Virus record (IMG/VR): IMGVR_UViG_3300032896_000001
Coordinates: 1 to 64,000 of that record
DNA: 64,000 nucleotides
Source: a virus
Reading direction: 5' to 3' (one strand)
Below the pieces are notes generated by a model. It had not been told where the DNA came from, ran no database searches, and worked only from the letters and a program-made list of their open reading frames with translations. This document shows positions 1 through 64,000 of this stretch, piece by piece. A program made the position numbers and the translations under genes. How positions within the stretch are numbered: the first letter of the stretch is position 1; each line of letters opens with the position of its first letter.

Positions 1-489
1 CCTCCCCTGCAAGGAAGGCAGCAGCACTCGGGAAGCCATCTGCAACAGGCCCGCACTCAGACACGCACCGCCCGACCAGCACCAGCCCGAAGATGATCTC
101 CGCCACCTACAAAATTGACGCACACCCCCCTCGGCCGCCCCCGCGAGCCATGCCCGCGCCTCGTCGCACGCGCCGCCCGTCATGGCGTGATGGTGCGCCT
201 CCTGCCGGATCCGGCCGCCGTGCAGGTACCCGCAGGGCGCGTAGTCGGCTCGCTCGTCCTCGTCCATCCCCGCCCACTCGGCAGGGCAGGGCATCGTCCG
301 CAGCGGCCCCGGCCGCCAGAACACGACAAGCGCGCCGAAAGGAGGCAGGACGAGGGCGGCCGACTCGTCGCACCACTCGTTGGAGCCCCTGAAGGCGCAC
401 GGCTTCCACCAGTCGGTGACCGACCAAGGGAACCACCACTGCCAGCGGCGGCGGTAGACGCCGCCCTTGCGGAACGTGCCGTCACTCAG
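1..489 (-). CDS. Hypothetical protein, runs off the left edge
   Basis: An open frame with no stop continues to base 1, so the C-terminus is missing. Residues near the start are rich in Trp and Arg, then come Cys and His pairs that could bind metal; no family recognised. The frame has no ATG or GTG near the end of the preceding gene. The first plausible codon is a CTG whose TG is shared with that gene's TGA stop, and the same CTG context occurs after the duplicated copy near 32,920. Start at that CTG is an inference; an internal ATG is possible. It is the last visible gene of the left minus-strand cluster. Confidence 0.45.
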   Translation of the reverse strand, partial: MSDGTFRKGGVYRRRWQWWFPWSVTDWWKPCAFRGSNEWCDESAALVLPPFGALVVFWRPGPLRTMPCPAEWAGMDEDERADYAPCGYLHGGRIRQEAHHHAMTGGACDEARAWLAGAAEGGVRQFCRWRRSSSGWCWSGGACLSAGLLQMASRVLLPSLQGR

Positions 490-677
490 AAGATCACCTG
501 ATGCTCGTACAGCCCGGTTCCGCCGCAAGCGGGGTCCGGGTGCATCTCGCCGTCGCAGCCGGGTGTGCAGCATTGGATGGGGTCATCGCACTCGACCCAG
601 ATCTCACCTTCGCAGTGCGTGCAGCGCGGGTCGTCATCGTCGCCGTCATACGGGTCGTTGTCGATGTCCGTCGTCAT
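486..677 (-). CDS. Small acidic Cys-rich protein, copy 1 of duplicated trio
   Basis: The 63-residue product has an acidic N-terminus (about residues 4-16) followed by CTHC, a CC pair and further Cys residues, consistent with one or two small zinc-binding knuckles. It starts with ATG in an ATGA overlap with the gene before it. A second copy at 32918-33109 differs at 5 of 63 residues and keeps every Cys. Function unknown; short zinc-ribbon proteins of this kind are common early genes in actinophages. Confidence 0.75.
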   Translation of the reverse strand: MTTDIDNDPYDGDDDDPRCTHCEGEIWVECDDPIQCCTPGCDGEMHPDPACGGTGLYEHQVIF

Positions 678-847
678 TCGGTACCCCACTCGTACCACCA
701 GGCTTCGGCGCAGTAATCGTGGCAGAACATGCGCCCGTCGTAGCTGACCTCCGGGTTAATGCTCCCGCACCAGGCGCAGGTTTCGTCGTGGTCGTCGTCC
801 AGGGCATCGTCTGCACCAAGGTAGTTTCCCCGGCTGCTCACGCTCAC
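674..847 (-). CDS. Small Cys/Trp-rich protein, copy 1
   Basis: A 57-residue protein with an acidic stretch, a CAWC pair at about 24-27 and an FCHDYC motif at about 41-46, which together resemble a treble-clef or zinc-ribbon site. The GTG start lies in a GTGA overlap with the upstream gene; an upstream ATG in the same frame would overlap far more and is not conserved as coding. The second copy (33106-33279) differs at 6 residues. Function not recognised. Confidence 0.72.
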   Translation of the reverse strand: MSVSSRGNYLGADDALDDDHDETCAWCGSINPEVSYDGRMFCHDYCAEAWWYEWGTE

Positions 848-1014
848 GAGGCAGCCAGCTCGTCCGGGCAGTCCGCGCACGGCTCGCTGCCGAGGATAAG
901 CGGCTCGAAGTGGCACTTCTCGGCGCGGGACTCCCAGAACCAGCATGTTTCCCGGCTGTCGGGCGCCGGCTCGTCGTCCACCTCGTCGTCAAGGGTGCTA
1001 CGGCTGTCGGTCAT
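844..1014 (-). CDS. Small Cys-rich protein, copy 1
   Basis: The 56-residue product has an acidic N-terminal third, then four Cys at about 24, 34, 46 and 49. The spacing suggests one metal site. The ATG start gives a 4-base overlap with the helix-turn-helix gene upstream. The copy at 33276-33446 differs at 5 residues apart from its GTG start. First gene of the duplicated three-gene block; no known function. Confidence 0.75.
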   Translation of the reverse strand: MTDSRSTLDDEVDDEPAPDSRETCWFWESRAEKCHFEPLILGSEPCADCPDELAAS

Positions 1015-1211
1015 GCCGGCATTCTCCCTGTTTCCCGCGCCCACGGCGCGATGTCCTCGTTCCAGTCCCATGCGTCCTGCCCGCTGACCGTCCACCGGGC
1101 GGCCGGCAGGAGGCCGCGCTGCTTCCACATCGCCACCGTCTCGCGGCGCACGCCGAGCCGGCCGGCCACCTCAAGGGCGCCGACCGGCTCGCAGGGGCGG
1201 GGCTGCGTCAC
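1011..1211 (-). CDS. Excisionase/MerR-like helix-turn-helix protein
   Basis: A 66-residue protein with the pattern of a MerR/excisionase-type winged HTH: EVAGRLGVRRETVAMWKQRG at about 14-33, followed by a hydrophobic wing. Such proteins bind short DNA repeats as recombination directionality factors or small regulators. The GTG start is in a GTGA overlap with the upstream gene. Family known; target unknown. It is one of several similar HTH genes in the window (5053, 8790, 20065, 27824, 33655). Confidence 0.7.
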   Translation of the reverse strand: MTQPRPCEPVGALEVAGRLGVRRETVAMWKQRGLLPAARWTVSGQDAWDWNEDIAPWARETGRMPA

Positions 1212-1357
1212 AGTTCGCCGCGCTTTACGAGCTCGCACTGAGCCGCGAACCCGGCCGCCATGTGCGCCAGCTCGGCGCTCTCGGCGAGGGCGCGGAGCTG
1301 GGGGACGGTCAGGGTGGCCATGTACTCGGGGCTGTTGACGTCCATCGTGCGGGCCAT
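1208..1357 (-). CDS. Small hypothetical protein, first gene of a transcription unit
   Basis: A 49-residue, mostly helical protein with no recognised domain. An AGGAGGAG ribosome site sits 6-7 bases before the ATG, the best in this cluster. It follows the strong promoter at 1396-1437, so it is probably the first gene of the leftward unit that runs through 486. Confidence 0.65.
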   Translation of the reverse strand: MARTMDVNSPEYMATLTVPQLRALAESAELAHMAAGFAAQCELVKRGEL

Positions 1358-1395
1358 TGCGGGCTCCTCCTGTAGTTCCTGCTGACAAGAACAAC

Positions 1396-1437
1396 TGTAT
1401 ACCCCGAATCTACAGCTTGTCAACCTCGGATCTACAG
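1396..1437 (-). promoter_or_regulatory. Sigma70-type promoter with two direct-repeat operator sites
   Basis: On the minus strand TTGACA (1423-1418) is followed after 16 bases by TATACA (1401-1396). Two 14-base direct repeats of the form CTGTAGATYCGRGG lie at 1437-1424 and 1415-1402, 22 bases apart, bracketing the -35 element. About two helical turns of spacing on one face suggests a repressor or activator bound as a pair of dimers. Seen directly; the regulator is unknown. Confidence 0.75.
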
Positions 1438-1449
1438 TTCAGGACGCGC

Positions 1450-1875
1450 TCACGGGTTGGCCCGCTTCCACTCGCACCTGCGCATGGTGTGCCTACGGCC
1501 GAGCTCAGGCTCCCAGATCCCCGGCTTCCACGGGCCGGACGGCGTGTCCGACTCCGGAGTCATGGCGACGAGCGTGCCGCAGCACTCGCACCGGATCGGC
1601 TCGCCCCGGTCGCTCACTAGGACGAGGTACGGATACGACTCGTGCAGCGAGCGGAGGTCCTCGGCTACGTCCTCGTCGTTCTGCCCGGCCGGCGGCGGAT
1701 CCTGACGGCTGACCGTTCGAGCGATCTTCATGGTGCCTGACTCGAGCATGACGACGCCGGGCGGGATCTCGGGATCGACGCGGATGCCGTCGCGCAGCTG
1801 GCGCAGCCAGTCATAACGGGATACCCAGTTGCTCACGGCCGCCACTTTGCTCGCGGAGGGTGTCCGGTCAGTCAC
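1450..1875 (-). CDS. Hypothetical protein with a CxCC motif
   Basis: A 141-residue protein with a hydrophilic N-terminus, a central strand-like stretch (YPYLVLVSDRGEPIRC) and a CECC cluster at about 96-99 with another Cys near the end, possibly one zinc site. GTG start overlapping the upstream stop by 8 bases. It ends about 50 bases before the promoter at 1437, so it is in an upstream transcription unit. No family recognised. Confidence 0.62.
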   Translation of the reverse strand: MTDRTPSASKVAAVSNWVSRYDWLRQLRDGIRVDPEIPPGVVMLESGTMKIARTVSRQDPPPAGQNDEDVAEDLRSLHESYPYLVLVSDRGEPIRCECCGTLVAMTPESDTPSGPWKPGIWEPELGRRHTMRRCEWKRANP

Positions 1876-2377
1876 GGGAAGGCTCCGGTTCGATCTCCCA
1901 GCCGGTCAGGAGGTTCACGGCGCGCGTCGGACGGTCCCCGTAGGTGTGAACGTGCGGGTAGCCGAGGTCTTGCCCGCAGTCCTCCCCGTCGCACCACCAG
2001 CGTTCATCGGCGGTGAACTCGGAGACCCGCTTGACCTTGCCGTCCGGGTCCACGGCCATGCGGTCGTCAACGACAGCCGCCGCCGTGTGCTTGATGACTT
2101 CCGGCGGCTCGGGCTCGTCATCGAAGTCGGCCGGCTGCGTCATGCTCGCTGGGCGCAGATCAGTTCCGGGCCAGGCGGCCTCGCCGCGCTTGACGCGCCC
2201 GCCGAGCCGCATCAGGCTGGCGAGAGCCCGGTCGATGGCGCGCCGGTCAACGGCCGGGAGCTCGTGCCGCCATGCGATCTTCGCACTGCCGAGGTGATCG
2301 GCGACCGACCACAGCTGCTCGGCCAGGCGGTCGCGCTGCTGCTGCTCAGTCTCGGCCGAAGCCGCCGGCGACGTCAC
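1868..2377 (-). CDS. Hypothetical protein with Cys pair
   Basis: A 169-residue protein. A helical, charged N-terminal half (about 8-75) is followed by an acidic linker and a compact C-terminal part containing WWCDGEDCGQ and His residues, perhaps a metal site. The GTG start was chosen because it gives a GTGA overlap with the stop of the upstream gene; the open frame extends further upstream only as antisense-like Arg-rich sequence. Function unknown. Confidence 0.62.
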   Translation of the reverse strand: MTSPAASAETEQQQRDRLAEQLWSVADHLGSAKIAWRHELPAVDRRAIDRALASLMRLGGRVKRGEAAWPGTDLRPASMTQPADFDDEPEPPEVIKHTAAAVVDDRMAVDPDGKVKRVSEFTADERWWCDGEDCGQDLGYPHVHTYGDRPTRAVNLLTGWEIEPEPSRD

Positions 2378-2748
2378 CGGCCCCGCCTTCTCCTGGCGAG
2401 GCTTCTCCGCCTGTACTCCAGTCTCATCGCCGAGCCCTCCAGGCGCCTCGCCTCGATCGCGGGCTGCAACGCCGCGGCGAGCCCGCACATCGACTTGCAC
2501 GCCTCAACCAGGATCGGCCGCATCGCCTCCGCAAGCCCCCGCATCGAAGCCATGTACGCCTCGGCGGCCCCGATCGCCCACGCCAGGGTCCGCGCCTCGA
2601 TGTCGGTCACGGCGTCCATCTCGAGGGACCCCTCCGCCGTCGCGGCCCGGTTCTCCGGCGGCGCCCACCGCATCGCGTCGTTGCTGGTCTCGTAGTCCCG
2701 GAGCGCGCCGTCGATCGAGTCGAGGACGCCGGAGGTGCTGTCGGTCAT
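2374..2748 (-). CDS. Hypothetical helical protein
   Basis: A 124-residue, Ala-rich protein predicted to be mainly helical, ending in a very basic tail. Of two in-frame ATGs (2757 and 2748) the second is favoured because an AGGAG lies about 10 bases before it, while the first is almost on top of the SD. No known domain. Confidence 0.6.
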   Translation of the reverse strand: MTDSTSGVLDSIDGALRDYETSNDAMRWAPPENRAATAEGSLEMDAVTDIEARTLAWAIGAAEAYMASMRGLAEAMRPILVEACKSMCGLAAALQPAIEARRLEGSAMRLEYRRRSLARRRRGR

Positions 2749-2761
2749 GCAGGTCATTCTC

Positions 2762-3265
2762 CTAGATCGCCGACGCGCGCTCGCGCCTCAGCTGCGCGAT
2801 CTCGGCCCGCAGCCTCTCGGCTTCGGCGCGCAGCTCGTCCCGCTCGGCCTCGGCTTTCCGCCGCGCCTCGTGCGGGGTGAGCTTCCCGACCTTCTGCACG
2901 ACGAACGAGTACCGCTGCGCGTCCTCGGGGATCTTGAAGTCCCATTCCAGCGTGGTCTCGGAGTAGTTCTCAGCCCCTTCGAGCAGCGCCCGGGCGGCGC
3001 CGACCCAGTAGGCGATCATGTCCCGCGCTGGCTCGATCTCCAGGTGGGCGCCGTTGCGGAAATCCATTGACCGCAAGTTCGTCTTGCTGATGTGGTCGGC
3101 GCACAGAGCGCGGACGCACTCGTCGTCTATCACCGAGAGAACGGCGTCGGTGACCTCTTCCGCCAGGTTCTCGATCTGCTCGGCGTCCTCGAGGACTTCG
3201 GTCACCGCCCGGAGCGCGTCGGAACGGAGCGTTTCCCAGTCTCGCGGTTCGTCGGCCGTGGTCAT
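2762..3265 (-). CDS. Hypothetical protein with C-terminal coiled coil
   Basis: A 167-residue protein with a mixed N-terminal domain and a strong coiled coil from about residue 132 to the end (alternating Glu/Arg/Leu heptads), suggesting oligomerisation. ATG start in an ATGA overlap with the next gene's stop arrangement; a start six codons earlier is possible. Function not recognised. Confidence 0.65.
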   Translation of the reverse strand: MTTADEPRDWETLRSDALRAVTEVLEDAEQIENLAEEVTDAVLSVIDDECVRALCADHISKTNLRSMDFRNGAHLEIEPARDMIAYWVGAARALLEGAENYSETTLEWDFKIPEDAQRYSFVVQKVGKLTPHEARRKAEAERDELRAEAERLRAEIAQLRRERASAI

Positions 3266-3507
3266 CGGGCCATCCTCTCGCACAGCGCCTCATGCCGGCG
3301 GACGGCGCGGCGCTGGACTACCGCGCTCACGACGACCGCCGCGGCGATGAGCGCCGACGGCAGGCCGAGCGCGAGCGGGACGCTGCCGGCCCACGCCCAC
3401 AGCAGCGGAGCGCCCGCCGATGCCAGGACCGACACGGCCCCGACGCCGATCAGGGTCCAGTTGCAGACACGGCCGACGCGGGCGTTGGACCGCAGGATCT
3501 CGTTCAC
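3262..3507 (-). CDS. Small membrane protein
   Basis: An 81-residue protein with two hydrophobic segments (about 17-34 and 38-60), a basic loop after them and a charged C-terminus. GTG start four bases after the upstream stop with a GGGATGAG ribosome site. It is likely an inner-membrane protein; role unknown. Confidence 0.58.
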   Translation of the reverse strand: MNEILRSNARVGRVCNWTLIGVGAVSVLASAGAPLLWAWAGSVPLALGLPSALIAAAVVVSAVVQRRAVRRHEALCERMAR

Positions 3508-3511
3508 GCGC

Positions 3512-3718
3512 TCATCCCGGCCAAACAAGGCGCGGCCTGGCCATGCGCGAGCGCATCGCCGCATCCGCCAGCACCCTGACGGCAACCGGCGGCGGGCACG
3601 CCCGGATCGCCTTCATCGCCTCGATGACCTGATGGCGGGTCTCGGGGTCCATCTTGAGCAGGGTGTCGCGGATGAGCTCGAAATCGCCCTGCCGGTCTTC
3701 GGTAGCCATGGGCCCCAT
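3512..3718 (-). CDS. Small hypothetical protein
   Basis: A 68-residue helical protein (motif LIRDTLLKMDPETRHQVIEA) with a basic C-terminus. Two ATGs three codons apart are possible starts; the first lies directly after the upstream stop. No domain recognised. Part of the overlapped minus-strand operon. Confidence 0.5.
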   Translation of the reverse strand: MGPMATEDRQGDFELIRDTLLKMDPETRHQVIEAMKAIRACPPPVAVRVLADAAMRSRMARPRLVWPG

Positions 3719-3722
3719 CTTC

Positions 3723-4004
3723 TCAGCCGAGCAGGTGCGCGGGCGGAAGCTCGCCGAGCGGCACGACGACGGGCTCTGGTTCGAGGGCGCGCGGGCCGCC
3801 GGGGTAGACGGGATGGCGGGCGTAGTAGCGGACGAGGGCGACAGGACCGTCCGGCGTCTGGTAGAACTCGGCGCGCAGGGCCTCATTGGCGCGGTCGATG
3901 TGCGCCTTGGCCCACTCGATCTTCTCGTAGACGTTGCGGTCCACCCAGCCGGGAGTGTGCGGCCCCCATGCGGCGAGCGGCTCCAGGCCCTCCGGGATGG
4001 TCAC
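3723..4004 (-). CDS. Hypothetical protein
   Basis: A 93-residue protein: an aromatic-rich first third (WGPHTPGWVDRNVYEKIEWA), a helical middle and a Pro-rich end. GTG start in a GTGA overlap with the upstream gene. Not recognised. Confidence 0.58.
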   Translation of the reverse strand: MTIPEGLEPLAAWGPHTPGWVDRNVYEKIEWAKAHIDRANEALRAEFYQTPDGPVALVRYYARHPVYPGGPRALEPEPVVVPLGELPPAHLLG

Positions 4005-4180
4005 GACTTGCCCTCCCCCAGGATGCGCCGCACCTCGGCGATGGGGATCTTGAACCGGCGGGCGATGAGCATCCGCCAGTTGGTGACTCCCGGAAGGTTG
4101 CCGCCGTACTCGTTCTGCTGACGGTAGAAGCCGTTGCGGGCGCTCCGCTTCATGGCCCGGACGCGCTGCTCGACGCTCAC
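4001..4180 (-). CDS. Small basic hypothetical protein
   Basis: A 59-residue basic protein with an HTH-like C-terminal half (MLIARRFKIPIAEVRRIL). It could bind nucleic acid, but the motif is weak. GTG start in a GTGA overlap with the next gene upstream. Confidence 0.52.
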   Translation of the reverse strand: MSVEQRVRAMKRSARNGFYRQQNEYGGNLPGVTNWRMLIARRFKIPIAEVRRILGEGKS

Positions 4181-4362
4181 CGCCGCCCCCGCTTCCTGCC
4201 GCCGAGGGACTCCGACATCCCCAGCCACCCACGGCGGCCGACCCTGACTCCCTCCCATGCCCTCGCCCGGCCCCTGCCGAGAGGGACGCTCGCGCCGACC
4301 CGGAACGGACCGAAGCCGACCGACCCGCCGATGCGGAAGGTCGCGCGCCTGCGTCGCGTCAT
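4177..4362 (-). CDS. Small basic Gly-rich protein
   Basis: A 61-residue, strongly basic protein with alternating Gly/hydrophobic residues (IGGSVGFGPFRVGASVPLG), a pattern seen in small actinophage proteins of unknown role. Start ATG in an ATGA overlap. Coding potential rests on its position between two tightly overlapped genes. Confidence 0.48.
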   Translation of the reverse strand: MTRRRRATFRIGGSVGFGPFRVGASVPLGRGRARAWEGVRVGRRGWLGMSESLGGRKRGRR

Positions 4363-4808
4363 GACTCGCCGCCTTCCCGCAGAATCCGCTCCACGATCGG
4401 GGCTATCTGGCTGACGTAGATCTCGATCACCTTCCCGTCGTCGGCGTCCCAGTCCGAGATCGCGGCAGCCTCGAGCGCCTTCGCGATGGCATGCGCCTGT
4501 CCGGCCGTCTTCTCGGTCACAGGTCGCGCCCAGTCGAGCACCTCCTTCAGAGCCCGCGCTCGGGGGGTCTCCTCGGGTGATTCCACCGGCTCGAATTCCA
4601 TGCACTTGTCGCAGCCGCAGTGAGCCGGGGTCGGCGCGAACGGCGGCACAACCCACGCTTCGACGGCTTGGGCGGCCGCCTCGAAGCCCTCGCGCGCCAG
4701 CGGGTCCATGTCGTCCCACGCGACGCGCTGGCGTCGGTCGTTGAAGCCGTAGATGCCGCCGCCGCCAGCCTCGTAGGCGATCTGGCCCAGTGTCTTTTCC
4801 TCGCTCAC
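4359..4808 (-). CDS. Hypothetical acidic protein with Cys motif
   Basis: A 149-residue acidic protein with CGCDKC at about 64-69, probably a small metal knuckle, followed by a helical C-terminal half. Of two tandem GTG codons the second gives the usual GTGA overlap with the stop of the upstream gene and is preferred. Function unknown. Confidence 0.62.
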   Translation of the reverse strand: MSEEKTLGQIAYEAGGGGIYGFNDRRQRVAWDDMDPLAREGFEAAAQAVEAWVVPPFAPTPAHCGCDKCMEFEPVESPEETPRARALKEVLDWARPVTEKTAGQAHAIAKALEAAAISDWDADDGKVIEIYVSQIAPIVERILREGGES

Positions 4809-5056
4809 CACGCGACCCCTGTCCCGTTGGCGAGCATCGCCTCAAGTGTGTCGTCTGAGGCGTCCTCAATCCCGGCGATCATCCGCTGGCGGAGGTAGCC
4901 AAGAACAAGTGCCCGCATGTCTGCGAACGGGACCTCAAGCTCAAAGCGCCCGTCTTCGAGAACCTCGCCCTTGCGGGCGCGAATCTGGACGGGGCCGCTG
5001 TAGTCGCCGTTGTGGATGAACACCGTCCCGCCGGCAGTCTCGGTCGTGTGGCTCAT
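4805..5056 (-). CDS. Hypothetical protein following HTH gene
   Basis: An 83-residue protein with a beta-rich first half (TVFIHNGDYSGPVQIRARKG) and a helical second half. ATG in an ATGA overlap with the upstream HTH gene. The same arrangement, an HTH gene followed by a gene starting Met-Ser-His-Thr, recurs at 33443-33903, although the two second genes share only the N-terminus. Confidence 0.62.
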   Translation of the reverse strand: MSHTTETAGGTVFIHNGDYSGPVQIRARKGEVLEDGRFELEVPFADMRALVLGYLRQRMIAGIEDASDDTLEAMLANGTGVAW

Positions 5057-5298
5057 GGCTTGCCCTCCGTTGTCGTTGCCTGCTGGTTCTTCGGCCTGCG
5101 CCCCGCCTTGCGCGGGGTGGCCAGATACTCAAGAACATCCGCCTCCCGCCAGACCGGCCCCATGGCGAGCCGGGCGACGGGCTCGGGGAAGTCATGGCGC
5201 TTGGACACCTCGCCGGCCCTCGGCCGGGACACGCCCGCGAGGGCGGCTATCTCGGCCACCCCCGCGAGCGGCGGGACGGGCGCCCGCTTGCCCGGCAC
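5053..5298 (-). CDS. Excisionase-like helix-turn-helix protein
   Basis: An 81-residue protein: GVAEIAALAGVSRPRAGEVS at about 13-32 forms the HTH, then GPVWREADVLEYLA is the typical wing of excisionase-type proteins, and the tail is basic. Paralogue at 33655-33903 with the same layout (LAMGPVW.EADV..YLA shared). The family binds short DNA repeats; here regulation of the early operon is as likely as excision. ATG start one base after the upstream stop. Confidence 0.72.
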   Translation of the reverse strand: MPGKRAPVPPLAGVAEIAALAGVSRPRAGEVSKRHDFPEPVARLAMGPVWREADVLEYLATPRKAGRRPKNQQATTTEGKP

Positions 5299-5299
5299 G

Positions 5300-5548
5300 T
5301 CAGGCGACCCACTGGGCGGGGCACATGACCAGCGCGTTCGGGAAGTCCTTGGGACAGTCGTCGAACTTGTGGCGGAGCCACGGCTTGCCGGCGAACGTGA
5401 GGTGCTCGACCTTGGCGGCGGGCAGGGTCACGTGGACCCTCCCACTGTCGTCGGCGCGCCCGTTGTGGCGCTTGATCCACGCGGCGTCCTTGGTGCGGAG
5501 GGCGAACCCGGTGGTGTCCGCGGGTGCCGCGGTCTGCGTCGTCGTCAT
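5300..5548 (-). CDS. Small hypothetical protein, probably from a leaderless mRNA
   Basis: An 82-residue protein beginning Met-Thr-Thr-Thr-Gln-Thr, an N-terminus shared with the gene at 34228-34653. The rest is beta-rich, with PWLRHKFDDCPKDFP. No ribosome site precedes the ATG; instead a promoter sits so close that the transcript should begin at or next to the ATG. Heads a transcription unit with the HTH gene. Confidence 0.62.
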   Translation of the reverse strand: MTTTQTAAPADTTGFALRTKDAAWIKRHNGRADDSGRVHVTLPAAKVEHLTFAGKPWLRHKFDDCPKDFPNALVMCPAQWVA

Positions 5549-5554
5549 GTCTTC

Positions 5555-5583
5555 AAAGCACATCATCAGGGGGATAACGTCAA
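5555..5583 (-). promoter_or_regulatory. Promoter for a leaderless transcript
   Basis: On the minus strand TTGACG (5583-5578), a 17-base spacer and a weak -10, TGCTTT (5560-5555), then exactly 6 bases to the ATG at 5548. The geometry is identical to the promoters at 34182-34210 and 34660-34688. The -10 match is poor, so this is the least secure of the three. Confidence 0.5.
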
Positions 5584-5589
5584 GGTATT

Positions 5590-6129
5590 TCACGACGCCT
5601 CCAGATCGAACAGCGTCGGCTGCCACCCGGGGACCGGGACCGCCTCGGGCATCCGCTCCGACCGCCGGCCGACCCGTCGGCCGGGCAGCTGCTGGAACGC
5701 CCAGAGCCCGTCCTCCTGCGTGAACCCGACATGCGACCACCCGGCCCGCCGGTAGCACCAGCCGGGAACGTCCTTCGGCTCCGTCTTCGACGCGTCGACG
5801 AACGAGACGATCCCGAGGTCCGGCACCTGCGGCCACTTCGCCCGGGTGTGAGCGACCGCCCAGCGGATCAGGTCCGACGACCGCATGCCACCCTCGTTGC
5901 GGAACAGCGAGTTGACGAACGCGCCCGCCCACGCATGCCGGGCGTACTCCGCGAACGGCCACGACGTGATCCACGCCGCCGACCCGTCGAACGTCTTCAG
6001 CACCAGGCACCGCCCCGGCGGGACGAACTGCGCCGCCCCCGGCTTCTGCCGGTTGTAATGCCGGTCCGCGATCGCCCGCGTAACCGGGTCGGCCCGCCAC
6101 GACAGCCGCCACGGGGACTCGCCAGTCAT
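5590..6129 (-). CDS. Mom-like GNAT-fold acyltransferase candidate
   Basis: A 179-residue protein. The N-terminal part has a RHYNR element; the core reads NSLFRNEGGMRSSDLIRWAV, then GIVSFVDAS, then GWCYRRAGWSHVG. The order Asn/Arg-Asn-Glu, Ser-phe-Val-Asp and aromatic-rich Gly motif is that of GNAT-fold proteins related to phage Mu Mom, which modifies adenine in phage DNA to evade restriction. That assignment is by motif shape only. The start has a GAAAGGA site. It lies in the early cluster next to the replication-type gene, a plausible place for a DNA-modification enzyme. A generic acetyltransferase is the alternative. Confidence 0.5.
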   Translation of the reverse strand: MTGESPWRLSWRADPVTRAIADRHYNRQKPGAAQFVPPGRCLVLKTFDGSAAWITSWPFAEYARHAWAGAFVNSLFRNEGGMRSSDLIRWAVAHTRAKWPQVPDLGIVSFVDASKTEPKDVPGWCYRRAGWSHVGFTQEDGLWAFQQLPGRRVGRRSERMPEAVPVPGWQPTLFDLEAS

Positions 6130-6147
6130 ACGCCCATCCTTTCCCGA

Positions 6148-6798
6148 TCATGCTGCCGAACTGTCCGGACGCCTCGCGCGCCCGCGCGTACTACCCGCAG
6201 TGGTGCTCTCTGCGTCGTTGGTGGGGAAGTGGGGAGCGTCGTCAGCCACTCCCCCCGGTCCATCGGGAAATCGCCGGTCTTGCGATTTTGCGATGGGTTG
6301 CCCTTGATCTTGGGGTTGATCTTGTTCTTTAGGGTCGGGAGGGCGATAGCCCGACCCGTCCCGTCCCGGGTAATGTGTTTCGTTGCGCATGTCGTCGCGC
6401 GTCTCGTAATGCATTACATCGCGCGTTACGGCCAGGCAGTTCCCGGCGATGCAGATCGAGTGATCCCCTGCCTTGTGCAGCCGGGAGCGCCGCACCCGAA
6501 GCGCGTTCGCCTCTTTCCGCTGGACGACGACGACGCGCTCCAGCTGCCACTCCGCGAAGCGCAGGCCGACGTTCCAGCGGTCACCCTCGTCGGCCCACCA
6601 GTCCTTCGCGACCAGGCCCTCGACCGCGGCCTCCACATCCGGCGACTCGGCGAACTTCCGCAGGTCGCGCTTGGGGATCAGCAGGTCAAGGCCGCGCCGG
6701 TTCGACCAGATGAGGGCATCAGTGTGGGTGCGGTACTCGGCGTCGGTCAGGTCCCGCGCCTCGTCGCTGTACTCGTCGCCGAGTTTCGTCCACGTCAC
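6148..6798 (-). CDS. Replication-type phage protein
   Basis: A 216-residue protein. The first 115 residues follow a pattern frequent in actinophages and actinomycete prophages: W.KLGDEY.DEARDL.DAEY, then TDALIWSNRR...LIPKRDLRKF, interpreted as a winged-helix DNA-binding domain like those of replication initiators. The C-terminal part is low-complexity and hydrophilic, with PQDQGQ-type repeats. GTG start selected where the conserved pattern begins; an ATG 60 bases earlier is possible. Cis-acting origins often lie in such linkers, but I see no iterons. Confidence 0.55.
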   Translation of the reverse strand: MTWTKLGDEYSDEARDLTDAEYRTHTDALIWSNRRGLDLLIPKRDLRKFAESPDVEAAVEGLVAKDWWADEGDRWNVGLRFAEWQLERVVVVQRKEANALRVRRSRLHKAGDHSICIAGNCLAVTRDVMHYETRDDMRNETHYPGRDGSGYRPPDPKEQDQPQDQGQPIAKSQDRRFPDGPGGVADDAPHFPTNDAESTTAGSTRGRARRPDSSAA

Positions 6799-6930
6799 GG
6801 CATCACCCGGCCGCCCGCAGGCGCCGGGCGCTGGCCCCAAAAGATCCACGCCGGGCATGACCGCGCCGCGTGCGGGCACATAGAATGAGAAATCATGGGT
6901 CCGGCCTCTCTGGAAGGTTCGGATTTCATA

Positions 6931-6967
6931 GAAGCCGCCGCGGCGTCGCAAGCGCCGCGGCGGCTTC
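6931..6967. terminator. Strong hairpin terminator
   Basis: A perfect 15-base inverted repeat (6931-6945 with 6953-6967) around a 7-base loop, immediately downstream of the XRE regulator stop. No long T-run follows on either strand, as is usual in actinobacteria. It separates the regulator pair from the replication-type gene. Confidence 0.8.
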
Positions 6968-6974
6968 GTTCTCG

Positions 6975-7844
6975 TTAGGGGTTGCGCAGGTCGCCTAGCG
7001 CCCGCCGGATGATCGCCTCAGCCTCGTCCCCGGTGCTGGCCGCCTGGCGCAGCTCGTTGAACGCCTCGAGGAACGCCGCCACCTCGTCGCTGTCGCCGTC
7101 GGCGGTGTAGTTCTGCTCGGCGACGATCGACTCCGTGACCGCCAGCTCGTTGTCGTAGACGCGGAAGCCGAGCGGGTAGACGGGCATCTTCCGCCCGAAC
7201 TCGATGACGCCGAGCTCGAGCGACGGCAGCCGCAGCACCGACAGCAGCTTCCCGAGCTGCCCGGCGAGGATCTCCGGCGGCACGACGCGGGTCCGGAGGG
7301 CGCCCTCGCCGAGGATGATCTGAACGCGCTTCCCCGGGTCGTGGAGGATTTCCTGGCGTCGCAGCCGCGCGTTCACCGCGGCGTCGAGCGCGCCCTCATC
7401 GTCATCCCAGGTGCGCACCCCGGAGGGGAGGCTCATGAGCTCGCGGGCGTACTCCGCGGTCTGGAGAAGGCCGGGGATGAGCGCCACCTGGAACTCGCCG
7501 ATCCTCGTCGCCTGCTCTTCGACGCGCCGCACCTGGTCCTGGTACGCGGCCGCGCCGCTTCTGCGGAGCACGGCGCTGAACGCCTGCTCGCCTCGCGCCT
7601 CGGCTAGTGCTTCCATCAGCCTCTCGGCCTCCTGTTCGTTTCCGGTCTCCCGGGCCCACGCCCGGATGTCTTGTTCGGTGGGCAGCAGGACCCGGTTCTC
7701 GATCTTCCAGACGCGCGACTGGACGACTCCCATCTGCTTCGCCAGCGCGTTGCCTGACAATCCCGCCGCCGCGCGCATCTCGGTGAGACGCGCGGCGAGG
7801 GCGGCCCGGGCCGTGTTGCCGGGCTTAGACGGCGGGATTGTCAA
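6975..7844 (-). CDS. XRE-family regulator with DUF5753 domain
   Basis: A 289-residue protein. The HTH spans about 13-65 (LTEMRAAAGLSGNALAKQMG then QSRVWKIENR), and the remainder (about 100-275) is a DUF5753-type domain marked by EFQVALIPGLLQTAEYARE. Such proteins are abundant in Streptomyces and relatives, usually beside a small acidic or DUF6879 gene. The likely start is TTG, preceded by AGGGAA. Next to a divergent excisionase-like gene it could act as an immunity repressor; that is inference, since in hosts these regulators serve development and morphology. Confidence 0.85.
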   Translation of the reverse strand: MTIPPSKPGNTARAALAARLTEMRAAAGLSGNALAKQMGVVQSRVWKIENRVLLPTEQDIRAWARETGNEQEAERLMEALAEARGEQAFSAVLRRSGAAAYQDQVRRVEEQATRIGEFQVALIPGLLQTAEYARELMSLPSGVRTWDDDEGALDAAVNARLRRQEILHDPGKRVQIILGEGALRTRVVPPEILAGQLGKLLSVLRLPSLELGVIEFGRKMPVYPLGFRVYDNELAVTESIVAEQNYTADGDSDEVAAFLEAFNELRQAASTGDEAEAIIRRALGDLRNP

Positions 7845-7854
7845 GGCGTGTTCC

Positions 7855-8559
7855 CTACTGCGCCAGACGGCACTGGAGATCCGGGCGGGACGTGATGTAA
7901 GCACGCCAAGGAATAGCACCCTGGAGGGCCGCGTCGCGCGCACGGCACGCTTCCACGATCCGCTGCGGGTCGCTGACCCGGGTCGCGCCGGCCCATGAGC
8001 CGTCCGTGTTGTACCGCATGAGGTAAAGCCTGCTGGAGTCGAACAGCCAGAAGTCGGCGTGGGGCACGCCGGCCGGCCACTCGTCCGTGACGGGGATGAT
8101 GCCGATCTCCTCGCCGGCCGCCGCGTTTCCCGGGTACCCCTCGGTGAGCTCTTCCCGCATGGAGGAGGTGAGGGGCTCGGTGACGACGTGGACGCGCTGG
8201 TGGGTCTTGCCCCACCGGCGGTTCGCCTTGACGAGCGCCGCCCATTCGGGGGCCGGGCCGGTCCCCTCGTAGTGCTGGAGCTGCTCGAGGCGGAACGCCG
8301 ACCAGGAGAACGTCTCGAACTGCGCGCCGAACTCGGCCGCGTCCACGTCCTCGTCGCGAGGCTGTAGAGCCTCGCTGACGGTCGCGCGCTTGATGATGAC
8401 GGCGTTCTCGTCGCCGGCGACCCCGGTGAGCCGCCCGAGCAGGTCAGGGCCTGCCTGCTTGCCCTGGACCACCAGGTCTCCGGGCAGTTCGTCCAGGTCG
8501 TAGACGGCGGGGCAGGAGCCCCCGGTGCAGCCGTCCCGGGCGAGCATTCGAGGATGCAT
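7855..8559 (-). CDS. DUF6879-family protein with extra N-terminal domain
   Basis: A 234-residue protein. From about residue 85 it matches the DUF6879 pattern: FETFSWSAFRLEQLQHYE, then VHVVTEPLT and PHADFWLFDSSRLYLMRY. Residues 1-75 look like a separate small domain (CTGGSCPAVYDLDELPGDLV) that elsewhere exists as an independent gene, so this may be a fusion. An AGGAAGGA site is 7 bases before the chosen ATG; another ATG lies 7 codons upstream. Co-transcribed with the DUF5753 regulator. Biochemical role unknown. Confidence 0.75.
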   Translation of the reverse strand: MHPRMLARDGCTGGSCPAVYDLDELPGDLVVQGKQAGPDLLGRLTGVAGDENAVIIKRATVSEALQPRDEDVDAAEFGAQFETFSWSAFRLEQLQHYEGTGPAPEWAALVKANRRWGKTHQRVHVVTEPLTSSMREELTEGYPGNAAAGEEIGIIPVTDEWPAGVPHADFWLFDSSRLYLMRYNTDGSWAGATRVSDPQRIVEACRARDAALQGAIPWRAYITSRPDLQCRLAQ

Positions 8560-8670
8560 GGCGCGATCCTTCCTATCCATGGATTATCCACACCAGCATC
8601 GTGCCGCCGGCCCCAGAGGGTCAAGCCGTCTCGTGCGATCGGACCGCGCCATGCCCCTGACCTGTCCCTT

Positions 8671-8730
8671 CCGTTAATCCCAAAGTAAACCATGAGAGCG
8701 CTTGACGCTAGGTTAACGGTTTGGTTCACT
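8671..8730. promoter_or_regulatory. Divergent promoter/operator region
   Basis: On the plus strand TTGACG (8702-8707), 17 bases and TTCACT (8725-8730) form a promoter for the gene at 8790. Inverted sites CCGTTAA (8671-8677) and TTAACGG (8713-8719) flank the region, and a motif of the form TGGTTYACT followed by GGGA is present once on each strand. This inverted symmetry between the regulator pair and the excisionase-like gene is what a lysogeny-type operator would show. Confidence 0.6.
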
Positions 8731-8789
8731 GGGAGGTGTCAGGCGGTTGCAGCGCCTGACGCGCCAGCCGAGCGAGAGGAGCCAGCCGG

Positions 8790-9065
8790 ATGCCGGACGA
8801 CGTGACCGCCGTCGCTGATGAGTGGATCGAGGTCGGCGACGCCGCCACCATGCTCGGGTTCGACGCCGAGACCATCCACCGTCTCGTCCGCGACAAGTCA
8901 TGGCCGTCGATCGGCATCGCCGGCAACGGGCGCACCGCCCGCCGCATCCCCCGCGCCCTCGTCATCGAGGCCCGCCGCGCCGTGTTCTCCGGTGAGACGG
9001 TGGAACTCCGCGACTTCGCCCGCACATGGTCGGCTCGCAACGCCTCACCCGAGGCGGTGGCGTAG
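8790..9065 (+). CDS. Excisionase-like helix-turn-helix protein
   Basis: A 91-residue protein: EVGDAATMLGFDAETIHRLV at about 14-33 is the HTH, followed by a basic wing (ARRIPRALVIEARRAV). AGAGGAG lies 10 bases before the ATG. It is divergent from the XRE/DUF6879 pair and heads the rightward run of small genes. It could be a Cro- or Xis-type protein; the family does not tell which. Confidence 0.7.
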   Translation: MPDDVTAVADEWIEVGDAATMLGFDAETIHRLVRDKSWPSIGIAGNGRTARRIPRALVIEARRAVFSGETVELRDFARTWSARNASPEAVA

Positions 9066-9506
9066 ATGGGCCGCCTTGAGCTGACCGACGTCTGCGCGGG
9101 CTGCGGGGCCGTGCTCTGGATCGGGCAGGCGCATTCCTGCCCGCGCCGTGCACTGGCCCCCGAAACGCAACGGCCCGCCTCGGCGATCTCAGCGCCGGGC
9201 GGGCCATGGACATCCCAATCGCCTCCCGATCGGACATCCGACATGAATCTAACCGCTGAAGCCCCCGCCCGCACCCAGGACGCCGACGACACGCCCGCGC
9301 TTGACGCGGGCCGCACCAGCCGCATGGCGGCGACCCTCCTCCGGAGGGGCTGCTCCCCGGAGAGCGTCCGCGAGTACGCGGCATCCCGCCCCCGGTTCGC
9401 TTACATGTGGGACGCGATCGCGGGCGCGATGACCGCGCTCGCCGACGACGCGCCTGCGGTGCCCGCCCAGCGGACCGCCCCCGCACCCGAGACGGCCCCG
9501 TCATGA
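9066..9506 (+). CDS. Hypothetical protein with N-terminal Cys knuckle
   Basis: A 146-residue frame that starts directly after the previous stop. Residues 8-27 (CAGCG...HSCPRR) look like a zinc knuckle; residues 60-146 form a helical domain (RMAATLLRRGCSPESVREYA). Between them, low-complexity sequence covers a GC-rich hairpin (9172-9205). It may really be two genes, the second starting at the ATG at 9243, but no stop separates them. Confidence 0.5.
   Translation: MGRLELTDVCAGCGAVLWIGQAHSCPRRALAPETQRPASAISAPGGPWTSQSPPDRTSDMNLTAEAPARTQDADDTPALDAGRTSRMAATLLRRGCSPESVREYAASRPRFAYMWDAIAGAMTALADDAPAVPAQRTAPAPETAPS
9172..9205. other. GC-rich hairpin inside a coding frame
   Basis: GGCCCGCC at 9172-9179 pairs perfectly with GGCGGGCC at 9198-9205 across 18 bases. 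Its position in the linker between two apparent domains fits a former intergenic terminator or attenuator, but there is no T-run. Confidence 0.5.
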
Positions 9507-9730
9507 GCGCCGTGACGATCGCCTACGCGCGCACCGCGACGGAGGGCGGCCGGGTCGTCGCCCGGGAGGAGCGCGTCACCGCGCTGCCCGGCCGCGTCTG
9601 CATCCGGAAGTTCCGCGACGGCCGCTCCCGGCCCGGCCACGGCCTGGAGATCCGGACCCGCTTCCCGGCTTTCACGGCCTGGCGGGTCGGCCGGGCGCTG
9701 AGGCGAGACGGGTACGTGCGCCGTGGCTAG
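9503..9730 (+). CDS. Small hypothetical protein
   Basis: A 75-residue basic protein with a beta-rich first half (TIAYARTATEGGRVVAREER) and a helical end. ATGA overlap with the previous gene. Not recognised. Confidence 0.58.
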   Translation: MSAVTIAYARTATEGGRVVAREERVTALPGRVCIRKFRDGRSRPGHGLEIRTRFPAFTAWRVGRALRRDGYVRRG

Positions 9731-9899
9731 CGTCCTGCGCTCGTCCGCGACCACCGCCGCCGAGCTCAACCAGTGGTTCGCCGGCATCGACGCCATGCGC
9801 GAGTCCGACAACCCCGGCGGGGAGCACGCCGGCGAGGCGACCCTGGAAGCCGGGCAGGCCGCGGTCGACGCCCTCAACGCGAGCAGGGGGAAGCGGTGA
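9723..9899 (+). CDS. Small hypothetical protein
   Basis: A 58-residue acidic, helical protein (ELNQWFAGIDAMRESDNPGG) starting at a GTG that overlaps the previous gene by 8 bases and ending in a GTGA overlap with the next. It is supported by its tight place in the operon and reasonable amino-acid composition. Confidence 0.5.
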   Translation: MASVLRSSATTAAELNQWFAGIDAMRESDNPGGEHAGEATLEAGQAAVDALNASRGKR

Positions 9900-10102
9900 A
9901 CGCCGAGGCCCTGTACGACGCTCTCATGTGCGCGGCCGAGGCCGTCATCGCGGGAGAGGTCGGCGAGACCGGCAGGCAGGAAGCCGCGCTGATGGAGGCG
10001 TCCATCGCATCCGTCGGCGCTTTCCCCGCCGGGAGCCGCGAGGCCGACGCGCTCGGGATCATCCTCGAGGCCGCAGGCCGGATACGCGAGGCGACGCCGT
10101 GA
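9896..10102 (+). CDS. Small helical hypothetical protein
   Basis: A 68-residue Ala-rich helical protein (LYDALMCAAEAVIAGEVGET). GTG start in a GTGA overlap at each end. No domain recognised. Confidence 0.55.
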   Translation: MNAEALYDALMCAAEAVIAGEVGETGRQEAALMEASIASVGAFPAGSREADALGIILEAAGRIREATP

Positions 10103-10200
10103 ACCGCAACAGCCAGACGCCCCCGGATCCGCGTGACTGCATCCTTTGCGCGAGCCTAACCGGCCCCGGCTGCCCTCACCACCCGAGGAGTTCGTCATGA
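10099..10200 (+). CDS. 33-residue Cys/His mini-protein
   Basis: CILCASLTGPGCPHH at about 14-28 has the spacing of a CxxC...CxHH zinc knuckle. It starts with GTG in a GTGA overlap and ends in an ATGA overlap with the next gene. Short, but the metal-type motif and both overlaps support translation. Confidence 0.5.
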   Translation: MNRNSQTPPDPRDCILCASLTGPGCPHHPRSSS

Positions 10201-10544
10201 CCGACATCATCGACACGTCCGACTTCAAGGCGCTGCGCAGCCTCGCCGCCCGGTGGCGCGGAGGCATGCTGTCCGCCCGGTTCGCGAAGGAGCTCGACTG
10301 CGTCCTGGACGTGATCGCGGCCCGGCGCGAGGTGGGCGGCGACGTCTTCTACACCGGCACCCACGGCGACAGCATCACCGAGCTCCGCGAGGACGCTCTG
10401 TCCCAGGCGATGGCCCTGTGGGGCGAGAAGGCGCGCTGCGAAGTCGAGAGCGTCGGCAGCGTCCAAGGCTTGCGCCACAGCGCGTTCCGCTTCGGGGCCA
10501 CGGTCTGGGTGCGGTGCCTCAACTACGAGGAGGTCCGCAAGTGA
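10197..10544 (+). CDS. Hypothetical protein
   Basis: A 115-residue protein with a helical N-terminal half and a C-terminal beta stretch (GATVWVRCLNYEEV). ATG in an ATGA overlap. Not assigned to a family. Confidence 0.6.
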   Translation: MTDIIDTSDFKALRSLAARWRGGMLSARFAKELDCVLDVIAARREVGGDVFYTGTHGDSITELREDALSQAMALWGEKARCEVESVGSVQGLRHSAFRFGATVWVRCLNYEEVRK

Positions 10545-10753
10545 CCGCCTCCGACTTCATCCGCTCGGTCCTCGCCGGGCTCGCGATCTCGGCGATGTTC
10601 GCCGCGGTCTTCTTCGCGGTCAGGCCCGCGCCGCCGGCCCCGGTCTGGGTCTTCGTGCCGTCGGCCTTCAGCCCCGCCGCCGTCCCCTCGGCGTCGCCGA
10701 CGTGCCCTGCCGCGATACCCGGCCTGACCGAATGCGGGAGGACTGCGCGATGA
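10541..10753 (+). CDS. Small single-pass membrane or exported protein
   Basis: A 70-residue protein: residues 5-28 form one hydrophobic segment (IRSVLAGLAISAMFAAVFFA), followed by a Pro/Ser-rich extracellular-type region with two Cys. GTGA overlap with its neighbour. It could be a signal-anchored protein; role unknown. Confidence 0.55.
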   Translation: MTASDFIRSVLAGLAISAMFAAVFFAVRPAPPAPVWVFVPSAFSPAAVPSASPTCPAAIPGLTECGRTAR

Positions 10754-11058
10754 CCGCCCCGGCCCTGATCTTCCGCCCCGGCTCCGCTGACCCCTGGTCG
10801 CGCCGGGAGACCCCGCTGGACTGGCAGGCCCACGCGGCGTGCCTGAACACGGGTCCGGACCTGATGTTTCCCGAAAAGGGCGACAGGAGCCCGGCCCCCA
10901 AGCGGATCTGCGGCTACTGCCCCGCCCGCCGCGAGTGCCTTGAGTACGCGCTCGAGAACGACGAACGGCACGGAATCTGGGGCGGACTGACGCTGCGCGA
11001 GCGCCGTCGGCTGCCCCGCCCCGCCGCCCCGCAGATCGCCAGGAGGCTAGCAGCATGA
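10750..11058 (+). CDS. whiB: WhiB-family iron-sulfur transcription regulator
   Basis: A 102-residue protein with the four WhiB cysteines: one in WQAHAACLNTGPDLMFPEKG (about 25-44), then ICGYCPARRECLEYALEN, followed by ERHGIWGGLTLRERRRL, the G-W/I-W-G-G turn and basic C-terminus that contacts DNA and sigma factor. WhiB proteins are restricted to actinobacteria and their phages and bind a 4Fe-4S cluster. In phages they can repress host whiB2 or alter superinfection; here it may switch host or phage transcription. Starts with ATG in an ATGA overlap. Confidence 0.95.
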   Translation: MTAPALIFRPGSADPWSRRETPLDWQAHAACLNTGPDLMFPEKGDRSPAPKRICGYCPARRECLEYALENDERHGIWGGLTLRERRRLPRPAAPQIARRLAA

Positions 11059-11273
11059 CCGCACGCGCCCTCGACCTCGAGGTGCTCCGCAACGGCAGGC
11101 CGCAGGACACGTTCCAGGCGAACGGCGACCCTGAGGATCTCGCGTGGCTTCAGAAGCGGCTGCAGGGCTGGCTCGAGGCGAAAAAGTGGGACCGGCCGCT
11201 GTGGGGCGCGTTCGAGATCGTGGCGCGCGAGGCCGGGAAGTCCCGCCAGCTCGCGAAGGCGAGGGCCGTGTGA
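11055..11273 (+). CDS. Small hypothetical protein after WhiB
   Basis: A 72-residue protein with a beta first half (LDLEVLRNGRPQDTFQANGD) and an amphipathic helix with conserved-looking Trp residues. ATGA overlap with whiB. Function unknown. Confidence 0.58.
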   Translation: MTARALDLEVLRNGRPQDTFQANGDPEDLAWLQKRLQGWLEAKKWDRPLWGAFEIVAREAGKSRQLAKARAV

Positions 11274-11818
11274 TGCCGTACGCCCGCGACCGGATCGCGC
11301 CGGCGAGCAGCGAAAGCGCCCGCCGCCGCCGGGACATGTTCGGGTATCTTCACGCACCCGGCAACCCCGGCGACTGGGAAGATCGTTTCCACTCCGCCAT
11401 CGCCTGGCTCGGCTCGGCGCTCGTGTACTCGCGGCGCCGCAGCTACCCGTCCGCCGCCCGCCGGGAATGGGCGCACGCCCGGCGGCTGCAGATCATCGCC
11501 GACGCGGCCGCCGCCGTTCAGGAAGCCGGGAACGCGGTGGACGCCGCCTTCCCGGAGCACCGCTCGTCATGGGATCGCCGTCAGGCGCTCCGGGGCGCCT
11601 ACCACCGGGCGCGCGAGACGCGCTCCGTCGACGAGCGGCCGTGGCGGCTGGACGCGTCTCGCGCCTGGCTGATGACCGGGATGCGCCAGGCCGAGCGGTA
11701 CGCCGCCCGCCGCGGCGCCCCCGAGGCGCTGGCGGAGGTTGCGCGGATCGTGAACGAGGTCGCCGGCAGGCTCGCCGCATGGGCCGAGGAGATGGACTCT
11801 GATGACTACGGCCAGTGA
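11273..11818 (+). CDS. Hypothetical helical protein
   Basis: A 181-residue Arg/Ala-rich helical protein with many Trp residues. TGATG overlap with the preceding gene. The composition resembles regulatory or accessory proteins next to Streptomyces transfer genes, but no family was recognised. Confidence 0.6.
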   Translation: MPYARDRIAPASSESARRRRDMFGYLHAPGNPGDWEDRFHSAIAWLGSALVYSRRRSYPSAARREWAHARRLQIIADAAAAVQEAGNAVDAAFPEHRSSWDRRQALRGAYHRARETRSVDERPWRLDASRAWLMTGMRQAERYAARRGAPEALAEVARIVNEVAGRLAAWAEEMDSDDYGQ

Positions 11819-12251
11819 CGAGCTGGGGCTGAGGGAAGCAGGGAAGGCAGTCGAGCGGGATTCCCTGCCGGAGTCTCTACGCGGGCAGGTGCGGACGTGC
11901 GCGAGCAGTCTACCACTTCCCTCCGCGACCGCCCTCCCTCCCGTCACGGAACGTGCCCGCGCTGCGGCTGCCATGGCGGTCCGCGCAGGCGCGAAGGCGG
12001 CCGAGCTCGCCGACCGCCCGGGCTCGCTGGTCCACGCCCAGCCGCCGACTTTCGCCCAGGCGCTGGCACGCCACCATGAGCGCGCGGCGGCGCACCAGGC
12101 ACCGCTCCTCCGGGGCCTTCGCCTCGTCTGGGGATACGCCCACGTGCTGCTCGTCAAGCCGCCGCTGAACCTGCTCGAGTGGGTCACCGAGACGCCGCTG
12201 CGCGCCCTCGGGGCCGTGGCCCTCGTCCTGATCGTCTACTTCTTCCGCTAG
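11802..12251 (+). CDS. Hypothetical protein with C-terminal membrane anchor
   Basis: A 149-residue protein with a hydrophilic helical region and a hydrophobic C-terminal segment (LRALGAVALVLIVYFF) ending in Arg, a tail-anchor layout. Overlaps the previous gene by 17 bases. Its place before the TraB-like gene and next to another membrane protein suggests a part of the transfer module. Confidence 0.58.
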   Translation: MTTASDELGLREAGKAVERDSLPESLRGQVRTCASSLPLPSATALPPVTERARAAAAMAVRAGAKAAELADRPGSLVHAQPPTFAQALARHHERAAAHQAPLLRGLRLVWGYAHVLLVKPPLNLLEWVTETPLRALGAVALVLIVYFFR

Positions 12252-12260
12252 GAGCCACCC

Positions 12261-12686
12261 GTGAACCTGACCGTCGCCGAGCTGGGAGTGCTGCTGCTCC
12301 TGCTGTTCGGCCTGTTCCACTACCTGCGGATACTCGCCAAGACAAGATCCGTGCTCGCGTTCCTCGGCGCGGTCGCCGTCGGGCTGACCGGGACTGTCGG
12401 GCGCATCGCGGCGGGCGTCGCGGACTGGGCGCAGCACGCGGTCGGGTCGGTCACGGCGTGGGCGTTCGGCTCCGCGGTGTCCGCCGCGCTGTTCATCGCC
12501 CTGGTCATCCTGCTCGCCCATGACCTGCACCCGAGGAAGTCGGCCAGCGCCCGCACCGGCTACCTGGCGCTCGCGGCCGGGGTGCTCCTCGTCGCGGGCG
12601 TCTCGCAGATCCCCGCGCTCGCCCCCGCGGCCGGCGCCATCCGCTCGCTCCTGGCGCAACTCGCCCAGTTCGTGAACACCCTGTGA
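12261..12686 (+). CDS. Multi-pass membrane protein, Spd-like
   Basis: A 141-residue protein with about four hydrophobic segments (5-23, 31-46, 67-90, 103-120). GTG start. Small polytopic membrane proteins next to traB in Streptomyces plasmids and integrative elements are spread proteins (SpdA/SpdB type) that help plasmid movement between hyphal compartments. That role is inferred from context only. Confidence 0.55.
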   Translation: MNLTVAELGVLLLLLFGLFHYLRILAKTRSVLAFLGAVAVGLTGTVGRIAAGVADWAQHAVGSVTAWAFGSAVSAALFIALVILLAHDLHPRKSASARTGYLALAAGVLLVAGVSQIPALAPAAGAIRSLLAQLAQFVNTL

Positions 12687-12693
12687 GGCCGCC

Positions 12694-14088
12694 GTGCAGC
12701 TCATCGTCCTGATCATCTTCATCTACGCCGCGAAGTCCGCGTGGGAAGACGCGCGCAAGGCGTGGCGCACGTCGAAGACCGCCTACATGAAAAGCGCCGA
12801 CGCCCGGTTCCCCGGAGCCCCGAAGTCCCGCCGGGCGGCGTGGGCGATCCGGCATGACGCCGGGTACTGGGCGTCGCAGCTGGCGAACGGCCTCCCGTCG
12901 GCCCGGCACGGGTTCGCCGCCGGATGGCACCAGGGCCGCGACGCGCAGACCGCCGCGCGGACAGCGCGGGAGGAAGCCCGCACGCGGCGCCTGGAGAACC
13001 AGGCTGACCACGCCGAGCGCCTGTCGGGGTTCCGCGAGCGGCAGCAGGACGCGCTCCGGCGCTGGCGGGAGGCGATGAACGCCGACCGGGAGCGGGAAAC
13101 CGAGGGCGCCGTCACGGGGGAAGGCAGCGCAGGAAGCGGGGAAGGCAGTCCCGATTTCCCTCGCCTCATGCACGTCAGGAGCAGGAGCGGCCAGCCGCTC
13201 AACATGTTCACAGGCGACCCCTTCGACACCATCACCGTCTACGACGCCGACGACCTGCGCCGCCGGCAGGAAGCCGCCGCCGGGAACCCGGACATCGAGA
13301 TCACGACGGAGCCGCTGCCCGAGCCCGAAGACGGCGCGGTGAGCCGGACCGACTGCTGCCTGTGCGGCCTCCCCCTCGCGGCGGGCGACGGCAACGACGG
13401 CTACACCCACGCCCGTTGCGACGACGTGCACGAGCGGGACAACGCCGCGCACAACATCGGCGACAACCGCGACCTTGACGAGGTCGAGGCCGACATGCGG
13501 GAGCAGGGCATGTGCCCGTGGCAGATCCGGGCGCCCGGGTGGGACGGCTGCGGCCTCTACTGCGGCCGGCCGATCACCGGCACGGGCGGCGACCGGCCGG
13601 ACGAGTACTGCCTCCTGCACCAGGCGCAGGCGGACGGCGACGACGAAGGGGCCGCGCAGGAGCTGAACGAGCACGTTCAGGGGCTTCTTCGGAAGGCGGA
13701 CCGGCAGGAAAGCCCTGCATCCGCGCAGGCAGCACCATCAACCCAGGGAGAACAGCACATGGCATCCGACGTCACCTACGACAGCGTGATCACGAGCATG
13801 GCGGCCGAGCAGGCAAGCGCCGAGCAGCGCGCGGCCGAGCAGCAGCAGGCCGTCGCCCGCGCGAGCGCGATGGCCGACCAGATGCAGGGCCTCGAGGTCG
13901 ACTCCGCGACGCTGAGCGCGATGTACGACCACCTCGAAGCGCAGGACGCCGCCAGCAAGGCGCAGGCGCGCGTGCTGGAGACCGCCGCGGCGGTCGGCGC
14001 GACCCTGAGGCGCGGCCACGCCGGCCTCGCGGAAGCTCACCAAAGCGCCCCGGTTCAGGCCGCGACTCGCGACTTCTATCAGGGTTGA
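12694..14088 (+). CDS. Large membrane-anchored, zinc-knuckle protein of the transfer module
   Basis: A 464-residue protein. Residues 1-14 form a hydrophobic anchor; about 25-135 is a basic helical region; 200-310 holds Cys pairs (CCLCG...CDD; CPWQ...CGLYCGRP...CLLH) that suggest zinc binding; 345-464 is a helical Gln/Ala-rich domain. A second in-frame ATG at 13759 (residue 356) has a GGGAGA site and may give an independent 109-residue product from the C-terminal domain. No family name assigned; location fits a transfer accessory protein. Confidence 0.6.
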   Translation: MQLIVLIIFIYAAKSAWEDARKAWRTSKTAYMKSADARFPGAPKSRRAAWAIRHDAGYWASQLANGLPSARHGFAAGWHQGRDAQTAARTAREEARTRRLENQADHAERLSGFRERQQDALRRWREAMNADRERETEGAVTGEGSAGSGEGSPDFPRLMHVRSRSGQPLNMFTGDPFDTITVYDADDLRRRQEAAAGNPDIEITTEPLPEPEDGAVSRTDCCLCGLPLAAGDGNDGYTHARCDDVHERDNAAHNIGDNRDLDEVEADMREQGMCPWQIRAPGWDGCGLYCGRPITGTGGDRPDEYCLLHQAQADGDDEGAAQELNEHVQGLLRKADRQESPASAQAAPSTQGEQHMASDVTYDSVITSMAAEQASAEQRAAEQQQAVARASAMADQMQGLEVDSATLSAMYDHLEAQDAASKAQARVLETAAAVGATLRRGHAGLAEAHQSAPVQAATRDFYQG

Positions 14089-14103
14089 GAGAAGCCAGCG
14101 GTC

Positions 14104-14457
14104 ATGCCCCGGAGCACCAGGAAGCCGGATGTTCCGGGGCTGGCCGTCCGGCGTCACTACTGCGGGCAAGGCTGGGAGATCATCCACGAGCCGTCAGGAG
14201 CGACACTCGGCCTCTGGCTGAGGCTTCGCCGTCAAGCCGAAGCGGCCATGTCTGACTTCGGCGGTACCGGCGAAGACTTCACCCTCACCCGCGATGAACT
14301 GCAGAAAAGCCAGAAATTCCGAGAGATCGGGACAGTACTCAAGGATTGGCGCGACCGGCAACGGCACTGCTGCCGGGATGGCGAGCACTACTCAGTCCAC
14401 TCGTACGCGATGGAAGGCCGCTGCACCGGAGACAACGGGGCCCCTCGCCGTTCGTGA
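14104..14457 (+). CDS. Hypothetical protein
   Basis: A 117-residue protein. The first part (AVRRHYCGQGWEIIHEPSGA) is beta-rich; the later part is charged and helical. It starts 15 bases after the previous stop without overlap and ends before a ribosome site for the translocase gene. Not recognised. Confidence 0.58.
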   Translation: MPRSTRKPDVPGLAVRRHYCGQGWEIIHEPSGATLGLWLRLRRQAEAAMSDFGGTGEDFTLTRDELQKSQKFREIGTVLKDWRDRQRHCCRDGEHYSVHSYAMEGRCTGDNGAPRRS

Positions 14458-14500
14458 CCGACGACCCGCAATCAGCTTTATTCGAGAAAGGAACACGACG

Positions 14501-16513
14501 ATGCCGCGACGGCGAACGCGGGAAGTGCCGCGCTGGAAGCGCGGCAAGACCACGCAGCATCCCGCGCAGGTCATCCAGCTGCGCGGCCGCGACGCCCGCT
14601 CCCTCGTCCGGGAGCTCGCAGTCCGCGACGCAGGGCAGGCAGGGAAGGCAGGCAGCGGGGCTGCGCCCGTCAACGACGCCCTCGCCCGCACCGGGGCGTG
14701 GCGGCGCCGGCGGTCGCTCCCCCCGCTCGCCTGGGGCGCTGGCATCGCGGTGCTGGGCGCGGCGATGCGCGCCACCCCGAACCCGGTCCTGTTCGGCATC
14801 CTCGGCGGCATCGCGGCGTCCGCCCTCGAGGTGCTGCTCACCCGCCACCTGTCGGCGTTCGCCCGGCACTGGCACAACGCCGGCGCGTTCCTCGCCCTCG
14901 CCTGGGTGCCGACGCTCGCCGCCTTCGGGTTCGGCGCGCCCGCCCCCGCCGCGCTCGCCCTCACGTGGCTCGTGCCGTCCGCCTTCTGGTGGCGGCACTA
15001 CCGCATCAGGCAGGAAGGCAGCGCAGAGCAGGCAGTGCAGCCGGGCGATTCGCCTGACCAGGTCATATGGGAGCGGCTCGCCGCGAAACGCCGCTGGGCC
15101 GGCCGCCTGCAGAACCCCGAGGGCATCCCCGACGGGCGGAAGTGGGAGATCGTCCTTGACGGCTCGGAAACCAACATCGGCGAGGTGCTCTCGCAGCCGC
15201 GCGCCCTCGCCGCCGCCTACGACAAGGCCATGACCGAGGCGTACGCCGAACCGCACCCGACCGGGGTCGAGTCGCGCGGCGTGCTGACTCTCCTGAAGGC
15301 CGGGACGCTGCAGGCCGGCCATGACTGGGACGGCAGGGGATTCAACGAGCAGGGAATCGCCCGCGTCGGGCGGTTCGCCGACAGTCAGCCGGTCCGCATC
15401 CGGGTTTTCGTGCCCCGCGACGGCACCAGGCACAGCCTGATCGCCGGAACCACAAGGGCGGGCAAGTCAGAGCTGCTGAATCTGATTCTGTGGCTTGCGG
15501 TCCGGTCCGAGGTCCCGATCGTGCCCGTGATCCTGGACCCGCAGAACGGCCAGTCGCTCCCCCAGTGGGCCGGCAAGGTCATCTACGCCGCCGGCGCGGA
15601 GGAGTGCGCCCGCCTGCGGCGAGGGCTGAACGCCGGCATGATGGACCGCTCGCGCCGCCTCGCGTCGATGAGGTGGGATGACGACGGGCACACGGCTAAG
15701 GGCTTCAACTTCTTCGACGCCCGCCTGTCCGGCCTGCCGATCGTCATGGTCATCACAGACGAGGCGCCCGTGCTGCTGTCCGGCGGCGGCAACGCGACCC
15801 TCGCCGCCGAGATGATCCGCCTCACGGCCGAGAGCGGCAAACTCGGGGGCAAGGTCGGCGACAGCGAGATCGTCGTCGCCCAGGTGCCTTCCCTCGGCGA
15901 GCTCGGCGACCAGGCGCTCCGGTCGATGCTCGTCGGCGGCAACGTCATCGGCCTCCGGACGGGCGACAAGGTGTCCGGAGGCATGGCCGGCCTCGAAGCC
16001 GACCCGCACGCCCTGCCGAAGTACTTCCCGAACGGGGAGCCGACCTACGGGCTCGGCTACGCGGTCACGATGGACAACCGGCAGGCCCCGATGCGGACCG
16101 ACATCGTGCCGTCACGCATGCGGCACCAGCCCGTCACCGTTCCCTCGCTGGAAGACGAGTTCCTCGAGGCGATGGACCGGGCGATGGGCGCTCAGGGCGT
16201 CCTACTGCCTTCCCTGCCTGCGCTGCCTTCCCTCCCCCCGCCGGCGGACACGGACGTGGACGGCCCGGAGGGGCGCCGCTGCACCGACGCCGTCCTCCAG
16301 GTCCTCGCGGACAGGGGGAAGGAGATGGAGCGCGGCGAGATCATCAAGTGGGTCGGGAAGCTCGCCGTGACCGGCTGGGGCCGCGCGAAGCCGTTCAGCA
16401 TCAAGTCCGTCGGCGACGCCCTCAGGAAACTCACCGAGGCCGGGACGATAACCAGGGTCCGGGGCGGCGTGTACCAGGCGGCTAGCACGCAGGAGGCCAG
16501 GCCTTCCCGGTAA
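14501..16513 (+). CDS. TraB/FtsK-type DNA translocase
   Basis: A 670-residue protein. A basic N-terminus is followed by three or four membrane segments (about 72-165), a linker, and a RecA-like motor with Walker A IAGTTRAGKSELL near 313-325 and Walker B IVMVITDEAPVL near 414-425. A winged-helix DNA-recognition domain closes the protein (about 600-660, IKWVGKLAVTGWG). This is the layout of Streptomyces TraB/TraSA, which moves double-stranded DNA between cells as a hexamer, and of FtsK. An AAAGGAA site precedes the ATG. Neighbours (membrane proteins, mIHF, DUF2637) support transfer or chromosome-handling; a phage-adapted FtsK is the alternative. Confidence 0.88.
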   Translation: MPRRRTREVPRWKRGKTTQHPAQVIQLRGRDARSLVRELAVRDAGQAGKAGSGAAPVNDALARTGAWRRRRSLPPLAWGAGIAVLGAAMRATPNPVLFGILGGIAASALEVLLTRHLSAFARHWHNAGAFLALAWVPTLAAFGFGAPAPAALALTWLVPSAFWWRHYRIRQEGSAEQAVQPGDSPDQVIWERLAAKRRWAGRLQNPEGIPDGRKWEIVLDGSETNIGEVLSQPRALAAAYDKAMTEAYAEPHPTGVESRGVLTLLKAGTLQAGHDWDGRGFNEQGIARVGRFADSQPVRIRVFVPRDGTRHSLIAGTTRAGKSELLNLILWLAVRSEVPIVPVILDPQNGQSLPQWAGKVIYAAGAEECARLRRGLNAGMMDRSRRLASMRWDDDGHTAKGFNFFDARLSGLPIVMVITDEAPVLLSGGGNATLAAEMIRLTAESGKLGGKVGDSEIVVAQVPSLGELGDQALRSMLVGGNVIGLRTGDKVSGGMAGLEADPHALPKYFPNGEPTYGLGYAVTMDNRQAPMRTDIVPSRMRHQPVTVPSLEDEFLEAMDRAMGAQGVLLPSLPALPSLPPPADTDVDGPEGRRCTDAVLQVLADRGKEMERGEIIKWVGKLAVTGWGRAKPFSIKSVGDALRKLTEAGTITRVRGGVYQAASTQEARPSR

Positions 16514-16567
16514 GCACCATCGGCGAGCCCAACCGGGGCCCGCCGAAAAACCAAGAGGAGAGAACGA

Positions 16568-16879
16568 ATGTCACTACCCAACCTGACCCCCGACCAGCGT
16601 GCGCAGGCACTCCGGAAGGCCGCGGTCGTCCGCAAGGAGCGCTCCGAGGTGAAGAACCGCATCAGGCGCGGGACCCTGACGCTCGCCGAGGTCATCGGCG
16701 CCGAGGGCGACGTGGTCGGGAAGATGAAGATCTCCGCCCTGCTGACCGCTGTTCCCGGGGTGGGGAAGGTGAAGGCCGCGCAGATCATGGAGTCGGCGGG
16801 GATCGCCCCGAACCGCACTGTGCGGGGTCTCGGCCGGAACCAGCGGGCGGCCCTCGAGCAGGAGTTCAGCGCCGCCTGA
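16568..16879 (+). CDS. Integration host factor, actinobacterial mIHF/sIHF type
   Basis: A 103-residue protein matching mIHF along its length: N-terminal LTPDQRAQALRKAAVVRKER, then GKMKISALLTAVPGVGKVKA and RGLGRNQRAALE, the helix-two-turn-helix core. mIHF is a nucleoid protein that bends DNA and was found as the host factor for mycobacteriophage L5 integration. Host genomes carry it beside gmk, so a copy inside a mobile element is unusual and could serve site-specific recombination or packaging. An AAGAGGAG site precedes the ATG. Confidence 0.93.
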   Translation: MSLPNLTPDQRAQALRKAAVVRKERSEVKNRIRRGTLTLAEVIGAEGDVVGKMKISALLTAVPGVGKVKAAQIMESAGIAPNRTVRGLGRNQRAALEQEFSAA

Positions 16880-16895
16880 CGCCCCGCAGTCGTGG

Positions 16896-16930
16896 CCGGC
16901 CCGGACGGAAGCGGCCCCCGGACGGGCCGG
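16896..16930. terminator. Hairpin after the mIHF gene
   Basis: CCGGCCCG (16896-16903) pairs perfectly with CGGGCCGG (16923-16930) across 19 bases, 17 bases downstream of the mIHF stop. No T-run. Probably a terminator or RNA-processing structure. Confidence 0.5.
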
Positions 16931-16980
16931 TCACCCGAAACACCGAAATCGACGGACATGATCATTAAGGACGGGAGAGC

Positions 16981-18066
16981 ATGGACGACATGAGCCCTGC
17001 GAAGCACGCCGCGAGGAACTGGCACGGGACCGCGCTGGCGGCCCTCATCGCCCTGATCGCGCTCGGCCTGGCCGCGTACGCCGCCGCCGCGTCCTACGAC
17101 ACCGTGTCCGCGCAGGCCGTCATCCACGGGGTGTCGCTGCCGCGCCTGAACCCGATCGGGATAGACGGCGGCCTGTTCGGCATCATCATCTTCGACATCG
17201 CCCTCACCTGGCAGGGCCGGGCGATCTGGTGGCTGCGCCTGGCCGCCCGCGTGTTCGCGCTCGGCACGGTCGCCGCGAACGCCGCCGCCGGGTGGCCCAG
17301 CGCCTACGGCGTCGGGCTCCGCATCGCGGCCCCGGCGCTGTTCGTCCTCATCGTGGAGGGCGGGCGCAGGGTCCTGCTCCACGCCCGGCACGCGGACGAG
17401 CGGGAAAGGCGGGAGGCGCGCAGGGCGGAGCGCCGCGCAGAGCGGGAGCGCCGCCGCGGCGACCGCATCCCGGCGATGCGATGGCTGCTCGACTTCCGCG
17501 GCACCCTCGCCATCTGGAAGCGCATGCAGCTGTGGCGGGAGCCCTCCTACGCGAAGGCGGTCGGCATGGAGCTGGAGCGGCTCGCCGCGATCGAGAAGCT
17601 CGCCGCCCGGTACCGCCCGGGCGCGTGGCAGGACAAGGCCCCCGCCGACCTGGTGTGGATGCTGACCGCCGGCGTGCGGATGGCCGAGGCGCTCGAGCGG
17701 GTGGCGGAACTGACCCGGGCCGAGCCCGCGGTAACGCCGGTCCTCGCCGTGGTGTCCGCCCGGAAGGCCGCCGGTTCCGCGCGGCGGACCGGTACCGGCC
17801 CCGCCCGGTCCGGTTCCGCCCCCCGGCCCGATACTCGTACCGCGCCCGAGGACGACCTCGAGCTTGAGGCGCGAGCATTGAAACTGCTGGCCACGAACCT
17901 GAACATGACCGGCGGGGAACTCGGGCGGAGGCTGGGCGTCAGCGAGGGCTACGGCCGCAAGCTGCGCCGTCGCCTGACCGATACCGGTCCTCTTGAAGCG
18001 GCACCGGACCGCTCCGATGACCGGACTGGTTCCGCTGCGGCGGACCGCAGCGAGGGCCGGGCATGA
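16981..18066 (+). CDS. DUF2637 membrane protein with C-terminal HTH
   Basis: A 361-residue protein. Four hydrophobic segments (about 18-38, 58-77, 83-103, 112-126) carry the DUF2637 pattern: ASYDTV, then GIDGGLFGIIIFDIALTWQG, then FNAAAGWP-like VAANAAAGWPSAYGVG. A long charged helix (130-165) and a basic linker lead to a C-terminal HTH (LNMTGGELGRRLGVSEGYGR). DUF2637 proteins are typical of Streptomyces integrative elements and are often called spread or transfer proteins. Overlaps the next gene by ATGA. Confidence 0.82.
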   Translation: MDDMSPAKHAARNWHGTALAALIALIALGLAAYAAAASYDTVSAQAVIHGVSLPRLNPIGIDGGLFGIIIFDIALTWQGRAIWWLRLAARVFALGTVAANAAAGWPSAYGVGLRIAAPALFVLIVEGGRRVLLHARHADERERREARRAERRAERERRRGDRIPAMRWLLDFRGTLAIWKRMQLWREPSYAKAVGMELERLAAIEKLAARYRPGAWQDKAPADLVWMLTAGVRMAEALERVAELTRAEPAVTPVLAVVSARKAAGSARRTGTGPARSGSAPRPDTRTAPEDDLELEARALKLLATNLNMTGGELGRRLGVSEGYGRKLRRRLTDTGPLEAAPDRSDDRTGSAAADRSEGRA

Positions 18067-18614
18067 GCGGTCCGGGCGACGGCGAGTTGGAACTTCCGCC
18101 CGAGCTCTTGGGCGGCACGGAGAGGTACGCGGTCTATCACTGCTACAGCGACTCGGGGGAGTTGCTCTACATCGGCGAGTCGGGTGAGCTCGGCAAGCGG
18201 ATCGCCAGTCATGCGCAGAAGCTGTGGTTCACGCAGGTGCGCGGCATCACCCTTGACTGGTACGCCGACGAGCTCGACGCCCTCAACGCCGAGCGACGGG
18301 CGATCCACGTTGAGCACCCGAAGTACAACAAGCAGCACCGCCGCAAGACGAGCGCCCAGATCGCCAAGCCCAGGAGCGGCGCCCGCAGAAAGCCCGCTCC
18401 GCGCCGGCCTGCGCCAGTTGACGGAGAGGCGACCATGCGGCGCGCTCTGGCGATTCTCGCCGCCGAGCCGGCAATCAGCGCCTCGGAGCTTGGCCGCAGG
18501 CTAGGCCTGTCCGACAGCCGGGGGCGGCAGATCGTCCGGGAATTGTCGAAGACGGCACCCCGGGGGATGGACCTTAGCGGGGCTGAAGCCGAGCCGGAGG
18601 CATCGCGCGAGTAG
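18063..18614 (+). CDS. GIY-YIG nuclease-domain protein with C-terminal HTH
   Basis: A 183-residue protein. Residues 22-90 have the GIY-YIG layout seen in actinobacterial elements: YAVYHCYSDSGELLYIGES, Arg46, His50, and Glu77 in the AERRAI motif, ending PKYN. The canonical GIY is VYHCY-like, as in other members of this branch. Residues 128-172 form an HTH (ISASELGRRLGLSDSRGRQI), which resembles the C-terminal HTH of the preceding DUF2637 protein. The nuclease could cut at or near the site bound by the HTH, for transfer or homing; substrate unknown. Confidence 0.82.
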   Translation: MSGPGDGELELPPELLGGTERYAVYHCYSDSGELLYIGESGELGKRIASHAQKLWFTQVRGITLDWYADELDALNAERRAIHVEHPKYNKQHRRKTSAQIAKPRSGARRKPAPRRPAPVDGEATMRRALAILAAEPAISASELGRRLGLSDSRGRQIVRELSKTAPRGMDLSGAEAEPEASRE

Positions 18615-18677
18615 CCCGCCACCGAGACTTTTTACACGTCCTGAACTGAAGCCTCGCCCGTCAGGGGCCGGGCGACG

Positions 18678-18716
18678 AAGAGCCCCCCTCGCCATCATCG
18701 GGCGACGGGGGCTCTT
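18678..18716. terminator. Bidirectional terminator
   Basis: AAGAGCCCCC (18678-18687) pairs with GGGGGCTCTT (18707-18716), with further near-pairing inside. It lies between convergent genes ending at 18614 and 18732 and closes the transfer module. Confidence 0.8.
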
Positions 18717-18731
18717 GGCTTTCCCGGACGC

Positions 18732-19004
18732 TCAGCCCTCCCAGGAGACGAGGTGCTTGCTCTCGCCGCCGCACCGCACCGCCGCCGCCCGGTCCGCCTC
18801 GGTGAGGAACGTCTGCGCGCTCTGCGGGATGAGGTTCAGGTCCCCGGCGCAGTAGAGGCGGATCATCTCCGCGTCGAAGCCGTCCGGGTTCCCGAGCGCC
18901 TCCCGCACGACCCGGACGGAGACGAACCGGCCGTCGCCCTCGGCAAGGAACCCGATGATGGCGCGGATCCGGTCCTCGGTGGTCCTGGTGGCCGTGGCGC
19001 TCAT
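18732..19004 (-). CDS. Small HTH-like protein behind a strong regulated promoter
   Basis: A 90-residue protein whose first half (TTEDRIRAIIGFLAEGDGRF then VRVVREALGN) resembles a winged helix. AAGGAGCGGG lies before the ATG. It has its own promoter with repeated sites and stands alone between the transfer and packaging modules, as an autoregulated repressor would; this is inference. Confidence 0.62.
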   Translation of the reverse strand: MSATATRTTEDRIRAIIGFLAEGDGRFVSVRVVREALGNPDGFDAEMIRLYCAGDLNLIPQSAQTFLTEADRAAAVRCGGESKHLVSWEG

Positions 19005-19026
19005 ATCCCGCTCCTTATGTCCGTTC

Positions 19027-19079
19027 TGCCTGACATGCCTGACATGCCTGACAGTACCCCCGTGGGGTATACGTGTCAA
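19027..19079 (-). promoter_or_regulatory. Promoter with three tandem 9-bp repeats and a palindromic spacer
   Basis: On the minus strand TTGACA (19079-19074), 17 bases, TACTGT (19056-19051). Three perfect head-to-tail copies of TGTCAGGCA occupy 19053-19027, running from the -10 into the leader. The spacer contains the inverted repeat TACCCC-ACG-GGGGTA. Tandem sites over the start point fit autorepression. Short direct repeats near a traB gene can also be clt-type translocase recognition sites. Confidence 0.75.
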
Positions 19080-19201
19080 GCCTGAACGTGAATAGTCGGG
19101 CGTGGTCGGGCGATCGTCATGGACGGACGCGAATCACCGCAGAACAGACGCCCCGCGAGCCGCGTTGTCACCACTGCTCGCCGTGGGTGATCATTGGGCG
19201 C

Positions 19202-19921
19202 ATGAGCGAGCACGCCTGCCCCGGAACCTGCAACGCCCGCTACCGCGACGCCCTCGAGGAGTACGCCGCCGCCCTGCAGGACTACGACCCGCTCGACTCC
19301 GCCACCTCGCGCCCCGAGCCCCCCTCCATACAGCCCTGGCCCGGGGAGCCCGTCTGGTGCTCCAACTGCTCCCCGAAGATCACCGTGAAGCTCGCCGAGC
19401 TCGACGACCTCGCCGCCCTCCTCGCGGCCACCGCCGACGGGCACCGGCACGCCGACGCAGCCGAGCGCGTCTCCGGCTCCCCCGAGCCCCCCTCCGCCTC
19501 CCCCGAGCACGACGACCTCGACGACCTCTCCACGATGCTCGGCGGCTGGGAATCCGCCTACCGCGACCTCAGGGGCTGGCCGTCACCGCCCCGCCGCGGA
19601 GACCTCGCCAGCACCATGACGACCTGCATCGCCTGGCTCGGCTCCCACCTCCGCGGCATCCTCGCCTCCGACATCGGCGCCGACTTCGGCCGGGAAGTCC
19701 TCCAGTGGCACCGGGAGACCGCCGCCCGCGCCAAAGCCGGGGTGCGGACCCTCCGCAAGCCGCTCCGCTGCCCCACGTGCGGGATGCTGACCCTGTTCTG
19801 GACCGAGGGCGAGACGAACGTCTACTGCGCCGACCCGAACTGCGCCCGCGTCCTGTCCCTCCCGGACTACGAGAACGAAGTCGAGCGGATCACAGCCGAC
19901 GCCACCCGCCGCGCCGCGTGA
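19202..19921 (+). CDS. Hypothetical protein with C-terminal zinc ribbon
   Basis: A 239-residue protein. CPGTC near the N-terminus and CSNC at about 58 form one potential metal site; a helical middle leads to a clear zinc ribbon at the C-terminus (CPTCGMLTLFW...VYCADPNCARVL). Proteins of this layout are common just before the terminase genes of actinophages. ATG chosen because upstream sequence in the frame is non-coding. Confidence 0.7.
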   Translation: MSEHACPGTCNARYRDALEEYAAALQDYDPLDSATSRPEPPSIQPWPGEPVWCSNCSPKITVKLAELDDLAALLAATADGHRHADAAERVSGSPEPPSASPEHDDLDDLSTMLGGWESAYRDLRGWPSPPRRGDLASTMTTCIAWLGSHLRGILASDIGADFGREVLQWHRETAARAKAGVRTLRKPLRCPTCGMLTLFWTEGETNVYCADPNCARVLSLPDYENEVERITADATRRAA

Positions 19922-20010
19922 GCCGGGACGCCGCCAAACTCGCCCGCGCGCCGACTACCGGAGAACCTGTTACACGGGTTAAGCTCTTTTCCGGATCTTC
20001 ATGTCCTTCG

Positions 20011-20040
20011 AAGCCCCCTGGCCAGCGCGCCGGGGGGCTT
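20011..20040 (+). terminator. Hairpin terminator
   Basis: AAGCCCCC (20011-20018) pairs with GGGGGCTT (20033-20040), followed by TCG. It separates the 19202 gene from the packaging operon. Confidence 0.7.
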
Positions 20041-20064
20041 TCGTCGCGTTTGCGAGGTGATCCC

Positions 20065-20337
20065 TTGACCGGCCCGGCGCTCGACATGAACGCCCTCCTG
20101 ACGGCCACCGAGGCGGCCGCCTACGCGGGCGTCACCGTCGCCGCGATCTGCAACTGGCGCAAGCGCGGCTACCTCCCCGTCGCGGTCAACGACAACGGCC
20201 GGGAGATCACCGACGCCCGGGGCCGCCCCCGCTACCGGCTCATCGACGTCGCCAAGGCGGAGTACGCCACCAAGCGGCGCGGCGACCAGATGGCCCGCAC
20301 CGCCGGGCAGCGCAACCTGTCCGCCATCGCCGCGTGA
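20065..20337 (+). CDS. MerR/excisionase-like HTH protein upstream of terminase
   Basis: A 90-residue protein: ATEAAAYAGVTVAAICNWRK at about 12-31 is the HTH, followed by a wing (GRPRYRLIDVAKAEYA). AGGTGA precedes a TTG start; an in-frame ATG lies 21 bases later. A DNA-binding protein in this position may recognise the packaging site or regulate the late operon. Confidence 0.68.
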   Translation: MTGPALDMNALLTATEAAAYAGVTVAAICNWRKRGYLPVAVNDNGREITDARGRPRYRLIDVAKAEYATKRRGDQMARTAGQRNLSAIAA

Positions 20338-20504
20338 CCGTCGAAGTCGCCGAGACGGACGGCAGGCACCGCGCTATCGTCCCCGCCGACGGAGGCGAGT
20401 CGTTCCCCTGCTGCGAACCCGGCCACCCGGATCCGGGGTCGGCGGCGCTCCACGCATGGACGCTGACGAGAGCGATAGCCCGGCTCGAGGCGAAGGCGGG
20501 CTGA
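20334..20504 (+). CDS. Small hypothetical protein
   Basis: A 56-residue protein with a CC pair and a His (SFPCCEPGHPDPGS), ending in an amphipathic helix. GTG start in a GTGA overlap with the HTH gene. Similar mini-proteins sit at this place in other actinophages; role unknown. Confidence 0.55.
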   Translation: MTVEVAETDGRHRAIVPADGGESFPCCEPGHPDPGSAALHAWTLTRAIARLEAKAG

Positions 20505-20538
20505 CGGGCAGCGCGGGCGGAGGGACCATACGAACACC

Positions 20539-21141
20539 ATGGCCATACGAACGCGGGACGGGAACGGCCGCTACATCCGCACCATCAAGACGACGAAGCG
20601 CGACTTCGACGCGGCCGAGCTCCGGGCGCGCGGCTGGAGGCTCGAGCGGATCGCCGCGGAGCTCGGCTTCGCGTCCCGGGGTCACGTCCACGACGCGGTC
20701 AGCCGCGCGCTCCGCGAAACCCCCTACGACGGCGCCGAGGACGACAAGCTCCTCGACCTGATGCGCATCGACCGGCTCATCGAGCAGGCGTGGGACGTCA
20801 TGCACCGCAAGCACGTGACCGTCTCCCACGGGAAGATCATCACCCGCCAGGTCGGCGTCGAGTGCGATGAGGACGGCATTGAGCGCCTTGACCTCGACGG
20901 CAAGACGATCCCCGTCTACGAGGACGTCCTGGACGACGCGCCGGTCCTCGCCGCAATCCGGGAGATCCGGTCCCTGGTCAAGCGCCGCGCGGAGATCATC
21001 GGCTACGACGCCCCCCTGAAGACGCGCATCGAGGTCATCACCGAGGACGCGGTCGACGCGGAGTGCGAAAGGCTGCTCGCCGAGATCGCGGAGCGGGAGA
21101 AGCGTGAAGCCGCCGCCGCTGATACTGGCGCCGCCGGGTAA
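20539..21141 (+). CDS. Putative terminase small subunit
   Basis: A 200-residue protein. The N-terminal HTH (DAAELRARGWRLERIAAELG then HVHDAVSRAL) would bind the packaging site; the helical C-terminal part (about 65-190) would oligomerise. It is directly before TerL and overlaps it by 38 bases. The identification is by position and domain order; sequence families of small terminases diverge widely. Confidence 0.7.
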   Translation: MAIRTRDGNGRYIRTIKTTKRDFDAAELRARGWRLERIAAELGFASRGHVHDAVSRALRETPYDGAEDDKLLDLMRIDRLIEQAWDVMHRKHVTVSHGKIITRQVGVECDEDGIERLDLDGKTIPVYEDVLDDAPVLAAIREIRSLVKRRAEIIGYDAPLKTRIEVITEDAVDAECERLLAEIAEREKREAAAADTGAAG

Positions 21142-22792
21142 AGTCCGCAGGCTCGCCGAGCTCCGCGCCCGCAGGCGCCAGCTGGCCGAGCGGTCCCGCC
21201 GCTCCTGGGCCACGCCGGGGGAGCTCCAGAAGGCGATCGACCCGTCGACAGTCCAGACCCCCGCGCTGGACCTGATCGACGAGGCGATCGTCTGGGCGTA
21301 CAGGACGCCCGGGGCGCGCCTCGCCGTGTCCATCGGGCCGCAGGAGGGCAAGAGCACCCGCGTGACCCGCGGGGGGTCGCTGTGGAAGCTGACCGACGAC
21401 CCGGAGACCCGGATCGGGATCGTCTCCTACGCGCAGGCGCTCGCCGACGGGTTCAGCCGCGACATCCGGAACGCGATCGCCTCCAACAACGGCGACGACG
21501 GGACCCTTGACCTCGGCCTCCGGATCGCCTCCGACTACGGGTCGGCGCGACGCTGGCAGCTCGACGGCCACCGCGGCGGCGTCGTGGCCGCCGGCGTCGG
21601 CTCGGGCCTGAACGGCCGGCCGCTCGACTGCATGGTGGTGGACGACCCGTTCGCCGACGCGGTCCAGGCCGGGTCGGCCTACTACCGCGACCGGGTGTGG
21701 GACTGGTGGCAGACGGTCGGGTCGACGCGACTCGCGCCGGACGGGCCGGTCCTGGTCATCTGCACGAGATGGCACGAGGACGACTTCGTCGGACGGCTCG
21801 TCAAGGCCGAGGACGGCCACCGCTGGCGGGTCGTCAACATCCCGGCCATCGCCGACCACGACCCGGCTCAGGGGCAGTCCGACCCGCTCGGCCGGGAGCC
21901 CGGCGAGTGGCTGACGTCCGCCCGGGGCCGCACGCCGGCCCAGTGGGAGCAGATCCGCATCCAGGCCGGGTCCCGCGCTTTCGCCGCCCTGTACCAGGGC
22001 AGGCCCTCGCCCGACCAGGGCAACGTCTGGCAGCGCCAGTGGTGGCGCTACTACCCGTCGCCCCTGTGGTCCCAGCATCCGGAAGCGCCCGGCGCATGGC
22101 TGGTCGACGCCGACGAGGTACTGATCTCAGTCGACGCCGCTTTCAAGGACACGAAGTCGAGTGACTTCGTGGTCATGCAGGTTTGGGCGCGGCGCGGCGC
22201 GACCGCGTACCTGCTCGACCAGGTCCGCAAGCGGCTGACGTTCACCGAGACCCTGACCGCGTTCACCGCCTTGTGCGCGAAGTGGCCGCAGGCGACCCGG
22301 AAGCTGGTGGAGGACAAGGCCAACGGCACGGCGATCATCGACTCGCTGAAGTCGAAGATCCCCGGCCTGAAGCCTGTGAACCCGACCGACTCCAAGTACG
22401 GGCGGGCGGCGGCGGTCGCCCCGGTGATCGAGTCCGGGAACGTGCTGCTGCCCGATCCGCTGATCGCGCTGTTCGACACGGGGGAACTGGTCACGGAAGC
22501 GGCCCAGTTCCCGAACGGCGCGAACGATGACATGGTCGACGCGACCTCCCAGGCTCTCGCGGAGATGTTCTTGGACGGGACCGGCGGGGCGGCGTGGATT
22601 GCCTGGATCAAGCGCAAGGTCGAGGCCCAGGCTGCAGCGGAGCACGGTGATCGGCCTGGCCCGGAACCGCAATCGGAAGGCGCGAAGACGCCCGATCCTG
22701 AACCGGAAATCCCGGCCGCCCCCCTCAGTGACGCGGAACGCAGGCGGCAGGCCCGCAATGAGATGTACCGCCAGCAGCAGGAGCGCCAATGA
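21104..22792 (+). CDS. terL: Terminase large subunit
   Basis: A 562-residue packaging ATPase-nuclease. Walker A GPQEGKST is near 77-84, Walker B CMVVDDPF near 175-182, and TRWHEDD the coupling motif. The RNase-H-like nuclease has acidic residues in ISVDAAFKD (about 341-349), VEDKANG and GANDDMVDA. It cuts and pumps phage DNA through the portal. GTG start inside the end of the previous gene. The C-terminal 60 residues are hydrophilic and extend beyond the usual length. Confidence 0.96.
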   Translation: MKPPPLILAPPGKVRRLAELRARRRQLAERSRRSWATPGELQKAIDPSTVQTPALDLIDEAIVWAYRTPGARLAVSIGPQEGKSTRVTRGGSLWKLTDDPETRIGIVSYAQALADGFSRDIRNAIASNNGDDGTLDLGLRIASDYGSARRWQLDGHRGGVVAAGVGSGLNGRPLDCMVVDDPFADAVQAGSAYYRDRVWDWWQTVGSTRLAPDGPVLVICTRWHEDDFVGRLVKAEDGHRWRVVNIPAIADHDPAQGQSDPLGREPGEWLTSARGRTPAQWEQIRIQAGSRAFAALYQGRPSPDQGNVWQRQWWRYYPSPLWSQHPEAPGAWLVDADEVLISVDAAFKDTKSSDFVVMQVWARRGATAYLLDQVRKRLTFTETLTAFTALCAKWPQATRKLVEDKANGTAIIDSLKSKIPGLKPVNPTDSKYGRAAAVAPVIESGNVLLPDPLIALFDTGELVTEAAQFPNGANDDMVDATSQALAEMFLDGTGGAAWIAWIKRKVEAQAAAEHGDRPGPEPQSEGAKTPDPEPEIPAAPLSDAERRRQARNEMYRQQQERQ

Positions 22793-22864
22793 GTTCCTGC
22801 GGCGCGAGGACGTTCCGCGGGCGCGTGGCGGCAACACGGAAGCGTCCGGGTTTAGGCTTACCGG

Positions 22865-23080
22865 GTGAGGAAGTCGAACGGGCCTTACAGGGCGCGGCAC
22901 GGGTCGATGATGAACATGCAGCGTCATCGCGAGGCGGTAGAGGTCACCTGTCCCGAGGGGCACTCATTCCACGTCCAAGCGCGAAACGGCGCGCTCGTAA
23001 AGTGCGCGGTCTGCCTTAACGATGACGGCATCGTCCGGTGGCTGACCGTCCGCCGAGGACGTTCCGAGGGAGCGTCGTGA
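22865..23080 (+). CDS. Small zinc-ribbon protein
   Basis: A 71-residue protein; VTCPEGHSFHVQARNGALVK followed by CAVC gives the CxxGH...CxxC pattern of a zinc ribbon. GTG start; ATGs 14-15 codons later are alternatives. It lies between terL and the frameshifted HTH gene. Confidence 0.6.
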   Translation: MRKSNGPYRARHGSMMNMQRHREAVEVTCPEGHSFHVQARNGALVKCAVCLNDDGIVRWLTVRRGRSEGAS

Positions 23081-23803
23081 CAGAAGATCTTCTGACCAGG
23101 CGCGAGGCGGCGGTACGGCTCGGCGTCTCGGTTGAGGACCGTGATCCGCTACGAGGATCTCGGGCTGCTTGACGCCCGCCGCGTCGGCCCGAAGTTGATC
23201 CGCGTCACCGCCGACTCGGTTGACGCCCTCGCCGGGCAGCAGCAGCAGGCGCCCGAAGAAGCGCCGCAATCTGCGCCGCACCCCGCAGGGCAACTCGTAG
23301 CCGCTTTCGCAGAGCAGTCTTATGAGTGGGCTCTCGGCTGGGCCGCGAGCCGATACTCGCGCAGCCCTTTCCCGGAGACTCCCGAGGAAGTCGCGGCGGA
23401 TTTCGCGCCGGCATTTCTCGGCGCGGTGACGGCTGGCCTGTTCGAGTGGAACCGCCGGGTGGGCTGGCGTGACGACGATCCGCGCTGGAATGATCCCGCA
23501 GCGGTGCTGGCCGGGCAGGCTACCGTCGCACGGCCCGGCGATCGTCATCGACGTCCACGACAGCACGGTGATGACCGACGAGGACGTCGACAAGCTGGTG
23601 TCGAAGCTCGGCCCCGCCGTGACGAAGGCACTCAGGCAGGCAGGCGTGAGGACGAGGATGCCCGACACGCCGCCCCCGCCATCGGAGCCGCCGGAGCCGT
23701 CACCCCCGCCGCCGTCGTCCTCGCCGCAAGAGCCCGGCCGGTCAATCGCCAGGATGCTGGCCGAAGGGCTGGCCAAGGGACTGCCCCGACCCGGCGACGA
23801 TGA
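23077..23803 (+). pseudogene. MerR-like HTH gene interrupted by a frameshift
   Basis: The GTG at 23077 opens a frame reading LLTRREAAVRLGVSVEDRD and stopping at 23174. A frame shifted by +1 from about 23131 continues the same HTH: TVIRYEDLGLLDARRVGPKL, as expected for a MerR/excisionase domain, then a helical domain to about 23520. Removing one T from the GGTTGAGG at 23128-23135 restores a single HTH. Beyond 23520 the frame turns Arg-rich and antisense-like. This is either a real mutation or a sequencing indel. Confidence 0.65.
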
Positions 23804-23873
23804 CGGCACCGCATCGTGCCCTGCCGTGCCGCCCCGGCCGCCTAAGCCGCTCACGCCGCGGGTGATCCTGTAA
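23469..23873 (+). CDS. Protein with tape-measure-like C-terminal motif
   Basis: A frame of up to 134 residues. The core (about 27-65: VIDVHDSTVMTDEDVDKLVS then KLGPAVTKALRQAG) closely matches the last 40 residues of the tape measure protein in this window (IDLRGASIMSDSDVNNLVRK then LGPAVVKALNQAG). The tail is Pro-rich. The start is unclear: a GTG at 23469 or an internal ATG. It may be the end of the frameshifted HTH gene or a separate small gene. Confidence 0.5.
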   Translation: MTTIRAGMIPQRCWPGRLPSHGPAIVIDVHDSTVMTDEDVDKLVSKLGPAVTKALRQAGVRTRMPDTPPPPSEPPEPSPPPPSSSPQEPGRSIARMLAEGLAKGLPRPGDDDGTASCPAVPPRPPKPLTPRVIL

Positions 23874-24231
23874 CGAACGGCGAGTCCCCGGCCCACTTGA
23901 CCGCTCCGTTGTTGACGCCTCTCCCGACCATCTCGCTTACCGACGTGGCCCCGATGAGCGCCCCTGAGGGCAGCGTTACGGCCAGGTCTTCGCCAGCGGG
24001 CCGCATGAGCGAGCCGATCGACGTCTCGAGCGCCCAGGCGAGTCCGAAGACCTCCTCGACAGTTATCCGCCGGCGCCGCCTCTCCGTATCGCTGACCGTC
24101 TGGCGCAGCCATGCCGAGTAGCCGAGGGCGCGCATGCGGGCTGCCAGGCTCTCCTGGTTGATGTCTAGACGGCTGCGCGCCGCGCGGATGTTCCTCGCGA
24201 GCACGGCACCGTAAGTCGGCGTGAAGTCCAT
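23851..24231 (-). CDS. XRE-type HTH regulator in reverse orientation
   Basis: A 126-residue protein. An XRE HTH covers about 10-72 (LARNIRAARSRLDINQESLA, then WLRQTVSDTERRRRRITVEE), followed by a short beta-rich C-terminal domain. It faces against the packaging and head genes and overlaps the preceding plus-strand frame by 23 bases. An independent regulator in the late operon suggests an accessory gene expressed in lysogeny. Confidence 0.75.
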   Translation of the reverse strand: MDFTPTYGAVLARNIRAARSRLDINQESLAARMRALGYSAWLRQTVSDTERRRRRITVEEVFGLAWALETSIGSLMRPAGEDLAVTLPSGALIGATSVSEMVGRGVNNGAVKWAGDSPFVTGSPAA

Positions 24232-24264
24232 CCGCTCATCATCCCGCAACCCGAGAGGGGTGCC

Positions 24265-24531
24265 GTGGCTGACGCCGAGGCCCCGCCCGTTTTCGAGACG
24301 GATGGCCAGTGGCCGTTTTCCGGGACCGTGAAGGTCAACGGGCATCCGCTCGCGTCCGTCTCTTCCTGGTCCGTCACAGCCGCCATCGACGGCGTCCCGA
24401 TTGTCACGCTCGGCCTCGTCGACCAGGGGGCGCTCCGCCTCCTGCTGTCCCCGGGGGCGGCGTCGGTCCGGGTGACCGACGCGACCCGGGATGCGCTTAT
24501 CTCCCTCGGCTGGACTCCTCCGGCGGGCTGA
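24265..24531 (+). CDS. Small hypothetical protein before portal
   Basis: An 88-residue beta-rich protein (SSWSVTAAIDGVPIVTLGLV). GTG start 33 bases after the divergent XRE start. Not recognised; possibly a minor head or accessory protein. Confidence 0.55.
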   Translation: MADAEAPPVFETDGQWPFSGTVKVNGHPLASVSSWSVTAAIDGVPIVTLGLVDQGALRLLLSPGAASVRVTDATRDALISLGWTPPAG

Positions 24532-24586
24532 CGGCCGCGAACGGCACTGATAACGGCCGCCAGGCGGCGCGCGGGGAGGGCACCGC

Positions 24587-27500
24587 ATGAGCGTCCGATC
24601 CCGCGCCGCCTTCGCCACGGCCCCGACCGTCGAGGTCGCCAAGGTCTTCGGCCCGGGGGTTCCGCCGGCGATCCAGGCGGCTGAGGCCGAGGCGCAGATG
24701 ACGCCGACGAGCCCGTTCGGCCCCGGCACCCCGATCGGCCCGTACGACGGGTTCTCGCGGCAGCCGCGCAGCCAGAATTTCGTCACCGGGGTCAACATCG
24801 CGACCCGGCCGCGGACGCATGAGCGGGTCAGCTTCGAGACGCTCAAGGGCCTCATCGACGCTTATGACATTGCATCTATTGCGATCTGGCATCGTATTGA
24901 CTCGATCCGCAGCCTGGATTGGCAGCTCATCGCGGCGCCGCATTTCCAGGGCAATGTGACCGACATTATCCCGCTCGGGGTCAAGGCGCTCAAGAAGCCG
25001 GACCGGATCAACTCGTTCAGCTCATGGCTGGCGAAGTGGCTTTTCGATGTTCTCGCCTATGACGCGGGGGCGCTTTACAGGCTCCGCAACCGGGCGGGCC
25101 GGTGCATCGGCCTCCTGCCGATTGACGGGACCTCGGTGGCACCGCTGCTCGATTACTGGGGCAACCCGCCGGGTGCCTTGAGCGCCCCGGGCGAGGTGCT
25201 TCCCGAGGCGTACGTCCAGTATGTCAACGGGCTGCCGTGGAACTGGCTGACGCGCGATGACCTGATCTACCAGCCGTTCCGGCCGCGCACCAACTCGCCG
25301 TACGGGCACGCGCCGCTCGAGTCGATAATTCTGAATGCAAACACCGATATTCGCTTTCAGCTTTTTTTCCTTCAAAGATTCACCGAGGGGAATATCCCGG
25401 AGGCGTTCGCGGCCGCCCCCGAGACGTGGTCGCCGGATCAGATAGAGCAATTCCAGGAATACTGGGATGGCTTTATGTACGGCGATCAGTCGCGGAAGCA
25501 CCAGATTCGGTGGATGCCGGGCGGGTCGAAATTCGCGTGGTCCAATGAGAAGGACTTCAGCGACACGTTCTCGCTGTTCCTGATGCGGAAGACTCTCGCC
25601 GCGTATCACACGGTCCCGGCCGACATCGGATTCACGGAAAATGTAAACAAATCGTCCGGGGAATCGCAGGCGGACGTTCAGCACCGCGTCGGCGAACTGC
25701 CCCTCGACGCCTACGTCGAGGCCGTCCTGACGGACTTCCTGCAAGACGACCTCGGCCTGCCGCTCCAGTTCGAGTTCGACAAGGGCGAAGAACAGGACGA
25801 CCGGCTCGCGGTCGCGCAGGCCGACGAGATCTACATGCGCAACGCCGTCATCGGCTCCAGCGAGATCCGGGAGATGCGGTTCGGCCTCCCCGAGCCCGAC
25901 GGGCAGGTCGTCCCCCGCGGGTTCTTCACCGAGCGGTCCGGGCTCATCCCGATCAACTCGGTGCTCGCCGTGGCAGGGCCGATCGACCCCGCGACCGCCG
26001 CGCCCGAGCCGGGCGCCCCGCTGCCCCACACCGTGTTCGGGGGCGTCGAGGGCGTCCTGCCGAACCCGCCGATCAAGGTCCCGAGCCTCGCCGAGCAGGA
26101 GTACGGCCCGGCGGCGATGCCCCCTGCGCCGCCCCCTCAGCCGAAGATGACCGCCGCCGACGCCACGCCCGAGCTGGCCACCGGGGCGGTCTCCAAGGAA
26201 GGCGAGGGAGCGGGAGGGAACGTCACCGGGGGCATCACGACGGCGACGGGCCTGTACTCCTACGACCTCCAGGGCCAGGACGACGAGGACGGCCCGGTTG
26301 ATCAGGCGGCGGTCGCGAAGGAGATGCAGGCGTTCCGGCGGTTCGCGAAGGCGCGCCGCAGGGACGGGGAATGGCGGGACTTCGAGTTCCGGGCGGTCCC
26401 CGCAGGCAGGGCGCGGCAGCTGAACGCCGAGGGCTTCACCGCCGCCCGCAAGGCGGCCGTGCCCGGTCTCACGTCCCGCTCCGGCATGATCTCCCTCGAC
26501 CTGCCGCCGGGAACGCTCAGCCCGGTACCGGGCGGCGTGGACGACTTCCACGTGACCGTCGTGTACCTCGGCAAGGACGTGGACGACGACGCGTTCGCCG
26601 CAGTCTGCGAGCGGGCGCGCCAGGCCGCCGCCCTGGTGCCCGGCCCGCTTCAGGGCACGGTCTCCGGCGTGGGCGCGTTCCCTCCGTCGGACTCGAGCGA
26701 CGGCAAGGTGCCCGCGTGGGCCGCCGTCGGCATCCCCGGCGCGGAAGCCCTGCGGAACGCGCTCGCCGACCTGTCTGCGAGCGAGCACAAGGACTGGACG
26801 CCGCACGTCACCCTCGCCTACCTCGACCCGGGCGACCCGCTGCCGGCCCCGCTGGAGCCGGTGCCGGTGACGTTCGCGTGCCTGTCGGTGCACCGCGGCG
26901 ACCAGGTGGAGCTGTTCCCGTTCGGCGGCGATGACGTGGCCAAGGCGGCGAGCACGATCCCAAAAGCGCCGACGGGGACCGGTGACGCCGCCCCCGCCTG
27001 GCACGGTTGGACTCTCGACGGGAAGACCGCCGCGCACTGGGCCCCGAAGGTCCGCGACTCGGTTAAGGCGGCGGTCCCGAGGGCGAAGGCCCGGGACATG
27101 GGCCGCGACTATCTCGCCGACCACCCGGATCAGGACGGCGGGGCGCCGGACAAGCGGGACCGGAACAAGGGTGCCGCGGCGTGGGTGGCCGCGTGGCTCG
27201 CACGGCACGGGATCACTCTCGTCCCGTCGGCGGTGGCCGAGGCGATCGCCGTGGACGGCTACGCGATCGGCGCCGTCTCCGCTCAGCATCAGGTCACCGG
27301 GGAGCGCCCGGCGGCGCAGAAGCCGGGCGACACCGACCGGGCGCTCGAGGCGGTCGGCGCGGCCGGGCTCCTCGCCGCCCTCGCCGCGGCGATGCGCGGG
27401 GAGAACGGCGCCCCGGCGGCCGAGGCGGTCGCCGACGGGATTGCCCGCGGGTACGGGAACGCCCTCGCGATCATCCTCGCAGGGACCGACGCCGACTGGG

Positions 27501-27829
27501 CGGACAGCCAGGACACGCTCGACGAGCTCGGGGACATGCTCTCCGAAGCGCTCTACGACGAGGACACCGCCGTCACGCTCGTCGGGACGCAGATCAACAT
27601 CTGGACCGGCTTGTCCGCGCACGAGTACTACATGGCGAACAGCGTGGCGTGGATTAGATGGCAAACGGAAGAGGACGGGCGCGTCTGCCCGCGCTGCGGC
27701 GAGAACGAGGACGCAGGCCCGGTGCTGACGGGCCAGCCGTTTCCTGATGGCCACACCTCGACACCGGGCCACGACCGGTGTCGCTGTGCGATCCTGCCGG
27801 CTTCCCCGCCGGGCGTGGCGCTGTCATGA
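24587..27829 (+). CDS. Portal protein fused to 2H phosphoesterase and MuF-like domains
   Basis: At 1,080 residues this is about twice a normal portal. Residues 60-480 are the portal (GRCIGLLPIDGTSVAPLLDY, VQYVNGLPWNWLTRDDLIY, DIGFTENVNKSSGESQADVQ). After a Pro-rich linker (500-560), residues 600-790 carry two HxT motifs, DDFHVTVVYLG at His655 and PHVTLAYL at His740, the signature of 2H phosphoesterases (LigT, 2-5A and anti-CBASS Acb1 relatives). Residues 985-1080 resemble the Mu gpF C-terminus: WIRWQTEEDGRVCPRCGENE then HDRCRCAILP. A GGGGAGGG site precedes the ATG. The fusion places an enzyme in each portal subunit. A local AT-rich patch lies at 25318-25385. Confidence 0.88.
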   Translation: MSVRSRAAFATAPTVEVAKVFGPGVPPAIQAAEAEAQMTPTSPFGPGTPIGPYDGFSRQPRSQNFVTGVNIATRPRTHERVSFETLKGLIDAYDIASIAIWHRIDSIRSLDWQLIAAPHFQGNVTDIIPLGVKALKKPDRINSFSSWLAKWLFDVLAYDAGALYRLRNRAGRCIGLLPIDGTSVAPLLDYWGNPPGALSAPGEVLPEAYVQYVNGLPWNWLTRDDLIYQPFRPRTNSPYGHAPLESIILNANTDIRFQLFFLQRFTEGNIPEAFAAAPETWSPDQIEQFQEYWDGFMYGDQSRKHQIRWMPGGSKFAWSNEKDFSDTFSLFLMRKTLAAYHTVPADIGFTENVNKSSGESQADVQHRVGELPLDAYVEAVLTDFLQDDLGLPLQFEFDKGEEQDDRLAVAQADEIYMRNAVIGSSEIREMRFGLPEPDGQVVPRGFFTERSGLIPINSVLAVAGPIDPATAAPEPGAPLPHTVFGGVEGVLPNPPIKVPSLAEQEYGPAAMPPAPPPQPKMTAADATPELATGAVSKEGEGAGGNVTGGITTATGLYSYDLQGQDDEDGPVDQAAVAKEMQAFRRFAKARRRDGEWRDFEFRAVPAGRARQLNAEGFTAARKAAVPGLTSRSGMISLDLPPGTLSPVPGGVDDFHVTVVYLGKDVDDDAFAAVCERARQAAALVPGPLQGTVSGVGAFPPSDSSDGKVPAWAAVGIPGAEALRNALADLSASEHKDWTPHVTLAYLDPGDPLPAPLEPVPVTFACLSVHRGDQVELFPFGGDDVAKAASTIPKAPTGTGDAAPAWHGWTLDGKTAAHWAPKVRDSVKAAVPRAKARDMGRDYLADHPDQDGGAPDKRDRNKGAAAWVAAWLARHGITLVPSAVAEAIAVDGYAIGAVSAQHQVTGERPAAQKPGDTDRALEAVGAAGLLAALAAAMRGENGAPAAEAVADGIARGYGNALAIILAGTDADWADSQDTLDELGDMLSEALYDEDTAVTLVGTQINIWTGLSAHEYYMANSVAWIRWQTEEDGRVCPRCGENEDAGPVLTGQPFPDGHTSTPGHDRCRCAILPASPPGVALS

Positions 27830-28084
27830 GGCGGGCTTGCGCGGCCTGCCGCCGCCGGCTCCCTGCCCGGGGAGCGAGTCCTTCCACCGCCTGATCTCGT
27901 CCATGCGGCCGGGGAGCCAGCCGGGGACGGCGCGATCGTCGCCCTCGTCGTCGCCGATCCAGACGTCCGGCTCGGGGAACGGCGTGGGCGTGTCCTTCCA
28001 GCGGTTGCGCAGGGTGCCGACGAGGTGGCGGGAGCCGCCGAGTTGGCGGCTGATCGCGGCCTGGCTGAGGTAGCGGGTTGCCAT
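27824..28084 (-). CDS. HTH-like accessory protein, reverse strand
   Basis: An 86-residue protein; residues 3-30 (RYLSQAAISRQLGGSRHLVG) look like an HTH and the rest is acidic then basic. Five bases separate it from the upstream minus-strand gene, so the two form an operon with the promoter at 28375-28403. Confidence 0.6.
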   Translation of the reverse strand: MATRYLSQAAISRQLGGSRHLVGTLRNRWKDTPTPFPEPDVWIGDDEGDDRAVPGWLPGRMDEIRRWKDSLPGQGAGGGRPRKPAS

Positions 28085-28089
28085 CGCGG

Positions 28090-28341
28090 TTACCGGGGGG
28101 CGATGACGCCGGGGATGCCAGGGCCGGCCAGGAGGGTGAACTGGGCGAGGCCGTCGCTGCGGTCGCTCACGGCCCAGGTGTTCGGGCCGGTGCTTGCGAC
28201 GGCGGCGGGGCGCGTGGTCACGGGCCGCAGGGCGGCGGGCTTCGCGGTCTGCATGGCGCGGAACTTCGCGCGGGCGGCCTGCTCGGCGTCGCTCTGGCGG
28301 CCGTTCATCAGGTTCGCGATCCAGGTCTCGTAGCTCTCCAC
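28090..28341 (-). CDS. Small hypothetical protein, first gene of reverse cassette
   Basis: An 83-residue protein with a helical N-terminus (ESYETWIANLMNGRQSDAEQ) and an Ala/Pro-rich end. GTG start with an upstream AAGGGG site. No family recognised. Confidence 0.58.
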   Translation of the reverse strand: MESYETWIANLMNGRQSDAEQAARAKFRAMQTAKPAALRPVTTRPAAVASTGPNTWAVSDRSDGLAQFTLLAGPGIPGVIAPR

Positions 28342-28374
28342 CGGTTTCCCCTTACCTCGTTTGCTTATGTCTCA

Positions 28375-28403
28375 AGGTTATCGCGGGGAACATCGCCTGT
28401 CAA
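28375..28403 (-). promoter_or_regulatory. Near-consensus promoter of the reverse cassette
   Basis: On the minus strand TTGACA (28403-28398), 17 bases, TAACCT (28380-28375); the expected start point is about 27 bases before the GTG at 28341. A second TGACA lies just upstream (GTGACAAGTGTTGACA), a possible operator. Confidence 0.75.
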
Positions 28404-28467
28404 CACTTGTCACGAAGTTTATTTCCCACCACCGCCACCGCCACCAACCACCACCAGGAGTTCCGCC

Positions 28468-28770
28468 ATGCCCGACAACCCGCCGCCCGTCTACAAGTGG
28501 GCCGTGACGCTCGCCAACGCCACGCTCGGCGGGTCGGCCTTCGAGATCGAGGCCGCCTACCCCGTCATCGAGGACACCGGGCACATGGTCCTCAAGGACG
28601 CCGGCCACAAGCCCGTGTTCTCAGCCGAGCCGGGGCTCGGGTGCACCTTCGAACGGCGGGCGCGGGTCACCGACCCCGCAGCCGACAACCCGCCGCCCGG
28701 CACCGGCTACTGGCCGTGCGGGTGCCCGGTCGAGTCCCTCGAGGCGAAGCGCGACGGGACGCGGCTCTAG
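28468..28770 (+). CDS. Hypothetical protein with Cys-rich end
   Basis: A 100-residue beta-rich protein (YKWAVTLANATLGGSAFEIE) with CGCP near the C-terminus. An AGGAG site lies 8 bases before the ATG. Preceded by a run of CCACC repeats (28427-28456). Function unknown. Confidence 0.6.
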   Translation: MPDNPPPVYKWAVTLANATLGGSAFEIEAAYPVIEDTGHMVLKDAGHKPVFSAEPGLGCTFERRARVTDPAADNPPPGTGYWPCGCPVESLEAKRDGTRL

Positions 28771-28774
28771 CCGT

Positions 28775-29413
28775 TCACGGCTCGCGAGGCGCGGGGAACT
28801 GCGTGTCGCACGTCAGGCACAGCTGGGCGACTACCTCGCCCGCAAGCGACTGCACCGGCTCTACCTCAAGGTGCCTGCACCGGGCCTTGACCCACCGGTC
28901 GGGAACGCCGATGCCGCGGACGACCTTCCATTCCCAGCGCGGGTCAAGCTCGACCGCGCCTGAGTCGGGGCGCGTGACGGCGGGCTTCGCCGCGACCGTC
29001 TTGGGCGGCGTCACCGCGACAGCGCGCGCTTCCGTCCTGCCCGGCCGTTCCGCCGTCCCTCCGGCCGCGAGGTACGCCCGGTTCGCGATCGCGTCCCACT
29101 GCCGCTGACGAAGCGCCTCGACCGCCTCCGCGAGCTCCTCGGCGCGCGTCTTCGGTGGCCCGGCGTCGCCCTCCGCCAGCATCGCCTCAGCCCGCAGGCG
29201 GCCGAGCTTCCGCCGCTCCCAGACGGCCAGCGCGGCCATGAGCGCGAGCAGGATGCCCGGCTTCCAGGAGGCGCCGGGCGCGGCCGCCAGGACGAGGCAG
29301 AAGGCGAAGGCCCCGCCGACCACGCCGCCCGTCGCGAACATCCGCAGCGCCCGGTGGCGCGCGATGCCCCGCCGCAGATCAACCTCTGCCTGCTCCTGCT
29401 CTTTGACGGCCAC
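28775..29413 (-). CDS. Membrane protein with Cys-containing C-terminus
   Basis: A 212-residue protein. Two hydrophobic segments (about 24-45 and 50-65) are followed by a charged coiled region (90-120) and a C-terminal domain ending CRHLEVEPVQSLAGEVVAQL then CLTC, a possible metal site. GTG start. Single-gene reverse cassette between plus-strand genes; role unknown. Confidence 0.6.
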   Translation of the reverse strand: MAVKEQEQAEVDLRRGIARHRALRMFATGGVVGGAFAFCLVLAAAPGASWKPGILLALMAALAVWERRKLGRLRAEAMLAEGDAGPPKTRAEELAEAVEALRQRQWDAIANRAYLAAGGTAERPGRTEARAVAVTPPKTVAAKPAVTRPDSGAVELDPRWEWKVVRGIGVPDRWVKARCRHLEVEPVQSLAGEVVAQLCLTCDTQFPAPREP

Positions 29414-29453
29414 GTCCCCGATTGTCCCCGACGAAACCCGCGACAGGAGCGAA

Positions 29454-29735
29454 GTGGCCCTGACGAGGGTTTGCATTTTCTGCCTTGAGCCGCAGGCGGC
29501 ATGCGTGTGCCCTGACACCGAGGCGCTCGCCGTCGTCCCGTCCTGCTGCGACCTCCACGGGCGCAACTGCGAGCCTCCCGGCGACCTCTGCTGCGACGAG
29601 TGCACCGAGGAGCATCACGGGGCTTGGGTCGACGGCCGCCAGGTCCGCCGGTTCGGTCACCCGCCCGGGGAGACATGCTCGGCACCGGACGCGCCGCCGC
29701 CGCCCGGGATCAAGCCCGACTGGAGACAAGCGTGA
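29454..29735 (+). CDS. Cys-rich small protein
   Basis: A 93-residue protein with nine or more Cys (CIFCLEPQAACVC; CCDLHGRNC; CCDEC) and several His, implying two or three zinc sites. An ACAGGAG site precedes the GTG. It ends in a GTGA overlap with the next gene. Function unknown. Confidence 0.62.
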   Translation: MALTRVCIFCLEPQAACVCPDTEALAVVPSCCDLHGRNCEPPGDLCCDECTEEHHGAWVDGRQVRRFGHPPGETCSAPDAPPPPGIKPDWRQA

Positions 29736-30151
29736 CCGCCGACGGCGACAGCCTCTACATGATCGACGACTGCGAGACGCCGCGCGCGGCCGCCGGACTC
29801 GAGGCGCTCCGCGCGCCGGCCGAGGGCGCGCAGTACCGGGGCGCGATCGTCATCGAGTGGCCGAGGGCCGCCCCGCACGGGGTCGGCGCGATCATCGGGC
29901 GCATGGTCTCGGTCTACGACGCGTTCACCGGCAGCGAGCCCGGGCCGAAGCCGATCTCGACGGTCTCGGAGATCGCCCTCCGCGTGTCGGTGGACGAGAT
30001 CGTGACTGCGGACCTGACCATGTTCGCCGACGAGGCGGGCAACCCGATCCTCGACGGGGAGCCCGTCCCGGACGGCGACGGCTTCCGGACTGGCGTGTTC
30101 CCGTTCCTCGTCAGCGAGATGAGGGTGAGGCACGCCGATGGCGTCCGGTGA
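29732..30151 (+). CDS. Hypothetical beta-rich protein
   Basis: A 139-residue protein with a central strand-rich region (IIGRMVSVYDAFTGSEPGPK, then ISTVSEIALRVSVDEIVTAD). The GTG gives a GTGA overlap with the Cys-rich gene. It overlaps the next gene by 14 bases. Common type among actinophage structural-region accessories, but no name assigned. Confidence 0.62.
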   Translation: MTADGDSLYMIDDCETPRAAAGLEALRAPAEGAQYRGAIVIEWPRAAPHGVGAIIGRMVSVYDAFTGSEPGPKPISTVSEIALRVSVDEIVTADLTMFADEAGNPILDGEPVPDGDGFRTGVFPFLVSEMRVRHADGVR

Positions 30152-30407
30152 GTACCAGCCGGCGGCACCTCTCGGCGACGGCGCGGCCTGCTTCTACCGG
30201 CGCCGGAACCGGGCGGGGGAGTGCGTCGGCCTGACGCCCCTGGACGGCAGGACGATCTTCCCGCTGCGCGACCGCCGGGGCAACGCGCCCGAAGGCGACG
30301 GGCCTGCTTACGTTCAGATGGTCAACGGCCTGCCGTGGAACTGGCTGACCCGCGATGATCTTGTCGTCCGGTACCCGGCCGGGCCGGAATGCGGGACGGT
30401 AGCGTGA
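30138..30407 (+). CDS. Free-standing portal-segment protein
   Basis: An 89-residue protein corresponding to one internal stretch of the portal (about residues 160-240): FYRRRNRAGECVGLTPLDGR aligns with LYRLRNRAGRCIGLLPIDGT, and VQMVNGLPWNWLTRDDLVV with VQYVNGLPWNWLTRDDLIY. The intervening length differs slightly. It has its own ATG and lies in an operon, so it is probably expressed. It could be a relic of a duplicated portal or a protein that mimics a portal surface. Confidence 0.7.
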   Translation: MASGEYQPAAPLGDGAACFYRRRNRAGECVGLTPLDGRTIFPLRDRRGNAPEGDGPAYVQMVNGLPWNWLTRDDLVVRYPAGPECGTVA

Positions 30408-30438
30408 GCGGCATGAGCGAGACGGCGGAAGGCCGCTA

Positions 30439-30759
30439 GTGTCCGTGAGCCTGTGGGATTTCCGCCACTGCGACCAGTGCCGACTCGGAGGATGCATCGT
30501 CATGTCCTGCCCGGGCGGAAACTGCCCTTGCGCCGGGAAGCACCCTGATGCGCACGGCGCCGAGGCCGCGACCCTAGAGCCGTTCCTCGCCTTCACCGAC
30601 GAGCACGGCGAGTTCCTCAGCCGCCTCTTCGGCCCGGCCGCCGATGAGCCCTCATCCGGGCCGCCCTACACCCACGTGCACCGGCTCCCGGAGACCGAGG
30701 AGGAGATGGCGGCCGCGCCGCTGCTTCCCTCGCACACGATCACCAGGGAGAGCGAGTGA
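30439..30759 (+). CDS. Hypothetical protein with N-terminal Cys cluster
   Basis: A 106-residue protein with CDQCRLGGC and CPGGNCPC in the first 32 residues (a possible metal-binding site), then an acidic region. GTG start; ATGA overlap with the next gene. Not recognised. Confidence 0.58.
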   Translation: MSVSLWDFRHCDQCRLGGCIVMSCPGGNCPCAGKHPDAHGAEAATLEPFLAFTDEHGEFLSRLFGPAADEPSSGPPYTHVHRLPETEEEMAAAPLLPSHTITRESE

Positions 30760-31400
30760 CGTCCGGCTGGGCCTGCCCGCAGTGCTCCAACGTGATGGCG
30801 CCGTTCATCGTCTCCTGTCCGTTCTGCACGAAGGCGGCGGGAAGCGCCGTTCCGGGCTTCAGGGCGGGCGACCGGGCATGGCCGAAGGCGGACGGCCCGA
30901 TGGCCCTCCAGCGTGCGCCACAGACCGTCCTGGCGTCCCGCCGCGACCCGGTGTTCGGGGACTGGCTGTGGCTTGACGGCGGCTCCGGCCACTTCGGGTC
31001 ATGGTCGGCCGGGCACTGGACGACGGACGAGCCGGGCGACGCGGAGAAAGCCGAGATCACGGAGCGCGCACGGCGGCGCGCCGAGGAGAACGACCGCATG
31101 ACCCCGAGGCGGTCGCACTCGCTCACGTTCGGCGGCGGCCTCGCGGGCATCAGCGAGCCGGGCGACCGATCCCCTGGCATGCCCCCGCCGGGATACGTCG
31201 GGCTGCCCCTTCCCTCCGCCCTGACGCCCGGAGCCGAGTACCGCCTCATGGTGGGCGGCAACTGGGCCGAGATACTCCCCGACTTGGAGTGCCGCATGGT
31301 CCGCGCCATCTGGGCGTGCGCCCCTGACGGCAAGCCGGTCGGCGTCGACCTTGAGTTCCGCCGCACCCCGCAGGCCGCCGGCGACAGTAAGGGCGATTGA
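30756..31400 (+). CDS. Hypothetical protein with N-terminal zinc ribbon
   Basis: A 214-residue protein. CPQC...CPFC at residues 7-24 forms a zinc ribbon; the remainder is Trp-rich and hydrophilic, including a charged helix (about 90-112). GTGA overlap with the previous gene. No known function. Confidence 0.62.
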   Translation: MTSGWACPQCSNVMAPFIVSCPFCTKAAGSAVPGFRAGDRAWPKADGPMALQRAPQTVLASRRDPVFGDWLWLDGGSGHFGSWSAGHWTTDEPGDAEKAEITERARRRAEENDRMTPRRSHSLTFGGGLAGISEPGDRSPGMPPPGYVGLPLPSALTPGAEYRLMVGGNWAEILPDLECRMVRAIWACAPDGKPVGVDLEFRRTPQAAGDSKGD

Positions 31401-31720
31401 TGGACGAGGCGCCCAGCTTGACCGCCCTCGCGGCCCTTCTCGCCGACATAGCGCCCCAGCCGCGCCGCGAGCTGCTCTGCGGCCCCGGCGTCATCATGTG
31501 GCTGCGGATCCTGACCCCGGAGGACGCCCCGTCGTTCCCGTGGTCGCAGTCGCCTCCCTTCACGGGCATCCCGCTCATCCACTCGCCGGACCTCGGCCGG
31601 GGCGAGTGGGAGCTTCACGAGAACGGCGAGGCCGTGCGCAGCGGCCGGTTCGACCTGCCGGAGCCCCCGGACTTCCGGTCAGCCGCCCCGCCGGTCGCGT
31701 TCACCCCCCGCCTGATCTAG
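31400..31720 (+). CDS. Hypothetical protein
   Basis: A 106-residue protein with a helical start (LTALAALLADIAPQPRRELL) and a Pro/Trp-rich remainder. It begins with an ATG in a TGATG overlap with the previous stop. Not recognised. Confidence 0.58.
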   Translation: MDEAPSLTALAALLADIAPQPRRELLCGPGVIMWLRILTPEDAPSFPWSQSPPFTGIPLIHSPDLGRGEWELHENGEAVRSGRFDLPEPPDFRSAAPPVAFTPRLI

Positions 31721-32478
31721 AGACAGGGACGGCGGCTCGAATGCCACCTGACAACGAGCACCCCGACGACCCGATGACGGCCCTCGCCGAGGGCGCCGCG
31801 CAGATGCACGAGCTGTTCACCGCCTACGTGGACGCCGGGTTCGCACGCGCCGAGGCGCTCCAGATCCTGATCGCGGTCGTCACCGCGAGCATCCGGCCGC
31901 CGCAGTAGCGCCGGCCTCACGGGAGGACGCCCATGACCACGCCGCCTCCGCGTCCCCCTGTCGCATGGCCCGCCTCCTACTGGCCTCTCCGCCGTGTCCT
32001 GCTCGTGATCTCCGCCGCCCTGTTCGTGCTCGGCTCCCTCACGTTCGCGGGCGATCCCCTCGAGGCGATCCCGGCGTGGACGTGGATGAGCGGGGCGTTC
32101 GCCGCCTGGGTCCTGTCCGGGGCAGCACCGTAACGCTCCCGCCGGAGCGGCCCTCGTCTCCCAGTGCCCGGCCCTCGCAGGCGAGAACGCGAACGTCGGC
32201 CCCGCTTCGCCGTCAACGTAGACGACGACGCACCCCGGCAGCCGCCACGGCGCGGCCCTGACCGCTTCCTCAAAGCCGCCGAAGTCGAGGTAGTTGAAGC
32301 AGGCCGCGTAGACGACGATGCTCGTCACCTTCCGGCCGCCCGCGCCCGCGTGCTCGAGGTCGGTCTTGCCGAGCTGCTGGGGACGCGGGTCGTTCTCCGC
32401 CAGCCGGGCGTTGACGAACGCGACGGCCTCGTCCTCGCCGCCGATCGTCACGACCGCGACATCGGTAAGGAAGCTCAC
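31717..32478 (-). CDS. Hypothetical protein with no stop before running into convergent genes
   Basis: The GTG at 32478 overlaps the upstream stop (GTGA). The first 115 residues or so look coding (VAVVTIGGEDEAVAFVNARL, then TSIVVYAACFNYLDFGGFEE), but no stop occurs until 31717, so 140 more codons are antisense to two good plus-strand genes. The likely explanation is that the 3' end was lost at a recombination junction near 32,140. The true C-terminus is uncertain. Confidence 0.4.
   Translation of the reverse strand: MSFLTDVAVVTIGGEDEAVAFVNARLAENDPRPQQLGKTDLEHAGAGGRKVTSIVVYAACFNYLDFGGFEEAVRAAPWRLPGCVVVYVDGEAGPTFAFSPARAGHWETRAAPAGALRCCPGQDPGGERPAHPRPRRDRLEGIAREREGAEHEQGGGDHEQDTAERPVGGGPCDRGTRRRRGHGRPPVRPALLRRPDARGDDRDQDLERLGACEPGVHVGGEQLVHLRGALGEGRHRVVGVLVVRWHSSRRPCL
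31741..31908 (+). CDS. Small acidic helical protein
   Basis: A 55-residue protein with an amphipathic helix (AQMHELFTAYVDAGFARAEA). ATG after an AGGGACGG stretch. This type of mini-protein is frequent in Streptomyces and actinophage genomes; function unknown. On the opposite strand a reverse-cassette gene has no stop until 31717. Confidence 0.6.
   Translation: MPPDNEHPDDPMTALAEGAAQMHELFTAYVDAGFARAEALQILIAVVTASIRPPQ
31933..32133 (+). CDS. Small membrane protein
   Basis: A 66-residue protein with two hydrophobic segments (about 22-40 and 49-63). GGGAGGACGCCC lies before the ATG. Last plus-strand gene before the 5-kb reverse block; role unknown. Confidence 0.55.
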   Translation: MTTPPPRPPVAWPASYWPLRRVLLVISAALFVLGSLTFAGDPLEAIPAWTWMSGAFAAWVLSGAAP

Positions 32479-32831
32479 GGCGCGGCCCACACTCCGGTCT
32501 TGTAGTCGTAGGCCGGCTTGTCCGGGTGCCCGGCCCAGATGTCGGCCATGGTCTCGATCGCGACCGCAAGCGCGTGAATGTACCCGGCCTGCCTCGCTGT
32601 TGTCTCCGGCGTCATCTCGGCGGCCCTGTAAGGCGCGTCGGCGTAGCTCACGATGGCCCGGTACCGGTCGACGAGCGACATCATCCACGTGACGTCGGGG
32701 GCCGCCGCCGCGAGCTCGCCCGCCGTCGGGCTGCCGGGGACGGCCGCGTACCGCTCGTGCAGGCGGGCGCTGACGAACTCGATCACTGGCGTGATGTCGT
32801 CGCGGATGACAGGCGCGGTCTCTTCGATCAT
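32475..32831 (-). CDS. DUF6221-like hypothetical protein
   Basis: A 118-residue protein: an acidic helical N-terminus (ITPVIEFVSARLHERYAAVP), a helix with DRYRAIV, and a C-terminal HALAVAIETMADIWAGHPDK motif, resembling the domain order of DUF6221 proteins, of which clearer members are at 34702 and 49522. GGAGGAG lies 4 bases before the ATG. Function unknown. Confidence 0.55.
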   Translation of the reverse strand: MIEETAPVIRDDITPVIEFVSARLHERYAAVPGSPTAGELAAAAPDVTWMMSLVDRYRAIVSYADAPYRAAEMTPETTARQAGYIHALAVAIETMADIWAGHPDKPAYDYKTGVWAAP

Positions 32832-32917
32832 GGCTCCTCCAGGTGGCGGCCAGGCGGCGGGCATGTGCACGAGCAGGTAATCACGCCAGGCGGCGTAGGC
32901 GAAGACGTCGTGCCCAC

Positions 32918-33109
32918 TCAGAAGATCACCTGGTGCTCGTACAGCCCGGTCCCGCCGCACGCCGGGTCGGGGTGCAACTCGCCGTCGCAGCGCGGGTCGC
33001 AGCACTGGATAGGGTCGTCGCACTCAACCCAGATCTCGCCTTCGCAGTGCGTGCAGCGCGGGTCGCTGTCGTCGCCGTCATACGGGTCGTTGTCGATGTC
33101 CTGCGTCAT
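32918..33109 (-). CDS. Small acidic Cys-rich protein, copy 2
   Basis: 63 residues; 58 are identical to the protein at 486-677 and all Cys are kept. ATGA overlap with the upstream gene. The changes are substitutions only, which suggests that both copies remain under selection. Confidence 0.75.
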   Translation of the reverse strand: MTQDIDNDPYDGDDSDPRCTHCEGEIWVECDDPIQCCDPRCDGELHPDPACGGTGLYEHQVIF

Positions 33110-33279
33110 TCGGTGCCCCACTCGTACCACCAGGCTTCGGCGCAGTCATCGTGGCAGAACATGCGCCCGTCGTAGCCGACCTCCGGGTTAATGCTCCCGC
33201 ACCAGGCGCAGGTTTCGTCGTGGTCGTCGTCCAGGGTGTCGTCTGCGCCGAGGTAGTTCCCCCGGCCGGCCGCGCTCAC
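33106..33279 (-). CDS. Small Cys/Trp-rich protein, copy 2
   Basis: 57 residues, 51 identical to the protein at 674-847, with both Cys motifs kept. GTG start in a GTGA overlap. Differences cluster at the N-terminus. Confidence 0.72.
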   Translation of the reverse strand: MSAAGRGNYLGADDTLDDDHDETCAWCGSINPEVGYDGRMFCHDDCAEAWWYEWGTE

Positions 33280-33446
33280 GTTGCCGCCAGATCGTCCGGG
33301 CAGTCCGCGCACGGCTCGCTGCCGAGGATAAGCGGCTCGAAGTGGCACTTCCCGGCGCGGGACTCCCAGAACCAGCATGTTTCCCGGCTGTCGGGTACCG
33401 GCTCGTCGTCTACCTCGTCGTCAAGGGTGCTGTTGCTGTCGGTCAC
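33276..33446 (-). CDS. Small Cys-rich protein, copy 2
   Basis: 56 residues, with 5 differences from the protein at 844-1014 in addition to a GTG rather than ATG start. Here it follows directly after the gene at 33443, whereas in the left arm about 3.8 kb of other genes separate the equivalent pair. Confidence 0.74.
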   Translation of the reverse strand: MTDSNSTLDDEVDDEPVPDSRETCWFWESRAGKCHFEPLILGSEPCADCPDDLAAT

Positions 33447-33658
33447 TTCGCACCCGCCGGGCACCACATCGAGCCGGTGTAGACGCTGCGCCACTCGCCG
33501 CGCTGGACCCAGATCGGCACCTCGCAGCCGCCGCACTGGTGGCGAGAGGGACCGCCGTGGCCTCCGGTGACGTCCGTGTAATGGCCGCTGGGGAAGTGCC
33601 TGCCGTCGCCGGCCGGCTGAGGGAATGTCGTTGCGAGCTCGCCGCCAGTGTGGCTCAT
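33443..33658 (-). CDS. Small Cys-containing protein
   Basis: A 71-residue protein with HQCGGC and further Cys/Trp (SMWCPAG), a likely zinc knuckle. ATGA overlap with the HTH gene upstream and GTGA overlap with the duplicated trio downstream. N-terminal Met-Ser-His-Thr as in the 4805 gene. Confidence 0.62.
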   Translation of the reverse strand: MSHTGGELATTFPQPAGDGRHFPSGHYTDVTGGHGGPSRHQCGGCEVPIWVQRGEWRSVYTGSMWCPAGAK

Positions 33659-33903
33659 GGCTGGTCCTCCGTTGTCGCCGTCTTCGCTTTCCGCCCCGGC
33701 CTGCGCGGGGCGGCTAGGTACTTGATCACGTCAGCCTCAACCCAGACCGGGCCCATCGCCAGCACCTGAACGGGCGCGGGGAAGTCCGGACGGTTGGCCA
33801 CCTGCCCGGCGTAGGAGCGGGAGACCTTCGCCTTGCCTGACCGCTCAGCCAGCAGGGCCGCCACCTCGGCGAGCCCTGCCAGCTTCGGGACGGTTCGCTT
33901 CAC
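33655..33903 (-). CDS. Excisionase-like HTH protein, paralogue of 5053 gene
   Basis: An 82-residue protein: LAEVAALLAERSGKAKVSRS (about 11-30) is the HTH and VLAMGPVWVEADVIKYLAAP the wing. It shares length, layout and the basic tail with 5053-5298. ATG in an ATGA overlap with the gene upstream. Confidence 0.72.
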   Translation of the reverse strand: MKRTVPKLAGLAEVAALLAERSGKAKVSRSYAGQVANRPDFPAPVQVLAMGPVWVEADVIKYLAAPRRPGRKAKTATTEDQP

Positions 33904-34175
33904 GCTGCCGCCAGTACCGCGGCGACGATCACGTCAACCTCGTCAAGGTCGTCGTCGCTGTACGCCCACGCCTCGAACGCGGCGTCGGCGGCCGGGCACC
34001 GGCTGGTGATGCTGTCGATGATGACGGCGCGGGTGAGCCGCTCGGCCTCGTCGCGGTTCGGCTTGGCCTCGAGGATCAGGAGCGCCTGGGCGAGGGTCCG
34101 TAGCGGCGTCGCGTTCGTGCGGGCGATCAGCTTCTCGCGGGGCGTCTGGGCTGCGGTGTTCGCGGTCGTTGTCAT
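33900..34175 (-). CDS. Small hypothetical protein from a probable leaderless mRNA
   Basis: A 91-residue, acidic, helical protein starting Met-Thr-Thr-Thr. No ribosome site before the ATG, and the -10 element ends 6 bases before it. It heads the transcription unit that includes the HTH gene and the duplicated trio. Confidence 0.65.
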   Translation of the reverse strand: MTTTANTAAQTPREKLIARTNATPLRTLAQALLILEAKPNRDEAERLTRAVIIDSITSRCPAADAAFEAWAYSDDDLDEVDVIVAAVLAAA

Positions 34176-34181
34176 AGCTCT

Positions 34182-34210
34182 ACAGTATGTCATTAACCTA
34201 ATTTCGTCAA
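34182..34210 (-). promoter_or_regulatory. Promoter for a leaderless transcript
   Basis: On the minus strand TTGACG (34210-34205), 17 bases, TACTGT (34187-34182), then 6 bases to the ATG at 34175. The spacer shares ATTA..TTxATGxCA with the next promoter, an indication of a common regulator. Confidence 0.72.
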
Positions 34211-34227
34211 GTAGTTTCCGTGCGCTT

Positions 34228-34653
34228 TCACGCGATGCCGCCGGCCGCGATGACCTCACGGGCCTCGCGGAGGATCTCGGCGACCCGCTCCGGGGCGTTG
34301 ACGTGGCCCCGGGCCGCCGGGTTGCTGCTGAAGTACAGTTCCCGGATCGCCTTGCGGTCGCCCTCGATCGGCTCCCACCAGGAGAGTTGCTGGCGAGCGT
34401 GCTCAAGCGACTGCTGGCGGCGGTAGTCAGCGGCGGCGGCGGCGTTCCTGATGGCGGTCGCCTTCGCGCCGGTGATCTTCGCGGCGCAGGTGGTGCCCGC
34501 GTAGGTGATCTCTTCGGTGTTGCCGTCCTCGTCGAGGATGTCGAGGATCACGGTGCCCTTGAGCTCGGGCTTCCCGCAGATCTGGCAGGTGGTCACGTCG
34601 TCGGTGGTGCCGCGGACCCGGAAGGCGGCGGGTCCGGTCTGTGTCGTCGTCAT
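34228..34653 (-). CDS. Zinc-ribbon protein from a probable leaderless mRNA
   Basis: A 141-residue protein. TTCQICGKPELKGTVILDIL (about 21-40) plus GTTCAAK (about 53-59) make a CxxC...C type metal site in a beta domain; the rest is helical (RRQQSLEHARQQLSWWEPIE). N-terminus Met-Thr-Thr-Thr-Gln-Thr as in the 5300 gene. Transcription should start at or beside the ATG. Confidence 0.68.
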   Translation of the reverse strand: MTTTQTGPAAFRVRGTTDDVTTCQICGKPELKGTVILDILDEDGNTEEITYAGTTCAAKITGAKATAIRNAAAAADYRRQQSLEHARQQLSWWEPIEGDRKAIRELYFSSNPAARGHVNAPERVAEILREAREVIAAGGIA

Positions 34654-34659
34654 GTCTAG

Positions 34660-34688
34660 ACTTTATGACATCAAGTTAATGATGTCAA
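34660..34688 (-). promoter_or_regulatory. Promoter with perfect palindrome, leaderless
   Basis: On the minus strand TTGACA (34688-34683), 17 bases, TAAAGT (34665-34660), then 6 bases to the ATG at 34653. A perfect inverted repeat, TGACATCA and TGATGTCA with 6 bases between (34666-34687), fills the spacer, so a dimeric repressor bound there would block polymerase. Confidence 0.8.
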
Positions 34689-34701
34689 GTAAATTGGCGT
34701 C

Positions 34702-35106
34702 TCACGGCTTCCATTCCTCCCGGTACCCGTCACGGTGACGGTAGCCGTCCGCAAGCAGACGGACAGCATGGTCCAGCGCCCGCAGGGCGCCGAAAACGCC
34801 TCCGCCGTCCGGGCCGCGCGCACCGCCGAACATGTCCGCCGCCGCGTCGCGCTCCCGGAGGATGGCAAGCTCCGCATCACAGCGGGCGATGGTGCTGAGC
34901 GGCTGCTGGCGCAGGATGTGCCGGGCCGCGTAGTCGCCTATTACAGCCGCGACCGGGCCGCCCTGCTCGTCCACGATGCCGGTCGCGGCCGCCTCCCACG
35001 GCTCCGGGTCGGCTGTCCACCGCAGGCGGATGACCTTGACGCTCGCGGCCCGCTTGTCCGCCTCGATCTCGGCGCGCAGCCAGGCCGCCAGGTCGTCACT
35101 CGCCAT
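34702..35106 (-). CDS. DUF6221-family protein
   Basis: A 134-residue protein. The pattern DDLAAWLRAEIEADKRAA at the N-terminus, IARCDAELAIL in the middle and VRLLADGYRHRDGYREEWKP at the end is that of DUF6221, a small actinobacterial and actinophage family of unknown function. Overlaps the upstream gene by 11 bases. Confidence 0.75.
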   Translation of the reverse strand: MASDDLAAWLRAEIEADKRAASVKVIRLRWTADPEPWEAAATGIVDEQGGPVAAVIGDYAARHILRQQPLSTIARCDAELAILRERDAAADMFGGARGPDGGGVFGALRALDHAVRLLADGYRHRDGYREEWKP

Positions 35107-35629
35107 CGGCCACCCACTCGAACCTCATGCCGTAGAGCAGTTCCCCTGCGAACCGCTCGTTGATCAGTTCCGTGACGTCCGCGATCCGGTCGGGGAGCCG
35201 GGCGGCGAACGCATCCTGCTCTGCGCGCATCCTCGCCCATGCGGCCTCGAAGGCGAGCGCGTCCAGTTCGGTGACCGGCGCTTCCTCTGGCGGCAGTGGC
35301 AGGAAGGCGCCAGCGTGGGCCAGCGCGTCCCCGAGCGCATACTGCTGCGACGGCGCCCACCCGACCCCGGATCCTGCCGGGCAGCCCGGCCGCAGGCACC
35401 TGGCCGCCCAGTCCCCCTCGCCGCGCTTCCATACCCGGCACCGGTGAACTTCGACCACCAGGCCGAGCCGCCGCCTGACTTCCTCGATCCACTCGCGCCG
35501 GGCGAGCCTCTCCAGTTCCCGGCGGTTCGCGGTGAACTGCCGTGCCCACGCCTTGGTCTCGGCCCACTCCTGATTCGAGGGGATGCGCGAGAACGGCGCG
35601 GACGCGGACGGCGGCCATTCATCGCTCAC
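35096..35629 (-). CDS. Hypothetical protein
   Basis: A 177-residue protein with a helical first part (ETKAWARQFTANRRELERLA), a Cys-containing centre (RCLRPGCPAG) and a helical end. GTG start in a GTGA overlap with the gene upstream. Not recognised. Confidence 0.6.
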   Translation of the reverse strand: MSDEWPPSASAPFSRIPSNQEWAETKAWARQFTANRRELERLARREWIEEVRRRLGLVVEVHRCRVWKRGEGDWAARCLRPGCPAGSGVGWAPSQQYALGDALAHAGAFLPLPPEEAPVTELDALAFEAAWARMRAEQDAFAARLPDRIADVTELINERFAGELLYGMRFEWVADGE

Positions 35630-35910
35630 GGCCGCATCATCCTTATCGTCCCCTCGGGGACGCCCGCCGCCCGCAGGCTCTCTTCGCGCCCGGCGAGCGC
35701 ATCGGCCCCGTGATGCTTGGCGAGCAGGTCGGCGTGACGCGGGCAGACGCCCACGCGGACCGCCCCGCCGTGCACGGGGACGAAGAAGTACAGCGGCCCG
35801 GGGCCCTGCTCGGCCTCACACCCGATGACCCCGTCATCGGAGAGCCACGGGTGGGCTTCACGCCACGCCTTGGTCGGCGTCGCGTAGAACTGGCACGTAG
35901 GCATTCTCAT
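35626..35910 (-). CDS. Small hypothetical protein beside tRNA-like gene
   Basis: A 94-residue protein with Cys/His residues (VCPRHADLLAKHHGADALAG) and a central strand (LYFFVPVHGGAVRVGV). ATG at 35910, 33 bases after the tRNA-like gene. An alternative start two codons later exists. Function unknown. Confidence 0.6.
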   Translation of the reverse strand: MRMPTCQFYATPTKAWREAHPWLSDDGVIGCEAEQGPGPLYFFVPVHGGAVRVGVCPRHADLLAKHHGADALAGREESLRAAGVPEGTIRMMRP

Positions 35911-35942
35911 GGGCCCGATTCTGCCAGCAGGAAGCGGAAGCG

Positions 35943-36088
35943 GCGGCCGACGGGATTCGAACCCGCGAAGGCTTCCGCGCTGCGCTGGCGCGTCTTTGTC
36001 CCGGGTCACCGGGAGCGCCTCGCCCGGCTCACTTTGCCGTGACCGGCGTTTCCTGCCGGGCCGCGTTAGGCCGCTCTGCCACAGCCGC
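35943..36088 (-). tRNA. Atypical, oversized tRNA-like gene
   Basis: The ends are typical: a 7-base-pair acceptor stem (GCGGCTG with CGGCCGC) and a T arm GCGGG-TTCGAAT-CCCGT. The D region (GCAGAGCGGCCTAACGC) resembles class II Ser/Leu tRNAs of actinobacteria, with one stem mismatch. But the gene is 146 bases, about 60 more than a class II tRNA. A 5-bp hairpin CCGGC-AGGAAAC-GCCGG could be the anticodon arm (Ser GGA or Phe GAA by position, lacking T33); another pairing, GCCCGGC with GCCGGGC, makes a 26-base loop. No CCA is encoded. It may carry an insertion or be degenerate. Confidence 0.5.
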
Positions 36089-36113
36089 CGCTTCCGCCGT
36101 GAAGCGTACCGCC

Positions 36114-37361
36114 TCAGGACCACAGCGGCATCTGCCCCCTCGTCGGCCGCCTCGCCGCACGCCCGAACTGCTTGAACTTCGGCCGCCCCTCCCTGGTGCC
36201 CCTCTGGGCCGGGCCGAGCAGATCGGCGAGCTCAAGCCCTGACGCCTCGCGCACGCGGGCGAGGATGAGCTGCCCGACGTTCCGCGCGGCCTTCACATCG
36301 CACTCGGCAAGCCGCACGATCGTCCATCCCTCGGCGCGCATGCGGGCGTCCCGCTTCGCGTCCTTGACAGCGCGGACCTTGTGCCAGAAGTCGCCGTCCG
36401 CCTCGATGGCTAGCTTGTGCTTCGGCACAGCGAAGTCGATCGACCAGCGGAGGAACGGGTACTCCTGCGCGAAGCCGACGCCCAGCAATTCGAGCGCAAC
36501 CCGGACGCTCGCCTCCAGCTGCGTCTCGCCCATGAACTGGCGAACGCAGGAGACCGAGCAGAACCGCCTCTTCACGTCACTCGCATGCGTCCGGAATTCC
36601 TTACCGCAGTTGTGGCACGCCATCATGAGCGGCGGCCGGCGGCACTCCTCGGAGCAGAAGCGCCTGTGCCAGCCCTCGCGGGTGTAGTCGGGTAGCCGCT
36701 TGCCGCAACGCTCGCAATCGACGTACACAGTATTCACGTTCTGACAGGCCCACCCGCATGTCTGGTAGCGGTCCTCGTTCGACCGCGCGATTGTGAAGTC
36801 CCTGCCGCACACAGGGCACGTCTTGGTGATCGTCCGGCCCCCGCTGCGGCACCTCATGGAGCAGAAGGGCCAGCCGCTCGTTATCACGTAGTCCCTGGTG
36901 AAGGACTTGCCACATCTCGCGCAGTCGTAGGCGTAGACCACGGGCTCCGGGTTAAGCCGAAGGTGCCGGGGATTCACGCACCTGTTGTGCGGGTCGCTGC
37001 CGCCGGAAGTCGGACAGTCCTTTGGACAGCACGTGTGGCCGACCTCCCGCCCCTCGGGGATGGGTCCGATGAAGAACTCATACGCCCATCGGTGCGCCTT
37101 GCGCTGAGGCGGCTTGCCGTCCTTGACGTAGATGTTCGCGTGACCGCTTTTCGGGTGAATCGAGTTCGTGTACAGCCAGCAGGCGTTCGGCCCGCCGGAT
37201 CTGTCGGAGTAGCCGAGGAACCTGACGATCACGGGCACATAGGTGTGCGGCCTGAAGGCCGCAACCTGCGGCAGCAACGGCTCGATGTAGTGCTCCAGGC
37301 ACAGGCCGTCGATTATCGGCCCGTCGATGCAACCAGCACCCGGGCATGTAGATTCGAGCAC
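36114..37361 (-). CDS. HNH - zinc finger array - Vsr-like endonuclease fusion
   Basis: A 415-residue protein. Residues 6-25 hold a Cys knuckle; 60-135 an HNH domain (CWLYTN, HRWAYEFFIGPIPEGREVGH, RCVNPRHL) in which the usual Asp before the first catalytic His is Gly; 145-275 four tandem CxxCG...C...C zinc fingers; 282-372 a Vsr/DUF559-like PD-(D/E)XK domain with WSIDFAVPKHKLAIEADGDF-WH and GWTIVRL. The last part matches the EDxHD homing-nuclease relatives of Vsr. GGAAGGAG precedes the GTG. Likely a homing endonuclease; the zinc fingers would set target choice. It borders the abnormal tRNA-like gene. Confidence 0.82.
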   Translation of the reverse strand: MLESTCPGAGCIDGPIIDGLCLEHYIEPLLPQVAAFRPHTYVPVIVRFLGYSDRSGGPNACWLYTNSIHPKSGHANIYVKDGKPPQRKAHRWAYEFFIGPIPEGREVGHTCCPKDCPTSGGSDPHNRCVNPRHLRLNPEPVVYAYDCARCGKSFTRDYVITSGWPFCSMRCRSGGRTITKTCPVCGRDFTIARSNEDRYQTCGWACQNVNTVYVDCERCGKRLPDYTREGWHRRFCSEECRRPPLMMACHNCGKEFRTHASDVKRRFCSVSCVRQFMGETQLEASVRVALELLGVGFAQEYPFLRWSIDFAVPKHKLAIEADGDFWHKVRAVKDAKRDARMRAEGWTIVRLAECDVKAARNVGQLILARVREASGLELADLLGPAQRGTREGRPKFKQFGRAARRPTRGQMPLWS

Positions 37362-37448
37362 GGCGACTCCTTCCAGTCGTCCAAGCCCCGGGCCGGGACA
37401 ACGAATGCGCCACATTCGCCGGTCGTGGGGGTTTCGCGTGCTAATTCG

Positions 37449-37454
37449 ATTATA
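37449..37454 (-). promoter_or_regulatory. Consensus -10 element in a palindrome
   Basis: TATAAT on the minus strand lies inside AATTCG-7-CGAATT (37443-37461), about 90 bases before the GTG of the fusion nuclease. The -35 region is weak, so an activator or extended recognition may be needed. Local AT content is far above the surroundings. Confidence 0.5.
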
Positions 37455-37518
37455 CCGAATTGAACTGGCCTATAAAGCCCGATCAGCGCTTTCGCCGCCG
37501 AATTGCGGGAGGTGCCGA

Positions 37519-38175
37519 ATGGGCGATGCGAGCCTGCTTGGCCCCTTCGGCGAGACCGACTGCCGGCAGCCGCACATGTACGCCCGGGACATCCGCTCGG
37601 CCGCGGGGAACTGCGTGTGCAAGGCGGCACCCTGGGATGCCCGGCATGAGGCGATCGCCCCGGGCCTGGGTGCCTCTGAGCTCCGCGCGGCGATCCGGAA
37701 GTGCATCGGCGGGGAGCCCGTCCGGGAGTTCTCCGAGGAGATCCAGCGCGGCGTGGTCCGGCAGCTGATCCCGGTCGCCAAGAGCGCCGAGAAGCAATTT
37801 CTGCTCGGCCTGGCCTATGTCGCCGGCCGTGATCCGCGTATCCGCAAGGGCATGGACGGCGGCCGTGATTTTCTCGACCCCGAAGACCTCGAGCGCGCCT
37901 GCTGGTCCTTCCTCCCGGGTGGCGGCCAGGTCGGCATCGGGCACATCGACGGCACTCTCGGGCACCTGACCGTGACCGAGAACTACATCTACCGCGGCCC
38001 GGACTGGGAGCAGCCGTCCGGCTTGGTCCTGAAGTCCGGCATGGCGTGGCTTATCGGGGGCCTGTGTGATGACCATGCCTGGCGGATGGCCAAGGCCGGG
38101 CATGTGAACGGGTTCTCCCCCCAAGGCGGGGGACGGCGGCTCAAGGTTCCGGCCATGGCGGGAGGTCTGTCGTGA
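37519..38175 (+). CDS. XkdF-like capsid maturation protease
   Basis: A 218-residue protein. From about residue 85 it follows the phage XkdF pattern: RGVVRQLIPVAKSAEKQFLL, then FLDPEDLERACWSFL, QVGIGHIDGTLGHLTVTENY and AGHVNGFSPQGGG, with the His of GIGHID as a possible catalytic residue. XkdF-type proteins are putative serine proteases that process the head. AGGTG lies before the ATG. First gene of the head operon after the reverse block; GTGA overlap with the scaffold-like gene. Confidence 0.72.
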   Translation: MGDASLLGPFGETDCRQPHMYARDIRSAAGNCVCKAAPWDARHEAIAPGLGASELRAAIRKCIGGEPVREFSEEIQRGVVRQLIPVAKSAEKQFLLGLAYVAGRDPRIRKGMDGGRDFLDPEDLERACWSFLPGGGQVGIGHIDGTLGHLTVTENYIYRGPDWEQPSGLVLKSGMAWLIGGLCDDHAWRMAKAGHVNGFSPQGGGRRLKVPAMAGGLS

Positions 38176-40445
38176 CAATGCTCCCCGACATCGACGACGA
38201 CGAGTTCACCCAGCTCACCGACGTGAACACCCCCAGGGCGGACATGGTCGGCCAGCCTGCCCACGGGTGGCCCGGCTGGCTGGTGATGAAACAGGACGCA
38301 GAGGGCGCGCTGCTCGACCCCGAGTTCGTCCGGGACCTGCTGTCAAAGAACACCGAACAGGAGGCCCCCGTGCCCCAAGCGACCGACGCGGGAGAGACGA
38401 CCCTCCCTAACGGCATCACCCTCAAGGGCTCCCCGGCTGCCATGGCCGCGTTCATCCACGCCTCGTCGGTCCGCAAGCAGGAGCAGCGGGCCGAGGACGA
38501 GCCGGGAGACGGCGACGTCGCCAAGGCCGACATGAGCGCGAAGAGCATCAACGACCTCGACGACTCCGACTTCGCGTACATCGAGCCGGGCGGCAAGAAG
38601 GACGACGAGGGCAAGACGACGCCCCGGTCGCTGCGGCACTTCCCGGTCAACGACGCCGCGCACGTCCGCAACGCCCTGTCCCGCGCCCCGCAGTCCCCGT
38701 TCGGCGAGAAGGCCATGCCCAAGATCAAGGCCCGCGCGAAGGCGCTCGGCATCGACGTAGCCAAGGAGGCCGGCGTGGCCGAGCCAGTGACCAAGGACAT
38801 GATGGACGCCGCCGGGGACGCGATGCCCCTCGATGACGGCGAGGACGGCCTCGACCCGACGGTCCCCCTCGCGATGCCGGAGGAGATGGCCCCGGGCGAC
38901 CCGACCGACCCCGGGTCCCCCGCGTGGGAGTCGGTCGACGCGGCGACGGCGATGAAGTGGACGACGATCCTCGCCCGCGCCGGCGCCGCGATCTCGATGA
39001 TGGCGGACCGGGAGATGCTCGAGGCCGCCAGCGCCGACCCGTCCGACGCGGAGAACGCGATGGACCTGCAGGACGTGCGCTGCGCGATCGACTACGCGAT
39101 CAGCGTCCTGGCCCCGTTCGCCGTGTCCGAGCAGTCCGAGGCTGACTGCGGGGCGATGGAGATGGAGGCGATCGGGAAGGCCGCCGCCGCCCTCGAGGCG
39201 TCCCCGCTGGCCGAGATCGAGGGCCTGGCCGCGATCCGGAAGGCGGGCCGGGTCCTGTCGTCCGCGAACGAGGCGAAGATCCGGGACGCCGCGAAGGCGC
39301 TCGGCGACGTCCTCGCGTCGCTCCCGTCCGCACCCGCGGCCGACACGGTCGCCAAGGAGAAGGAGGCCGTCATGGCCAGCCACACCATCGACGTGCGCGG
39401 CCGGGAGATGGCGCAGGGAGCCTCCGCGGCGACTCTCGCCAAGCCCGGCCCCGTCGTCAAGACCGCCATGCCCCCCGAGGACCAGGCCCGGAACACGGGC
39501 CCTGTGAACGCGGGCGGCACGACCGGCATGGGCCAGCCCCGCACGACCGGCCCCGACTCGGCGCTGCCCGGCGACGGCCCGCAGGAGGCCCGCCCCGGCG
39601 ACGCCCCCGGCCGCGCCGTCGTCAAGGGCGCCCTCCGGGTCGCCGTGTACGACCAGGGCGGCTCCCTCGCCGGGATCGTCGACCCCGGCCGTATCGTCGA
39701 GAAGGTCGCCAAGGCCGACTCCGACGCCCCCCCGAAGACCGCGATGCAGGCGGTCTTCGACGAGGACGGCAACCTCGTCGGCATCGTCGACCCCGCCGAC
39801 ATCACCCCGGTAGCCGGGGCGGGCGGCGGGTCGTCCGACAGCGACGGCGACGGGGACGGCATGCAGGCCGGCCCCGCCGCCGCAGCGGCCCCCGCGGACG
39901 GCGACATGACCCCGCAGCCCCCCGCCGACGCCGGCACCCCCGCCGACGCCGTGGGCAAGGCCGCGGACGAAAACGTGGACAGCCCTGGCACCGAAGCGCT
40001 CGACAGCATCATCGCGAAGGCAGTGGCAGCGGCAGCCGGCACGTTCGCCCCGGCACAGGAGGTCGTCGCCAGGCAGGCGGCCGACCTCGCCAGGGCGCTC
40101 GAAGAGGTCGAGCTGCTCAAGGCCCGCGTCGAGGTGGTGGAGGAGCACCCGGCCGCGCCGGGCGTGTTCACCAACGGGGCGCAGCCGCCCACGACAGCCG
40201 ACGGGCGCCCGCTCCCGCCGCCCGGCCAGCTCCGCGGGCAGGACCAGGGCCGCAGCGCGCCCGGGCAGATCAACATCGCCAAGGCGATGGAGCGCCGCAA
40301 GGAGCTCTACACGGCCCCCGACGCGGCGACCCAGAACACGATCGCCAAGGAGATGCAGGGCGACGCCATCGGCGCCCTGCAGGCCATTCACGCGGCCGGG
40401 CCGTCCCCGGTCCGGCTGGCCCCGGCGGAACTCGCCGCCCAGTAG
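38172..40445 (+). CDS. Scaffold-like head protein with DUF6582-type segment
   Basis: A 757-residue acidic, Ala/Asp/Pro-rich protein. Residues 130-195 (DFAYIEPGGKKDDEGKTTPR, then SLRHFPVNDAAHVRNALSRA) match a DUF6582-like unit often attached to prohead proteases or scaffolds. Two similar short units, VAVYDQGGSLAGIVDPGRIV and QAVFDEDGNLVGIVDPADIT, sit near 490-540. A coiled coil (about 630-655) and a basic end follow. Order between protease and capsid implies a scaffold; the length is unusual. Confidence 0.62.
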   Translation: MTMLPDIDDDEFTQLTDVNTPRADMVGQPAHGWPGWLVMKQDAEGALLDPEFVRDLLSKNTEQEAPVPQATDAGETTLPNGITLKGSPAAMAAFIHASSVRKQEQRAEDEPGDGDVAKADMSAKSINDLDDSDFAYIEPGGKKDDEGKTTPRSLRHFPVNDAAHVRNALSRAPQSPFGEKAMPKIKARAKALGIDVAKEAGVAEPVTKDMMDAAGDAMPLDDGEDGLDPTVPLAMPEEMAPGDPTDPGSPAWESVDAATAMKWTTILARAGAAISMMADREMLEAASADPSDAENAMDLQDVRCAIDYAISVLAPFAVSEQSEADCGAMEMEAIGKAAAALEASPLAEIEGLAAIRKAGRVLSSANEAKIRDAAKALGDVLASLPSAPAADTVAKEKEAVMASHTIDVRGREMAQGASAATLAKPGPVVKTAMPPEDQARNTGPVNAGGTTGMGQPRTTGPDSALPGDGPQEARPGDAPGRAVVKGALRVAVYDQGGSLAGIVDPGRIVEKVAKADSDAPPKTAMQAVFDEDGNLVGIVDPADITPVAGAGGGSSDSDGDGDGMQAGPAAAAAPADGDMTPQPPADAGTPADAVGKAADENVDSPGTEALDSIIAKAVAAAAGTFAPAQEVVARQAADLARALEEVELLKARVEVVEEHPAAPGVFTNGAQPPTTADGRPLPPPGQLRGQDQGRSAPGQINIAKAMERRKELYTAPDAATQNTIAKEMQGDAIGALQAIHAAGPSPVRLAPAELAAQ

Positions 40446-40470
40446 CGGCGCCCCTTCAGCAGCACCACCC

Positions 40471-40504
40471 GAAGCCCTCGCAGGCAAAGCGCCGCGGGGG
40501 CTTC
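40471..40504 (+). terminator. Hairpin between scaffold and capsid genes
   Basis: GAAGCCCTCGC (40471-40481) pairs with GCGGGGGCTTC (40494-40504), 11 pairs with one G-T, followed by TTG. A partial terminator or RNA-processing site here would let the capsid gene be expressed at a different level. Confidence 0.65.
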
Positions 40505-40532
40505 TTGCATGCCCCCCGAAAGGAGGCAAGCG

Positions 40533-42026
40533 ATGACCGCACCAGCGCAGAACATCAGCGAGGAGACCCTCGCGGAGATCCAGAAGGCCCAGACGCCGGG
40601 CATCTACGAGTCGACCGGGATCTGGTCGTACGACCTGTCCGGCCTCGTGTCCCTCGTCCCGGTCGTGACCCCGTTCCGGGATCTCGTCGCACGCGAGAAG
40701 GTTACTGACGGTAACCCATTTGCCGTGTGGCGCGCATTGATGAACGTCAATAGCTCCCAGCTAGACCCGGCAATGGGCATCGACTACGCCGCGAACGAAG
40801 CCACGTTCAGTGAGCAGGACTTCCAGGCGAAGTACGCCCCAACCGGCTACGCCGGCCTCGTCACCCAGGACGCGTTCGACTTCGCGACCGGCTACGCGGA
40901 CCCCTACGCCGTCGCGACCTTCCAGACCCTCAACCAGGTGCTGATCGGCGACGACCGCAAGCAACTCGGCGCGCAGTCCTTCGCCCTCGCCGCCGCCGCC
41001 GCCCCGTCGATGACCACCGCCACCACCGGCGGCACCATCGCCCTCAACACCACCGTCTACATCGGCGTCGCGGCCCGCACCGGCTCCGGCTTCTACTACG
41101 GCTCCGGCAACAGCCAGGGCAACAGCAACAGCGTCGAGACCGGCGGCAGCACCTCCACCAACACCGTCACCGGCACCGTCACCGCCATCCGCGGCGCCGT
41201 CTGCTACGACTGGTTCCAGAGCAGCAACGGCACCGTCTGGTACTACTACACGACGACCACCGTCAACTCGGTCACGATGACCAAGGTCATCACCACCAAC
41301 CAGGCGCTCCCCACCACCATCCCCGACCTGTCCGCCAACTGGAACGGCGTCGCCGGCGTCCCCACCTACAACGCGGCGGCTGACAACGGCTCCGCGAACG
41401 CCGACGACTACGACGGGTTCCTCGCCAGCCTCTCCGGCGACTACTCCTCCACCGGCCAGTGGGTCAAGCCCGGCACCGGCACCGCCAACCCGTCCCAGTG
41501 GACCTCCCTCAACGGCGCCGCCCTCACCCTCGGCGGCGGCACCGTCAACGAGATCGAGGAATACCTCTTCCTCACCCTCTGGAACGCCGTCAAGTGCTCG
41601 CCCACCGCGATCATGATGAACGCAGCCCAGGCGCAGGAAGTCGCCAACCTCATCCTCGCCAGCGGCAGCGCGACCACCTTCCTCAACACCGACGCCTCGG
41701 GCCGCATCAGCGTCACCGCCGGCGGCCGCGTCGGGGAGATCGTCAACGCCCCCGCCGGCGGCGCCACCGTCCCCATCGAGGTCCACGTCTCGCTGCCCCC
41801 GGGCACCATCATCGCGAGGACCGACCGGGTGCCCTTCCCGCAGGCCAACATCAGCAACGTCCTCGCGATGCGCTGCCTCCGCGACACCGCCCAGTTCGAC
41901 TACGGCATCGCGCGAGTCGCCGGGACCAAGGGCGGGGGGCCCCGCAAAGAGTTCGAGATAAGGTCAGTCAGTGCCCTGGCGAACCGCGCGCCGGTAGCCA
42001 TGGCTGTGCTGTCAAACGTCTCCTAG
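40533..42026 (+). CDS. Major capsid protein
   Basis: A 494-residue protein in the capsid position with a GAAAGGAGG site, the strongest in the region. N-terminal helix, a conserved-looking P-loop region (TPFRDLVAREKVTDGNPFAV) and C-terminal beta-rich A-domain (VHVSLPPGTIIARTDRVPFP, DTAQFDYGIARV) fit an HK97 fold. Residues about 145-300 are a Gly/Ser/Thr/Tyr-rich insertion, likely a surface domain. An AT-rich codon patch occurs at 40697-40790. Processing by the upstream protease is probable. Confidence 0.85.
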   Translation: MTAPAQNISEETLAEIQKAQTPGIYESTGIWSYDLSGLVSLVPVVTPFRDLVAREKVTDGNPFAVWRALMNVNSSQLDPAMGIDYAANEATFSEQDFQAKYAPTGYAGLVTQDAFDFATGYADPYAVATFQTLNQVLIGDDRKQLGAQSFALAAAAAPSMTTATTGGTIALNTTVYIGVAARTGSGFYYGSGNSQGNSNSVETGGSTSTNTVTGTVTAIRGAVCYDWFQSSNGTVWYYYTTTTVNSVTMTKVITTNQALPTTIPDLSANWNGVAGVPTYNAAADNGSANADDYDGFLASLSGDYSSTGQWVKPGTGTANPSQWTSLNGAALTLGGGTVNEIEEYLFLTLWNAVKCSPTAIMMNAAQAQEVANLILASGSATTFLNTDASGRISVTAGGRVGEIVNAPAGGATVPIEVHVSLPPGTIIARTDRVPFPQANISNVLAMRCLRDTAQFDYGIARVAGTKGGGPRKEFEIRSVSALANRAPVAMAVLSNVS

Positions 42027-42112
42027 CTGGGGCGACAAGACAATTCAAGGGTTTTCATCGCACCGTACACGTGTTCTACCTCGGCATGATAGGCTCTTGG
42101 TAGTAATCAGGC

Positions 42113-42144
42113 GGCCCGGTCGGTGAGTCACCACCGGCCGGGCC
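42113..42144. other. Hairpin between capsid and HNH gene
   Basis: GGCCCGG (42113-42119) pairs with CCGGGCC (42138-42144) and an inner GGTGA/TCACC is also present. Lies in the 153-base gap after the capsid gene; probably a terminator or part of the HNH insertion. Confidence 0.45.
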
Positions 42145-42179
42145 AAGCCTGCCAACCCGCCATCACCGGGAGACAGACC

Positions 42180-43250
42180 GTGATCAACCCTACGGAAGAA
42201 AACCCTGCTCGCAAGGGCGAGCCGTGCCCTCTCGTGGAGAACGGCAAGATCTGCGGGGAGCCCGTGTTCGCGCGCGGGTGGTGCTCGAAGCACTACACGA
42301 CCGCGAGGCGCTTCGGCGACCCGCTGTTCCCTGTGAAGCGCCGCGGCAAGCAGGGCGGCAAGTGTCTCGCGCCCGAGGGGTGCGACAAGCCGGCCAAGGC
42401 GCACAATCTCTGCGAGAACCACCGCAGGCTGATGGCCAAGTACGGCGAGACGACACCCTCGCGCGAGCGGCGTTTCTGGGCGAAGGTCGACAAGAGCGGC
42501 GGCCCCGACGCCTGCTGGCCTTGGACCGGCTGGTGTCAGAAGAACGGCTACGGCCAGTACGGCTCCACTCGCAACGGCTCGAACCTGGTCCACCGCATCG
42601 CCTACGAGTACCTAGTCGACCCCATCCCGGACGGCCTCGTACTCGACCACCTGTGCCACACGGCCGACCCGCAGTGCGCAGACAACGACGCCTGCCCGCA
42701 CCGCAAATGCTGCAACCCGAAACACGGGGAGCCCGTCACCAGGCGCGAGAACATCGCCCGAGGTCGAGGCGGCGACTCGTGGGGCTACGTGCCCGATCCC
42801 ATCCCGGCCCCGGCCGAGAAGCCGATCAACTGCGTCAAGTGCGGCCGCACGGACAAGCCCGTCTACAAGAGCGGCATGTGCCGCCTCTGCTACCGCAAGC
42901 GTCACGAAGACCCCGCTTTCATGCCCCGGGCGGAGCGAACGCTCGAGGTCCGCTTCTGGTCCAAGGTCGACAAGGACGGCCCGCTCCCTTATGAGCGGCT
43001 TGACCTGGGGCCGTGCTGGATCTGGACCGCCGGCATCAATAAGACGACCGGCTATGCCCGATTCGCCGTCAAGCATGGCGAGATGATGGACGGCCACCGC
43101 CTCTCGTACCTAATGGCCCACGGCTCGATCCCCGAGAAGCACGACGTGCATCACGTGTGCCTCCGGCGGGCCTGCGTTAACCCGGCCCACCTCGAGGCCG
43201 TGACTCGATCTGTCAACCTCGCCGAGCGGAAGAACCGCCGGAGCAGGTAG
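42180..43250 (+). CDS. Tandem-HNH endonuclease with zinc knuckles
   Basis: A 356-residue protein. Zinc knuckles at about 15-40 and 58-85 precede HNH-1 (CWPWTG, HRIAYEYLVDPIPDGLVLDH, KCCNPKH). A third knuckle (CVKCGRTDKPVYKSGMCRLC) separates it from HNH-2 (CWIWTA, HRLSYLMAHGSIPEKHDVHH, RACVNPAHL). Both domains keep the DH or HH catalytic pair. GGGAGA precedes the GTG. Two nuclease domains in one chain could nick both strands. It sits alone between the capsid gene and a strong terminator, as a mobile intergenic homing gene would. Confidence 0.85.
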   Translation: MINPTEENPARKGEPCPLVENGKICGEPVFARGWCSKHYTTARRFGDPLFPVKRRGKQGGKCLAPEGCDKPAKAHNLCENHRRLMAKYGETTPSRERRFWAKVDKSGGPDACWPWTGWCQKNGYGQYGSTRNGSNLVHRIAYEYLVDPIPDGLVLDHLCHTADPQCADNDACPHRKCCNPKHGEPVTRRENIARGRGGDSWGYVPDPIPAPAEKPINCVKCGRTDKPVYKSGMCRLCYRKRHEDPAFMPRAERTLEVRFWSKVDKDGPLPYERLDLGPCWIWTAGINKTTGYARFAVKHGEMMDGHRLSYLMAHGSIPEKHDVHHVCLRRACVNPAHLEAVTRSVNLAERKNRRSR

Positions 43251-43259
43251 GCGCAGCGG

Positions 43260-43296
43260 AACGGCCCCGGCGGGACTGCTCCGCGCCGGGGCCGTT
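43260..43296. terminator. Bidirectional strong terminator
   Basis: A perfect 13-base stem (43260-43272 with 43284-43296) lies between the plus-strand HNH gene and the convergent minus-strand gene ending at 43308. Confidence 0.85.
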
Positions 43297-43307
43297 CGCT
43301 GTCGGGG

Positions 43308-44201
43308 CTAGGGCAGGTCGGGCTCCTGGCTGTCGTCCCACGGGCCGAATTCCTCCGGCGGGAACATGATCTCCGCGACGTCGGCCGGGGTCATCCCGAG
43401 GTCGCGGGCGACCTTCTTGACGGGCGACGGGTGACCTTCGGGGACCTCGTTCCAGGCGTCCCAGACGTCCTTGAACATCTGCTTCGTGCGAATGAAGGCG
43501 GCCTCTTCCGCGTCCTCGGCCGTTGTGGCGTCGTCGGGGACCGCGAACCGGGCGGCCTCGCGCTCCACGTCCGGGACGTCCTCGGCGGACTCGAGGACGA
43601 GCTCGGCGGCGCGCGTGAGCCGGTTGGCGATCAGGAGCGCCTCCTCGGGCGACAGCATCGCGTACGCCTGCTGGCGGTCGTCCCCGTCGATTCCAAGCCC
43701 GACCATGCCGGGGGTCATCCCGAGGTCGCGGGCGACCTTCTTGACGGGCGACGGGTGACCTTCGGGGACCTCGTTCCAGGCGTCCCAGACGTCCTTGAAC
43801 ATCTGCTTCGTGCGAATGAAGGCGGCCTCTTCCGCGTCCTCGGCCGTTGTGGCGTCGTCGGGGACCGCGAACCGGGCGGCCTCGCGCTCCACGTCCGGGA
43901 CGTCCTCGGCGGACTCGAGGACGAGCTCGGCGGCGCGCGTGAGCCGGTTGGCGATCAGGAGCGCCTCCTCGGGCGACAGCATCGCGTACGCCTGCTGGCG
44001 GTCGTCCCCGTCGATTCCAAGCCCGACCATGCCGGGGTCGTGGCCGGGCGCGCCGCAGTCGTCGCATTCGAAGGCGCCCTCGGGGGCGAAGACGTGCTCG
44101 ACGGCGATGCGGTCTCCGCCGCAGTCCCCGAAGACGACTCCGATCGTGCGGGTGCGCATCGGGATGCCCTTGCTGGCGGCTTCGGGTTCGCTCTCGCTCA
44201 C
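43308..44201 (-). CDS. Protein with perfect internal 108-residue duplication
   Basis: A 297-residue acidic protein. After a Cys-containing N-terminus (CGGD...CDDC) two identical 108-residue units follow in tandem (about 56-163 and 164-271), each with YAMLSPEEALLIANRLTRAA and FIRTKQMFKDVWDAWNEVPE. The single-unit form would be about 189 residues. GTG start in a GTGA overlap with the RHH-HNH gene. The perfect DNA repeat points to a very recent event or an assembly artefact. Function unknown. Confidence 0.72.
   Translation of the reverse strand: MSESEPEAASKGIPMRTRTIGVVFGDCGGDRIAVEHVFAPEGAFECDDCGAPGHDPGMVGLGIDGDDRQQAYAMLSPEEALLIANRLTRAAELVLESAEDVPDVEREAARFAVPDDATTAEDAEEAAFIRTKQMFKDVWDAWNEVPEGHPSPVKKVARDLGMTPGMVGLGIDGDDRQQAYAMLSPEEALLIANRLTRAAELVLESAEDVPDVEREAARFAVPDDATTAEDAEEAAFIRTKQMFKDVWDAWNEVPEGHPSPVKKVARDLGMTPADVAEIMFPPEEFGPWDDSQEPDLP
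43387..44038. repeat. Perfect 324-bp tandem duplication
   Basis: The second unit begins 324 bases (108 codons) after the first and no mismatch is visible across the two copies; the shared edge is the short GCCGGGG-type sequence at each unit boundary. The reading frame is preserved. Confidence 0.9.
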
Positions 44202-44572
44202 GGGTTCTCCTTGGGGTCGATGATTCGAAGGTTGGACAGGTCGTTGTTGCGCGGGTCGCCGTCTATGTGGTGGACGACGCGCCCGTCTTGCGGAGTGATG
44301 CCTGCGCGGCGGCGTCCGGCCCGGAGCGCGGCGGCCTTGTCGCGGTACTCTTCCGCCGCCTCCACGTCGGCCAGGAGGGCGTCAAGGCCGGCGAGCCAGT
44401 CGGCGCTGACGAGGACGGCCGTCCCGTCGAGTCGCAGGCGGGCGCTGTCGAGCGCGGCCACGAGGACGTCGTTCATGCCCGCTCCGCGCTGCGCCGCCGA
44501 GACCTTGAGCCAGCGGTGGAGCTCTGGCGGCAGTTTCGCGAGGAACCTAACCCGCTTATCTTCATTACTCAT
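44198..44572 (-). CDS. Ribbon-helix-helix protein with HNH core motif
   Basis: A 124-residue protein. Residues 5-50 resemble an Arc/HicB-type ribbon-helix-helix (RVRFLAKLPPELHRWLKVSA, then MNDVLVAALDSAR). A coiled segment (60-90) leads to a minimal HNH core at the end (GRVVHHIDGDPRNNDLSNLR), containing the HH and N residues but few flanking elements. It could be a site-specific nickase or a DNA-binding protein with a degenerate HNH. It diverges from the 44602 gene with a 30-base AT-rich gap. Confidence 0.7.
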   Translation of the reverse strand: MSNEDKRVRFLAKLPPELHRWLKVSAAQRGAGMNDVLVAALDSARLRLDGTAVLVSADWLAGLDALLADVEAAEEYRDKAAALRAGRRRAGITPQDGRVVHHIDGDPRNNDLSNLRIIDPKENP

Positions 44573-44601
44573 GTAATCAAGCTTATCAGATAAGGAGCGC
44601 C

Positions 44602-45069
44602 ATGGACCTCTACTCGAAGGTCGGCGCCGACTCTCACGTCGACCCCGTGCACGGCCGGTTCACCCCAGACGAGGAGACCGGCGCGTTCCACTTCCCCGAC
44701 GAGGTGTCGGACGCGATCGGCGGGTTCGCCGTCAAAGGGAAGAAGTTGTGGGAGAACGAGACGGAGCGGGCCGACCGGATGCACGGCCTGGACCTCGCCC
44801 GCCGGCGCGATCCCGCGACGATGCTGACGATGCAGGAGGAGAACGTCGCGCTGATGCGGCAGCTGACGCAGCTGACCGCGCAGCTCGCCGCAGTCCAGAT
44901 CGGCCAGGCCGCGCCCGCGGCCCCGTCCGAGCCCGCCGTCGCCGCCGAGGCGACCGTCGAGCCCGTGGCCGAGCCTGGGGTCGAATCCGCCCCCGAGCCG
45001 TCGCCTGAGCCGCGCGCAGCCGCCGTGAAGGCCTCCCGCACGCCGAAGGTCGCGGCGAAGCCCGCATAA
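44602..45069 (+). CDS. Head-region hypothetical protein
   Basis: A 155-residue protein. The first half (HVDPVHGRFTPDEETGAFHF, PDEV) is compact, then a coiled coil (about 70-95) and an Ala/Pro/Glu-rich tail. AAGGAG precedes the ATG. Position after the capsid gene suggests a head or connector accessory; related sequences occur at this place in actinophages, but I assign no name. Confidence 0.62.
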   Translation: MDLYSKVGADSHVDPVHGRFTPDEETGAFHFPDEVSDAIGGFAVKGKKLWENETERADRMHGLDLARRRDPATMLTMQEENVALMRQLTQLTAQLAAVQIGQAAPAAPSEPAVAAEATVEPVAEPGVESAPEPSPEPRAAAVKASRTPKVAAKPA

Positions 45070-45122
45070 CCCCGCAGCACCCCGTTTCCGCCCCCGCGAG
45101 CGCCCGCTCCGGAGGTTTCGTC

Positions 45123-45224
45123 ATGCCCCGCCTCCGCGGCCGGGCAGCCGCCCCAGCCCGACCCGCGCGGCATTCCCCGCGCCAGCCCACCGGAGGTAAA
45201 CCATGCCGAACTCAGTGCTCGTGA
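45123..45224 (+). CDS. Possible Arg/Pro-rich leader peptide
   Basis: A 33-codon frame with a strong GGAGG site and ATG, ending at 45224 and overlapping the start of the 45203 gene, which has its own GGAGG inside this frame. The arrangement fits translational coupling. The composition (Arg, Pro, Ala) gives no function, so this is tentative. Confidence 0.35.
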   Translation: MPRLRGRAAAPARPARHSPRQPTGGKPCRTQCS

Positions 45225-45862
45225 CCGGCGGCAACAACGGCCCCCTCGCGACGGAGAACATCAGCACCCCGGCGACGTTCAACGCCGAGATCACCGCCCT
45301 CGGCGGCATCAACACGCAGCAGCTCCCCGCCGGGTACCTCGGCCAGTCGATCAGCTCCGACGTCCTGTCCGCCACGGCGGTGGTCCTGACGACCGCCTAC
45401 GGGTACCTCACCCGGGTCGTCGTCCCCGTCGCGGGCGTCACCTCCTACCTGGACGTGATCCTCACCGCGTACGGTTCGCCGACCGGGGCGATCTGGGGGC
45501 TCTACACCGGCTCCGGCGTCAACCCGGTCGCCTGGACGGCGGAGTCCCACGCGAGCATCACCGGCAACGGGCTCACGTCCGTCCCCTGGGTGACGCCGGC
45601 GAGCATCGCGGCGGGGACGTACTACGTGTACCAGTGCTACACGGCCACCACCCCGTCGATGCCGGGCGTCACCGCGACGTCCACCGGGTCCGCCGGGGCG
45701 GCGATCATGAACCCGAACTGCTCGCTGTCCGCCACGGTTCCCACCCTGAACTCGGCCGTCCTGACATCGGGCGCCCCGACGACGATCGGCTCGACGACCC
45801 AGCTCACCTGGGGCACCTCGTGGGCGTTCGCGGCGACCAAGCTGTGGTACGGGATCCGGTAA
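45203..45862 (+). CDS. Putative virion decoration protein
   Basis: A 219-residue, Ser/Thr/Gly/Ala-rich, beta-type protein (VVLTTAYGYLTRVVVPVAGV, YYVYQCYTATTPSMPGVTAT) with no charged helices. The sequence style matches the minor tail proteins downstream (57295, 58018). In the head region it could decorate the capsid. GGAGG before the ATG. Confidence 0.6.
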   Translation: MPNSVLVTGGNNGPLATENISTPATFNAEITALGGINTQQLPAGYLGQSISSDVLSATAVVLTTAYGYLTRVVVPVAGVTSYLDVILTAYGSPTGAIWGLYTGSGVNPVAWTAESHASITGNGLTSVPWVTPASIAAGTYYVYQCYTATTPSMPGVTATSTGSAGAAIMNPNCSLSATVPTLNSAVLTSGAPTTIGSTTQLTWGTSWAFAATKLWYGIR

Positions 45863-46300
45863 CCGCCTGCACCGGCAGTCCGGCTTGACGTGCACCATGA
45901 TCCCGCCCGGGGTCCGGTGGCAAGGGCCTGCGGGCTGCGGGATGACGTTGCGGAACGGCGTGAAGACGACCGGCTTGTACCGGGGCGCCTCGCCGACCCG
46001 CGCGCCCGCAGCGTAGGCCCAGGTCTTCTCCAGACCCGCGCGCCCGCAGTGACCGCAGGTGTCCTCTTCCTCGGTCACCGTCCAGACGGACCAGCATTCC
46101 CGGCACCGCCACGACTCGCCGACGGCCAGCGTCTCGAGGCGGGGCCGGGATAGGCAGCGGTGGCGGGTGACGGCCTCGTCGCACGTCTTGCACCCGCTGT
46201 CGCCCGTCATCAGCCACCGGTTGCCGAGAGGCGTCCCGCACTCCGGGCAGCACGCCGGGGCCAAGTCGTAGGCGAAGATCCCCGTCTCGTTCTCGCTCAC
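45212..46300 (-). CDS. Zinc-ribbon protein with missing stop codon
   Basis: The GTG at 46300 overlaps the upstream stop. Residues 1-146 look coding, with three Cys pairs (CCPEC, CKTC, CRECW...CGHC) that form zinc ribbons, ending VHVKPDCRCR. At the convergent plus-strand stop (45862) the frame does not close and stays open to 45212 as antisense of the decoration gene. As at 32478, loss of the original 3' end is likely. Confidence 0.45.
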   Translation of the reverse strand: MSENETGIFAYDLAPACCPECGTPLGNRWLMTGDSGCKTCDEAVTRHRCLSRPRLETLAVGESWRCRECWSVWTVTEEEDTCGHCGRAGLEKTWAYAAGARVGEAPRYKPVVFTPFRNVIPQPAGPCHRTPGGIMVHVKPDCRCRRLPDPVPQLGRRERPRGAPGELGRRADRRRGARCQDGRVQGGNRGGQRAVRVHDRRPGGPGGRRGDARHRRGGGRVALVHVVRPRRDARRRHPGDGREPVAGDARVGLRRPGDRVDAGAGVEPPDRPGRRTVRGEDHVQVGGDARDGDDDPGEVPVGGRQDHRRGGQDVGADRLAEVPGGELLRVDAAEGGDLGVERRRGADVLRREGAVVAAGHEH

Positions 46301-46746
46301 GGGTGCAACTCCAGCGTGAAGCCGTGTGCCCGGGGCTCTCGCACGAGCATCCCCTGCCCTCCGGTCATGTCCGCGTCGTCGATGTCCGCGCTTCCGCCCA
46401 GCTTCCGGACCAGCGCGGCGACGATGTACGACGAGTCGACGGCCTCGCGCCGCATCTTCCGGTCTGCGCAGTCAAGGCTCTCCAGCGTCGCAGTCAACTC
46501 CTCGCGCAGCCGCATGACCTCCTGCGCCCATTCCAGCAGCGTGTGGGTTTCCAGGTGCGCCCTGACGACCTCTTCGGCCGCCATGGCGCGGTCGCGGAGG
46601 AACCGCCAGATGTCCGCATCCGAGGTGATCGCCTCGCCTGGTGGCGGCGGCGGGCCGGTCCCCTTCCAGGGGCATGCGGCCAGCGGGCACTCGTAGATCG
46701 TCACCGGCATCGTGACCTCAGCCCGCGGCGGCGTGCTCTCGCTCAT
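46297..46746 (-). CDS. C2H2-like zinc-finger protein
   Basis: A 149-residue protein. ECPLAACPW (about 19-27) and HLETH (about 64-68) give a C-x4-C...H-x3-H finger; then a charged coiled region and an Asp-rich part. The start has no clear ribosome site. It is the first gene of a two-gene reverse cassette. Function unknown. Confidence 0.62.
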   Translation of the reverse strand: MSESTPPRAEVTMPVTIYECPLAACPWKGTGPPPPPGEAITSDADIWRFLRDRAMAAEEVVRAHLETHTLLEWAQEVMRLREELTATLESLDCADRKMRREAVDSSYIVAALVRKLGGSADIDDADMTGGQGMLVREPRAHGFTLELHP

Positions 46747-46786
46747 GCCGTCAATGATGGCGCAAGCCGGGAGGTGGCCTCCTCCC

Positions 46787-47770
46787 GTGCCCTTGACTAC
46801 GCCCTACGTTTCCGTCCAGATGCTGGTTGACGCGCCTACCGGTGTGAGCTGGTCGCTCCTCCCGAAGCCGAAGGCGACTACGGCCCAGAATTACGCCGAG
46901 CTCAATAACTGCCTGTGGCGCGCGACGAGCATGGTGGATACCTACTGCCGGCAGGCGCTCCGCTCCACCCTCGCCGTCGAGTACCTCAACGGCCCCGGCG
47001 TCCCGCGGTGCAACGTCGACCCGAACACCGGCAACGGGGTGCTGCAGACCCGATGGTGGCCGGTCACGGAGATCCTCGCGATCCAGGTTTCCTCCAGCCG
47101 GAACTTCGACAACAACTACACGCCGGTCACCGCAGGGCAGTGGCGCATCCGCCACCCGCTCATCTCGATCGGCGACTCGGCCAGCGCGACGGCCCCCGAC
47201 GGCGGCTGGACGATCGACGTCGCCCCCGGGTGGATCACCTGGTCCGCGTGCGGGCGCGGGCCCGTCCCGGGGTCGTGGTCGGGCGGCGGCGGACGGGGCG
47301 GCACGCTGGTGCAGCTCGCCTACTTCAACGGCTGGCCGCACACCTCGCTCACCGGGGACGCCGAGGCGGGCGATACCGAGATCAACGTCGACGACGTGAC
47401 CGGCTGGACGAACGCGTCCGGGTTCGTGTACGACGGCTCCGCGACCGAGGCCATGTCGGGCGCGTCCGTCGCCGCGACGACCCCGGTCACGCTGCCGTAC
47501 GACGCCGGCACCGCGCAGGCCGGGCCGGGGACGATCACCCTGTCCTCGCCGCTGAACTTCGGCCACCAGGCGGGGACGGTCGTCTCCGCACTGCCGGCCG
47601 ATGTCATCTACGCGACGATCCTCGCCGCGGCGGTGCAGGCGCTCACGGGCGGGACGGACGCGATCACGATCCAGTCGATCGGCGGCGAGCACTCCTCGCC
47701 GCAGCCGACGGCCGACGGGATGACGAAGCAGTACCAGGCGCTCCTGAACGAGTACCGCCGGGTGATGTGA
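46787..47770 (+). CDS. Head-tail connector (adaptor) protein
   Basis: A 327-residue protein at the adaptor position. The helical first part (ATTAQNYAELNNCLWRATSM, then DTYCRQALRSTLAVEYLNGP) resembles gp6-type adaptors; the rest is beta-rich (AGDTEINVDDVTGWTNASGF). The start is uncertain: GTG at 46787 after GGGAGG, a TTG two codons later, or an upstream ATG inside the reverse cassette. Confidence 0.68.
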   Translation: MPLTTPYVSVQMLVDAPTGVSWSLLPKPKATTAQNYAELNNCLWRATSMVDTYCRQALRSTLAVEYLNGPGVPRCNVDPNTGNGVLQTRWWPVTEILAIQVSSSRNFDNNYTPVTAGQWRIRHPLISIGDSASATAPDGGWTIDVAPGWITWSACGRGPVPGSWSGGGGRGGTLVQLAYFNGWPHTSLTGDAEAGDTEINVDDVTGWTNASGFVYDGSATEAMSGASVAATTPVTLPYDAGTAQAGPGTITLSSPLNFGHQAGTVVSALPADVIYATILAAAVQALTGGTDAITIQSIGGEHSSPQPTADGMTKQYQALLNEYRRVM

Positions 47771-47779
47771 GGGGGCCGG

Positions 47780-48283
47780 GTGCTCGACAGCGTCCAGTGT
47801 TACGTCCGCGGCATTCTCGACAACCTGCCGATCCCGGTCGCGGGCATCCCGCCTCTGACCGCATGGGTCACGCCCCCGGCGCTCGAGCAGGCGGACGGCC
47901 CGAGGGCTCACGTGTGGGGCGGCACCGTCCCTGTGAGCAGGCAGACGGCGCCGCGCGGCCAGGGTTTCAAGAAGTTCCCGTGGACGATCGACGTCTACCT
48001 TGTGTACCTCACGACCCCGGACGACGGGCTCGCGTCGGAGCCGTTCCCGAAGATCATCGACGCGGTGATGTGGGCGTTCTTCACGACGACGATGCCGTTG
48101 TTCATCAGCGCCGAGGGCGTCCCGATGGGGCCCAATGCGGTGAACGAGACCGACACGCAGATCCAGAAGATAGGCGAGTCGCCGCGCCTGCAGTACCCGC
48201 CGGAGAAGATGGTCGGCCCGATGCAGATGCTCTGGTACACCGCGTTGCTGCAGGTCGACGTCGAGGAGGTCGTCCAAGCGTGA
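47780..48283 (+). CDS. Head-tail connector/tail completion protein
   Basis: A 167-residue protein with strands (FPWTIDVYLVYLTTP) and a C-terminal strand (LLQVDVEEVVQA), fitting a stopper or completion protein by position between adaptor and gp10-like gene. GTG start. GTGA overlap with the next gene. Confidence 0.6.
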   Translation: MLDSVQCYVRGILDNLPIPVAGIPPLTAWVTPPALEQADGPRAHVWGGTVPVSRQTAPRGQGFKKFPWTIDVYLVYLTTPDDGLASEPFPKIIDAVMWAFFTTTMPLFISAEGVPMGPNAVNETDTQIQKIGESPRLQYPPEKMVGPMQMLWYTALLQVDVEEVVQA

Positions 48284-48738
48284 GCATGACCATGACGGTC
48301 TCCGGCGCGGACCGGTCGCTGAAGTTCGACTGGCAGGCCGCGAGCCGGGCGTGGGCGGCGGACGTCGAGCCGCTCGCGTCGAGGGCGGTGAAGATGGCGT
48401 CCCCGGTCGGGGCCGGGCCGACCGCGGGGAAGCTGCGGCAGTCGATCGGCTCCCGCCTCGAGCCCTCTCCGTCGCAGATGTGGGTGGTCCTGTTCGGCAC
48501 CGTCCCGTACCTGCCGTACGTCATCGGGGGCACGAGGGCTCACCCGATCGCCGCGAGGAACGCGAAGGCGCTGCGCTGGCTCGAGAACCGGGGGCACGGG
48601 CCGATCGCGTACGCGAAGAGCGTCCAGCACCCCGGGACCAAGGCCAACGACTTCCCCGAGCGGGCCATCTCGCCGCTGACGAGCCTGATCCTGCAGAGCT
48701 TCGCCGACGCCGCGAGGGAGGCCGTCATTGTCGAGTAA
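48280..48738 (+). CDS. HK97 gp10-like tail completion protein
   Basis: A 152-residue basic protein: ASPVGAGPTAGKLRQSIGSR and NDFPERAISPLTSLILQSFA give the helix-strand pattern of HK97 gp10-type neck proteins. GTG start in a GTGA overlap. Connects head completion to tail tube. Confidence 0.68.
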   Translation: MSMTMTVSGADRSLKFDWQAASRAWAADVEPLASRAVKMASPVGAGPTAGKLRQSIGSRLEPSPSQMWVVLFGTVPYLPYVIGGTRAHPIAARNAKALRWLENRGHGPIAYAKSVQHPGTKANDFPERAISPLTSLILQSFADAAREAVIVE

Positions 48739-48970
48739 CGAACGGGTGCGGCTCCGGTACACCGGAGGCCACCCGACCACGTTCACCCACCACGGCATCG
48801 GCGAGGTAGAACCCGGGGCGGAGTTCGAGGTCCCGGCGGCCGACGCCGGCCGGTACACCCGCAGGGCGGACGTCGAGCCCGTGACGGCCAGCGGCAAGCG
48901 GAAGCCCAAGGGCGCCGCCGCGCAGGCCGACGGCGGCGCGGACGGCGCCGAAGGCGCCGAAGGCGAGTAG
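48728..48970 (+). CDS. Small neck-region protein
   Basis: An 80-residue protein, beta-rich first half (RVRLRYTGGHPTTFTHHGIG) and a low-complexity Ala/Gly/Glu tail. TTG start overlapping the previous gene by 11 bases. Similar short proteins lie between gp10-like and major tail genes; role unknown. Confidence 0.6.
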   Translation: MSSNERVRLRYTGGHPTTFTHHGIGEVEPGAEFEVPAADAGRYTRRADVEPVTASGKRKPKGAAAQADGGADGAEGAEGE

Positions 48971-48977
48971 CGAGGCG

Positions 48978-49148
48978 CTAGCCGAGGTGCGCGGCGGACC
49001 AGAACGCCATCGGGACGGCCGCCGCCTCCCCGATGAGCAACCCGGTCACGGCGACTGAGATCGACGCCCGCAGCAGCCCCCGCGCGAACAGCGCGCAGCC
49101 GCCGGGGAACAGGACGGCGGCGAGCGCGAGCTCCCACCATCCGCTCAC
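48978..49148 (-). CDS. Small membrane protein, reverse cassette
   Basis: A 56-residue protein with two hydrophobic segments (about 4-22 and 30-50). GTG in a GTGA overlap with the upstream gene. Last gene of a three-gene reverse cassette. Confidence 0.58.
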   Translation of the reverse strand: MSGWWELALAAVLFPGGCALFARGLLRASISVAVTGLLIGEAAAVPMAFWSAAHLG

Positions 49149-49525
49149 AGCCGTATCACCGCGAAGTCCACCCGCAGGCTGATCGCGCGCTGGACCGCAG
49201 GCTTCACCAACTCCCCGGCGAGCGTGCGGACCAGCGGCGTGAGGCTGCCGTCGAACCGCATCCGCGGGCACTCCGACAGATGCCACCCGGCAGGCTCGAG
49301 CGCCGCCAGGGCGTCCTCCGCCCTCGCCAGCAGCGCCGCCCGGACCCCCCTAGCGGTGGCCGGCATCTCGTCTGCGGCGATGACGACCGACTCGAACTCG
49401 TACGGGCCGAACGGCAGATCGATTCGCAGCGCCGGGCGCCTGATGTCCTCGACGTGCAGCCATGGCCTGACCAGCTCGGCAATCGCCGTGATCTCGCTTG
49501 CTCCCGTGATCTCAGGCCAGCTCAC
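49145..49525 (-). CDS. Hypothetical protein, reverse cassette
   Basis: A 126-residue protein with strands (ALRIDLPFGPYEFESVVIAA) and helices (VRAALLARAEDALAAL). GTG in a GTGA overlap with the DUF6221 gene. Not recognised. Confidence 0.6.
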   Translation of the reverse strand: MSWPEITGASEITAIAELVRPWLHVEDIRRPALRIDLPFGPYEFESVVIAADEMPATARGVRAALLARAEDALAALEPAGWHLSECPRMRFDGSLTPLVRTLAGELVKPAVQRAISLRVDFAVIRL

Positions 49526-49896
49526 GGCTTCCACCCCGGCTTGTACTCCGGGTGCTTGTCGTAGGCGGACACGAGCGACATGAGCGTCCGGAACGCCAGG
49601 TTGGCGTGTGGCGCCGGGAACGGCGACCCGTACCGGGCATGGCCGGCGTTGAACCCCGGCTGCCTGCTCATGGCCCGCTCGCAGTCGGCGACGATGCGCC
49701 GCTTGGCCGCGATCTCGCGCAGCGTGCGGGCAGGGCGGCCGCAGTTGCAGTCAGGGTCACGGCGAGCCGCGTCCGCCATGTCTTCCGCGTACAAGAGCGC
49801 GTCGCACTGCCCCACGTCGTGGACGGCCCATGCTCGCGCCTCTTCCTCGTCGAGCCTCGCCGCGTAGAACGCCGCGATCTCGCCTGTCTCGTCCAT
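49522..49896 (-). CDS. DUF6221-family protein, reverse cassette
   Basis: A 124-residue protein with the full DUF6221 layout: AAFYAARLDEEEARAWAV, CNCGRPARTLREIAAKRRIV, then FRTLMSLVSAYDKHPEYKPG. Clearest member in the window; others at 34702 and probably 32475. Family function unknown. First gene of its cassette. Confidence 0.82.
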   Translation of the reverse strand: MDETGEIAAFYAARLDEEEARAWAVHDVGQCDALLYAEDMADAARRDPDCNCGRPARTLREIAAKRRIVADCERAMSRQPGFNAGHARYGSPFPAPHANLAFRTLMSLVSAYDKHPEYKPGWKP

Positions 49897-49962
49897 GCCG
49901 CCAGCATGCCATTCCCGGCACGCGCCCCGCCCACGCACGCACCAGAGCAAAGGAGGAGCGCC

Positions 49963-50946
49963 GTGGCTTACCCAGCCCTAACAGAGCGCCCAGGATCGCT
50001 GTCCGCCACCGGCTTCGCGGTGGAGACCGACTTCGGGGAAGCGGTCAGCGCGACCACATTTCTCCCCATGACCAGCAACGGGATGGAGTACGACCCGGGC
50101 TGGTTCTCCCCGACGCTGATGATGGGCGACCGGGACAAGCAGGTTTTCAACCTCGAGGGCGAGGCGAAGAACGTCGGGACGATCGAGGGGCCGCTGTTCC
50201 CCTCGAACGCGATCCCGCTGCTGGTCGCGGCGATCGGCACGGACGCGGTGACGGGCTCGTCGCCGTCGTACACGCACACTTTGAGCCAGGCGAACACGCT
50301 CGCGTCGCTGACGGTCGAGAAGAACCTCGGCAACTACCAGAGCCTGCAATTCGCCGGGTGCAGGGTCGGGAAGTTCTCGGTCAAGGCGCCGGTCGGCAAC
50401 GACCCGGTGATGATCAGCGCGGACATGTCCGGGCAGTCGGTGGCGATCCTCACCAGCCCGACCGCGATCAGCGTCACGAACGAGCTGCCGTGGGTGTTCT
50501 CCGAGGCGTCGTTCTCCCTCGGCGGGTCGGCCCGCGCGGACATCACGAACGTGACGCTCGACATCGACAACGGGCTGAAGGAGACCTGGACGTACTCGGG
50601 CGAGCACGGGCCGTCGTTCATCACCCCGGTCAGCCTTCACGTCTCCGGCACCTGCGACGTCGTGTGGACGAGCCTGAACGCGGCGACGTACGGCGACTTC
50701 ACCACGATGCTCGACCAGACCCTCGGGGCGCTGTCGCTCTCGTTCACCCACCCCGGGGGGAGCGGCGCGTCGGTCACGTTCAACTGCCCGCAAGTCGTCC
50801 TGAGCAAGTTTGGGGCAGATCTAAAATTCGACGACGTAATCATGTCGAGCTGGTCCTGGGAGGCGAGCCGCCCGCTAAGCGGCGGCAGCGAGTACACCAT
50901 CCAGGCGGTCGTGGTGAACTCGGTTTCCACCGCCTACACCGGCTGA
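49963..50946 (+). CDS. Major tail protein
   Basis: A 327-residue beta-rich protein: EGPLFPSNAIPLLVAAIGTD, then VTLDIDNGLKETWTYSGEHG and DDVIMSSWSWEASRPLSGGS fit siphophage tail-tube proteins. AAAGGAGGAG before the GTG is consensus-like, and a terminator follows, both expected for the second most abundant virion protein. A short AT-rich patch lies at 50795-50840. Confidence 0.85.
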   Translation: MAYPALTERPGSLSATGFAVETDFGEAVSATTFLPMTSNGMEYDPGWFSPTLMMGDRDKQVFNLEGEAKNVGTIEGPLFPSNAIPLLVAAIGTDAVTGSSPSYTHTLSQANTLASLTVEKNLGNYQSLQFAGCRVGKFSVKAPVGNDPVMISADMSGQSVAILTSPTAISVTNELPWVFSEASFSLGGSARADITNVTLDIDNGLKETWTYSGEHGPSFITPVSLHVSGTCDVVWTSLNAATYGDFTTMLDQTLGALSLSFTHPGGSGASVTFNCPQVVLSKFGADLKFDDVIMSSWSWEASRPLSGGSEYTIQAVVVNSVSTAYTG

Positions 50947-50969
50947 CCTGCGTCTTCCTAGCCATTCTC

Positions 50970-51000
50970 AGCCCCTCGGATAACCGTCCGAGGGCTTTTT
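50970..51000 (+). terminator. Rho-independent terminator after major tail gene
   Basis: AGCCCCTCGGA pairs with TCCGAGGGCT (one bulge) and is followed by TTTTT, the only classical T-tract terminator I see. Partial read-through would lower expression of the tail chaperone and tape measure genes. Confidence 0.85.
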
Positions 51001-51028
51001 CATTCCCGCACAAGAAAGGCTTTCCCGC

Positions 51029-51529
51029 GTGGGCTTTCTCGCCGCATCCGGTTACGAGGGCACCGAGGAGATAGACCTCGGCAACGGGTACTGGGTGAAA
51101 ATCAAAAAGTGCATCAGCCACGCCGAGTACCAGCGGGTCCAGGACCACCTCGGCGGCGGCAAGATGAGCGTGAACATGGACGGGAACCGGTTCGCGCAGA
51201 TGGACGTGGGCGCCTCCCAGGTGGAGCTCGTCGCCGCCTCCGTCGTCGACTGGAACCTCGACGACGACAACGGGGAGAAGTGGCCGCTGACCCCGCCGGC
51301 CGCCCTGAAGGCGAGCCTCGCCCGCCTGCCGGCCCCCGCGTTCATGAAGGTCTACAAGGCGTGCGACGAGCTGAACGGCCCCCGCAAGGGGACTGATGCC
51401 GTCAACTTTCCTGACGAGCCTGTCGGCGGCGATACGGATGGGGACGGCGGGGCCTCCGATATTCCAGAAGTTCCTGATGGAGCGGGAATGGTGGACGCAG
51501 CTGGGGATGGCGGGCACGCCGCTTTCTGA
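51029..51529 (+). CDS. Tail assembly chaperone, upstream frame (G)
   Basis: A 166-residue protein: EEIDLGNGYWVKIKKCISHA and FAQMDVGASQVELVAASVVD, then helix LPAPAFMKVYKACDELNGPR and an acidic tail. Between major tail protein and tape measure this is the G-type chaperone. A C-run at 51379-51383 near codon 118 is a potential +1 slip site into the next frame. GTG start. Confidence 0.82.
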   Translation: MGFLAASGYEGTEEIDLGNGYWVKIKKCISHAEYQRVQDHLGGGKMSVNMDGNRFAQMDVGASQVELVAASVVDWNLDDDNGEKWPLTPPAALKASLARLPAPAFMKVYKACDELNGPRKGTDAVNFPDEPVGGDTDGDGGASDIPEVPDGAGMVDAAGDGGHAAF

Positions 51530-51626
51530 GCGGCCCCACCGGGAAGTCGCCGACTACGAGCTGATCATCGCGATGCTGCGGCGAGACGAGAACGCCCGCG
51601 CCGCGCAGGCGAACAGGCGCAAGTAA
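51396..51626 (+). CDS. Tail assembly chaperone extension (T), made by frameshift
   Basis: Up to 76 residues: PPIFQKFLMEREWWTQLGMA then REVADYELIIAMLRRDENAR, the usual T-domain pattern. The frame is +1 relative to the G frame and is open from upstream of the C-run, so slippage of tRNA-Pro from CCC 51380-51382 to CCC 51381-51383 would fuse it to the first 118 residues of G. The ATG at 51396 has no ribosome site, which favours frameshift expression. Confidence 0.75.
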   Translation: MPSTFLTSLSAAIRMGTAGPPIFQKFLMEREWWTQLGMAGTPLSERPHREVADYELIIAMLRRDENARAAQANRRK

Positions 51627-51664
51627 GCCGCACCGGCCCCCCTTACCCCGTCTGGCGGTGAGCG

Positions 51665-54600
51665 GTGGCAGGCGCCGAGAGCTTTACCGTGCTTGCGATC
51701 CTCGAGGCCCGTGATGCGGCCAGCGAGATCTTCGCCAAGATCGACGAGTCTCTCGACAAGTTCGGCGAGACCGCGGCGAAGGCGGCGGAGACCGCCAGGG
51801 GCGCGGGCGACAGCATCGACGAGTCGCTGCTCCACACCGCCTCCGGCGCCGACGCCCTGGACCTCGCGACCGCCCGGGTGGTCGCGACCCAGGAGAAGGC
51901 GACGCGGACGGCGGAGGCGCAGGCCGATGCCGAGCGGGCGCTGCTGGAGGCGTACCGGGCCTCGCAAGGGGCGGCGGACGACGATGTCGCCTCGCAGTAC
52001 CGGCTCCTGGAGGCCCAGCAGCTGCTGACCGCCAAGTCGAAGGAGAACGCGGCGGCGCAGAAGGACCTGAGCGCCGCGCAGAAACTCCAGGCCGACACGG
52101 CCGAGGCGGCGGCCGCGAAGAACGACGAGGCGGCCGCCAGCACGACCGCCGTGAAGGACGCCAGCGAGGCCGGCGGGATCAGCCTCGGCACGATGGGGAA
52201 GGTCGCGGGCATCACCGCCCTGGGCCTCGGGGTCGCGGCGGCGGTCATGGTCAAGGCCGCCGGGAACTTCCAGTCCAGCACCACCCACCTGGTCACTGAC
52301 GCGGGCGAGTCCGCGTCGAAGCTCGCCATGGTGCAGGCCGGGATCCTGAACGTGTCGACGGCGACCGGCACCGCGGCCTCCGACGTCACGACCGCGATGT
52401 ACCACATCGAGTCCGGCGGGATGCACGCCCAGGAGGGGCTGAACGTCCTGAAGGTCGCCGCGGAGGGCGCGAAGGTCGGCAACGCGGACCTCGGCACCGT
52501 GTCCCAGACGCTCGTCGGCACCCTGAACGCCTACTACGGCAGCACGATGAACGCGGGCAACGCGACGCAGCGGTCCACGTCGATGATGAACGAGCTCATC
52601 GCGATCGTCGGGTCCGGCGACATGACGATGCAGCAGCTCGCCTCCTCCATCTCCTCTGTCGCGCCGATCGCGTCGAAGGCCGGCATCAGCCTCGCCCAGG
52701 TCGGCGGCGCGATCGCCACGATGACCAGCCAGAACATGTCCGCCAACCAGGCGACGCAGGATCTCGCGCACACCATCAGCGCCCTGCAGAACCCGTCGTC
52801 GATCCAGACGGCGGAGATGGCTCAGCTCGGCCTGAGCTCGACGAAGGTCAGCCAGAACCTCGGCAAGGAAGGGCTCACCGGGACCATCGCCACGCTGACC
52901 GGCGCGATCACATCGCACATGGGACCGGCCGGCACCGTCCTCATGAACGCCTTCAACCAGAGCAAGACCGCCTCGGCGGACGCGAACACGATGCTGTCGA
53001 AGCTGCCCGCCTCGATCCAGTCGGTCGCCAAGGGGTACCTCGACGGGACGGTCAGCTACAACACCTGGTACGCGGCGACGAAGAGCCTGCCGCTGGTGGC
53101 GCGGACGATGGCGGACCAGTTCGCGTCGACCGCCGGGAAGGCCCACGGGTTCAACAGCATCCTGGCCGCCGGGGGCCCCGCGGCGCAGACCTACAGCGCG
53201 GCGCTGTCGAAGATGATGGGCGGCCAGATGGGCCTCAACACGGCCCTGATGCTGTCCGGGAAGAACCAGGGGACTTTCGACAAGAACGCCGCGACCGCCG
53301 CGAGGGCCGCCGCCGCGGGGGGGTCCGCCGTCCAGAACTGGGCGGCGATCCAGGGGACGTTCAACCAGAAGGTCGACGTCGCGAAGACCGGCATCGAGAA
53401 CACCGGCATCGCGATCGGGACCGCCCTGCTGCCCGCCGTGACGTCGGTCCTGTCGGCGATCACCCGGGTCATCATCCCGATCGCGGAGTGGACCGCCAAG
53501 CACCGGACCCTCACCGAGGTCATCTTCGTCTCGGTGACCGCGATCGCCGCCGTGATCGCGGTCATCGCGATAGCGAAGAAGGCGTTCGACGCCGTGTCCG
53601 GCGCGGTGAAGACCGTGCAGGCCACCCTCAAGGCGCTCGGGATCATCTCCAAGGAGACCGCCGACACGCAGGCCGCCTCGGCCGAGTCCGCCGCGGCGGC
53701 GCAGGAGTCGTCGTCGGCGGAGGCCTCGGCGGCGATGACGGCGGACGCCGAGGAGGTCGCGGCCGCCAACGACGAGGCGGCCGCAGAGTCGTCGGCGTCC
53801 TGGCTGACGGCCGCGACCGAGCAGATCGCCACGGCCGCCGGGTGGGTGGCCGAGCAGGCGGTCAAGGTCGCCTCGGTCGTCGCGTCCAACGTGGCGGCCG
53901 CCGCGACGACCGCGGGGGCGTGGGTCGCTGCGGGGGCGCAGCAGGTCGCCGGGGCGGCCGTGTGGGTGGCGCAGACCGTCGCGAAGGTCGCCGTCATCGT
54001 CGCGAGCAACGTGGCCGGGGCGGCCGTCACCCTGGCGGCGTGGGTCGCGGCGAACGCCGCGATGCTGCTGGGGATCGCCCTGATCGTCGCCGCCGTCGTC
54101 GCGGCGGTCCTGTTGATCGTCAAGTACTGGAAGCAGATCTCGGACGCCGCCAAGGAGGCGTTCGATTTCGTGATCCAGATCGCCGAGACCGTATTCGACT
54201 GGGTGAAGGCGCACTGGCCGCTGCTGCTCGCGATCCTGCTCGGGCCGTTCGCCGTCGCGGCGCTGGAGATCGCCGCCCACTACAAGCAGATCCTCAAGGC
54301 CGTGTCCGACGCGATCGACTGGGTGAAGTCCAACTGGCCGCGCCTGCTGGAAATTCTTACCGAGCCGATCGATTCTGCTGTCACGTGGATAGAACAGAGA
54401 TTCGATCAGATACGGTCCGGGGCGGCGTCCCTCGTCGGCGACCTGGTCCATTTCTTCACCACGCTTCCCTCTCGCATCATCGGCGCCCTCGGCAACGTCG
54501 GCTCGATGCTGTTCGGCGCCGGCGAGAAGATCATCCAGGGGCTCATCAACGGCATCGAGAACATGGTCGGCTCGGTGGGGTCCGCGATCGGGTCGATCGC

Positions 54601-54985
54601 CTCGACCATCAAGTCGTTCCTGCCGTTCTCCCCGGCCAAGCGCGGCCCGCTGTCCGGGGCGGGCGACCCGTCGAACTCCGGCAAGTCGATCGCGAAGAAG
54701 CTCGCGCAGGGGATCACCGCCGGGAAGGGCGAGGTCGCCGCGGCCGCGCACGCGCTCGCCGGGTCGGTGACGACCGGGACGTCCGGGGGCATGGGCGGGC
54801 TCGCGCTCAGCGCCGCCGGCGGCGCGGGCGCGGCGGCCGCGGGCGCGGGGGGCGTGAACCTCACCATCGACCTGCGCGGGGCGTCGATCATGAGCGACAG
54901 CGACGTCAACAACCTGGTGCGCAAGCTCGGGCCGGCCGTTGTGAAGGCTCTGAACCAGGCCGGGATCAAGGTGAGGATGCCTTGA
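51665..54985 (+). CDS. Tape measure protein
   Basis: A 1,106-residue protein. Coiled-coil N-terminus (1-180), then the classical tape-measure core (GKVAGITALGLGVAAAVMVK; NVSTATGTAASDVTTAMYHI; AKVGNADLGTVSQTLVGTLN), several hydrophobic segments (about 615-640 and 800-820), and a C-terminal PGM-type end (FLPFSPAKRGPLSGAGDPSN). The last 40 residues form a small domain also found in the 23469 frame. Sets tail length and likely forms the DNA channel. GTG start. Confidence 0.93.
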   Translation: MAGAESFTVLAILEARDAASEIFAKIDESLDKFGETAAKAAETARGAGDSIDESLLHTASGADALDLATARVVATQEKATRTAEAQADAERALLEAYRASQGAADDDVASQYRLLEAQQLLTAKSKENAAAQKDLSAAQKLQADTAEAAAAKNDEAAASTTAVKDASEAGGISLGTMGKVAGITALGLGVAAAVMVKAAGNFQSSTTHLVTDAGESASKLAMVQAGILNVSTATGTAASDVTTAMYHIESGGMHAQEGLNVLKVAAEGAKVGNADLGTVSQTLVGTLNAYYGSTMNAGNATQRSTSMMNELIAIVGSGDMTMQQLASSISSVAPIASKAGISLAQVGGAIATMTSQNMSANQATQDLAHTISALQNPSSIQTAEMAQLGLSSTKVSQNLGKEGLTGTIATLTGAITSHMGPAGTVLMNAFNQSKTASADANTMLSKLPASIQSVAKGYLDGTVSYNTWYAATKSLPLVARTMADQFASTAGKAHGFNSILAAGGPAAQTYSAALSKMMGGQMGLNTALMLSGKNQGTFDKNAATAARAAAAGGSAVQNWAAIQGTFNQKVDVAKTGIENTGIAIGTALLPAVTSVLSAITRVIIPIAEWTAKHRTLTEVIFVSVTAIAAVIAVIAIAKKAFDAVSGAVKTVQATLKALGIISKETADTQAASAESAAAAQESSSAEASAAMTADAEEVAAANDEAAAESSASWLTAATEQIATAAGWVAEQAVKVASVVASNVAAAATTAGAWVAAGAQQVAGAAVWVAQTVAKVAVIVASNVAGAAVTLAAWVAANAAMLLGIALIVAAVVAAVLLIVKYWKQISDAAKEAFDFVIQIAETVFDWVKAHWPLLLAILLGPFAVAALEIAAHYKQILKAVSDAIDWVKSNWPRLLEILTEPIDSAVTWIEQRFDQIRSGAASLVGDLVHFFTTLPSRIIGALGNVGSMLFGAGEKIIQGLINGIENMVGSVGSAIGSIASTIKSFLPFSPAKRGPLSGAGDPSNSGKSIAKKLAQGITAGKGEVAAAAHALAGSVTTGTSGGMGGLALSAAGGAGAAAAGAGGVNLTIDLRGASIMSDSDVNNLVRKLGPAVVKALNQAGIKVRMP

Positions 54986-55007
54986 CGCGCAGGGCGGGGG
55001 GGTCTGC

Positions 55008-56390
55008 GTGGTCGCCAGGCCGAACCTGACCCTGACCCTCACCCCTCCGGGCGGCAGCCCGGTCCAGGTTCAGTCGATGCTCGCCTACGAGGGCCACAGC
55101 AACGACTTCACCATCACGCAGAACTTCGGCCGGCAGGGCGACACCGCGTCGTTCCCGCTGGTCGACGAGTACTCGGGGACGCCGAACCTGGCCTATGTCG
55201 AGCCGATGACGCTGGTGTCGCTTTACGACGGGAACTGCTCGCAGACGCTGTTCGCCGGGGTCGTCAGCGACCCGAACCTGTCGCCGACGAGCCCGACCCG
55301 CAACGAGTGGACGCTCAACTGCACCGACTACACCTATTACGCGGACAAAGCGATCGTGCACGGCGTCTACAACGGGCTGACCGCGGACGTGGTGATCGTC
55401 GACCTGGTGGCGCAGGCGAACTGCGGGATCAGCGCCGCGACGGTCGCGGACGGCGGGTTCGTCGCCCCGGGTCCGGTGCTGCCGAACCTGATCCTCAACT
55501 ACGGCAGCCTGAGCGACGCGTGGCGGAAGCTGGCGACCCTCGCCGGGGCGGCGACCCCGTACGGGTGGTACGTCGACCAGAACCGGGCGCTCCACTTCTT
55601 CGACGCGAGCACGGCGATCGACTCCGGGGTGACGGTCACCACGACGCCGACCGTCGGCGGGTCGACGACCCAGTGCCACATGCTGCTCGACAATACGAAC
55701 AATTACGAGTGGGATGGCACATCATTGCACAATAAGGTACTTGTGCAGGGCGCCACCCAGACGATCTCGCAGCCGACGAGCGGGCCCGCCACGGACGTGT
55801 GGCTCGCCGACGGCGCGCAGCAGGCATGGCCGCTCCGCTACACCGTCTCCGGCACCCCGTCGCTGACCGTCGGCGGCGTCAGCCAGACCGTGACGTCGGT
55901 GACGCCCGGGACCGCCTCCCCGTCCGGCTGGTCATGCCAGCAGAACGCGTTCGGCCAGTACTTCCTCTGGTCGTCGACCCCGCCCGGCGCCGGGAACGTC
56001 ATCGAATGCTGGTACTCCTACCAGGTGCCCGTCGTCGCCCAGGCCACCGACTACAGCTCCGTCGCCACCTACAACGGGCCGAACGGCGGGGTCTTCGCCG
56101 AGTTCATCTCCGACACGACCCTCACGACCGCGCCGATGGCATTGGCCCGCGCGCAGCAGGAACGGCAGGAGTACGCGTTCGCCGCCGAGAAGTGCACCTT
56201 CAACACCAGCGAGGACTTCCTCGGCTGGGTGAGGGCCGGCGACACCTTCACCTACGTGAACCAGTTCATCCCCGACTCCGAGCGGTCATGGGCGCTCGGG
56301 GTGAACGACACGTTCATCTGCACCGCGAACACCATCACGTTCGGCACCGGCGGTTATCGCCAAATGCAGCCGACCGGGGTCCGGCTCTGA
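55008..56390 (+). CDS. Tail tip/distal tail hub protein
   Basis: A 460-residue beta-rich protein. N-terminal strands (DFTITQNFGRQGDTASFPLV), a hub-like core (LNCTDYTYYADKAIVHGVYN, TPYGWYVDQNRALHFFDAST) and a C-terminal region (LGWVRAGDTFTYVNQFIPDS) resemble phage tail hub proteins following the tape measure. GTG start. An AT-rich codon patch lies at 55680-55740. Confidence 0.75.
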   Translation: MVARPNLTLTLTPPGGSPVQVQSMLAYEGHSNDFTITQNFGRQGDTASFPLVDEYSGTPNLAYVEPMTLVSLYDGNCSQTLFAGVVSDPNLSPTSPTRNEWTLNCTDYTYYADKAIVHGVYNGLTADVVIVDLVAQANCGISAATVADGGFVAPGPVLPNLILNYGSLSDAWRKLATLAGAATPYGWYVDQNRALHFFDASTAIDSGVTVTTTPTVGGSTTQCHMLLDNTNNYEWDGTSLHNKVLVQGATQTISQPTSGPATDVWLADGAQQAWPLRYTVSGTPSLTVGGVSQTVTSVTPGTASPSGWSCQQNAFGQYFLWSSTPPGAGNVIECWYSYQVPVVAQATDYSSVATYNGPNGGVFAEFISDTTLTTAPMALARAQQERQEYAFAAEKCTFNTSEDFLGWVRAGDTFTYVNQFIPDSERSWALGVNDTFICTANTITFGTGGYRQMQPTGVRL

Positions 56391-56485
56391 CGTGAAGAGC
56401 AAGGGCGGGGCTTAACCGGACGTGACCCGGAGGCGCTCCCGCCGCCCAAGCCACGCCTACATGATAACCGGGGGTGGCCTGACCG

Positions 56486-56695
56486 ATGCCCGGCGTCTTC
56501 CGCCCGTCCACACTCGCGGACGTCCTCAACACGATCCAGCAGCAGGCGATCGGCGACACCGACACCAGCGTCTCCGGGGTCGGCTACATCGCGGAGGCCG
56601 ACGACCAGATGACCGTGGCCGACTCCGCGACCGCGACGGCCGGGACGAACCCGACGTGGGGAAACGGCGAGTGGGGCTCGGTGGCCTGGTCATGA
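56486..56695 (+). CDS. Small tail-region protein
   Basis: A 69-residue protein (TLADVLNTIQQQAIGDTDTS) with a Thr/Gly-rich end. GGTGGCC precedes the ATG at moderate distance; ATGA overlap with the next gene. Probably a minor structural or assembly protein. Confidence 0.58.
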   Translation: MPGVFRPSTLADVLNTIQQQAIGDTDTSVSGVGYIAEADDQMTVADSATATAGTNPTWGNGEWGSVAWS

Positions 56696-57213
56696 TCGCC
56701 GCCGAGGGCATCCCGCTGAACGGCCGGCTGTCGGTCTCCGTCATCCGCCCGGACGGCACGATCCGCGACCGGCGCGAGGGCCGCAACGTCGTCTGCGCCG
56801 CCGGGTACACCGCGCTCGCGGCGGCGCTCGTGTGGTCCGGGATCCAGGACCAGGCGAACAACCTCGGCGTCACCTCCCCGACCTTCCTGACTCCCCTGTA
56901 CGGGGCGGTCGGCAGCGGCTCCGGCACCCCGGCCAACAGCGACACGGCGCTGTTCTCCGAGCTCGGCCGGCAGACGGTCGGGGCGGGGGCGTCGAGCCCG
57001 GCCACGTCGAGCATCCCGGCCGAGGCGACGTTCCTCTTCTACTTCCCGCAGCAGCTCGCGACGTGGACCGTCACCGAGGCGGGGGCGTTCGCCGGGGGAA
57101 CCTCCGCGGCGGGGTCGGGGACGCTGCTCGACCACTGGGCGTTCAGCCCGTCCGTCACCGTGCCCACAACCGACACGCTGCTTTTGCAGATCAGTCTGCT
57201 GCTAGGGCCTTGA
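56692..57213 (+). CDS. Minor tail protein
   Basis: A 173-residue protein starting with strands (LSVSVIRPDGTIRDRREGRN), then AGYTALAAALVWSGIQDQAN, FLYFPQQLATWTVTEAGAF-like strands and a hydrophobic end. This pattern (Asp/Gly strands plus TxTExGxF motif) is widespread in tail-fibre associated proteins. ATG in an ATGA overlap. Confidence 0.68.
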   Translation: MIAAEGIPLNGRLSVSVIRPDGTIRDRREGRNVVCAAGYTALAAALVWSGIQDQANNLGVTSPTFLTPLYGAVGSGSGTPANSDTALFSELGRQTVGAGASSPATSSIPAEATFLFYFPQQLATWTVTEAGAFAGGTSAAGSGTLLDHWAFSPSVTVPTTDTLLLQISLLLGP

Positions 57214-57294
57214 ATTCGAAAACAGCCGCTCGCAGCGCCATCTTACCGGGCCTGCCGCCCCCGCGCTCGTTCTCGCAGTCACCGGGGGTGAGCG

Positions 57295-58017
57295 TTGCCC
57301 ACCCCGGCATGGCTAGGCGCGACCAGCGGATACAACGCGTACGCAGGCCAGATAAACCAATTCTTGGGCGTTCACGCCATTTCGTACATTTATCAGGGCG
57401 TCGAGACCGCCATCGAGCCGACCCTCGGGAGCGGGACCGTGAGCAGCGACGGGCTTTACGTCGCCCAGTCGTTCGCGACCGCCGCGGGCCAGACCGCGAT
57501 CGGGTACGTCACGGCGGAGGTCGGGGTCACGGGGTCGCCGGGGCCGCTGGCGGTCAGTGTCCAGGCGAGCTCCGGCGGGGCGCCGTCGGGGACGGCGCTG
57601 GTGACGACGATGCTCCCGGAGGAGCTCGCGGGGACTCCCGCGTCGGTGATGCTCCCGGTGACCGGGCTCACGGCGGCCACGACGTACTGGATCGTCTTCG
57701 CCGCGGCCGGCGACGCGAGCGACTACTTCACCCTTTACAAGAGCAACCAGACCTCCGGCGTTTCCACCAGCGCGAACGGCACGTCGTGGACCGCGCAGGC
57801 TTACGGGATCGTGTACGCCGTGTACGACCAGTCGCCCGTCGCGCCGCTCGCGGGCACATGGGAGGACTCCGGGGCCCGCTGGACGGCCCTGGCCTACAAC
57901 GGGTCCGGGCAGCTGTCGGGGCTGAAGGAGTTCACGACGGGGCAGTCCGCGGCCGGCTACACGGCGTCGTCCCGGGCGCTGTCGTACTCCGGGACGCTCC
58001 CGGCGGGGGTGGCCTAG
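57295..58017 (+). CDS. Minor tail protein, beta-rich
   Basis: A 240-residue, Thr/Ser/Gly/Ala-rich protein (TGLTAATTYWIVFAAAGDAS). Its end (WEDSGARWTALAYNGSGQLS, then SYSGTLPAG) is repeated with changes at the end of the 58623 protein (WEDSGARITTMVYAGAGGQL), and parts of the first half also correspond, so the two are paralogues. TTG start. Likely a receptor-binding or tail-surface protein. Confidence 0.68.
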   Translation: MPTPAWLGATSGYNAYAGQINQFLGVHAISYIYQGVETAIEPTLGSGTVSSDGLYVAQSFATAAGQTAIGYVTAEVGVTGSPGPLAVSVQASSGGAPSGTALVTTMLPEELAGTPASVMLPVTGLTAATTYWIVFAAAGDASDYFTLYKSNQTSGVSTSANGTSWTAQAYGIVYAVYDQSPVAPLAGTWEDSGARWTALAYNGSGQLSGLKEFTTGQSAAGYTASSRALSYSGTLPAGVA

Positions 58018-58587
58018 ATGGCGAGCACGATCGAGCTGCTGCTGCTCGCCCTGCGGGACTCCCGGCCGCCCGTCGCCTCGTGGACGAGCATCGCGACCCA
58101 CGCCAACGCGAACTCGACGACGCCGCTGCAGCTCACCGACGCGTGGACGATCCCCGCCTACGACGCGCAGCCGGGCACCATCTACGAGGTGGAGTGCCCG
58201 TTCTCCGGGCTGTGGGAGGGCGAGGCGCTCACCTTCGAGATCAGCGTCGACGGGTCGTCCTCGGGGATAGCGGACGTCACGGTCGGCGCCGTGTTCCTCT
58301 CCTCGGCGACCACGTTCGCGGGGACGGTGCGGGCGAAGATCCAGTTCACCGCGACGGGGGCGTCCGGGAACTTCACGGCGTTCATCGACGGGACGATGGG
58401 CGACCTGGCGGCGAACCGGATCTCCGGGTCCAGCGGGAACACGGTGACGCTCAACGGGCAGGGGCTCACGAACGCCCTGAACACCACCACGTCGCACACC
58501 ATCCAGCTCAGCACGGCATGGGGCGCGGCGGCGACGGGGCAGACGGTCACCGGGCAGGGCAGCACGTACACCCGGAAGGGCCCGTGA
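58018..58587 (+). CDS. Minor tail protein
   Basis: A 189-residue beta-rich protein beginning directly after the previous stop. Strands such as GTIYEVECPFSGLWEGEALT and AKIQFTATGASGNFTAFIDG suggest a jelly-roll or carbohydrate-binding fold common in tail proteins; not confirmed. Confidence 0.65.
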   Translation: MASTIELLLLALRDSRPPVASWTSIATHANANSTTPLQLTDAWTIPAYDAQPGTIYEVECPFSGLWEGEALTFEISVDGSSSGIADVTVGAVFLSSATTFAGTVRAKIQFTATGASGNFTAFIDGTMGDLAANRISGSSGNTVTLNGQGLTNALNTTTSHTIQLSTAWGAAATGQTVTGQGSTYTRKGP

Positions 58588-58622
58588 CGGCGCCCCCTGG
58601 CCGGGAACCCTAGGCGGCCCCG

Positions 58623-60506
58623 GTGCCCTTCATCGTCGACGAGGGCGGCTCGGACGCGCTCCTCGCCGAGGACGGGAGCAGCCTCCTCGCCGAGAGCTCC
58701 ACGCCCGGGCCGGGATGGCAGGCGGCCCGCACGGGCCTGCCCGGCGACGCCAGCGCGGTCAACTACCCCGCCCAGGCCGGCCAGTTCCTCATCACCCACG
58801 CGATCGCCCCCGTGTACGCCGGGAACCAGATCGTCGCCTCGACGGGCGCGGCCGACTGGTCCGGCGTCCAGTGGGTGAGCCTCGGGGCCTCCGACGTCGA
58901 CCAGCCGTTCACGATGCCGTCCGGGTCGACCGCGGTCGGCCGGGTGACGCTTCCGCTGTCCCCGGCGGGGAACGGCGCCGACGTCACCGTGTCGCTGTGC
59001 GCGGACTCCGGCGGCGCCCCGGGCTCCGTCATCGTCTCGACCCGGGTCCCGGCGGCGCACCTGGCGCAGCTCGCCGCCCCGTCCGGCCTCGGGTCGGGCG
59101 GGCCGCTCGCGACCGCGCAGAGCAACACGATGATGTTCGGCGCCGGGACGACCGCCGCCTGGGCGCAGCCCGCCGTGTCGCTGAACGGCTCCGGGAACTA
59201 CGCCGCGCCCGTCACCAGCGGGAACTACACCATCCTGCTCGCCGGGTTCGACGCCACGGCGTCCGCCGCCGTGGCGACCGTGGCGACGATCGCCTACCTC
59301 GGCGGCGGCGCGATCTCGGGGCCCGTCCCGCAGCCGTCCGTGCCGCAGGCCGCGTTCCAGGCGATGGCCGCCGCCACCGCGGACACGGTCGTCTTCGCGG
59401 GCGGCACCAGCGGCCCCGGCCACTACTTCGCCAGCGTGTGGACCGCGTCGTGGGACCCGTCGACCGGGACGGTCGGGGCGTGGACCGCGCAGACGTCCCT
59501 CCCGGCGGCGGTCGTCTCGGGCGGCATGGCGGCGTCGGGCAGCACCGTCTACGTCGCCGGCGGGAACACCGCCGACACCGCCGCCACGTCGACCGCCGCG
59601 GTCTGGCAGGCCAGCGCCGTCAACGGGCAGATCCAGTCATGGGCGGCGGGCCCGTCGCTGCCGCAGGCGGTCAGCGGCCCCTACGTCGCGGTCGTGAACG
59701 GGTGGCTGGTCGTCGCCGGCGGCGCGAACGCCTCCGGGACGGCCGTCACGTCCGTGTGGTGCTCCCAGATCCAGGCGGACGGCTCCCTCGGGGGCTGGCA
59801 GCCGGGCCCGTCCCTGCCGGCCCCCGCCTACGCCTACTCGCCCGGCTGGAACCTCGCCGTCGCCGGGGACGCGATGTCCGTCGTCGCCGGCAGCACGACA
59901 GGCGGCGCCACCACCGAAACGCAGACGCTGACCGTGACCGCGGACGGCCCCGCCCCCGCATGGCAGGTCATGCAGGTCTACAACGCAGGCGGCCAGTGGC
60001 AGACCGCGGCCTACCCGGGCGCGGCCGGCGGGTCATGGGAGGTCTTCAACCTCCACCTCGCCACCTACGACACGGTCCCCCTCGTCCCCCTGCCGATGAT
60101 CTCCGTCCCGCTCCCCGCCACCGGCCTCACCTCCGGCGGGACCTACCACATCCTCTGCCACCAGGACGCCGGCGGCGACCTCAACGACTACACGACGCTC
60201 GGCCTCGACCCGTCCGCGCTCCCCGCCCCGGCGCAGACCCGGCCGAACGCCGGCGGGTCGTGGACCGGGCAGCCCGACGGGTACGCGGTCATCGCGTCCG
60301 TGTGGGACCAGACCCCCGGCGGGCGGATCCTCCACACCTGGGAGGATTCAGGCGCGAGGATCACGACCATGGTCTACGCCGGGGCGGGCGGGCAGCTCCT
60401 CGGCCTCTGCGAGGCGACGGAGTTCGAGGACGGGACGATGCTCGCCGCCGTCACCCAGGTCACCTACACCGGCTCGCTCCCGGCCGGGACCGTGCAGCTC
60501 GCGTAG
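58623..60506 (+). CDS. Tail protein with Kelch-like propeller
   Basis: A 627-residue protein. N- and C-terminal parts match the 57295 protein; the middle (about 245-445) inserts five or so repeats of a Kelch-like unit: DTVVFAGGTSGPGHYFASVW, TVYVAGGNTADTAATSTAAV, WLVVAGGANASGTAVTSVW, each followed by W...G(P/T)SLP. Kelch repeats form beta-propellers that bind glycans or proteins, so a host-surface role is plausible. GTG start. Confidence 0.72.
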   Translation: MPFIVDEGGSDALLAEDGSSLLAESSTPGPGWQAARTGLPGDASAVNYPAQAGQFLITHAIAPVYAGNQIVASTGAADWSGVQWVSLGASDVDQPFTMPSGSTAVGRVTLPLSPAGNGADVTVSLCADSGGAPGSVIVSTRVPAAHLAQLAAPSGLGSGGPLATAQSNTMMFGAGTTAAWAQPAVSLNGSGNYAAPVTSGNYTILLAGFDATASAAVATVATIAYLGGGAISGPVPQPSVPQAAFQAMAAATADTVVFAGGTSGPGHYFASVWTASWDPSTGTVGAWTAQTSLPAAVVSGGMAASGSTVYVAGGNTADTAATSTAAVWQASAVNGQIQSWAAGPSLPQAVSGPYVAVVNGWLVVAGGANASGTAVTSVWCSQIQADGSLGGWQPGPSLPAPAYAYSPGWNLAVAGDAMSVVAGSTTGGATTETQTLTVTADGPAPAWQVMQVYNAGGQWQTAAYPGAAGGSWEVFNLHLATYDTVPLVPLPMISVPLPATGLTSGGTYHILCHQDAGGDLNDYTTLGLDPSALPAPAQTRPNAGGSWTGQPDGYAVIASVWDQTPGGRILHTWEDSGARITTMVYAGAGGQLLGLCEATEFEDGTMLAAVTQVTYTGSLPAGTVQLA

Positions 60507-60570
60507 GCATCTGACCGGCAGGCCGGGGAGGGGCGCGCAGCGGCGGTTTCTGCGGCTTCACGCCTCCTCG

Positions 60571-60603
60571 CCGCCGCCGAAGCGGAGCCGCGTCAGGCGG
60601 CGG
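60571..60603. other. Hairpin after tail genes
   Basis: CCGCCGCC (60571-60578) pairs with GGCGGCGG (60596-60603) across 17 bases, in the 176-base gap between tail and lysis-region genes. Possible terminator; no T-run. Confidence 0.45.
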
Positions 60604-60682
60604 GGCGCGCCCCTCTCCATCGCACGACTCGCCCGCAGGGCCCGGATGCGGACCGCCCGGAGCCGCCGCGAGGGAGGCGGCT

Positions 60683-61129
60683 GTGCAGTGGCTCCCCATC
60701 GCCCACGGGCTGGCCGCAGGCGCCGCGATCATCTCCCAGGGACCCGGGGCGTCCCTCACCCCGGCCGACTCCGCGAGCTCCAGCGTCGTCGGGTACGTGC
60801 TGGGTTTCGGTCCGCTGGGGATCGTGGCCCTCGCCATGGCGTGGCTGCTCTACAAGGGCTGGCGGCTGGTCCCGCCCGGATTCGAGTCGTCGGTCCGCGA
60901 CGCCGCCCGCGCCGACGCCCGCGCGGACCTGATCGCGGAGCGGGACCGGATCCTGACGGAGAAGCAGGCCGTCGAGGACCAGCGGGACGACGCCCTCACC
61001 ATCGCCCGCGACCAGATCGCGCCGCTTCTCTCCCAGTTCGTCGGCACGACCTCCGCGCTGGTGCCGCTCCTGCAGGAGATCATCCGCGATTCCCCGGCCC
61101 GGCGCCGCAGAGGAGGCGCCGCCCCGTGA
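60683..61129 (+). CDS. Membrane protein with coiled-coil tail, holin-like
   Basis: A 148-residue protein. One clear hydrophobic segment (about 36-58, VVGYVLGFGPLGIVALAMAW) and perhaps a signal-like one at 3-18, then a charged coiled coil (75-115). Small membrane proteins after tail genes are usually holins or lysis regulators. GTG start; GTGA overlap with the next gene. Confidence 0.58.
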   Translation: MQWLPIAHGLAAGAAIISQGPGASLTPADSASSSVVGYVLGFGPLGIVALAMAWLLYKGWRLVPPGFESSVRDAARADARADLIAERDRILTEKQAVEDQRDDALTIARDQIAPLLSQFVGTTSALVPLLQEIIRDSPARRRRGGAAP

Positions 61130-61377
61130 CCGAACCCGACGTGAGGGCCAGCGCGGAACGGGTCCGGGCCGAGGCCGCCGCGCTCCCGTCCGCGGCGGAC
61201 ATCCGCACCCTCGCTGACCGCGCAGTCGCCCTCGGAGGCACCCCCGATATGAGCCTGGACGAGATCCGGACGCTCGCCGACCAGGCCGTCGCGGGCGCCG
61301 AGCAGGTCACCGTGCTCCTGCGGCGGCTGTCGGACCTCCTCTCCGACGCCGCCCCGCCCGCAGGGGGTGGCCTGTGA
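61126..61377 (+). CDS. Small helical protein
   Basis: An 83-residue protein containing two related units, LPSAADIRTLADRAVALGG and SLDEIRTLADQAVAGAE, i.e. an internal repeat of IRTLADxAVA. GTG start in a GTGA overlap. Function unknown; part of the lysis-region operon. Confidence 0.6.
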   Translation: MTEPDVRASAERVRAEAAALPSAADIRTLADRAVALGGTPDMSLDEIRTLADQAVAGAEQVTVLLRRLSDLLSDAAPPAGGGL

Positions 61378-61511
61378 GCGACACCGAGGTCCGGGCCGTC
61401 ATCGGGGAGCTCGAGCAGCTCATGGAGGCGGTGCGCGGCAACGTCGCCGCCCTCCAGGCCATCCTCACCGACACGCCGGAGGTCACTGGTGACCAGCCCG
61501 CCCCAGCCTGA
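61374..61511 (+). CDS. 45-residue hypothetical protein
   Basis: An acidic helix (EVRAVIGELEQLMEAVRGNV) followed by a Pro-rich end. GTG start in a GTGA overlap; ends inside the next gene. Supported mainly by operon position. Confidence 0.5.
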   Translation: MSDTEVRAVIGELEQLMEAVRGNVAALQAILTDTPEVTGDQPAPA

Positions 61512-62043
61512 CCCGGACAGCGCGATCGGGACCGCGCAGACGCTCGCCGCCGCCCTCGACGGCATGGCGGAACGCCTCGCCGAGGTCAACGCGAGCAGCG
61601 AGACCCGCGACGCGCGCCTGACGAAGTACGGGCGGGCGAACCGGCATCGCATCTGGGTGACGTACGCGCTCCTCGCCGTCGACGTGGCGCTCACGATCAT
61701 CGTCGCGTTCCTCGCCGTGCAGGCCGGGAACGCGTCGAGCCGGGCCGAGTCCGCGACCGCGCGGGCCGCCGCCGCGACCGCGGCCGAGGCCGCCCTCCAC
61801 ACCGCGCAGGTCTCCGGGTGCGTCGCGGGCAACCAGGAGCGGTCCGGGGAGCTGGCCTTGTGGACCTACCTGTTCAAGGCGTCCAAGCCGGCGTCCAAGG
61901 CGCAGGCGCAGGCCATCGCGAAGTTCATGGGCCTCGTCGAGTCGACGTTCGCCCCCCGGGATTGCAGTGCTCTGTACTCGCTGACACCACCTAAGCAGCG
62001 GGGATTACAGTCCGGTCGGCATTCCATGCCTTCCCTATCTTGA
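61489..62043 (+). CDS. Single-pass membrane protein, lysis-region type
   Basis: A 184-residue protein: helical N-terminus, one membrane segment (about 57-78, VTYALLAVDVALTIIVAFLA), Ala-rich coil, then CVAGNQERSGELALWTYLFK and FAPRDC, a pattern common to actinophage membrane proteins near the lysis genes. The last 20 residues overlap the reverse HNH gene and may be an altered C-terminus. GTG start. Confidence 0.68.
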   Translation: MTSPPQPDPDSAIGTAQTLAAALDGMAERLAEVNASSETRDARLTKYGRANRHRIWVTYALLAVDVALTIIVAFLAVQAGNASSRAESATARAAAATAAEAALHTAQVSGCVAGNQERSGELALWTYLFKASKPASKAQAQAIAKFMGLVESTFAPRDCSALYSLTPPKQRGLQSGRHSMPSLS

Positions 62044-62338
62044 TGCGGCTGATCGCGGTCTGGCTAACGCCGTAGCGGGCAGCGATGTCAACCTGCCTCT
62101 CGCCTGCGGCCAGGGCGACGTGGATCTGCGCCACTTCCGCTTCGGTTAGCTTCGCAAAGTGGCACGCGCTCCCCCCGGGCCTCATGGTTACGGCGCGGCC
62201 CTGATGCTCTGACCTCGGCCGGGGAACGAGGTGTCGCGGGTTGCAGCACAAGCGGTGGGCGCACATGCCGGGCTTGCAGTCCCCGTCGCGTACGGCCTGG
62301 TTGTGGCAGTCGTGGTCGACTTCCCACCCGGTACCCAA
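61991..62338 (-). CDS. 5'-truncated HNH endonuclease with HTH
   Basis: A 115-residue frame from a TTG. It starts directly in the second half of an HNH domain (WEVDHDCHN, CAHRLCCNPRHL) and lacks the CW.W...AYE part found in complete members. The C-terminal part (TEAEVAQIHVALAAGERQVD then ARYGVSQTAISRIKIG) is an HTH typical of homing nucleases. Probably a remnant; it separates two plus-strand genes. Confidence 0.62.
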   Translation of the reverse strand: MGTGWEVDHDCHNQAVRDGDCKPGMCAHRLCCNPRHLVPRPRSEHQGRAVTMRPGGSACHFAKLTEAEVAQIHVALAAGERQVDIAARYGVSQTAISRIKIGKAWNADRTVIPAA

Positions 62339-62369
62339 ATTCTATCAGTGGCGAAGGGAGCGCAGGCCG

Positions 62370-62918
62370 ATGGCTCTCGATGACCGCGTGGTGGCCGCGC
62401 ACGAGCAGGCCGGAGCGCACTATGAGCGCCGCACCCTGCGGGAGGTCGTCGCCTACCCGGAGCATGGTCCCCGCGAGTCGGATCCGCATTACAAGATCTT
62501 CAACGCGGCAAAGCACCATCTCGTGCATGTCCTCGGCGTGGGCTGCTGGATAGGCGGCGCGACCCTCGCGCAGGTCAAGGCCGGGCTGCCTGACGGCCAC
62601 CGCTGCGCGGGCGCGACGCAACTCGAGGCGCACCACGCCGTCGCGGAGTTCTCCGGGCTGAACGAGATCGACTGGCAGAAGGTCGCGAAGGACTTCCCGC
62701 AGGCGGAGCTGCACTCGGACGAGGATTTCCTACGCTTTGCGGAGTCAGAGGGCGGGCTGACCATAGTCTGCGACAAGCATCACAGATTCGCAGGTACAGG
62801 AATACATTCCGTCACATATCCCGCGTGGCTGCTAGACCGCTATGCGCGCGACGATTGGGAGTTCCTGGCCCCGGCCGAGGCTAAGAAGCCAGACGCCGCC
62901 AAACGGCCCCGGGTCTAG
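62370..62918 (+). CDS. Phage HNH-type protein
   Basis: A 182-residue protein: GATQLEAHHAVAEFSGLNEI (about 78-97) and LTIVCDKHHRFAGTGIHSVT (about 130-149) carry the HH and HH/H elements of an HNH variant common near lysis genes in actinophages. AAGGGAG precedes the ATG. It could act in packaging or recombination. The last 87 bases overlap the reverse HNH gene at 62832. AT-rich codons at 62745-62825. Confidence 0.65.
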   Translation: MALDDRVVAAHEQAGAHYERRTLREVVAYPEHGPRESDPHYKIFNAAKHHLVHVLGVGCWIGGATLAQVKAGLPDGHRCAGATQLEAHHAVAEFSGLNEIDWQKVAKDFPQAELHSDEDFLRFAESEGGLTIVCDKHHRFAGTGIHSVTYPAWLLDRYARDDWEFLAPAEAKKPDAAKRPRV

Positions 62919-63476
62919 CTCGCGCCCGGCCCGCTTCTCGGCGACGTGAAGCCTGCGATGGGCGCTCAAACTCGGAAGCGCGATGAGGTTGGCCGGGCAG
63001 TTGTCGGCGCGGTCCCTGTTGCGGTGGTGCACCTGCTCCTCGGTCGTCAGCAGTCGCCCTAGGTGCTGCTCGGCGACGAGTCGGTGCTCGTGGACGTAGC
63101 GGCCACCGTGGACAAGCTTTCCCTGGTAATCGTCCGGCGGGAGAACGCGCACGTAGCCGCCGCCGTCGACGAACCTGCCGCCCTTCCACTTGCCGGACTT
63201 CTCGCGGCGGTTCGGGCTGTCCGCCTGCGCCGCCGAGATGCGTTCGCGGTGAGTCTCGCTGCCGAACAGGCTTGCGTCCGGGTAAAGCCGGAGCACCGAA
63301 TAGCAGCTCTTGCAGAGCCCCTTCGAGAACGGCAGGCGCACCTGCCCGCACCGGGCGCAGGCGACCGGCGTTCCGTTCTCGTACCGCCAGCGGACGTAAC
63401 AGGGCGAGCACATCTTGCGCCCGACGAACGTCCGAGTCTTTCCGCAGCGAACGCACTCCCCAACAGTTCTCGGCAT
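62832..63476 (-). CDS. HNH endonuclease with zinc ribbons
   Basis: A 214-residue protein. Two zinc ribbons (CVRCGKTRTFVGRKMCSPC; CARCGQVRLPFSKGLCKSC) precede a strand region (YVRVLPPDDYQGKL) and an HNH domain (YVHEHRLVAEQHLGRLLTTE, EQVHHRNRDRADNCPANLIA). Typical free-standing homing endonuclease. ATG start; TAGAAT lies 7 bases upstream, so its mRNA may be short-leadered. The C-terminus overlaps the 62370 gene. Confidence 0.8.
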   Translation of the reverse strand: MPRTVGECVRCGKTRTFVGRKMCSPCYVRWRYENGTPVACARCGQVRLPFSKGLCKSCYSVLRLYPDASLFGSETHRERISAAQADSPNRREKSGKWKGGRFVDGGGYVRVLPPDDYQGKLVHGGRYVHEHRLVAEQHLGRLLTTEEQVHHRNRDRADNCPANLIALPSLSAHRRLHVAEKRAGRELDPGPFGGVWLLSLGRGQELPIVARIAV

Positions 63477-63538
63477 GAAGTTAATTCTACATGATCAGTT
63501 GGGCGCTGGTATTTCGATGAAGTGATCGGGGTGACTAG

Positions 63539-63947
63539 GTGACCTCCAAGAACCGCGCCTCCCTGCTGACCACGACCGAGCTCTACCACCTCGACCAGGG
63601 CCTGCCAGGTGATCAGCCGGGCGTTCGGCGGCCAGTGCCCGTACCTCGTCGGCACGGCCGGGGTCGGCGGCGCGGAGTCGTACCGGGACGTTGATGTGCG
63701 GCTCATGCTCGACGACGCCGAGTTCGCGACGGCGTGCCCGACCCGTGAGCGGTGGGAACTGCTCTGCCTGTCGGTAAGCGCCTACCTCGCCTCGCGCACC
63801 GGGTTGCCGATCGACTTCCAGATTCAGCGGAAGGCCGAGGCGCTCGAGAAGTTCGGCGACTGCCCGCGCAACCCGGTCGGGCTAGTCAGAGGCGGCCGGG
63901 TCTTCGCCGGGGGCGGCGACGGGACGCCCGACTGGGGGTCCTCATGA
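63539..63947 (+). pseudogene. Nucleotidyltransferase-like gene with frameshift
   Basis: The GTG at 63539 opens SKNRASLLTTTELYHLDQ. After about 63598 the sense continues in another frame: ACQVISRAFGGQCPYLVGTA, YRDVDVRLMLDD, then GLPIDFQIQRKAEALEKFGD, the pattern of an actinobacterial nucleotidyltransferase-like family. Removing one G from GGG at 63598-63600 would restore a continuous gene. As it stands, only a GTG at 63609 could start the main part. Confidence 0.62.
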
Positions 63948-64000
63948 GGGTTCACGTCTCTTCGAAGCCTGGTGCGCCGAGTTTGCGGGAGCTCGGCGCA
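63944..64000 (+). CDS. Start of a gene cut by the right edge
   Basis: The ATG at 63944 overlaps the previous stop (ATGA) and 19 codons are visible (RVHVSSKPGAPSLRELGA). Too short to identify. Confidence 0.45.
   Translation, partial: MRVHVSSKPGAPSLRELGA

What the first reader, a model, noticed from the sequence alone, without database searches (positions are those of the whole stretch)
24587..27829. Portal protein carrying a 2H phosphoesterase and a MuF-like domain in one chain
Seen: a portal-type N-terminal half, then two HxT motifs 85 residues apart (His655, His740), then a Cys/His MuF-like C-terminus, all in one 1,080-residue frame. Known: 2H phosphoesterases cut 2'-5' or cyclic phosphodiesters; phage Acb1 uses this fold to destroy CBASS signals, and some portal-linked MuF proteins carry toxins or enzymes. 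Inference: each virion would bring about 12 copies of the enzyme, available at injection as a pre-made anti-defence or RNA-repair activity.
Basis: partly seen in the sequence, partly recalled or inferred. Interest (0 to 1): 0.85.

Follow-up and report, generated by a model that had tools for sequence, protein, structure and literature searches.

The report
Portal gene with swappable enzyme and frameshift
A soil phage's DNA-gate (portal) protein carries a built-in nucleotide-cutting enzyme that relatives replace with a different enzyme, and a seven-base ribosome-slipping signal, kept in almost every relative checked, sits right after the enzyme and predicts that the gene makes two proteins instead of one.

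Summary
One 1,080-aa frame (24587-27829) joins a portal, a 2H phosphoesterase (His655, His740) and a MuF-like C-terminus. The predicted fold matches LigT and CPDase; Acb1 ranks lower. Both HxT motifs are invariant in all 13 aligned homologues. 2H-portal/MuF fusions and an anti-defence role were already proposed in print (PMC5512222, PMC9503650).

Relatives show more. (1) The 2H part is an exchangeable cassette. Among 88 relatives reading into the region, about three quarters carry a Nudix hydrolase there, one both, four neither. Cassette type changes at least 14 times on the portal tree; the nearest relative (92% identical portal) has Nudix. (2) At the cassette/MuF junction almost every relative keeps the slippery heptamer C CCA AAA (or G GGA AAA), here 26959-26965, including cultured phages Sonali and Mufasa8. 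Whichever frame holds MuF, the other stops within 3-27 codons, and the MuF frame has flipped at least 7 times. This predicts two products by -1 frameshifting, portal-enzyme and portal-enzyme-MuF; I found no report of it. (3) [VIL]xK[AED] motifs shared with the scaffold and capsid N-terminus flank the cassette, suggesting release by the XkdF protease.

Frameshift and sites are unproven experimentally; substrate unknown.

The parts
24587..27829 (+). portal - 2H phosphoesterase - MuF-like polyprotein gene, 0-frame product 1,080 aa
24761..25996 (+). portal core (aa 59-470)
   Evidence: PHROG 2662 6e-48; Pfam Phage_portal; 92% identical to L003
26189..26275 (+). linker: candidate protease site VSK|E and GITTATGLYSYDLQG, a copy of the N-arm motif of the major capsid protein (GIYESTGIWSYDLSG at 40509-42026)
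   Evidence: cleavage is inference
26441..26467 (+). start of the exchangeable cassette (AARK-AAVPG), candidate protease site
   Evidence: [VIL]xK[AED] present here in 51/55 relatives; the window copy (ARKA) is one residue off the motif
26480..26905 (+). 2H phosphoesterase domain (SGMISLDLP ... LSVHRGDQ)
   Evidence: PF13563; A2; model and Foldseek
26549..26557 (+). first HxT (His655-Val-Thr657)
26804..26812 (+). second HxT (His740-Val-Thr742)
26930..26956 (+). end of the cassette, VAK|A candidate protease site; AAGGCGG at 26942-26948 is a Shine-Dalgarno-like stretch 10 nt before the heptamer
   Evidence: confounded, since AAG GCG also encodes the KA motif
26959..26965 (+). slippery heptamer C CCA AAA (Pro792-Lys793)
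26983..26985 (+). TGA that ends the -1 frame; predicted short product about 799 aa (...IPK-SADGDR)
26960..27826 (+). MuF-like C-terminal part (289 aa) with CPRC...HDRCRC
   Evidence: A4; PF04233 in 11 of 15 homologues
21104..22792 (+). terminase large subunit
   Evidence: PF17289, PHROG 38 E 1e-98
37327..38175 (+). XkdF-type maturation protease (Peptidase_S78_2); the true start is inside this open frame
   Evidence: PF14550 1.4e-7
38172..40445 (+). scaffold-like protein rich in [VI]xK[AE] motifs
   Evidence: no family match
40509..42026 (+). probable major capsid protein, N-terminus EIQK|AQTPGIYESTGIWSYDLSG
   Evidence: aligned by eye with annotated Sonali and Mufasa8 capsid proteins; PHROG 13692 4e-44, function not assigned

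Best explanation
The gene encodes a portal polyprotein that carries a nucleotide-processing enzyme cassette as cargo. The cassette is a 2H phosphoesterase here and a Nudix hydrolase in most relatives. Translation yields two nested chains. In the window's phage the normal frame gives portal-2H-MuF (1,080 aa). Ribosomes that slip by -1 on C CCA AAA give portal-2H without MuF (about 799 aa). In relatives that have MuF in the -1 frame the roles are reversed. The slip sets the ratio of MuF-bearing to MuF-less portal subunits, which fits a 12-subunit portal ring and the 1-2 MuF copies per capsid reported for SPP1. The enzyme lies upstream of the slip, so every chain carries it. During maturation the XkdF protease probably cuts at [VI]xK|[AE] sites around the cassette and frees the enzyme inside the head, from where it could enter the cell with the DNA and act on a nucleotide signal or NAD/ADP-ribose-type metabolite. 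Shown from sequence: domains, cassette exchange, conserved heptamer, flanking motifs. Inferred: slipping in vivo, cutting, ejection, substrate.
For: Heptamer: found in the portal frame at the cassette/MuF junction in 71 of 93 loci (63 CCCAAAA, 8 GGGAAAA). Of the other 22, 7 have it in the frame resumed after an insert; the rest end before the junction, lack MuF, or are real exceptions. Only two loci with a complete MuF (L025, L077) lack it, and so do those with MuF cut short or lost (L030, L057, L080). Pro is CCA in 4.8% and Lys AAA in 10% of codons of these genes. Amino acids of 13 kinds precede it, yet the third base before it always matches X. The heptamer is an island in variable flanks. 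Two products: with MuF in frame 0 the -1 frame stops after 3-27 codons (63 loci; sum 498 against a null mean of 5,801, 0 of 20,000 draws); with MuF in -1, frame 0 stops after 9-25 codons (8 loci). MuF frame flips at least 7 times on the portal tree. It is also in cultured phages Sonali and Mufasa8, in 24-27% identical portals with 2H after MuF, and in a second, 2H-led set. Cassette. HxT invariant. Flanking motif: 2 in 22,000 portal-core residues, but in 51/55, 51/55 and 49/55 loci at linker, cassette start and cassette end. MuF copy number: PMC5576092.
Against: No experiment. A downstream stimulatory structure is weak (fold z -0.76 against -0.20 for controls). The upstream Shine-Dalgarno-like signal is confounded with the KA motif. 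The loci are related, so counts are not independent, although 63 contexts stay mutually under 70% identical in the flanks. The 71 were selected by presence of the heptamer; the unselected statement is 78 of 80 loci with junction and MuF. Protease specificity is inferred from motif placement alone, and the window's own cassette-start site is one residue off. Nothing shows the enzyme in virions or its substrate.
Confidence: 0.6

Rival explanations
1. Already proposed general reading: a virion-borne 2H enzyme fused to portal/MuF that destroys nucleotide alarms of host defence (CBASS, type III CRISPR, Thoeris-like), working as an ordinary single translation product.
For: PMC5512222 section 20 and PMC9503650 section 21 propose it. 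The same 2H subfamily occurs in single chains with ADP-ribosyltransferases (L164, L180) and with Nudix (L157, L060), and the alternative cassette is a Nudix, which points to NAD/ADP-ribose or cyclic-nucleotide chemistry.
Against: It does not explain the conserved heptamer, the alternative-frame stops or the frame flips. The Acb1 model does not match. No substrate evidence.
Confidence: 0.4
2. RNA repair: the 2H domain trims 2',3'-cyclic phosphate ends of damaged RNA so that a ligase can rejoin them.
For: The fold is nearest to LigT/CPDase.
Against: No RtcB in the 105 kb record; the T4-type ligase search had no positive control. PMC5512222 notes that these 2H versions do not accompany RNA ligases. 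The alternative Nudix cassette does not fit.
Confidence: 0.12
3. The heptamer is conserved for another reason, such as a peptide motif (Pro-Lys) or a recombination site for cassette exchange.
For: It lies next to the cassette boundary, and cassettes are exchanged often.
Against: GGGAAAA replaces it with a different amino acid and the same slippery form, and the third base of the preceding codon follows along. It persists in loci with no cassette (L045, L051, L053, L079) and where 2H lies after MuF. Alternative-frame stops and frame flips are not explained.
Confidence: 0.07
4. The cassette is a structural or decoration domain without catalysis.
For: It is placed inside a structural protein, and four relatives lack it.
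Against: Both HxT motifs are invariant in 13 of 13. A strict Nudix-box pattern matches 60 of 69 Nudix cassettes, and 5 of the 9 misses are broken by an insert or a contig end. Two unrelated enzyme folds use the same slot.
Confidence: 0.08

Closest known systems
2H phosphoesterase-portal/MuF fusions of phages (polyvalent/NAD-ADPr surveys, PMC5512222, PMC9503650)
   Same: same domains in one chain; packaging and anti-signalling role proposed there
   Different: those texts, as far as read, do not describe exchange of 2H with Nudix in one slot, the slippery heptamer or the flanking motifs
Arthrobacter phages Sonali (gp3 'portal and MuF-like fusion protein') and Mufasa8 (gp3 'MutT/NUDIX hydrolase')
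   Same: homologous portal (42-45% identity), cassette slot, MuF and CCCAAAA at the junction
   Different: Nudix instead of 2H; annotated as a single product
dnaX-type and phage lambda G-GT programmed -1 frameshifting (general knowledge)
   Same: X XXY YYZ heptamer, nested products, nearby stop in one of the two frames
   Different: here in a portal-MuF gene, and which frame carries the long product flips between relatives
Acb1 anti-CBASS nuclease (7t27)
   Same: 2H fold, two HxT motifs, phage
   Different: rank 30 in fold search (E 4e-3), Pfam Acb1 E 0.25; Acb1 is a separate protein, not a portal domain
MuF polymorphic toxins (PMC5576092)
   Same: MuF module with enzymatic cargo; some relatives here carry a C-terminal ADP-ribosyltransferase (L027, L036)
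   Different: the cassette lies between portal and MuF, upstream of the slip

Membership tests
2H phosphoesterase superfamily (LigT/CPDase type) | two HxT/S motifs | tested here: met
   His655 and His740; invariant in 13 of 13
2H phosphoesterase superfamily (LigT/CPDase type) | 2H fold | tested here: met
   model pLDDT 83; 1iuh E 3e-6, drCPDase, LigT
2H phosphoesterase superfamily (LigT/CPDase type) | phosphodiesterase activity | not testable with these tools
   needs an assay
Acb1 anti-CBASS nuclease | match to the Acb1 family model | tested here: not met
   Pfam Acb1 E 0.25, 11.5 against a cut-off of 27 bits
Acb1 anti-CBASS nuclease | cleavage of cyclic oligonucleotides | not testable with these tools
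   needs an assay
Phage portal | portal family match and position next to terminase | tested here: met
   PHROG 2662 6e-48; Pfam 38.9 against 39.1 bits; terminase at 21104-22792
MuF | PF04233 match | tested here: met
   11 of 15 aligned homologues, best 4e-11; the window member alone is below threshold
Nudix hydrolase (alternative cassette) | family match and Nudix box | tested here: met
   PF00293 8.6e-16 (L003) and 7.5e-22 (L032); strict box pattern in 60 of 69
Programmed -1 frameshift gene | in-frame X XXY YYZ heptamer conserved as nucleotides | tested here: met
Programmed -1 frameshift gene | alternative frame gives a defined second product | tested here: met
   -1 stop after 3-27 codons, or 0 stop after 9-25 codons
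Programmed -1 frameshift gene | stimulatory downstream structure or upstream SD | tested here: inconclusive
   weak structure excess; SD-like excess confounded
Programmed -1 frameshift gene | two products in vivo | not testable with these tools
   needs mass spectrometry or a reporter

The most novel reading that the evidence does not exclude
A previously undescribed programmed -1 ribosomal frameshift in phage portal-MuF genes, conserved from cultured Arthrobacter phages to streptomycete prophages and soil phages. It makes two portal forms with and without MuF, with the default frame flipping repeatedly. The same chain carries an exchangeable 2H/Nudix enzyme that the maturation protease cuts free inside the head.
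Probability: 0.5. Interest if true: 0.82.

Novelty: new variant of a known kind. Interest (0 to 1): 0.72.

Why it matters
MuF is present at 1-2 copies in SPP1 whereas portals have 12 subunits (the 12 is general knowledge). A slip inside a fused portal-MuF gene would be a direct way to set such a ratio, testable in phages Sonali and Mufasa8 whose hosts are in culture. The exchange of two unrelated nucleotide-processing enzymes in one slot of a virion protein points to a common purpose early in infection and gives matched pairs (window/L003, L109/L110) for finding the substrate. The predicted cutting sites would explain how an enzyme fused to a portal could ever leave the capsid.

Tried and rejected
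Acb1 membership: Pfam E 0.25, lower fold rank. PDB sequence search with P0001 and with A2: no hit. RNA-repair context: RtcB not found; the T4-type RNA ligase search had no positive control, so it is uninformative. Tail-chaperone frameshift with the same heptamer in the window: none of this form between 44,000 and 52,500, and no joined CDS in Sonali or Mufasa8 tail regions. The bare heptamer count in the window is not unusual (2 against 1.3 expected), so its position and conservation carry the weight. Downstream structure is only a weak excess. PADLOC models: no match for P0001 or for the L027 C-terminal part; one weak match for the L003 Nudix. Literature searches for a frameshift in portal/MuF genes gave only tail-chaperone and unrelated cases among those inspected; absence in this open-licence library is not proof of novelty.

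Full report
What is there. The window is bases 1-64000 of a 105,095-base IMG/VR virus record with 70% GC. ORF 24587-27829 encodes one 1,080-residue chain: portal (PHROG 2662 6e-48), 2H phosphoesterase (PF13563, residues 655-754) and a MuF-like end. Terminase lies upstream (21104-22792). The XkdF protease, a scaffold-like protein and the probable major capsid protein lie downstream (37327-42026). The two HxT motifs are His655 and His740. The model of the 2H part has the 2H fold and matches 1iuh, drCPDase, E. coli LigT, rotavirus VP3 and coronavirus ns2, with Acb1 further down.

What is already known. 2H domains fused to MuF or portal domains, and the idea that they are packaged and counter nucleotide signalling, were published in 2017 and 2022 (PMC5512222, PMC9503650). 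The 2022 paper also lists Nudix domains fused to MuF and portal.

The cassette is exchangeable. I collected relatives by P0001, by a portal alignment (254 relatives, 80 kept; 6 bacterial genomes: four Streptomyces, Kitasatospora mediocidica, a Catenulispora MAG) and by the 2H alignment. Among 88 of 93 distinct loci with enough sequence past the portal, 68 carry Nudix in the slot, 13 carry 2H (one of them cut by the contig end), L060 has Nudix followed by 2H, four have nothing and two were not classed. On a tree of the portal core, cassette type changes at least 14 times; the window (2H) and L003 (Nudix) are sisters with full support, as are L109 (Nudix) and L110 (2H). DNA identity between window and L003 is 0.70-0.96 over aa 1-600, 0.31-0.57 over 601-810 and 0.93 over 811-840, so the exchange has sharp edges. 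Both HxT motifs are invariant in 13 aligned 2H cassettes, and a strict Nudix-box pattern matches 60 of 69 Nudix cassettes, 5 of the 9 misses being interrupted or cut copies. The same 2H subfamily is also found in chains with ADP-ribosyltransferases (L164, L180) and with Nudix (L157), which points to NAD/ADP-ribose or cyclic-nucleotide chemistry but does not fix a substrate.

A conserved slippery site. In several relatives MuF lies in the -1 frame, and the switch falls at a Pro-Lys. The DNA there is C CCA AAA, a classical X XXY YYZ heptamer. It occurs in the portal frame at this junction in 71 of 93 loci as CCCAAAA (63) or GGGAAAA (8), and in the resumed frame in seven more that are interrupted by inserts. 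Most of the remaining loci end before the junction. L025 and L077 have a full MuF without it; L030 and L057 have MuF cut to its end and L080 has no MuF, and these lack it too. CCA is 4.8% of Pro codons and AAA 10% of Lys codons in these genes. Residues of 13 kinds precede it, yet the third base always completes the triplet. Around the heptamer the sequence is variable. With MuF in frame 0 (63 loci, window included) the -1 frame ends after 3-27 codons; the summed distance is 498 against 5,801 expected from the same genes, never reached in 20,000 draws. With MuF in -1 (8 loci) frame 0 ends after 9-25 codons. The MuF frame changes at least 7 times on the tree. The site is present in cultured Arthrobacter phages Sonali and Mufasa8, where the gene is annotated as one product, and in portals of 24-27% identity where the 2H part follows MuF. 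A second set found through the 2H domain adds 16 sites with the long product in frame 0 and -1 stops after 3-20 codons, and further cases with the long product in -1. My reading is that both a MuF-less and a MuF-bearing chain are selected. The sums and draws treat related loci as separate, so they are supportive rather than a formal probability.

Why two chains. [quoted passage not shown] A slip inside a fused gene would set such a ratio. This step is inference.

Possible release of the enzyme. A domain of a portal cannot be ejected unless cut. The motif [VIL]xK[AED] is nearly absent from the portal core (2 in 22,000 residues) and from the cassette bodies (6 in 7,537), but lies in the linker (51/55 loci), at the cassette start (51/55) and at its end (49/55). 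The scaffold-like protein is rich in it (read by eye), and all 17 distinct capsid-protein N-termini found carry IxKAQT, the window's being EIQKAQTPG. The portal linker also repeats the capsid N-arm motif (GITTATGLYSYDL against GIYESTGIWSYDL). The simplest reading is that the XkdF protease cuts after Lys at these sites and frees the enzyme in the prohead. The window's own cassette-start site (AARKAA) is one residue off the motif. Cleavage is not shown.

Limits. No experiment was possible. Stimulatory structure is weak and the Shine-Dalgarno-like excess upstream is confounded with the KA motif. The literature library holds open-licence papers only.

Noticed in passing
L007:4280-5545; L031:5831-6877; L020 downstream of 4701: Intein-like in-frame inserts at different sites of the portal (L007, L031) and MuF (L020) parts of this gene, plus HNH/LAGLIDADG-like reading frames in inserts in some Nudix cassettes (L020, another locus). 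Family scan of the L007 and L031 inserts gave only a weak match to an intein-bearing ATPase model, so 'intein' rests on reading the ends.
   Followed up: partly
L004:9569-10293; L013:7484-8600; L107: Inserts of 0.7-1.2 kb inside or beside the cassette whose coding pattern looks like a reverse-strand gene; nature unknown.
   Followed up: no
window 30138-30407: Second portal fragment, 60% identical to P0001 residues 159-232, between the portal gene and the protease.
   Followed up: no
window 27830-37800: About 10 kb of mixed-strand small ORFs separate the portal gene from the XkdF protease; in many relatives the two are 20-50 bases apart.
   Followed up: partly
L027:2907-4517; L036:2873-4588; L021:10317-11936: C-terminal cargo after MuF: ADP-ribosyltransferase (PF03496 1.4e-18, 5e-21) and a PI3/4-kinase-like domain (weak, 6e-4).
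   Followed up: partly
L007, L012, L015, L018, L027, L072, L075: A short Cys-containing insert CPCGTPVVYDEMNGWQHADGS..ESVSDKM between cassette and slip site, shared by 2H and Nudix versions; looks like a small zinc-binding module.
   Followed up: no
L180 (ORF 1460-4474 and upstream), L135: CCCAAAA with a 0-frame stop 3-7 codons later and a long -1 frame (936 and 602 codons); in L180 that frame appears to be the ORF with Arr-type ADP-ribosyltransferase and 2H. Suggests the frameshift also occurs in more distant head genes.
   Followed up: partly
window 486-698 (-) and 32918-33130 (-): Two near-identical small ORFs (VVRVG.RMT.DIDNDPYDGDD...) 32 kb apart on the same record.
   Followed up: no

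What the first reader, a model, noticed from the sequence alone, without database searches (positions are those of the whole stretch)
32140..37361. Early-gene block inserted backwards into the late operon, with a copied trio
A 5.2-kb reverse block sits between head genes. Its order (leaderless-promoter gene, HTH, Met-Ser-His-Thr gene, three Cys-rich genes) repeats the left arm, where about 3.8 kb of extra genes separates the fourth and fifth elements. The last three genes are gap-free copies with boundaries at gene edges. This looks like modular transposition of complete early operons, and both copies keep all Cys, so dosage or diversification is being selected.
Basis: partly seen in the sequence, partly recalled or inferred. 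Interest (0 to 1): 0.7.

Follow-up and report, generated by a model that had tools for sequence, protein, structure and literature searches.

The report
Backward accessory-gene island in phage head operon
In this virus of streptomycete-like bacteria, a backward-facing cluster of small accessory genes with its own switches sits between two head genes that lie side by side in most relatives; it is a patchwork of separately exchanged genes, a known kind of phage cargo rather than one jumping operon.

Summary
The observation largely holds. A reverse-strand block (about 32,150-37,415) lies between the portal (24,587-27,829) and head-protease (37,519-38,175) genes, and a three-gene stretch in it matches the left arm over 529 ungapped nt at about 92%. 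The repeated order is only partly homologous: the HTH gene and the trio are copies; the "leaderless" and "Met-Ser-His-Thr" genes are not.

The interpretation, transposition of a complete early operon, is not supported. Portal and protease are adjacent (<=60 nt) in 39 of 59 de-duplicated junctions; 17 of 59 carry >350 nt there, 14 of those with reverse genes, with differing contents. Similar reverse islands recur at other late junctions. Where an island begins, 35 of 62 first genes have a -10-like element 6-8 nt before the start codon, against 21 of 676 late genes. Contents are exchanged gene by gene: one relative's island joins left-arm-type and block-type genes; another has a gene fused at a 15-nt shared word. 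In the third trio gene the block copy is the canonical one; the left-arm copy is diverged. The block is a moron-type island at a hotspot; cluster O mycobacteriophages are the closest printed precedent found. A tRNA-like RNA heading some islands is the odd part.

The parts
24587..27829 (+). portal fusion gene; left border of the insertion site
   Evidence: Pfam Phage_portal 7.7e-10 (just under its cut-off) and 2_5_RNA_ligase2; adjacent to the protease in relatives
27824..32133 (.). left part of the composite insertion: small genes on both strands, including a fragment resembling the portal (30,138-30,407)
   Evidence: gene calls; portal-like repeat 25,072-25,263 / 30,190-30,361 at 68%; several families at the same site in L008, L010, L090
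32152..32478 (-). last gene of the block; family also at portal|protease in L078 and, as a remote match, at protease|scaffold in L022
   Evidence: tblastn with the L088 protein: 80% (window), 53% (L078), 34% (L022); junctions
32475..32831 (-). 118-aa gene, function unknown; homologues in L088 and L090
32918..33109 (-). trio gene 3, Cys-rich 63 aa (possible zinc ribbon by inference)
   Evidence: 92% aa to 486-677; 28 invariant columns in 9 proteins; no Pfam, PHROG or PADLOC hit; fold not predictable, pLDDT 45
33106..33279 (-). trio gene 2, Cys-rich 57 aa
   Evidence: copy of 674-841; weak hit to phrog_2308, which also matches the Zn-finger part of the nuclease
33276..33446 (-). trio gene 1, Cys-rich 56 aa
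   Evidence: copy of 844-1014
486..1014 (-). left-arm copy of the trio, diverged from block and outgroups in its third gene
33443..33658 (-). Met-Ser-His-Thr gene; not homologous to 4805-5056
   Evidence: z 0.6; homologue in L095
33655..33903 (-). HTH/excisionase-like gene, homologous to 5053-5298
   Evidence: z 35.5; phrog_2790 at E 0.005
5053..5298 (-). left-arm HTH homologue
33900..34175 (-). small gene with a leaderless-type promoter directly upstream
   Evidence: TTGACG...CATACT 8 nt before ATG
34228..34653 (-). small gene with a leaderless-type promoter
   Evidence: promoter match 34,688-34,660 (10 of 12 positions; 2 found in the region, 0.4 expected by shuffling)
34666..34687 (-). operator-like palindrome overlapping that promoter
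   Evidence: read from the upstream sequence printed; not tested statistically
34702..35106 (-). DUF6221 gene, recurrent gene of the reverse islands
   Evidence: Pfam PF19730 1.7e-17; 25 family genes found (one a second fetch of this gene), 19 placed in scored junctions, all 19 reverse
35096..35629 (-). 177-aa gene, homologues at the same site in L010, L088, L090
35626..35904 (-). first gene of the older island; -10-like element GGCAGAAT as in L028/L031
35935..36095 (-). tRNA-like RNA: T-arm plus 17-bp closing stem, approximate ends
36114..37361 (-). HNH + zinc-finger-like + DUF559/Vsr-like nuclease
   Evidence: DUF559 6.9e-10; HNH_3 7.3e-5 (below cut-off); PHROG HNH 2.5e-19; 63% homologue alone at this junction in L049
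37449..37476 (-). promoter-like site ahead of the nuclease gene (TTTATA-16-TATAAT)
37519..38175 (+). head maturation protease; right border
   Evidence: Pfam Peptidase_S78_2 5.2e-8
49522..49896 (-). second DUF6221 gene, in the reverse island before the major tail protein gene
   Evidence: PF19730 4.9e-15

Best explanation
The block is a moron-type accessory island sitting in an insertion hotspot, the portal|protease junction of the late operon. It is on the strand opposite to the head genes, and its reverse units start from their own host-type, often leaderless, promoters, so it can be expressed while the late genes are silent (early or in the prophage; inferred). It grew by piecemeal gain, loss and fusion of single genes or short runs. 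The agent is most likely recombination between short shared sequences in co-infecting or resident phages (inferred); a homing-type HNH/Vsr-like nuclease at the protease end may provide breaks at this junction (inferred). The left arm draws on the same gene pool, and the trio occurs in both places because it is one of the exchanged modules, not because a whole operon jumped.
For: Empty site: 39 of 59 de-duplicated junctions have <=60 nt between portal and protease; in the named relative Mufasa8 they overlap by 8 nt. Occupied site: 17 of 59 hold >350 nt, 14 of 17 with called reverse genes, 48 reverse and 34 forward genes in all. Other junctions show the same: before the major tail protein 7 of 12 occupied, all 7 with reverse genes (21 reverse, 1 forward); protease|scaffold 6 of 59 occupied, 4 with reverse; tape measure|minor tail 5 of 9, all 5; several junctions never. 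Own promoters: xAxxxT 6-8 nt before the start in 35 of 62 first reverse genes, 3 of 42 internal ones, 21 of 676 late genes, while Shine-Dalgarno-like words are in 13 of 62 against 436 of 676 (the motif was chosen). DUF6221 genes are reverse in 19 of 19 placed cases, at two junctions. Gene-by-gene exchange: L088's island has g5/g4 of the left arm (90%, 85% nt) together with g65/g64 (86%) and the trio end through the last gene (81%) of the block; one contig carries the Cys genes at two late junctions; L090 has an in-frame DUF6221-Cys-gene fusion with the crossover in a 15-nt word shared by the two L088 genes, the longest they share (shuffles: mean 8.3, max 12). The nuclease is found alone at the same junction in L049 (63% aa), and an HNH part in L104.
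Against: No transcription data. Terminators are not above chance (3 found, 3.4 expected). GC of the block is like its surroundings, so no foreign composition. 34 forward genes also lie in the portal|protease insertions. The promoter motif is simple and was chosen post hoc; 27 of 62 first genes lack it. No target site of the nuclease was identified.
Confidence: 0.8

Rival explanations
1. En-bloc transposition or segmental duplication of an early operon from the left arm into the late operon.
For: HTH and trio are in the same order in both places and the trio is about 92% identical.
Against: Two of the six elements are unrelated; the HTH pair is only 73% identical over 172 bp where the trio is 92%, so they did not move together; outgroups match the block copy better than the left copy in the third trio gene; contents differ between occupied relatives.
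Confidence: 0.1
2. Homing-endonuclease element: the HNH/Vsr-like nuclease moved itself, with the neighbouring genes as passengers, into the portal|protease junction.
For: The nuclease is at the protease end; a 63% homologue sits alone at the same junction in L049 and an HNH portion in L104; hits to homing-endonuclease models.
Against: Most occupied sites showed no such nuclease: of the 28 loci with >100 nt between the matches (duplicates not removed), only L049 showed it. In the window it lies outside the older island start at 35,904, so it looks like a later arrival (inferred).
Confidence: 0.25
3. Ordinary ancestral operon that most relatives lost, rather than an insertion.
For: DUF6221 recurs in many occupied sites.
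Against: Majority empty with short joins, a relative with 40% capsid identity empty too, and very different contents among occupied sites.
Confidence: 0.07
4. Assembly artefact: chimeric joining at the trio repeat.
For: Two 529-nt copies at 92% could confuse an assembler.
Against: At 92% identity the copies differ about every 12 nt; the same late-site arrangement occurs in independent contigs (L088, L090).
Confidence: 0.03

Closest known systems
Cluster O mycobacteriophages (Corndog and relatives), PMC4351075 (passages seen)
   Same: Leftward genes at the left end, a rightward structural operon interrupted by up to four sets of small leftward genes, a predicted SigA-like leaderless-type promoter for such a gene, extra genes between portal and protease, and a long leftward right arm.
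   Different: There the portal-protease insert described is methyl- and glycosyltransferase genes; DUF6221, a Cys trio and a tRNA-like RNA were not mentioned in the passages I saw. Homology to Corndog was not tested as such.
Prophage morons / accessory loci, e.g. STMMW_20121 of ST64B, PMC7067206 (passages seen)
   Same: Gene antisense to lytic genes with its own promoter in a late region.
   Different: Expression there was measured; here it is inferred.
Arthrobacter phages Mufasa8 and Sonali
   Same: Same head module; capsid protein 39-40% identical.
   Different: Mufasa8 has no insert at the portal|protease junction; Sonali's was not looked at.
Free-standing HNH endonucleases of phages
   Same: HNH_3 and Vsr/DUF559-type domains in a gene between phage genes.
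   Different: HNH plus several zinc-finger-like Cys clusters plus DUF559 in one protein; no known target.

Membership tests
moron / accessory island | inserted between genes adjacent in relatives | tested here: met
   39 of 59 junctions adjacent; Mufasa8 overlap
moron / accessory island | own promoter | tested here: met
   sequence motifs only:
moron / accessory island | own terminator | tested here: inconclusive
   3 found, 3.4 expected
moron / accessory island | base composition unlike the neighbours (often seen, not universal) | tested here: not met
   GC 0.67-0.70 in the block, similar around it
moron / accessory island | expressed in lysogen, dispensable for lytic growth | not testable with these tools
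   needs RNA-seq and deletion
transposable operon | whole unit found at more than one site | tested here: not met
   only HTH and trio shared; contents differ
transposable operon | terminal repeats, target duplication, transposase | tested here: inconclusive
   (window-wide, >=40 nt) showed no repeat flanking the block, shorter ones were not searched; no transposase among Pfam hits
homing endonuclease (36,114-37,361) | HNH or related nuclease domains | tested here: met
   (HNH_3 itself just below the Pfam cut-off)
homing endonuclease (36,114-37,361) | cuts the empty site | not testable with these tools
   needs an enzyme assay
tRNA gene (35,935-36,095) | canonical cloverleaf of about 75-90 nt found by ARAGORN or Rfam | tested here: not met
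   0 in the window, no tRNA hit at E<=1; T-arm present, 17-bp stem

The most novel reading that the evidence does not exclude
The tRNA-like RNA is a dedicated head element of reverse islands: a T-arm beside an unusually long closing stem (12-17 bp), just upstream of the island's leaderless promoter, seen at the portal|protease junction here and ahead of the reverse genes before the head-tail adaptor gene in L010 and L028/L031. It could separate the island's transcript from upstream RNA through tRNA-processing enzymes, or act as a decoy for tRNA-cutting defence enzymes.
Probability: 0.12. Interest if true: 0.65.

Novelty: new member of a known kind. Interest (0 to 1): 0.35.

Why it matters
It gives a worked case in which island growth can be read step by step: empty sites, single-gene sites, composite sites, a fusion at a 15-nt word, and the same families at several late junctions. 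Leaderless promoters at the heads of backward islands give a simple sequence rule for finding cargo that may be expressed from the prophage (candidate defence or host-modifying genes) in actinobacterial phages. The function of the cargo stays unknown.

Tried and rejected
DNA search of 30-40 kb in the phage collection: no match. DUF6221 (both genes) and the Cys gene in the phage collection by tblastn: no match. PADLOC: only the nuclease, a weak homing-endonuclease hit. DUF6221 fold: predicted helical, pLDDT 81; no PDB match at E<=0.001, best viral match an uncharacterized Arthrobacter phage protein at E 0.009. Cys protein fold: unusable. A first promoter pattern (TTGAC + -10) gave 5 of 118 reverse island genes, 0 of 118 forward, 1 of 843 late; two of the five looked like coding sequence, so I did not rest on it. 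Literature: no paper with 'DUF6221'; a search for tRNA-like phage RNA gave nothing close among the ten listed. ARAGORN with relaxed settings gave only doubtful folds. Rfam low-score hits Pyrobac-1, PhotoRC-I and YrlA (all below gathering) were taken as chance.

Limits of the counts: my own gene caller missed at least one real gene; 16 near-duplicate loci were dropped before the counts; L090 and L091 are parts of one contig and overlap, so some junctions around the capsid gene may be counted twice; the relatives were gathered by capsid protein similarity (80 of 91 kept; 6 from genomes) and by the Cys gene (12), so loci with Cys genes are over-represented. In my first checkpoint note I wrote about 37 adjacent loci; a recount of that table gives 33 of 61 with 52 nt or less and 28 of 61 above 100 nt, duplicates not removed.
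Full report
What the sequence is. The window is bases 1-64,000 of a linear 105,095-base IMG/VR virus record, about 70% GC. Terminase, portal, protease, a scaffold-like gene and the capsid gene run rightward from 21 to 42 kb. Capsid relatives in named genomes are in Streptomyces (4 of 6), Kitasatospora (1) and a Catenulispora MAG (1), so the host is probably of that group (inference).

Check of the observation. The reverse block is real and runs from 32,152 to 37,361 or 37,415. The trio copies are real: 529 nt, no gap, about 92%. The repeated order is only partly homologous: HTH (z 35.5) and trio (z 43-47) are, the Met-Ser-His-Thr pair (z 0.6) and the leaderless pair (z 0.0, 2.4) are not. The trio is followed in the block by two more genes.

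Insertion site. In one search, 61 loci held both portal and protease matches; the smallest gaps were 3 nt. After dropping 16 near-duplicates, one search scored 59 junctions including the window: 39 at <=60 nt, 17 above 350 nt, 14 of those with called reverse genes. The window's insert is 9.7 kb and composite, with forward genes too and a portal-like fragment at 30,138-30,407. In Arthrobacter phage Mufasa8, whose capsid protein is 40% identical, gene 3 and the protease overlap by 8 nt; the record labels gene 3 a NUDIX hydrolase, and I take it as the portal by size and position.

Other junctions. Reverse genes also fill the junction before the major tail protein (7 of 12 above 350 nt, all 7 with reverse genes; 21 reverse, 1 forward), tape measure|minor tail (5 of 9, all 5), the gene 78|adaptor junction (6 of 7, all 6; 9 reverse, 6 forward), gene 77|adaptor where 78 was not found (16 of 33, 5 with reverse; 10 reverse, 22 forward) and protease|scaffold (6 of 59, 4 with reverse). 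Scaffold|capsid (0 of 71) and two tail junctions (0 of 23, 0 of 12) have no long gap. Capsid|gene 77 is different: 29 of 60 above 350 nt, but 21 forward and 2 reverse genes, several of them HNH-like.

Promoters. At the heads of reverse islands I saw a -10-like element ending 6-8 nt before the start codon. Counted afterwards with a pattern chosen from that list: 35 of 62 first genes, 3 of 42 internal, 21 of 676 late forward genes (Fisher p 1.6e-28 against late, 1.1e-7 against internal); Shine-Dalgarno-like words in 13 of 62, 21 of 42 and 436 of 676. Related contigs are not independent; 58 distinct upstream sequences gave 31 hits. In the window two sigma-70-type promoter-like sites precede the nuclease gene and the 34,228-34,653 gene.

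How it grew. L088's island, next to the portal end of that contig, contains g68, g67, then g5 and g4 of the window's left arm (90% and 85% nt), then g65-g64 (86%) and the trio end through the last gene (81%) of the block. L008 and L061 carry a homologue of left-arm gene 1450-1845 at this site. One 27-kb contig carries the Cys genes at two late junctions. L090 holds an in-frame fusion of a DUF6221 start with the Cys gene; its crossover lies in the 15-nt word that is the longest shared by these two genes in L088. These point to gene-sized exchange by short homologies rather than one transposition.

The trio. dN/dS between copies is 0.13, 0.30 and 0.35, dS 0.46, 0.18 and 0.16 for the third, second and first gene, so the third gene has a history of its own. 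Over 135 nt of that gene, with 10 outgroups, the left copy carries 8-14 unique changes and the block copy 0-4. The left copy has T and G where the other eight proteins have D and R.

The nuclease and the RNA. The 415-aa protein combines an HNH_3 match, zinc-finger-like Cys clusters and DUF559. A 63% homologue sits alone at the portal|protease junction of L049, and an HNH part in L104. Between it and the next gene lies a tRNA-like RNA: T-arm and 17-bp stem. Scanning 1.35 Mb for a T-arm plus a stem of at least 9 bp gave 6 hits, of which 5 intergenic: window, L010, L028, L031 (L028 and L031 are close relatives) and an ordinary-looking tRNA cluster in L103; the control gave one hit in 0.78 Mb of locally shuffled sequence. 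In window, L010, L028 and L031 it lies just upstream of reverse island genes. L022 has a shorter cloverleaf-like one.

Judgement. The block is a moron-type island, a new member of a known kind. Shown: insertion site, orientation bias, exchange of contents, promoter-like motifs. Inferred: timing of expression, benefit, the recombination route and the role of the nuclease.

Noticed in passing
window 43,387-44,037 (-): A perfect tandem duplication (period 324 nt, 327 nt matched at 100%) inside a reverse gene, in frame; a recent event or an assembly artefact. A homologue in L097 matches both copies.
   Followed up: no
window 35,935-36,095 (-); L010 near 16,880; L028 near 14,542; L031 near 13,963; L022 near 571: tRNA-like RNAs with long closing stems next to reverse islands.
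   Followed up: partly
window 30,138-30,407: Gene resembling a piece of the portal gene (68% over 193 nt), possibly a relic of recombination.
   Followed up: no
window 14,525-18,066: FtsK/HerA-like and DUF2637 genes, recalled as typical of actinomycete conjugative elements; the phage may borrow such a module.
   Followed up: no
window 6,975-8,547 (-): DUF5753 and DUF6879 genes side by side, a pair recalled from Streptomyces regulators.
   Followed up: no
window 5,590-6,129 (-): Protein that looked to me Mom-like (recalled); PHROG 24928 of unknown function.
   Followed up: no
L092 and L097, Cys-gene locus: N-terminal part of trio gene 2 appears joined to the C-terminal part of trio gene 3 (read from the sequences).
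   Followed up: partly
L006 (record 85,057-103,961): A long run of small reverse genes in the right arm, like the left arm; if the record were circular the two arms would form one leftward region.
   Followed up: no
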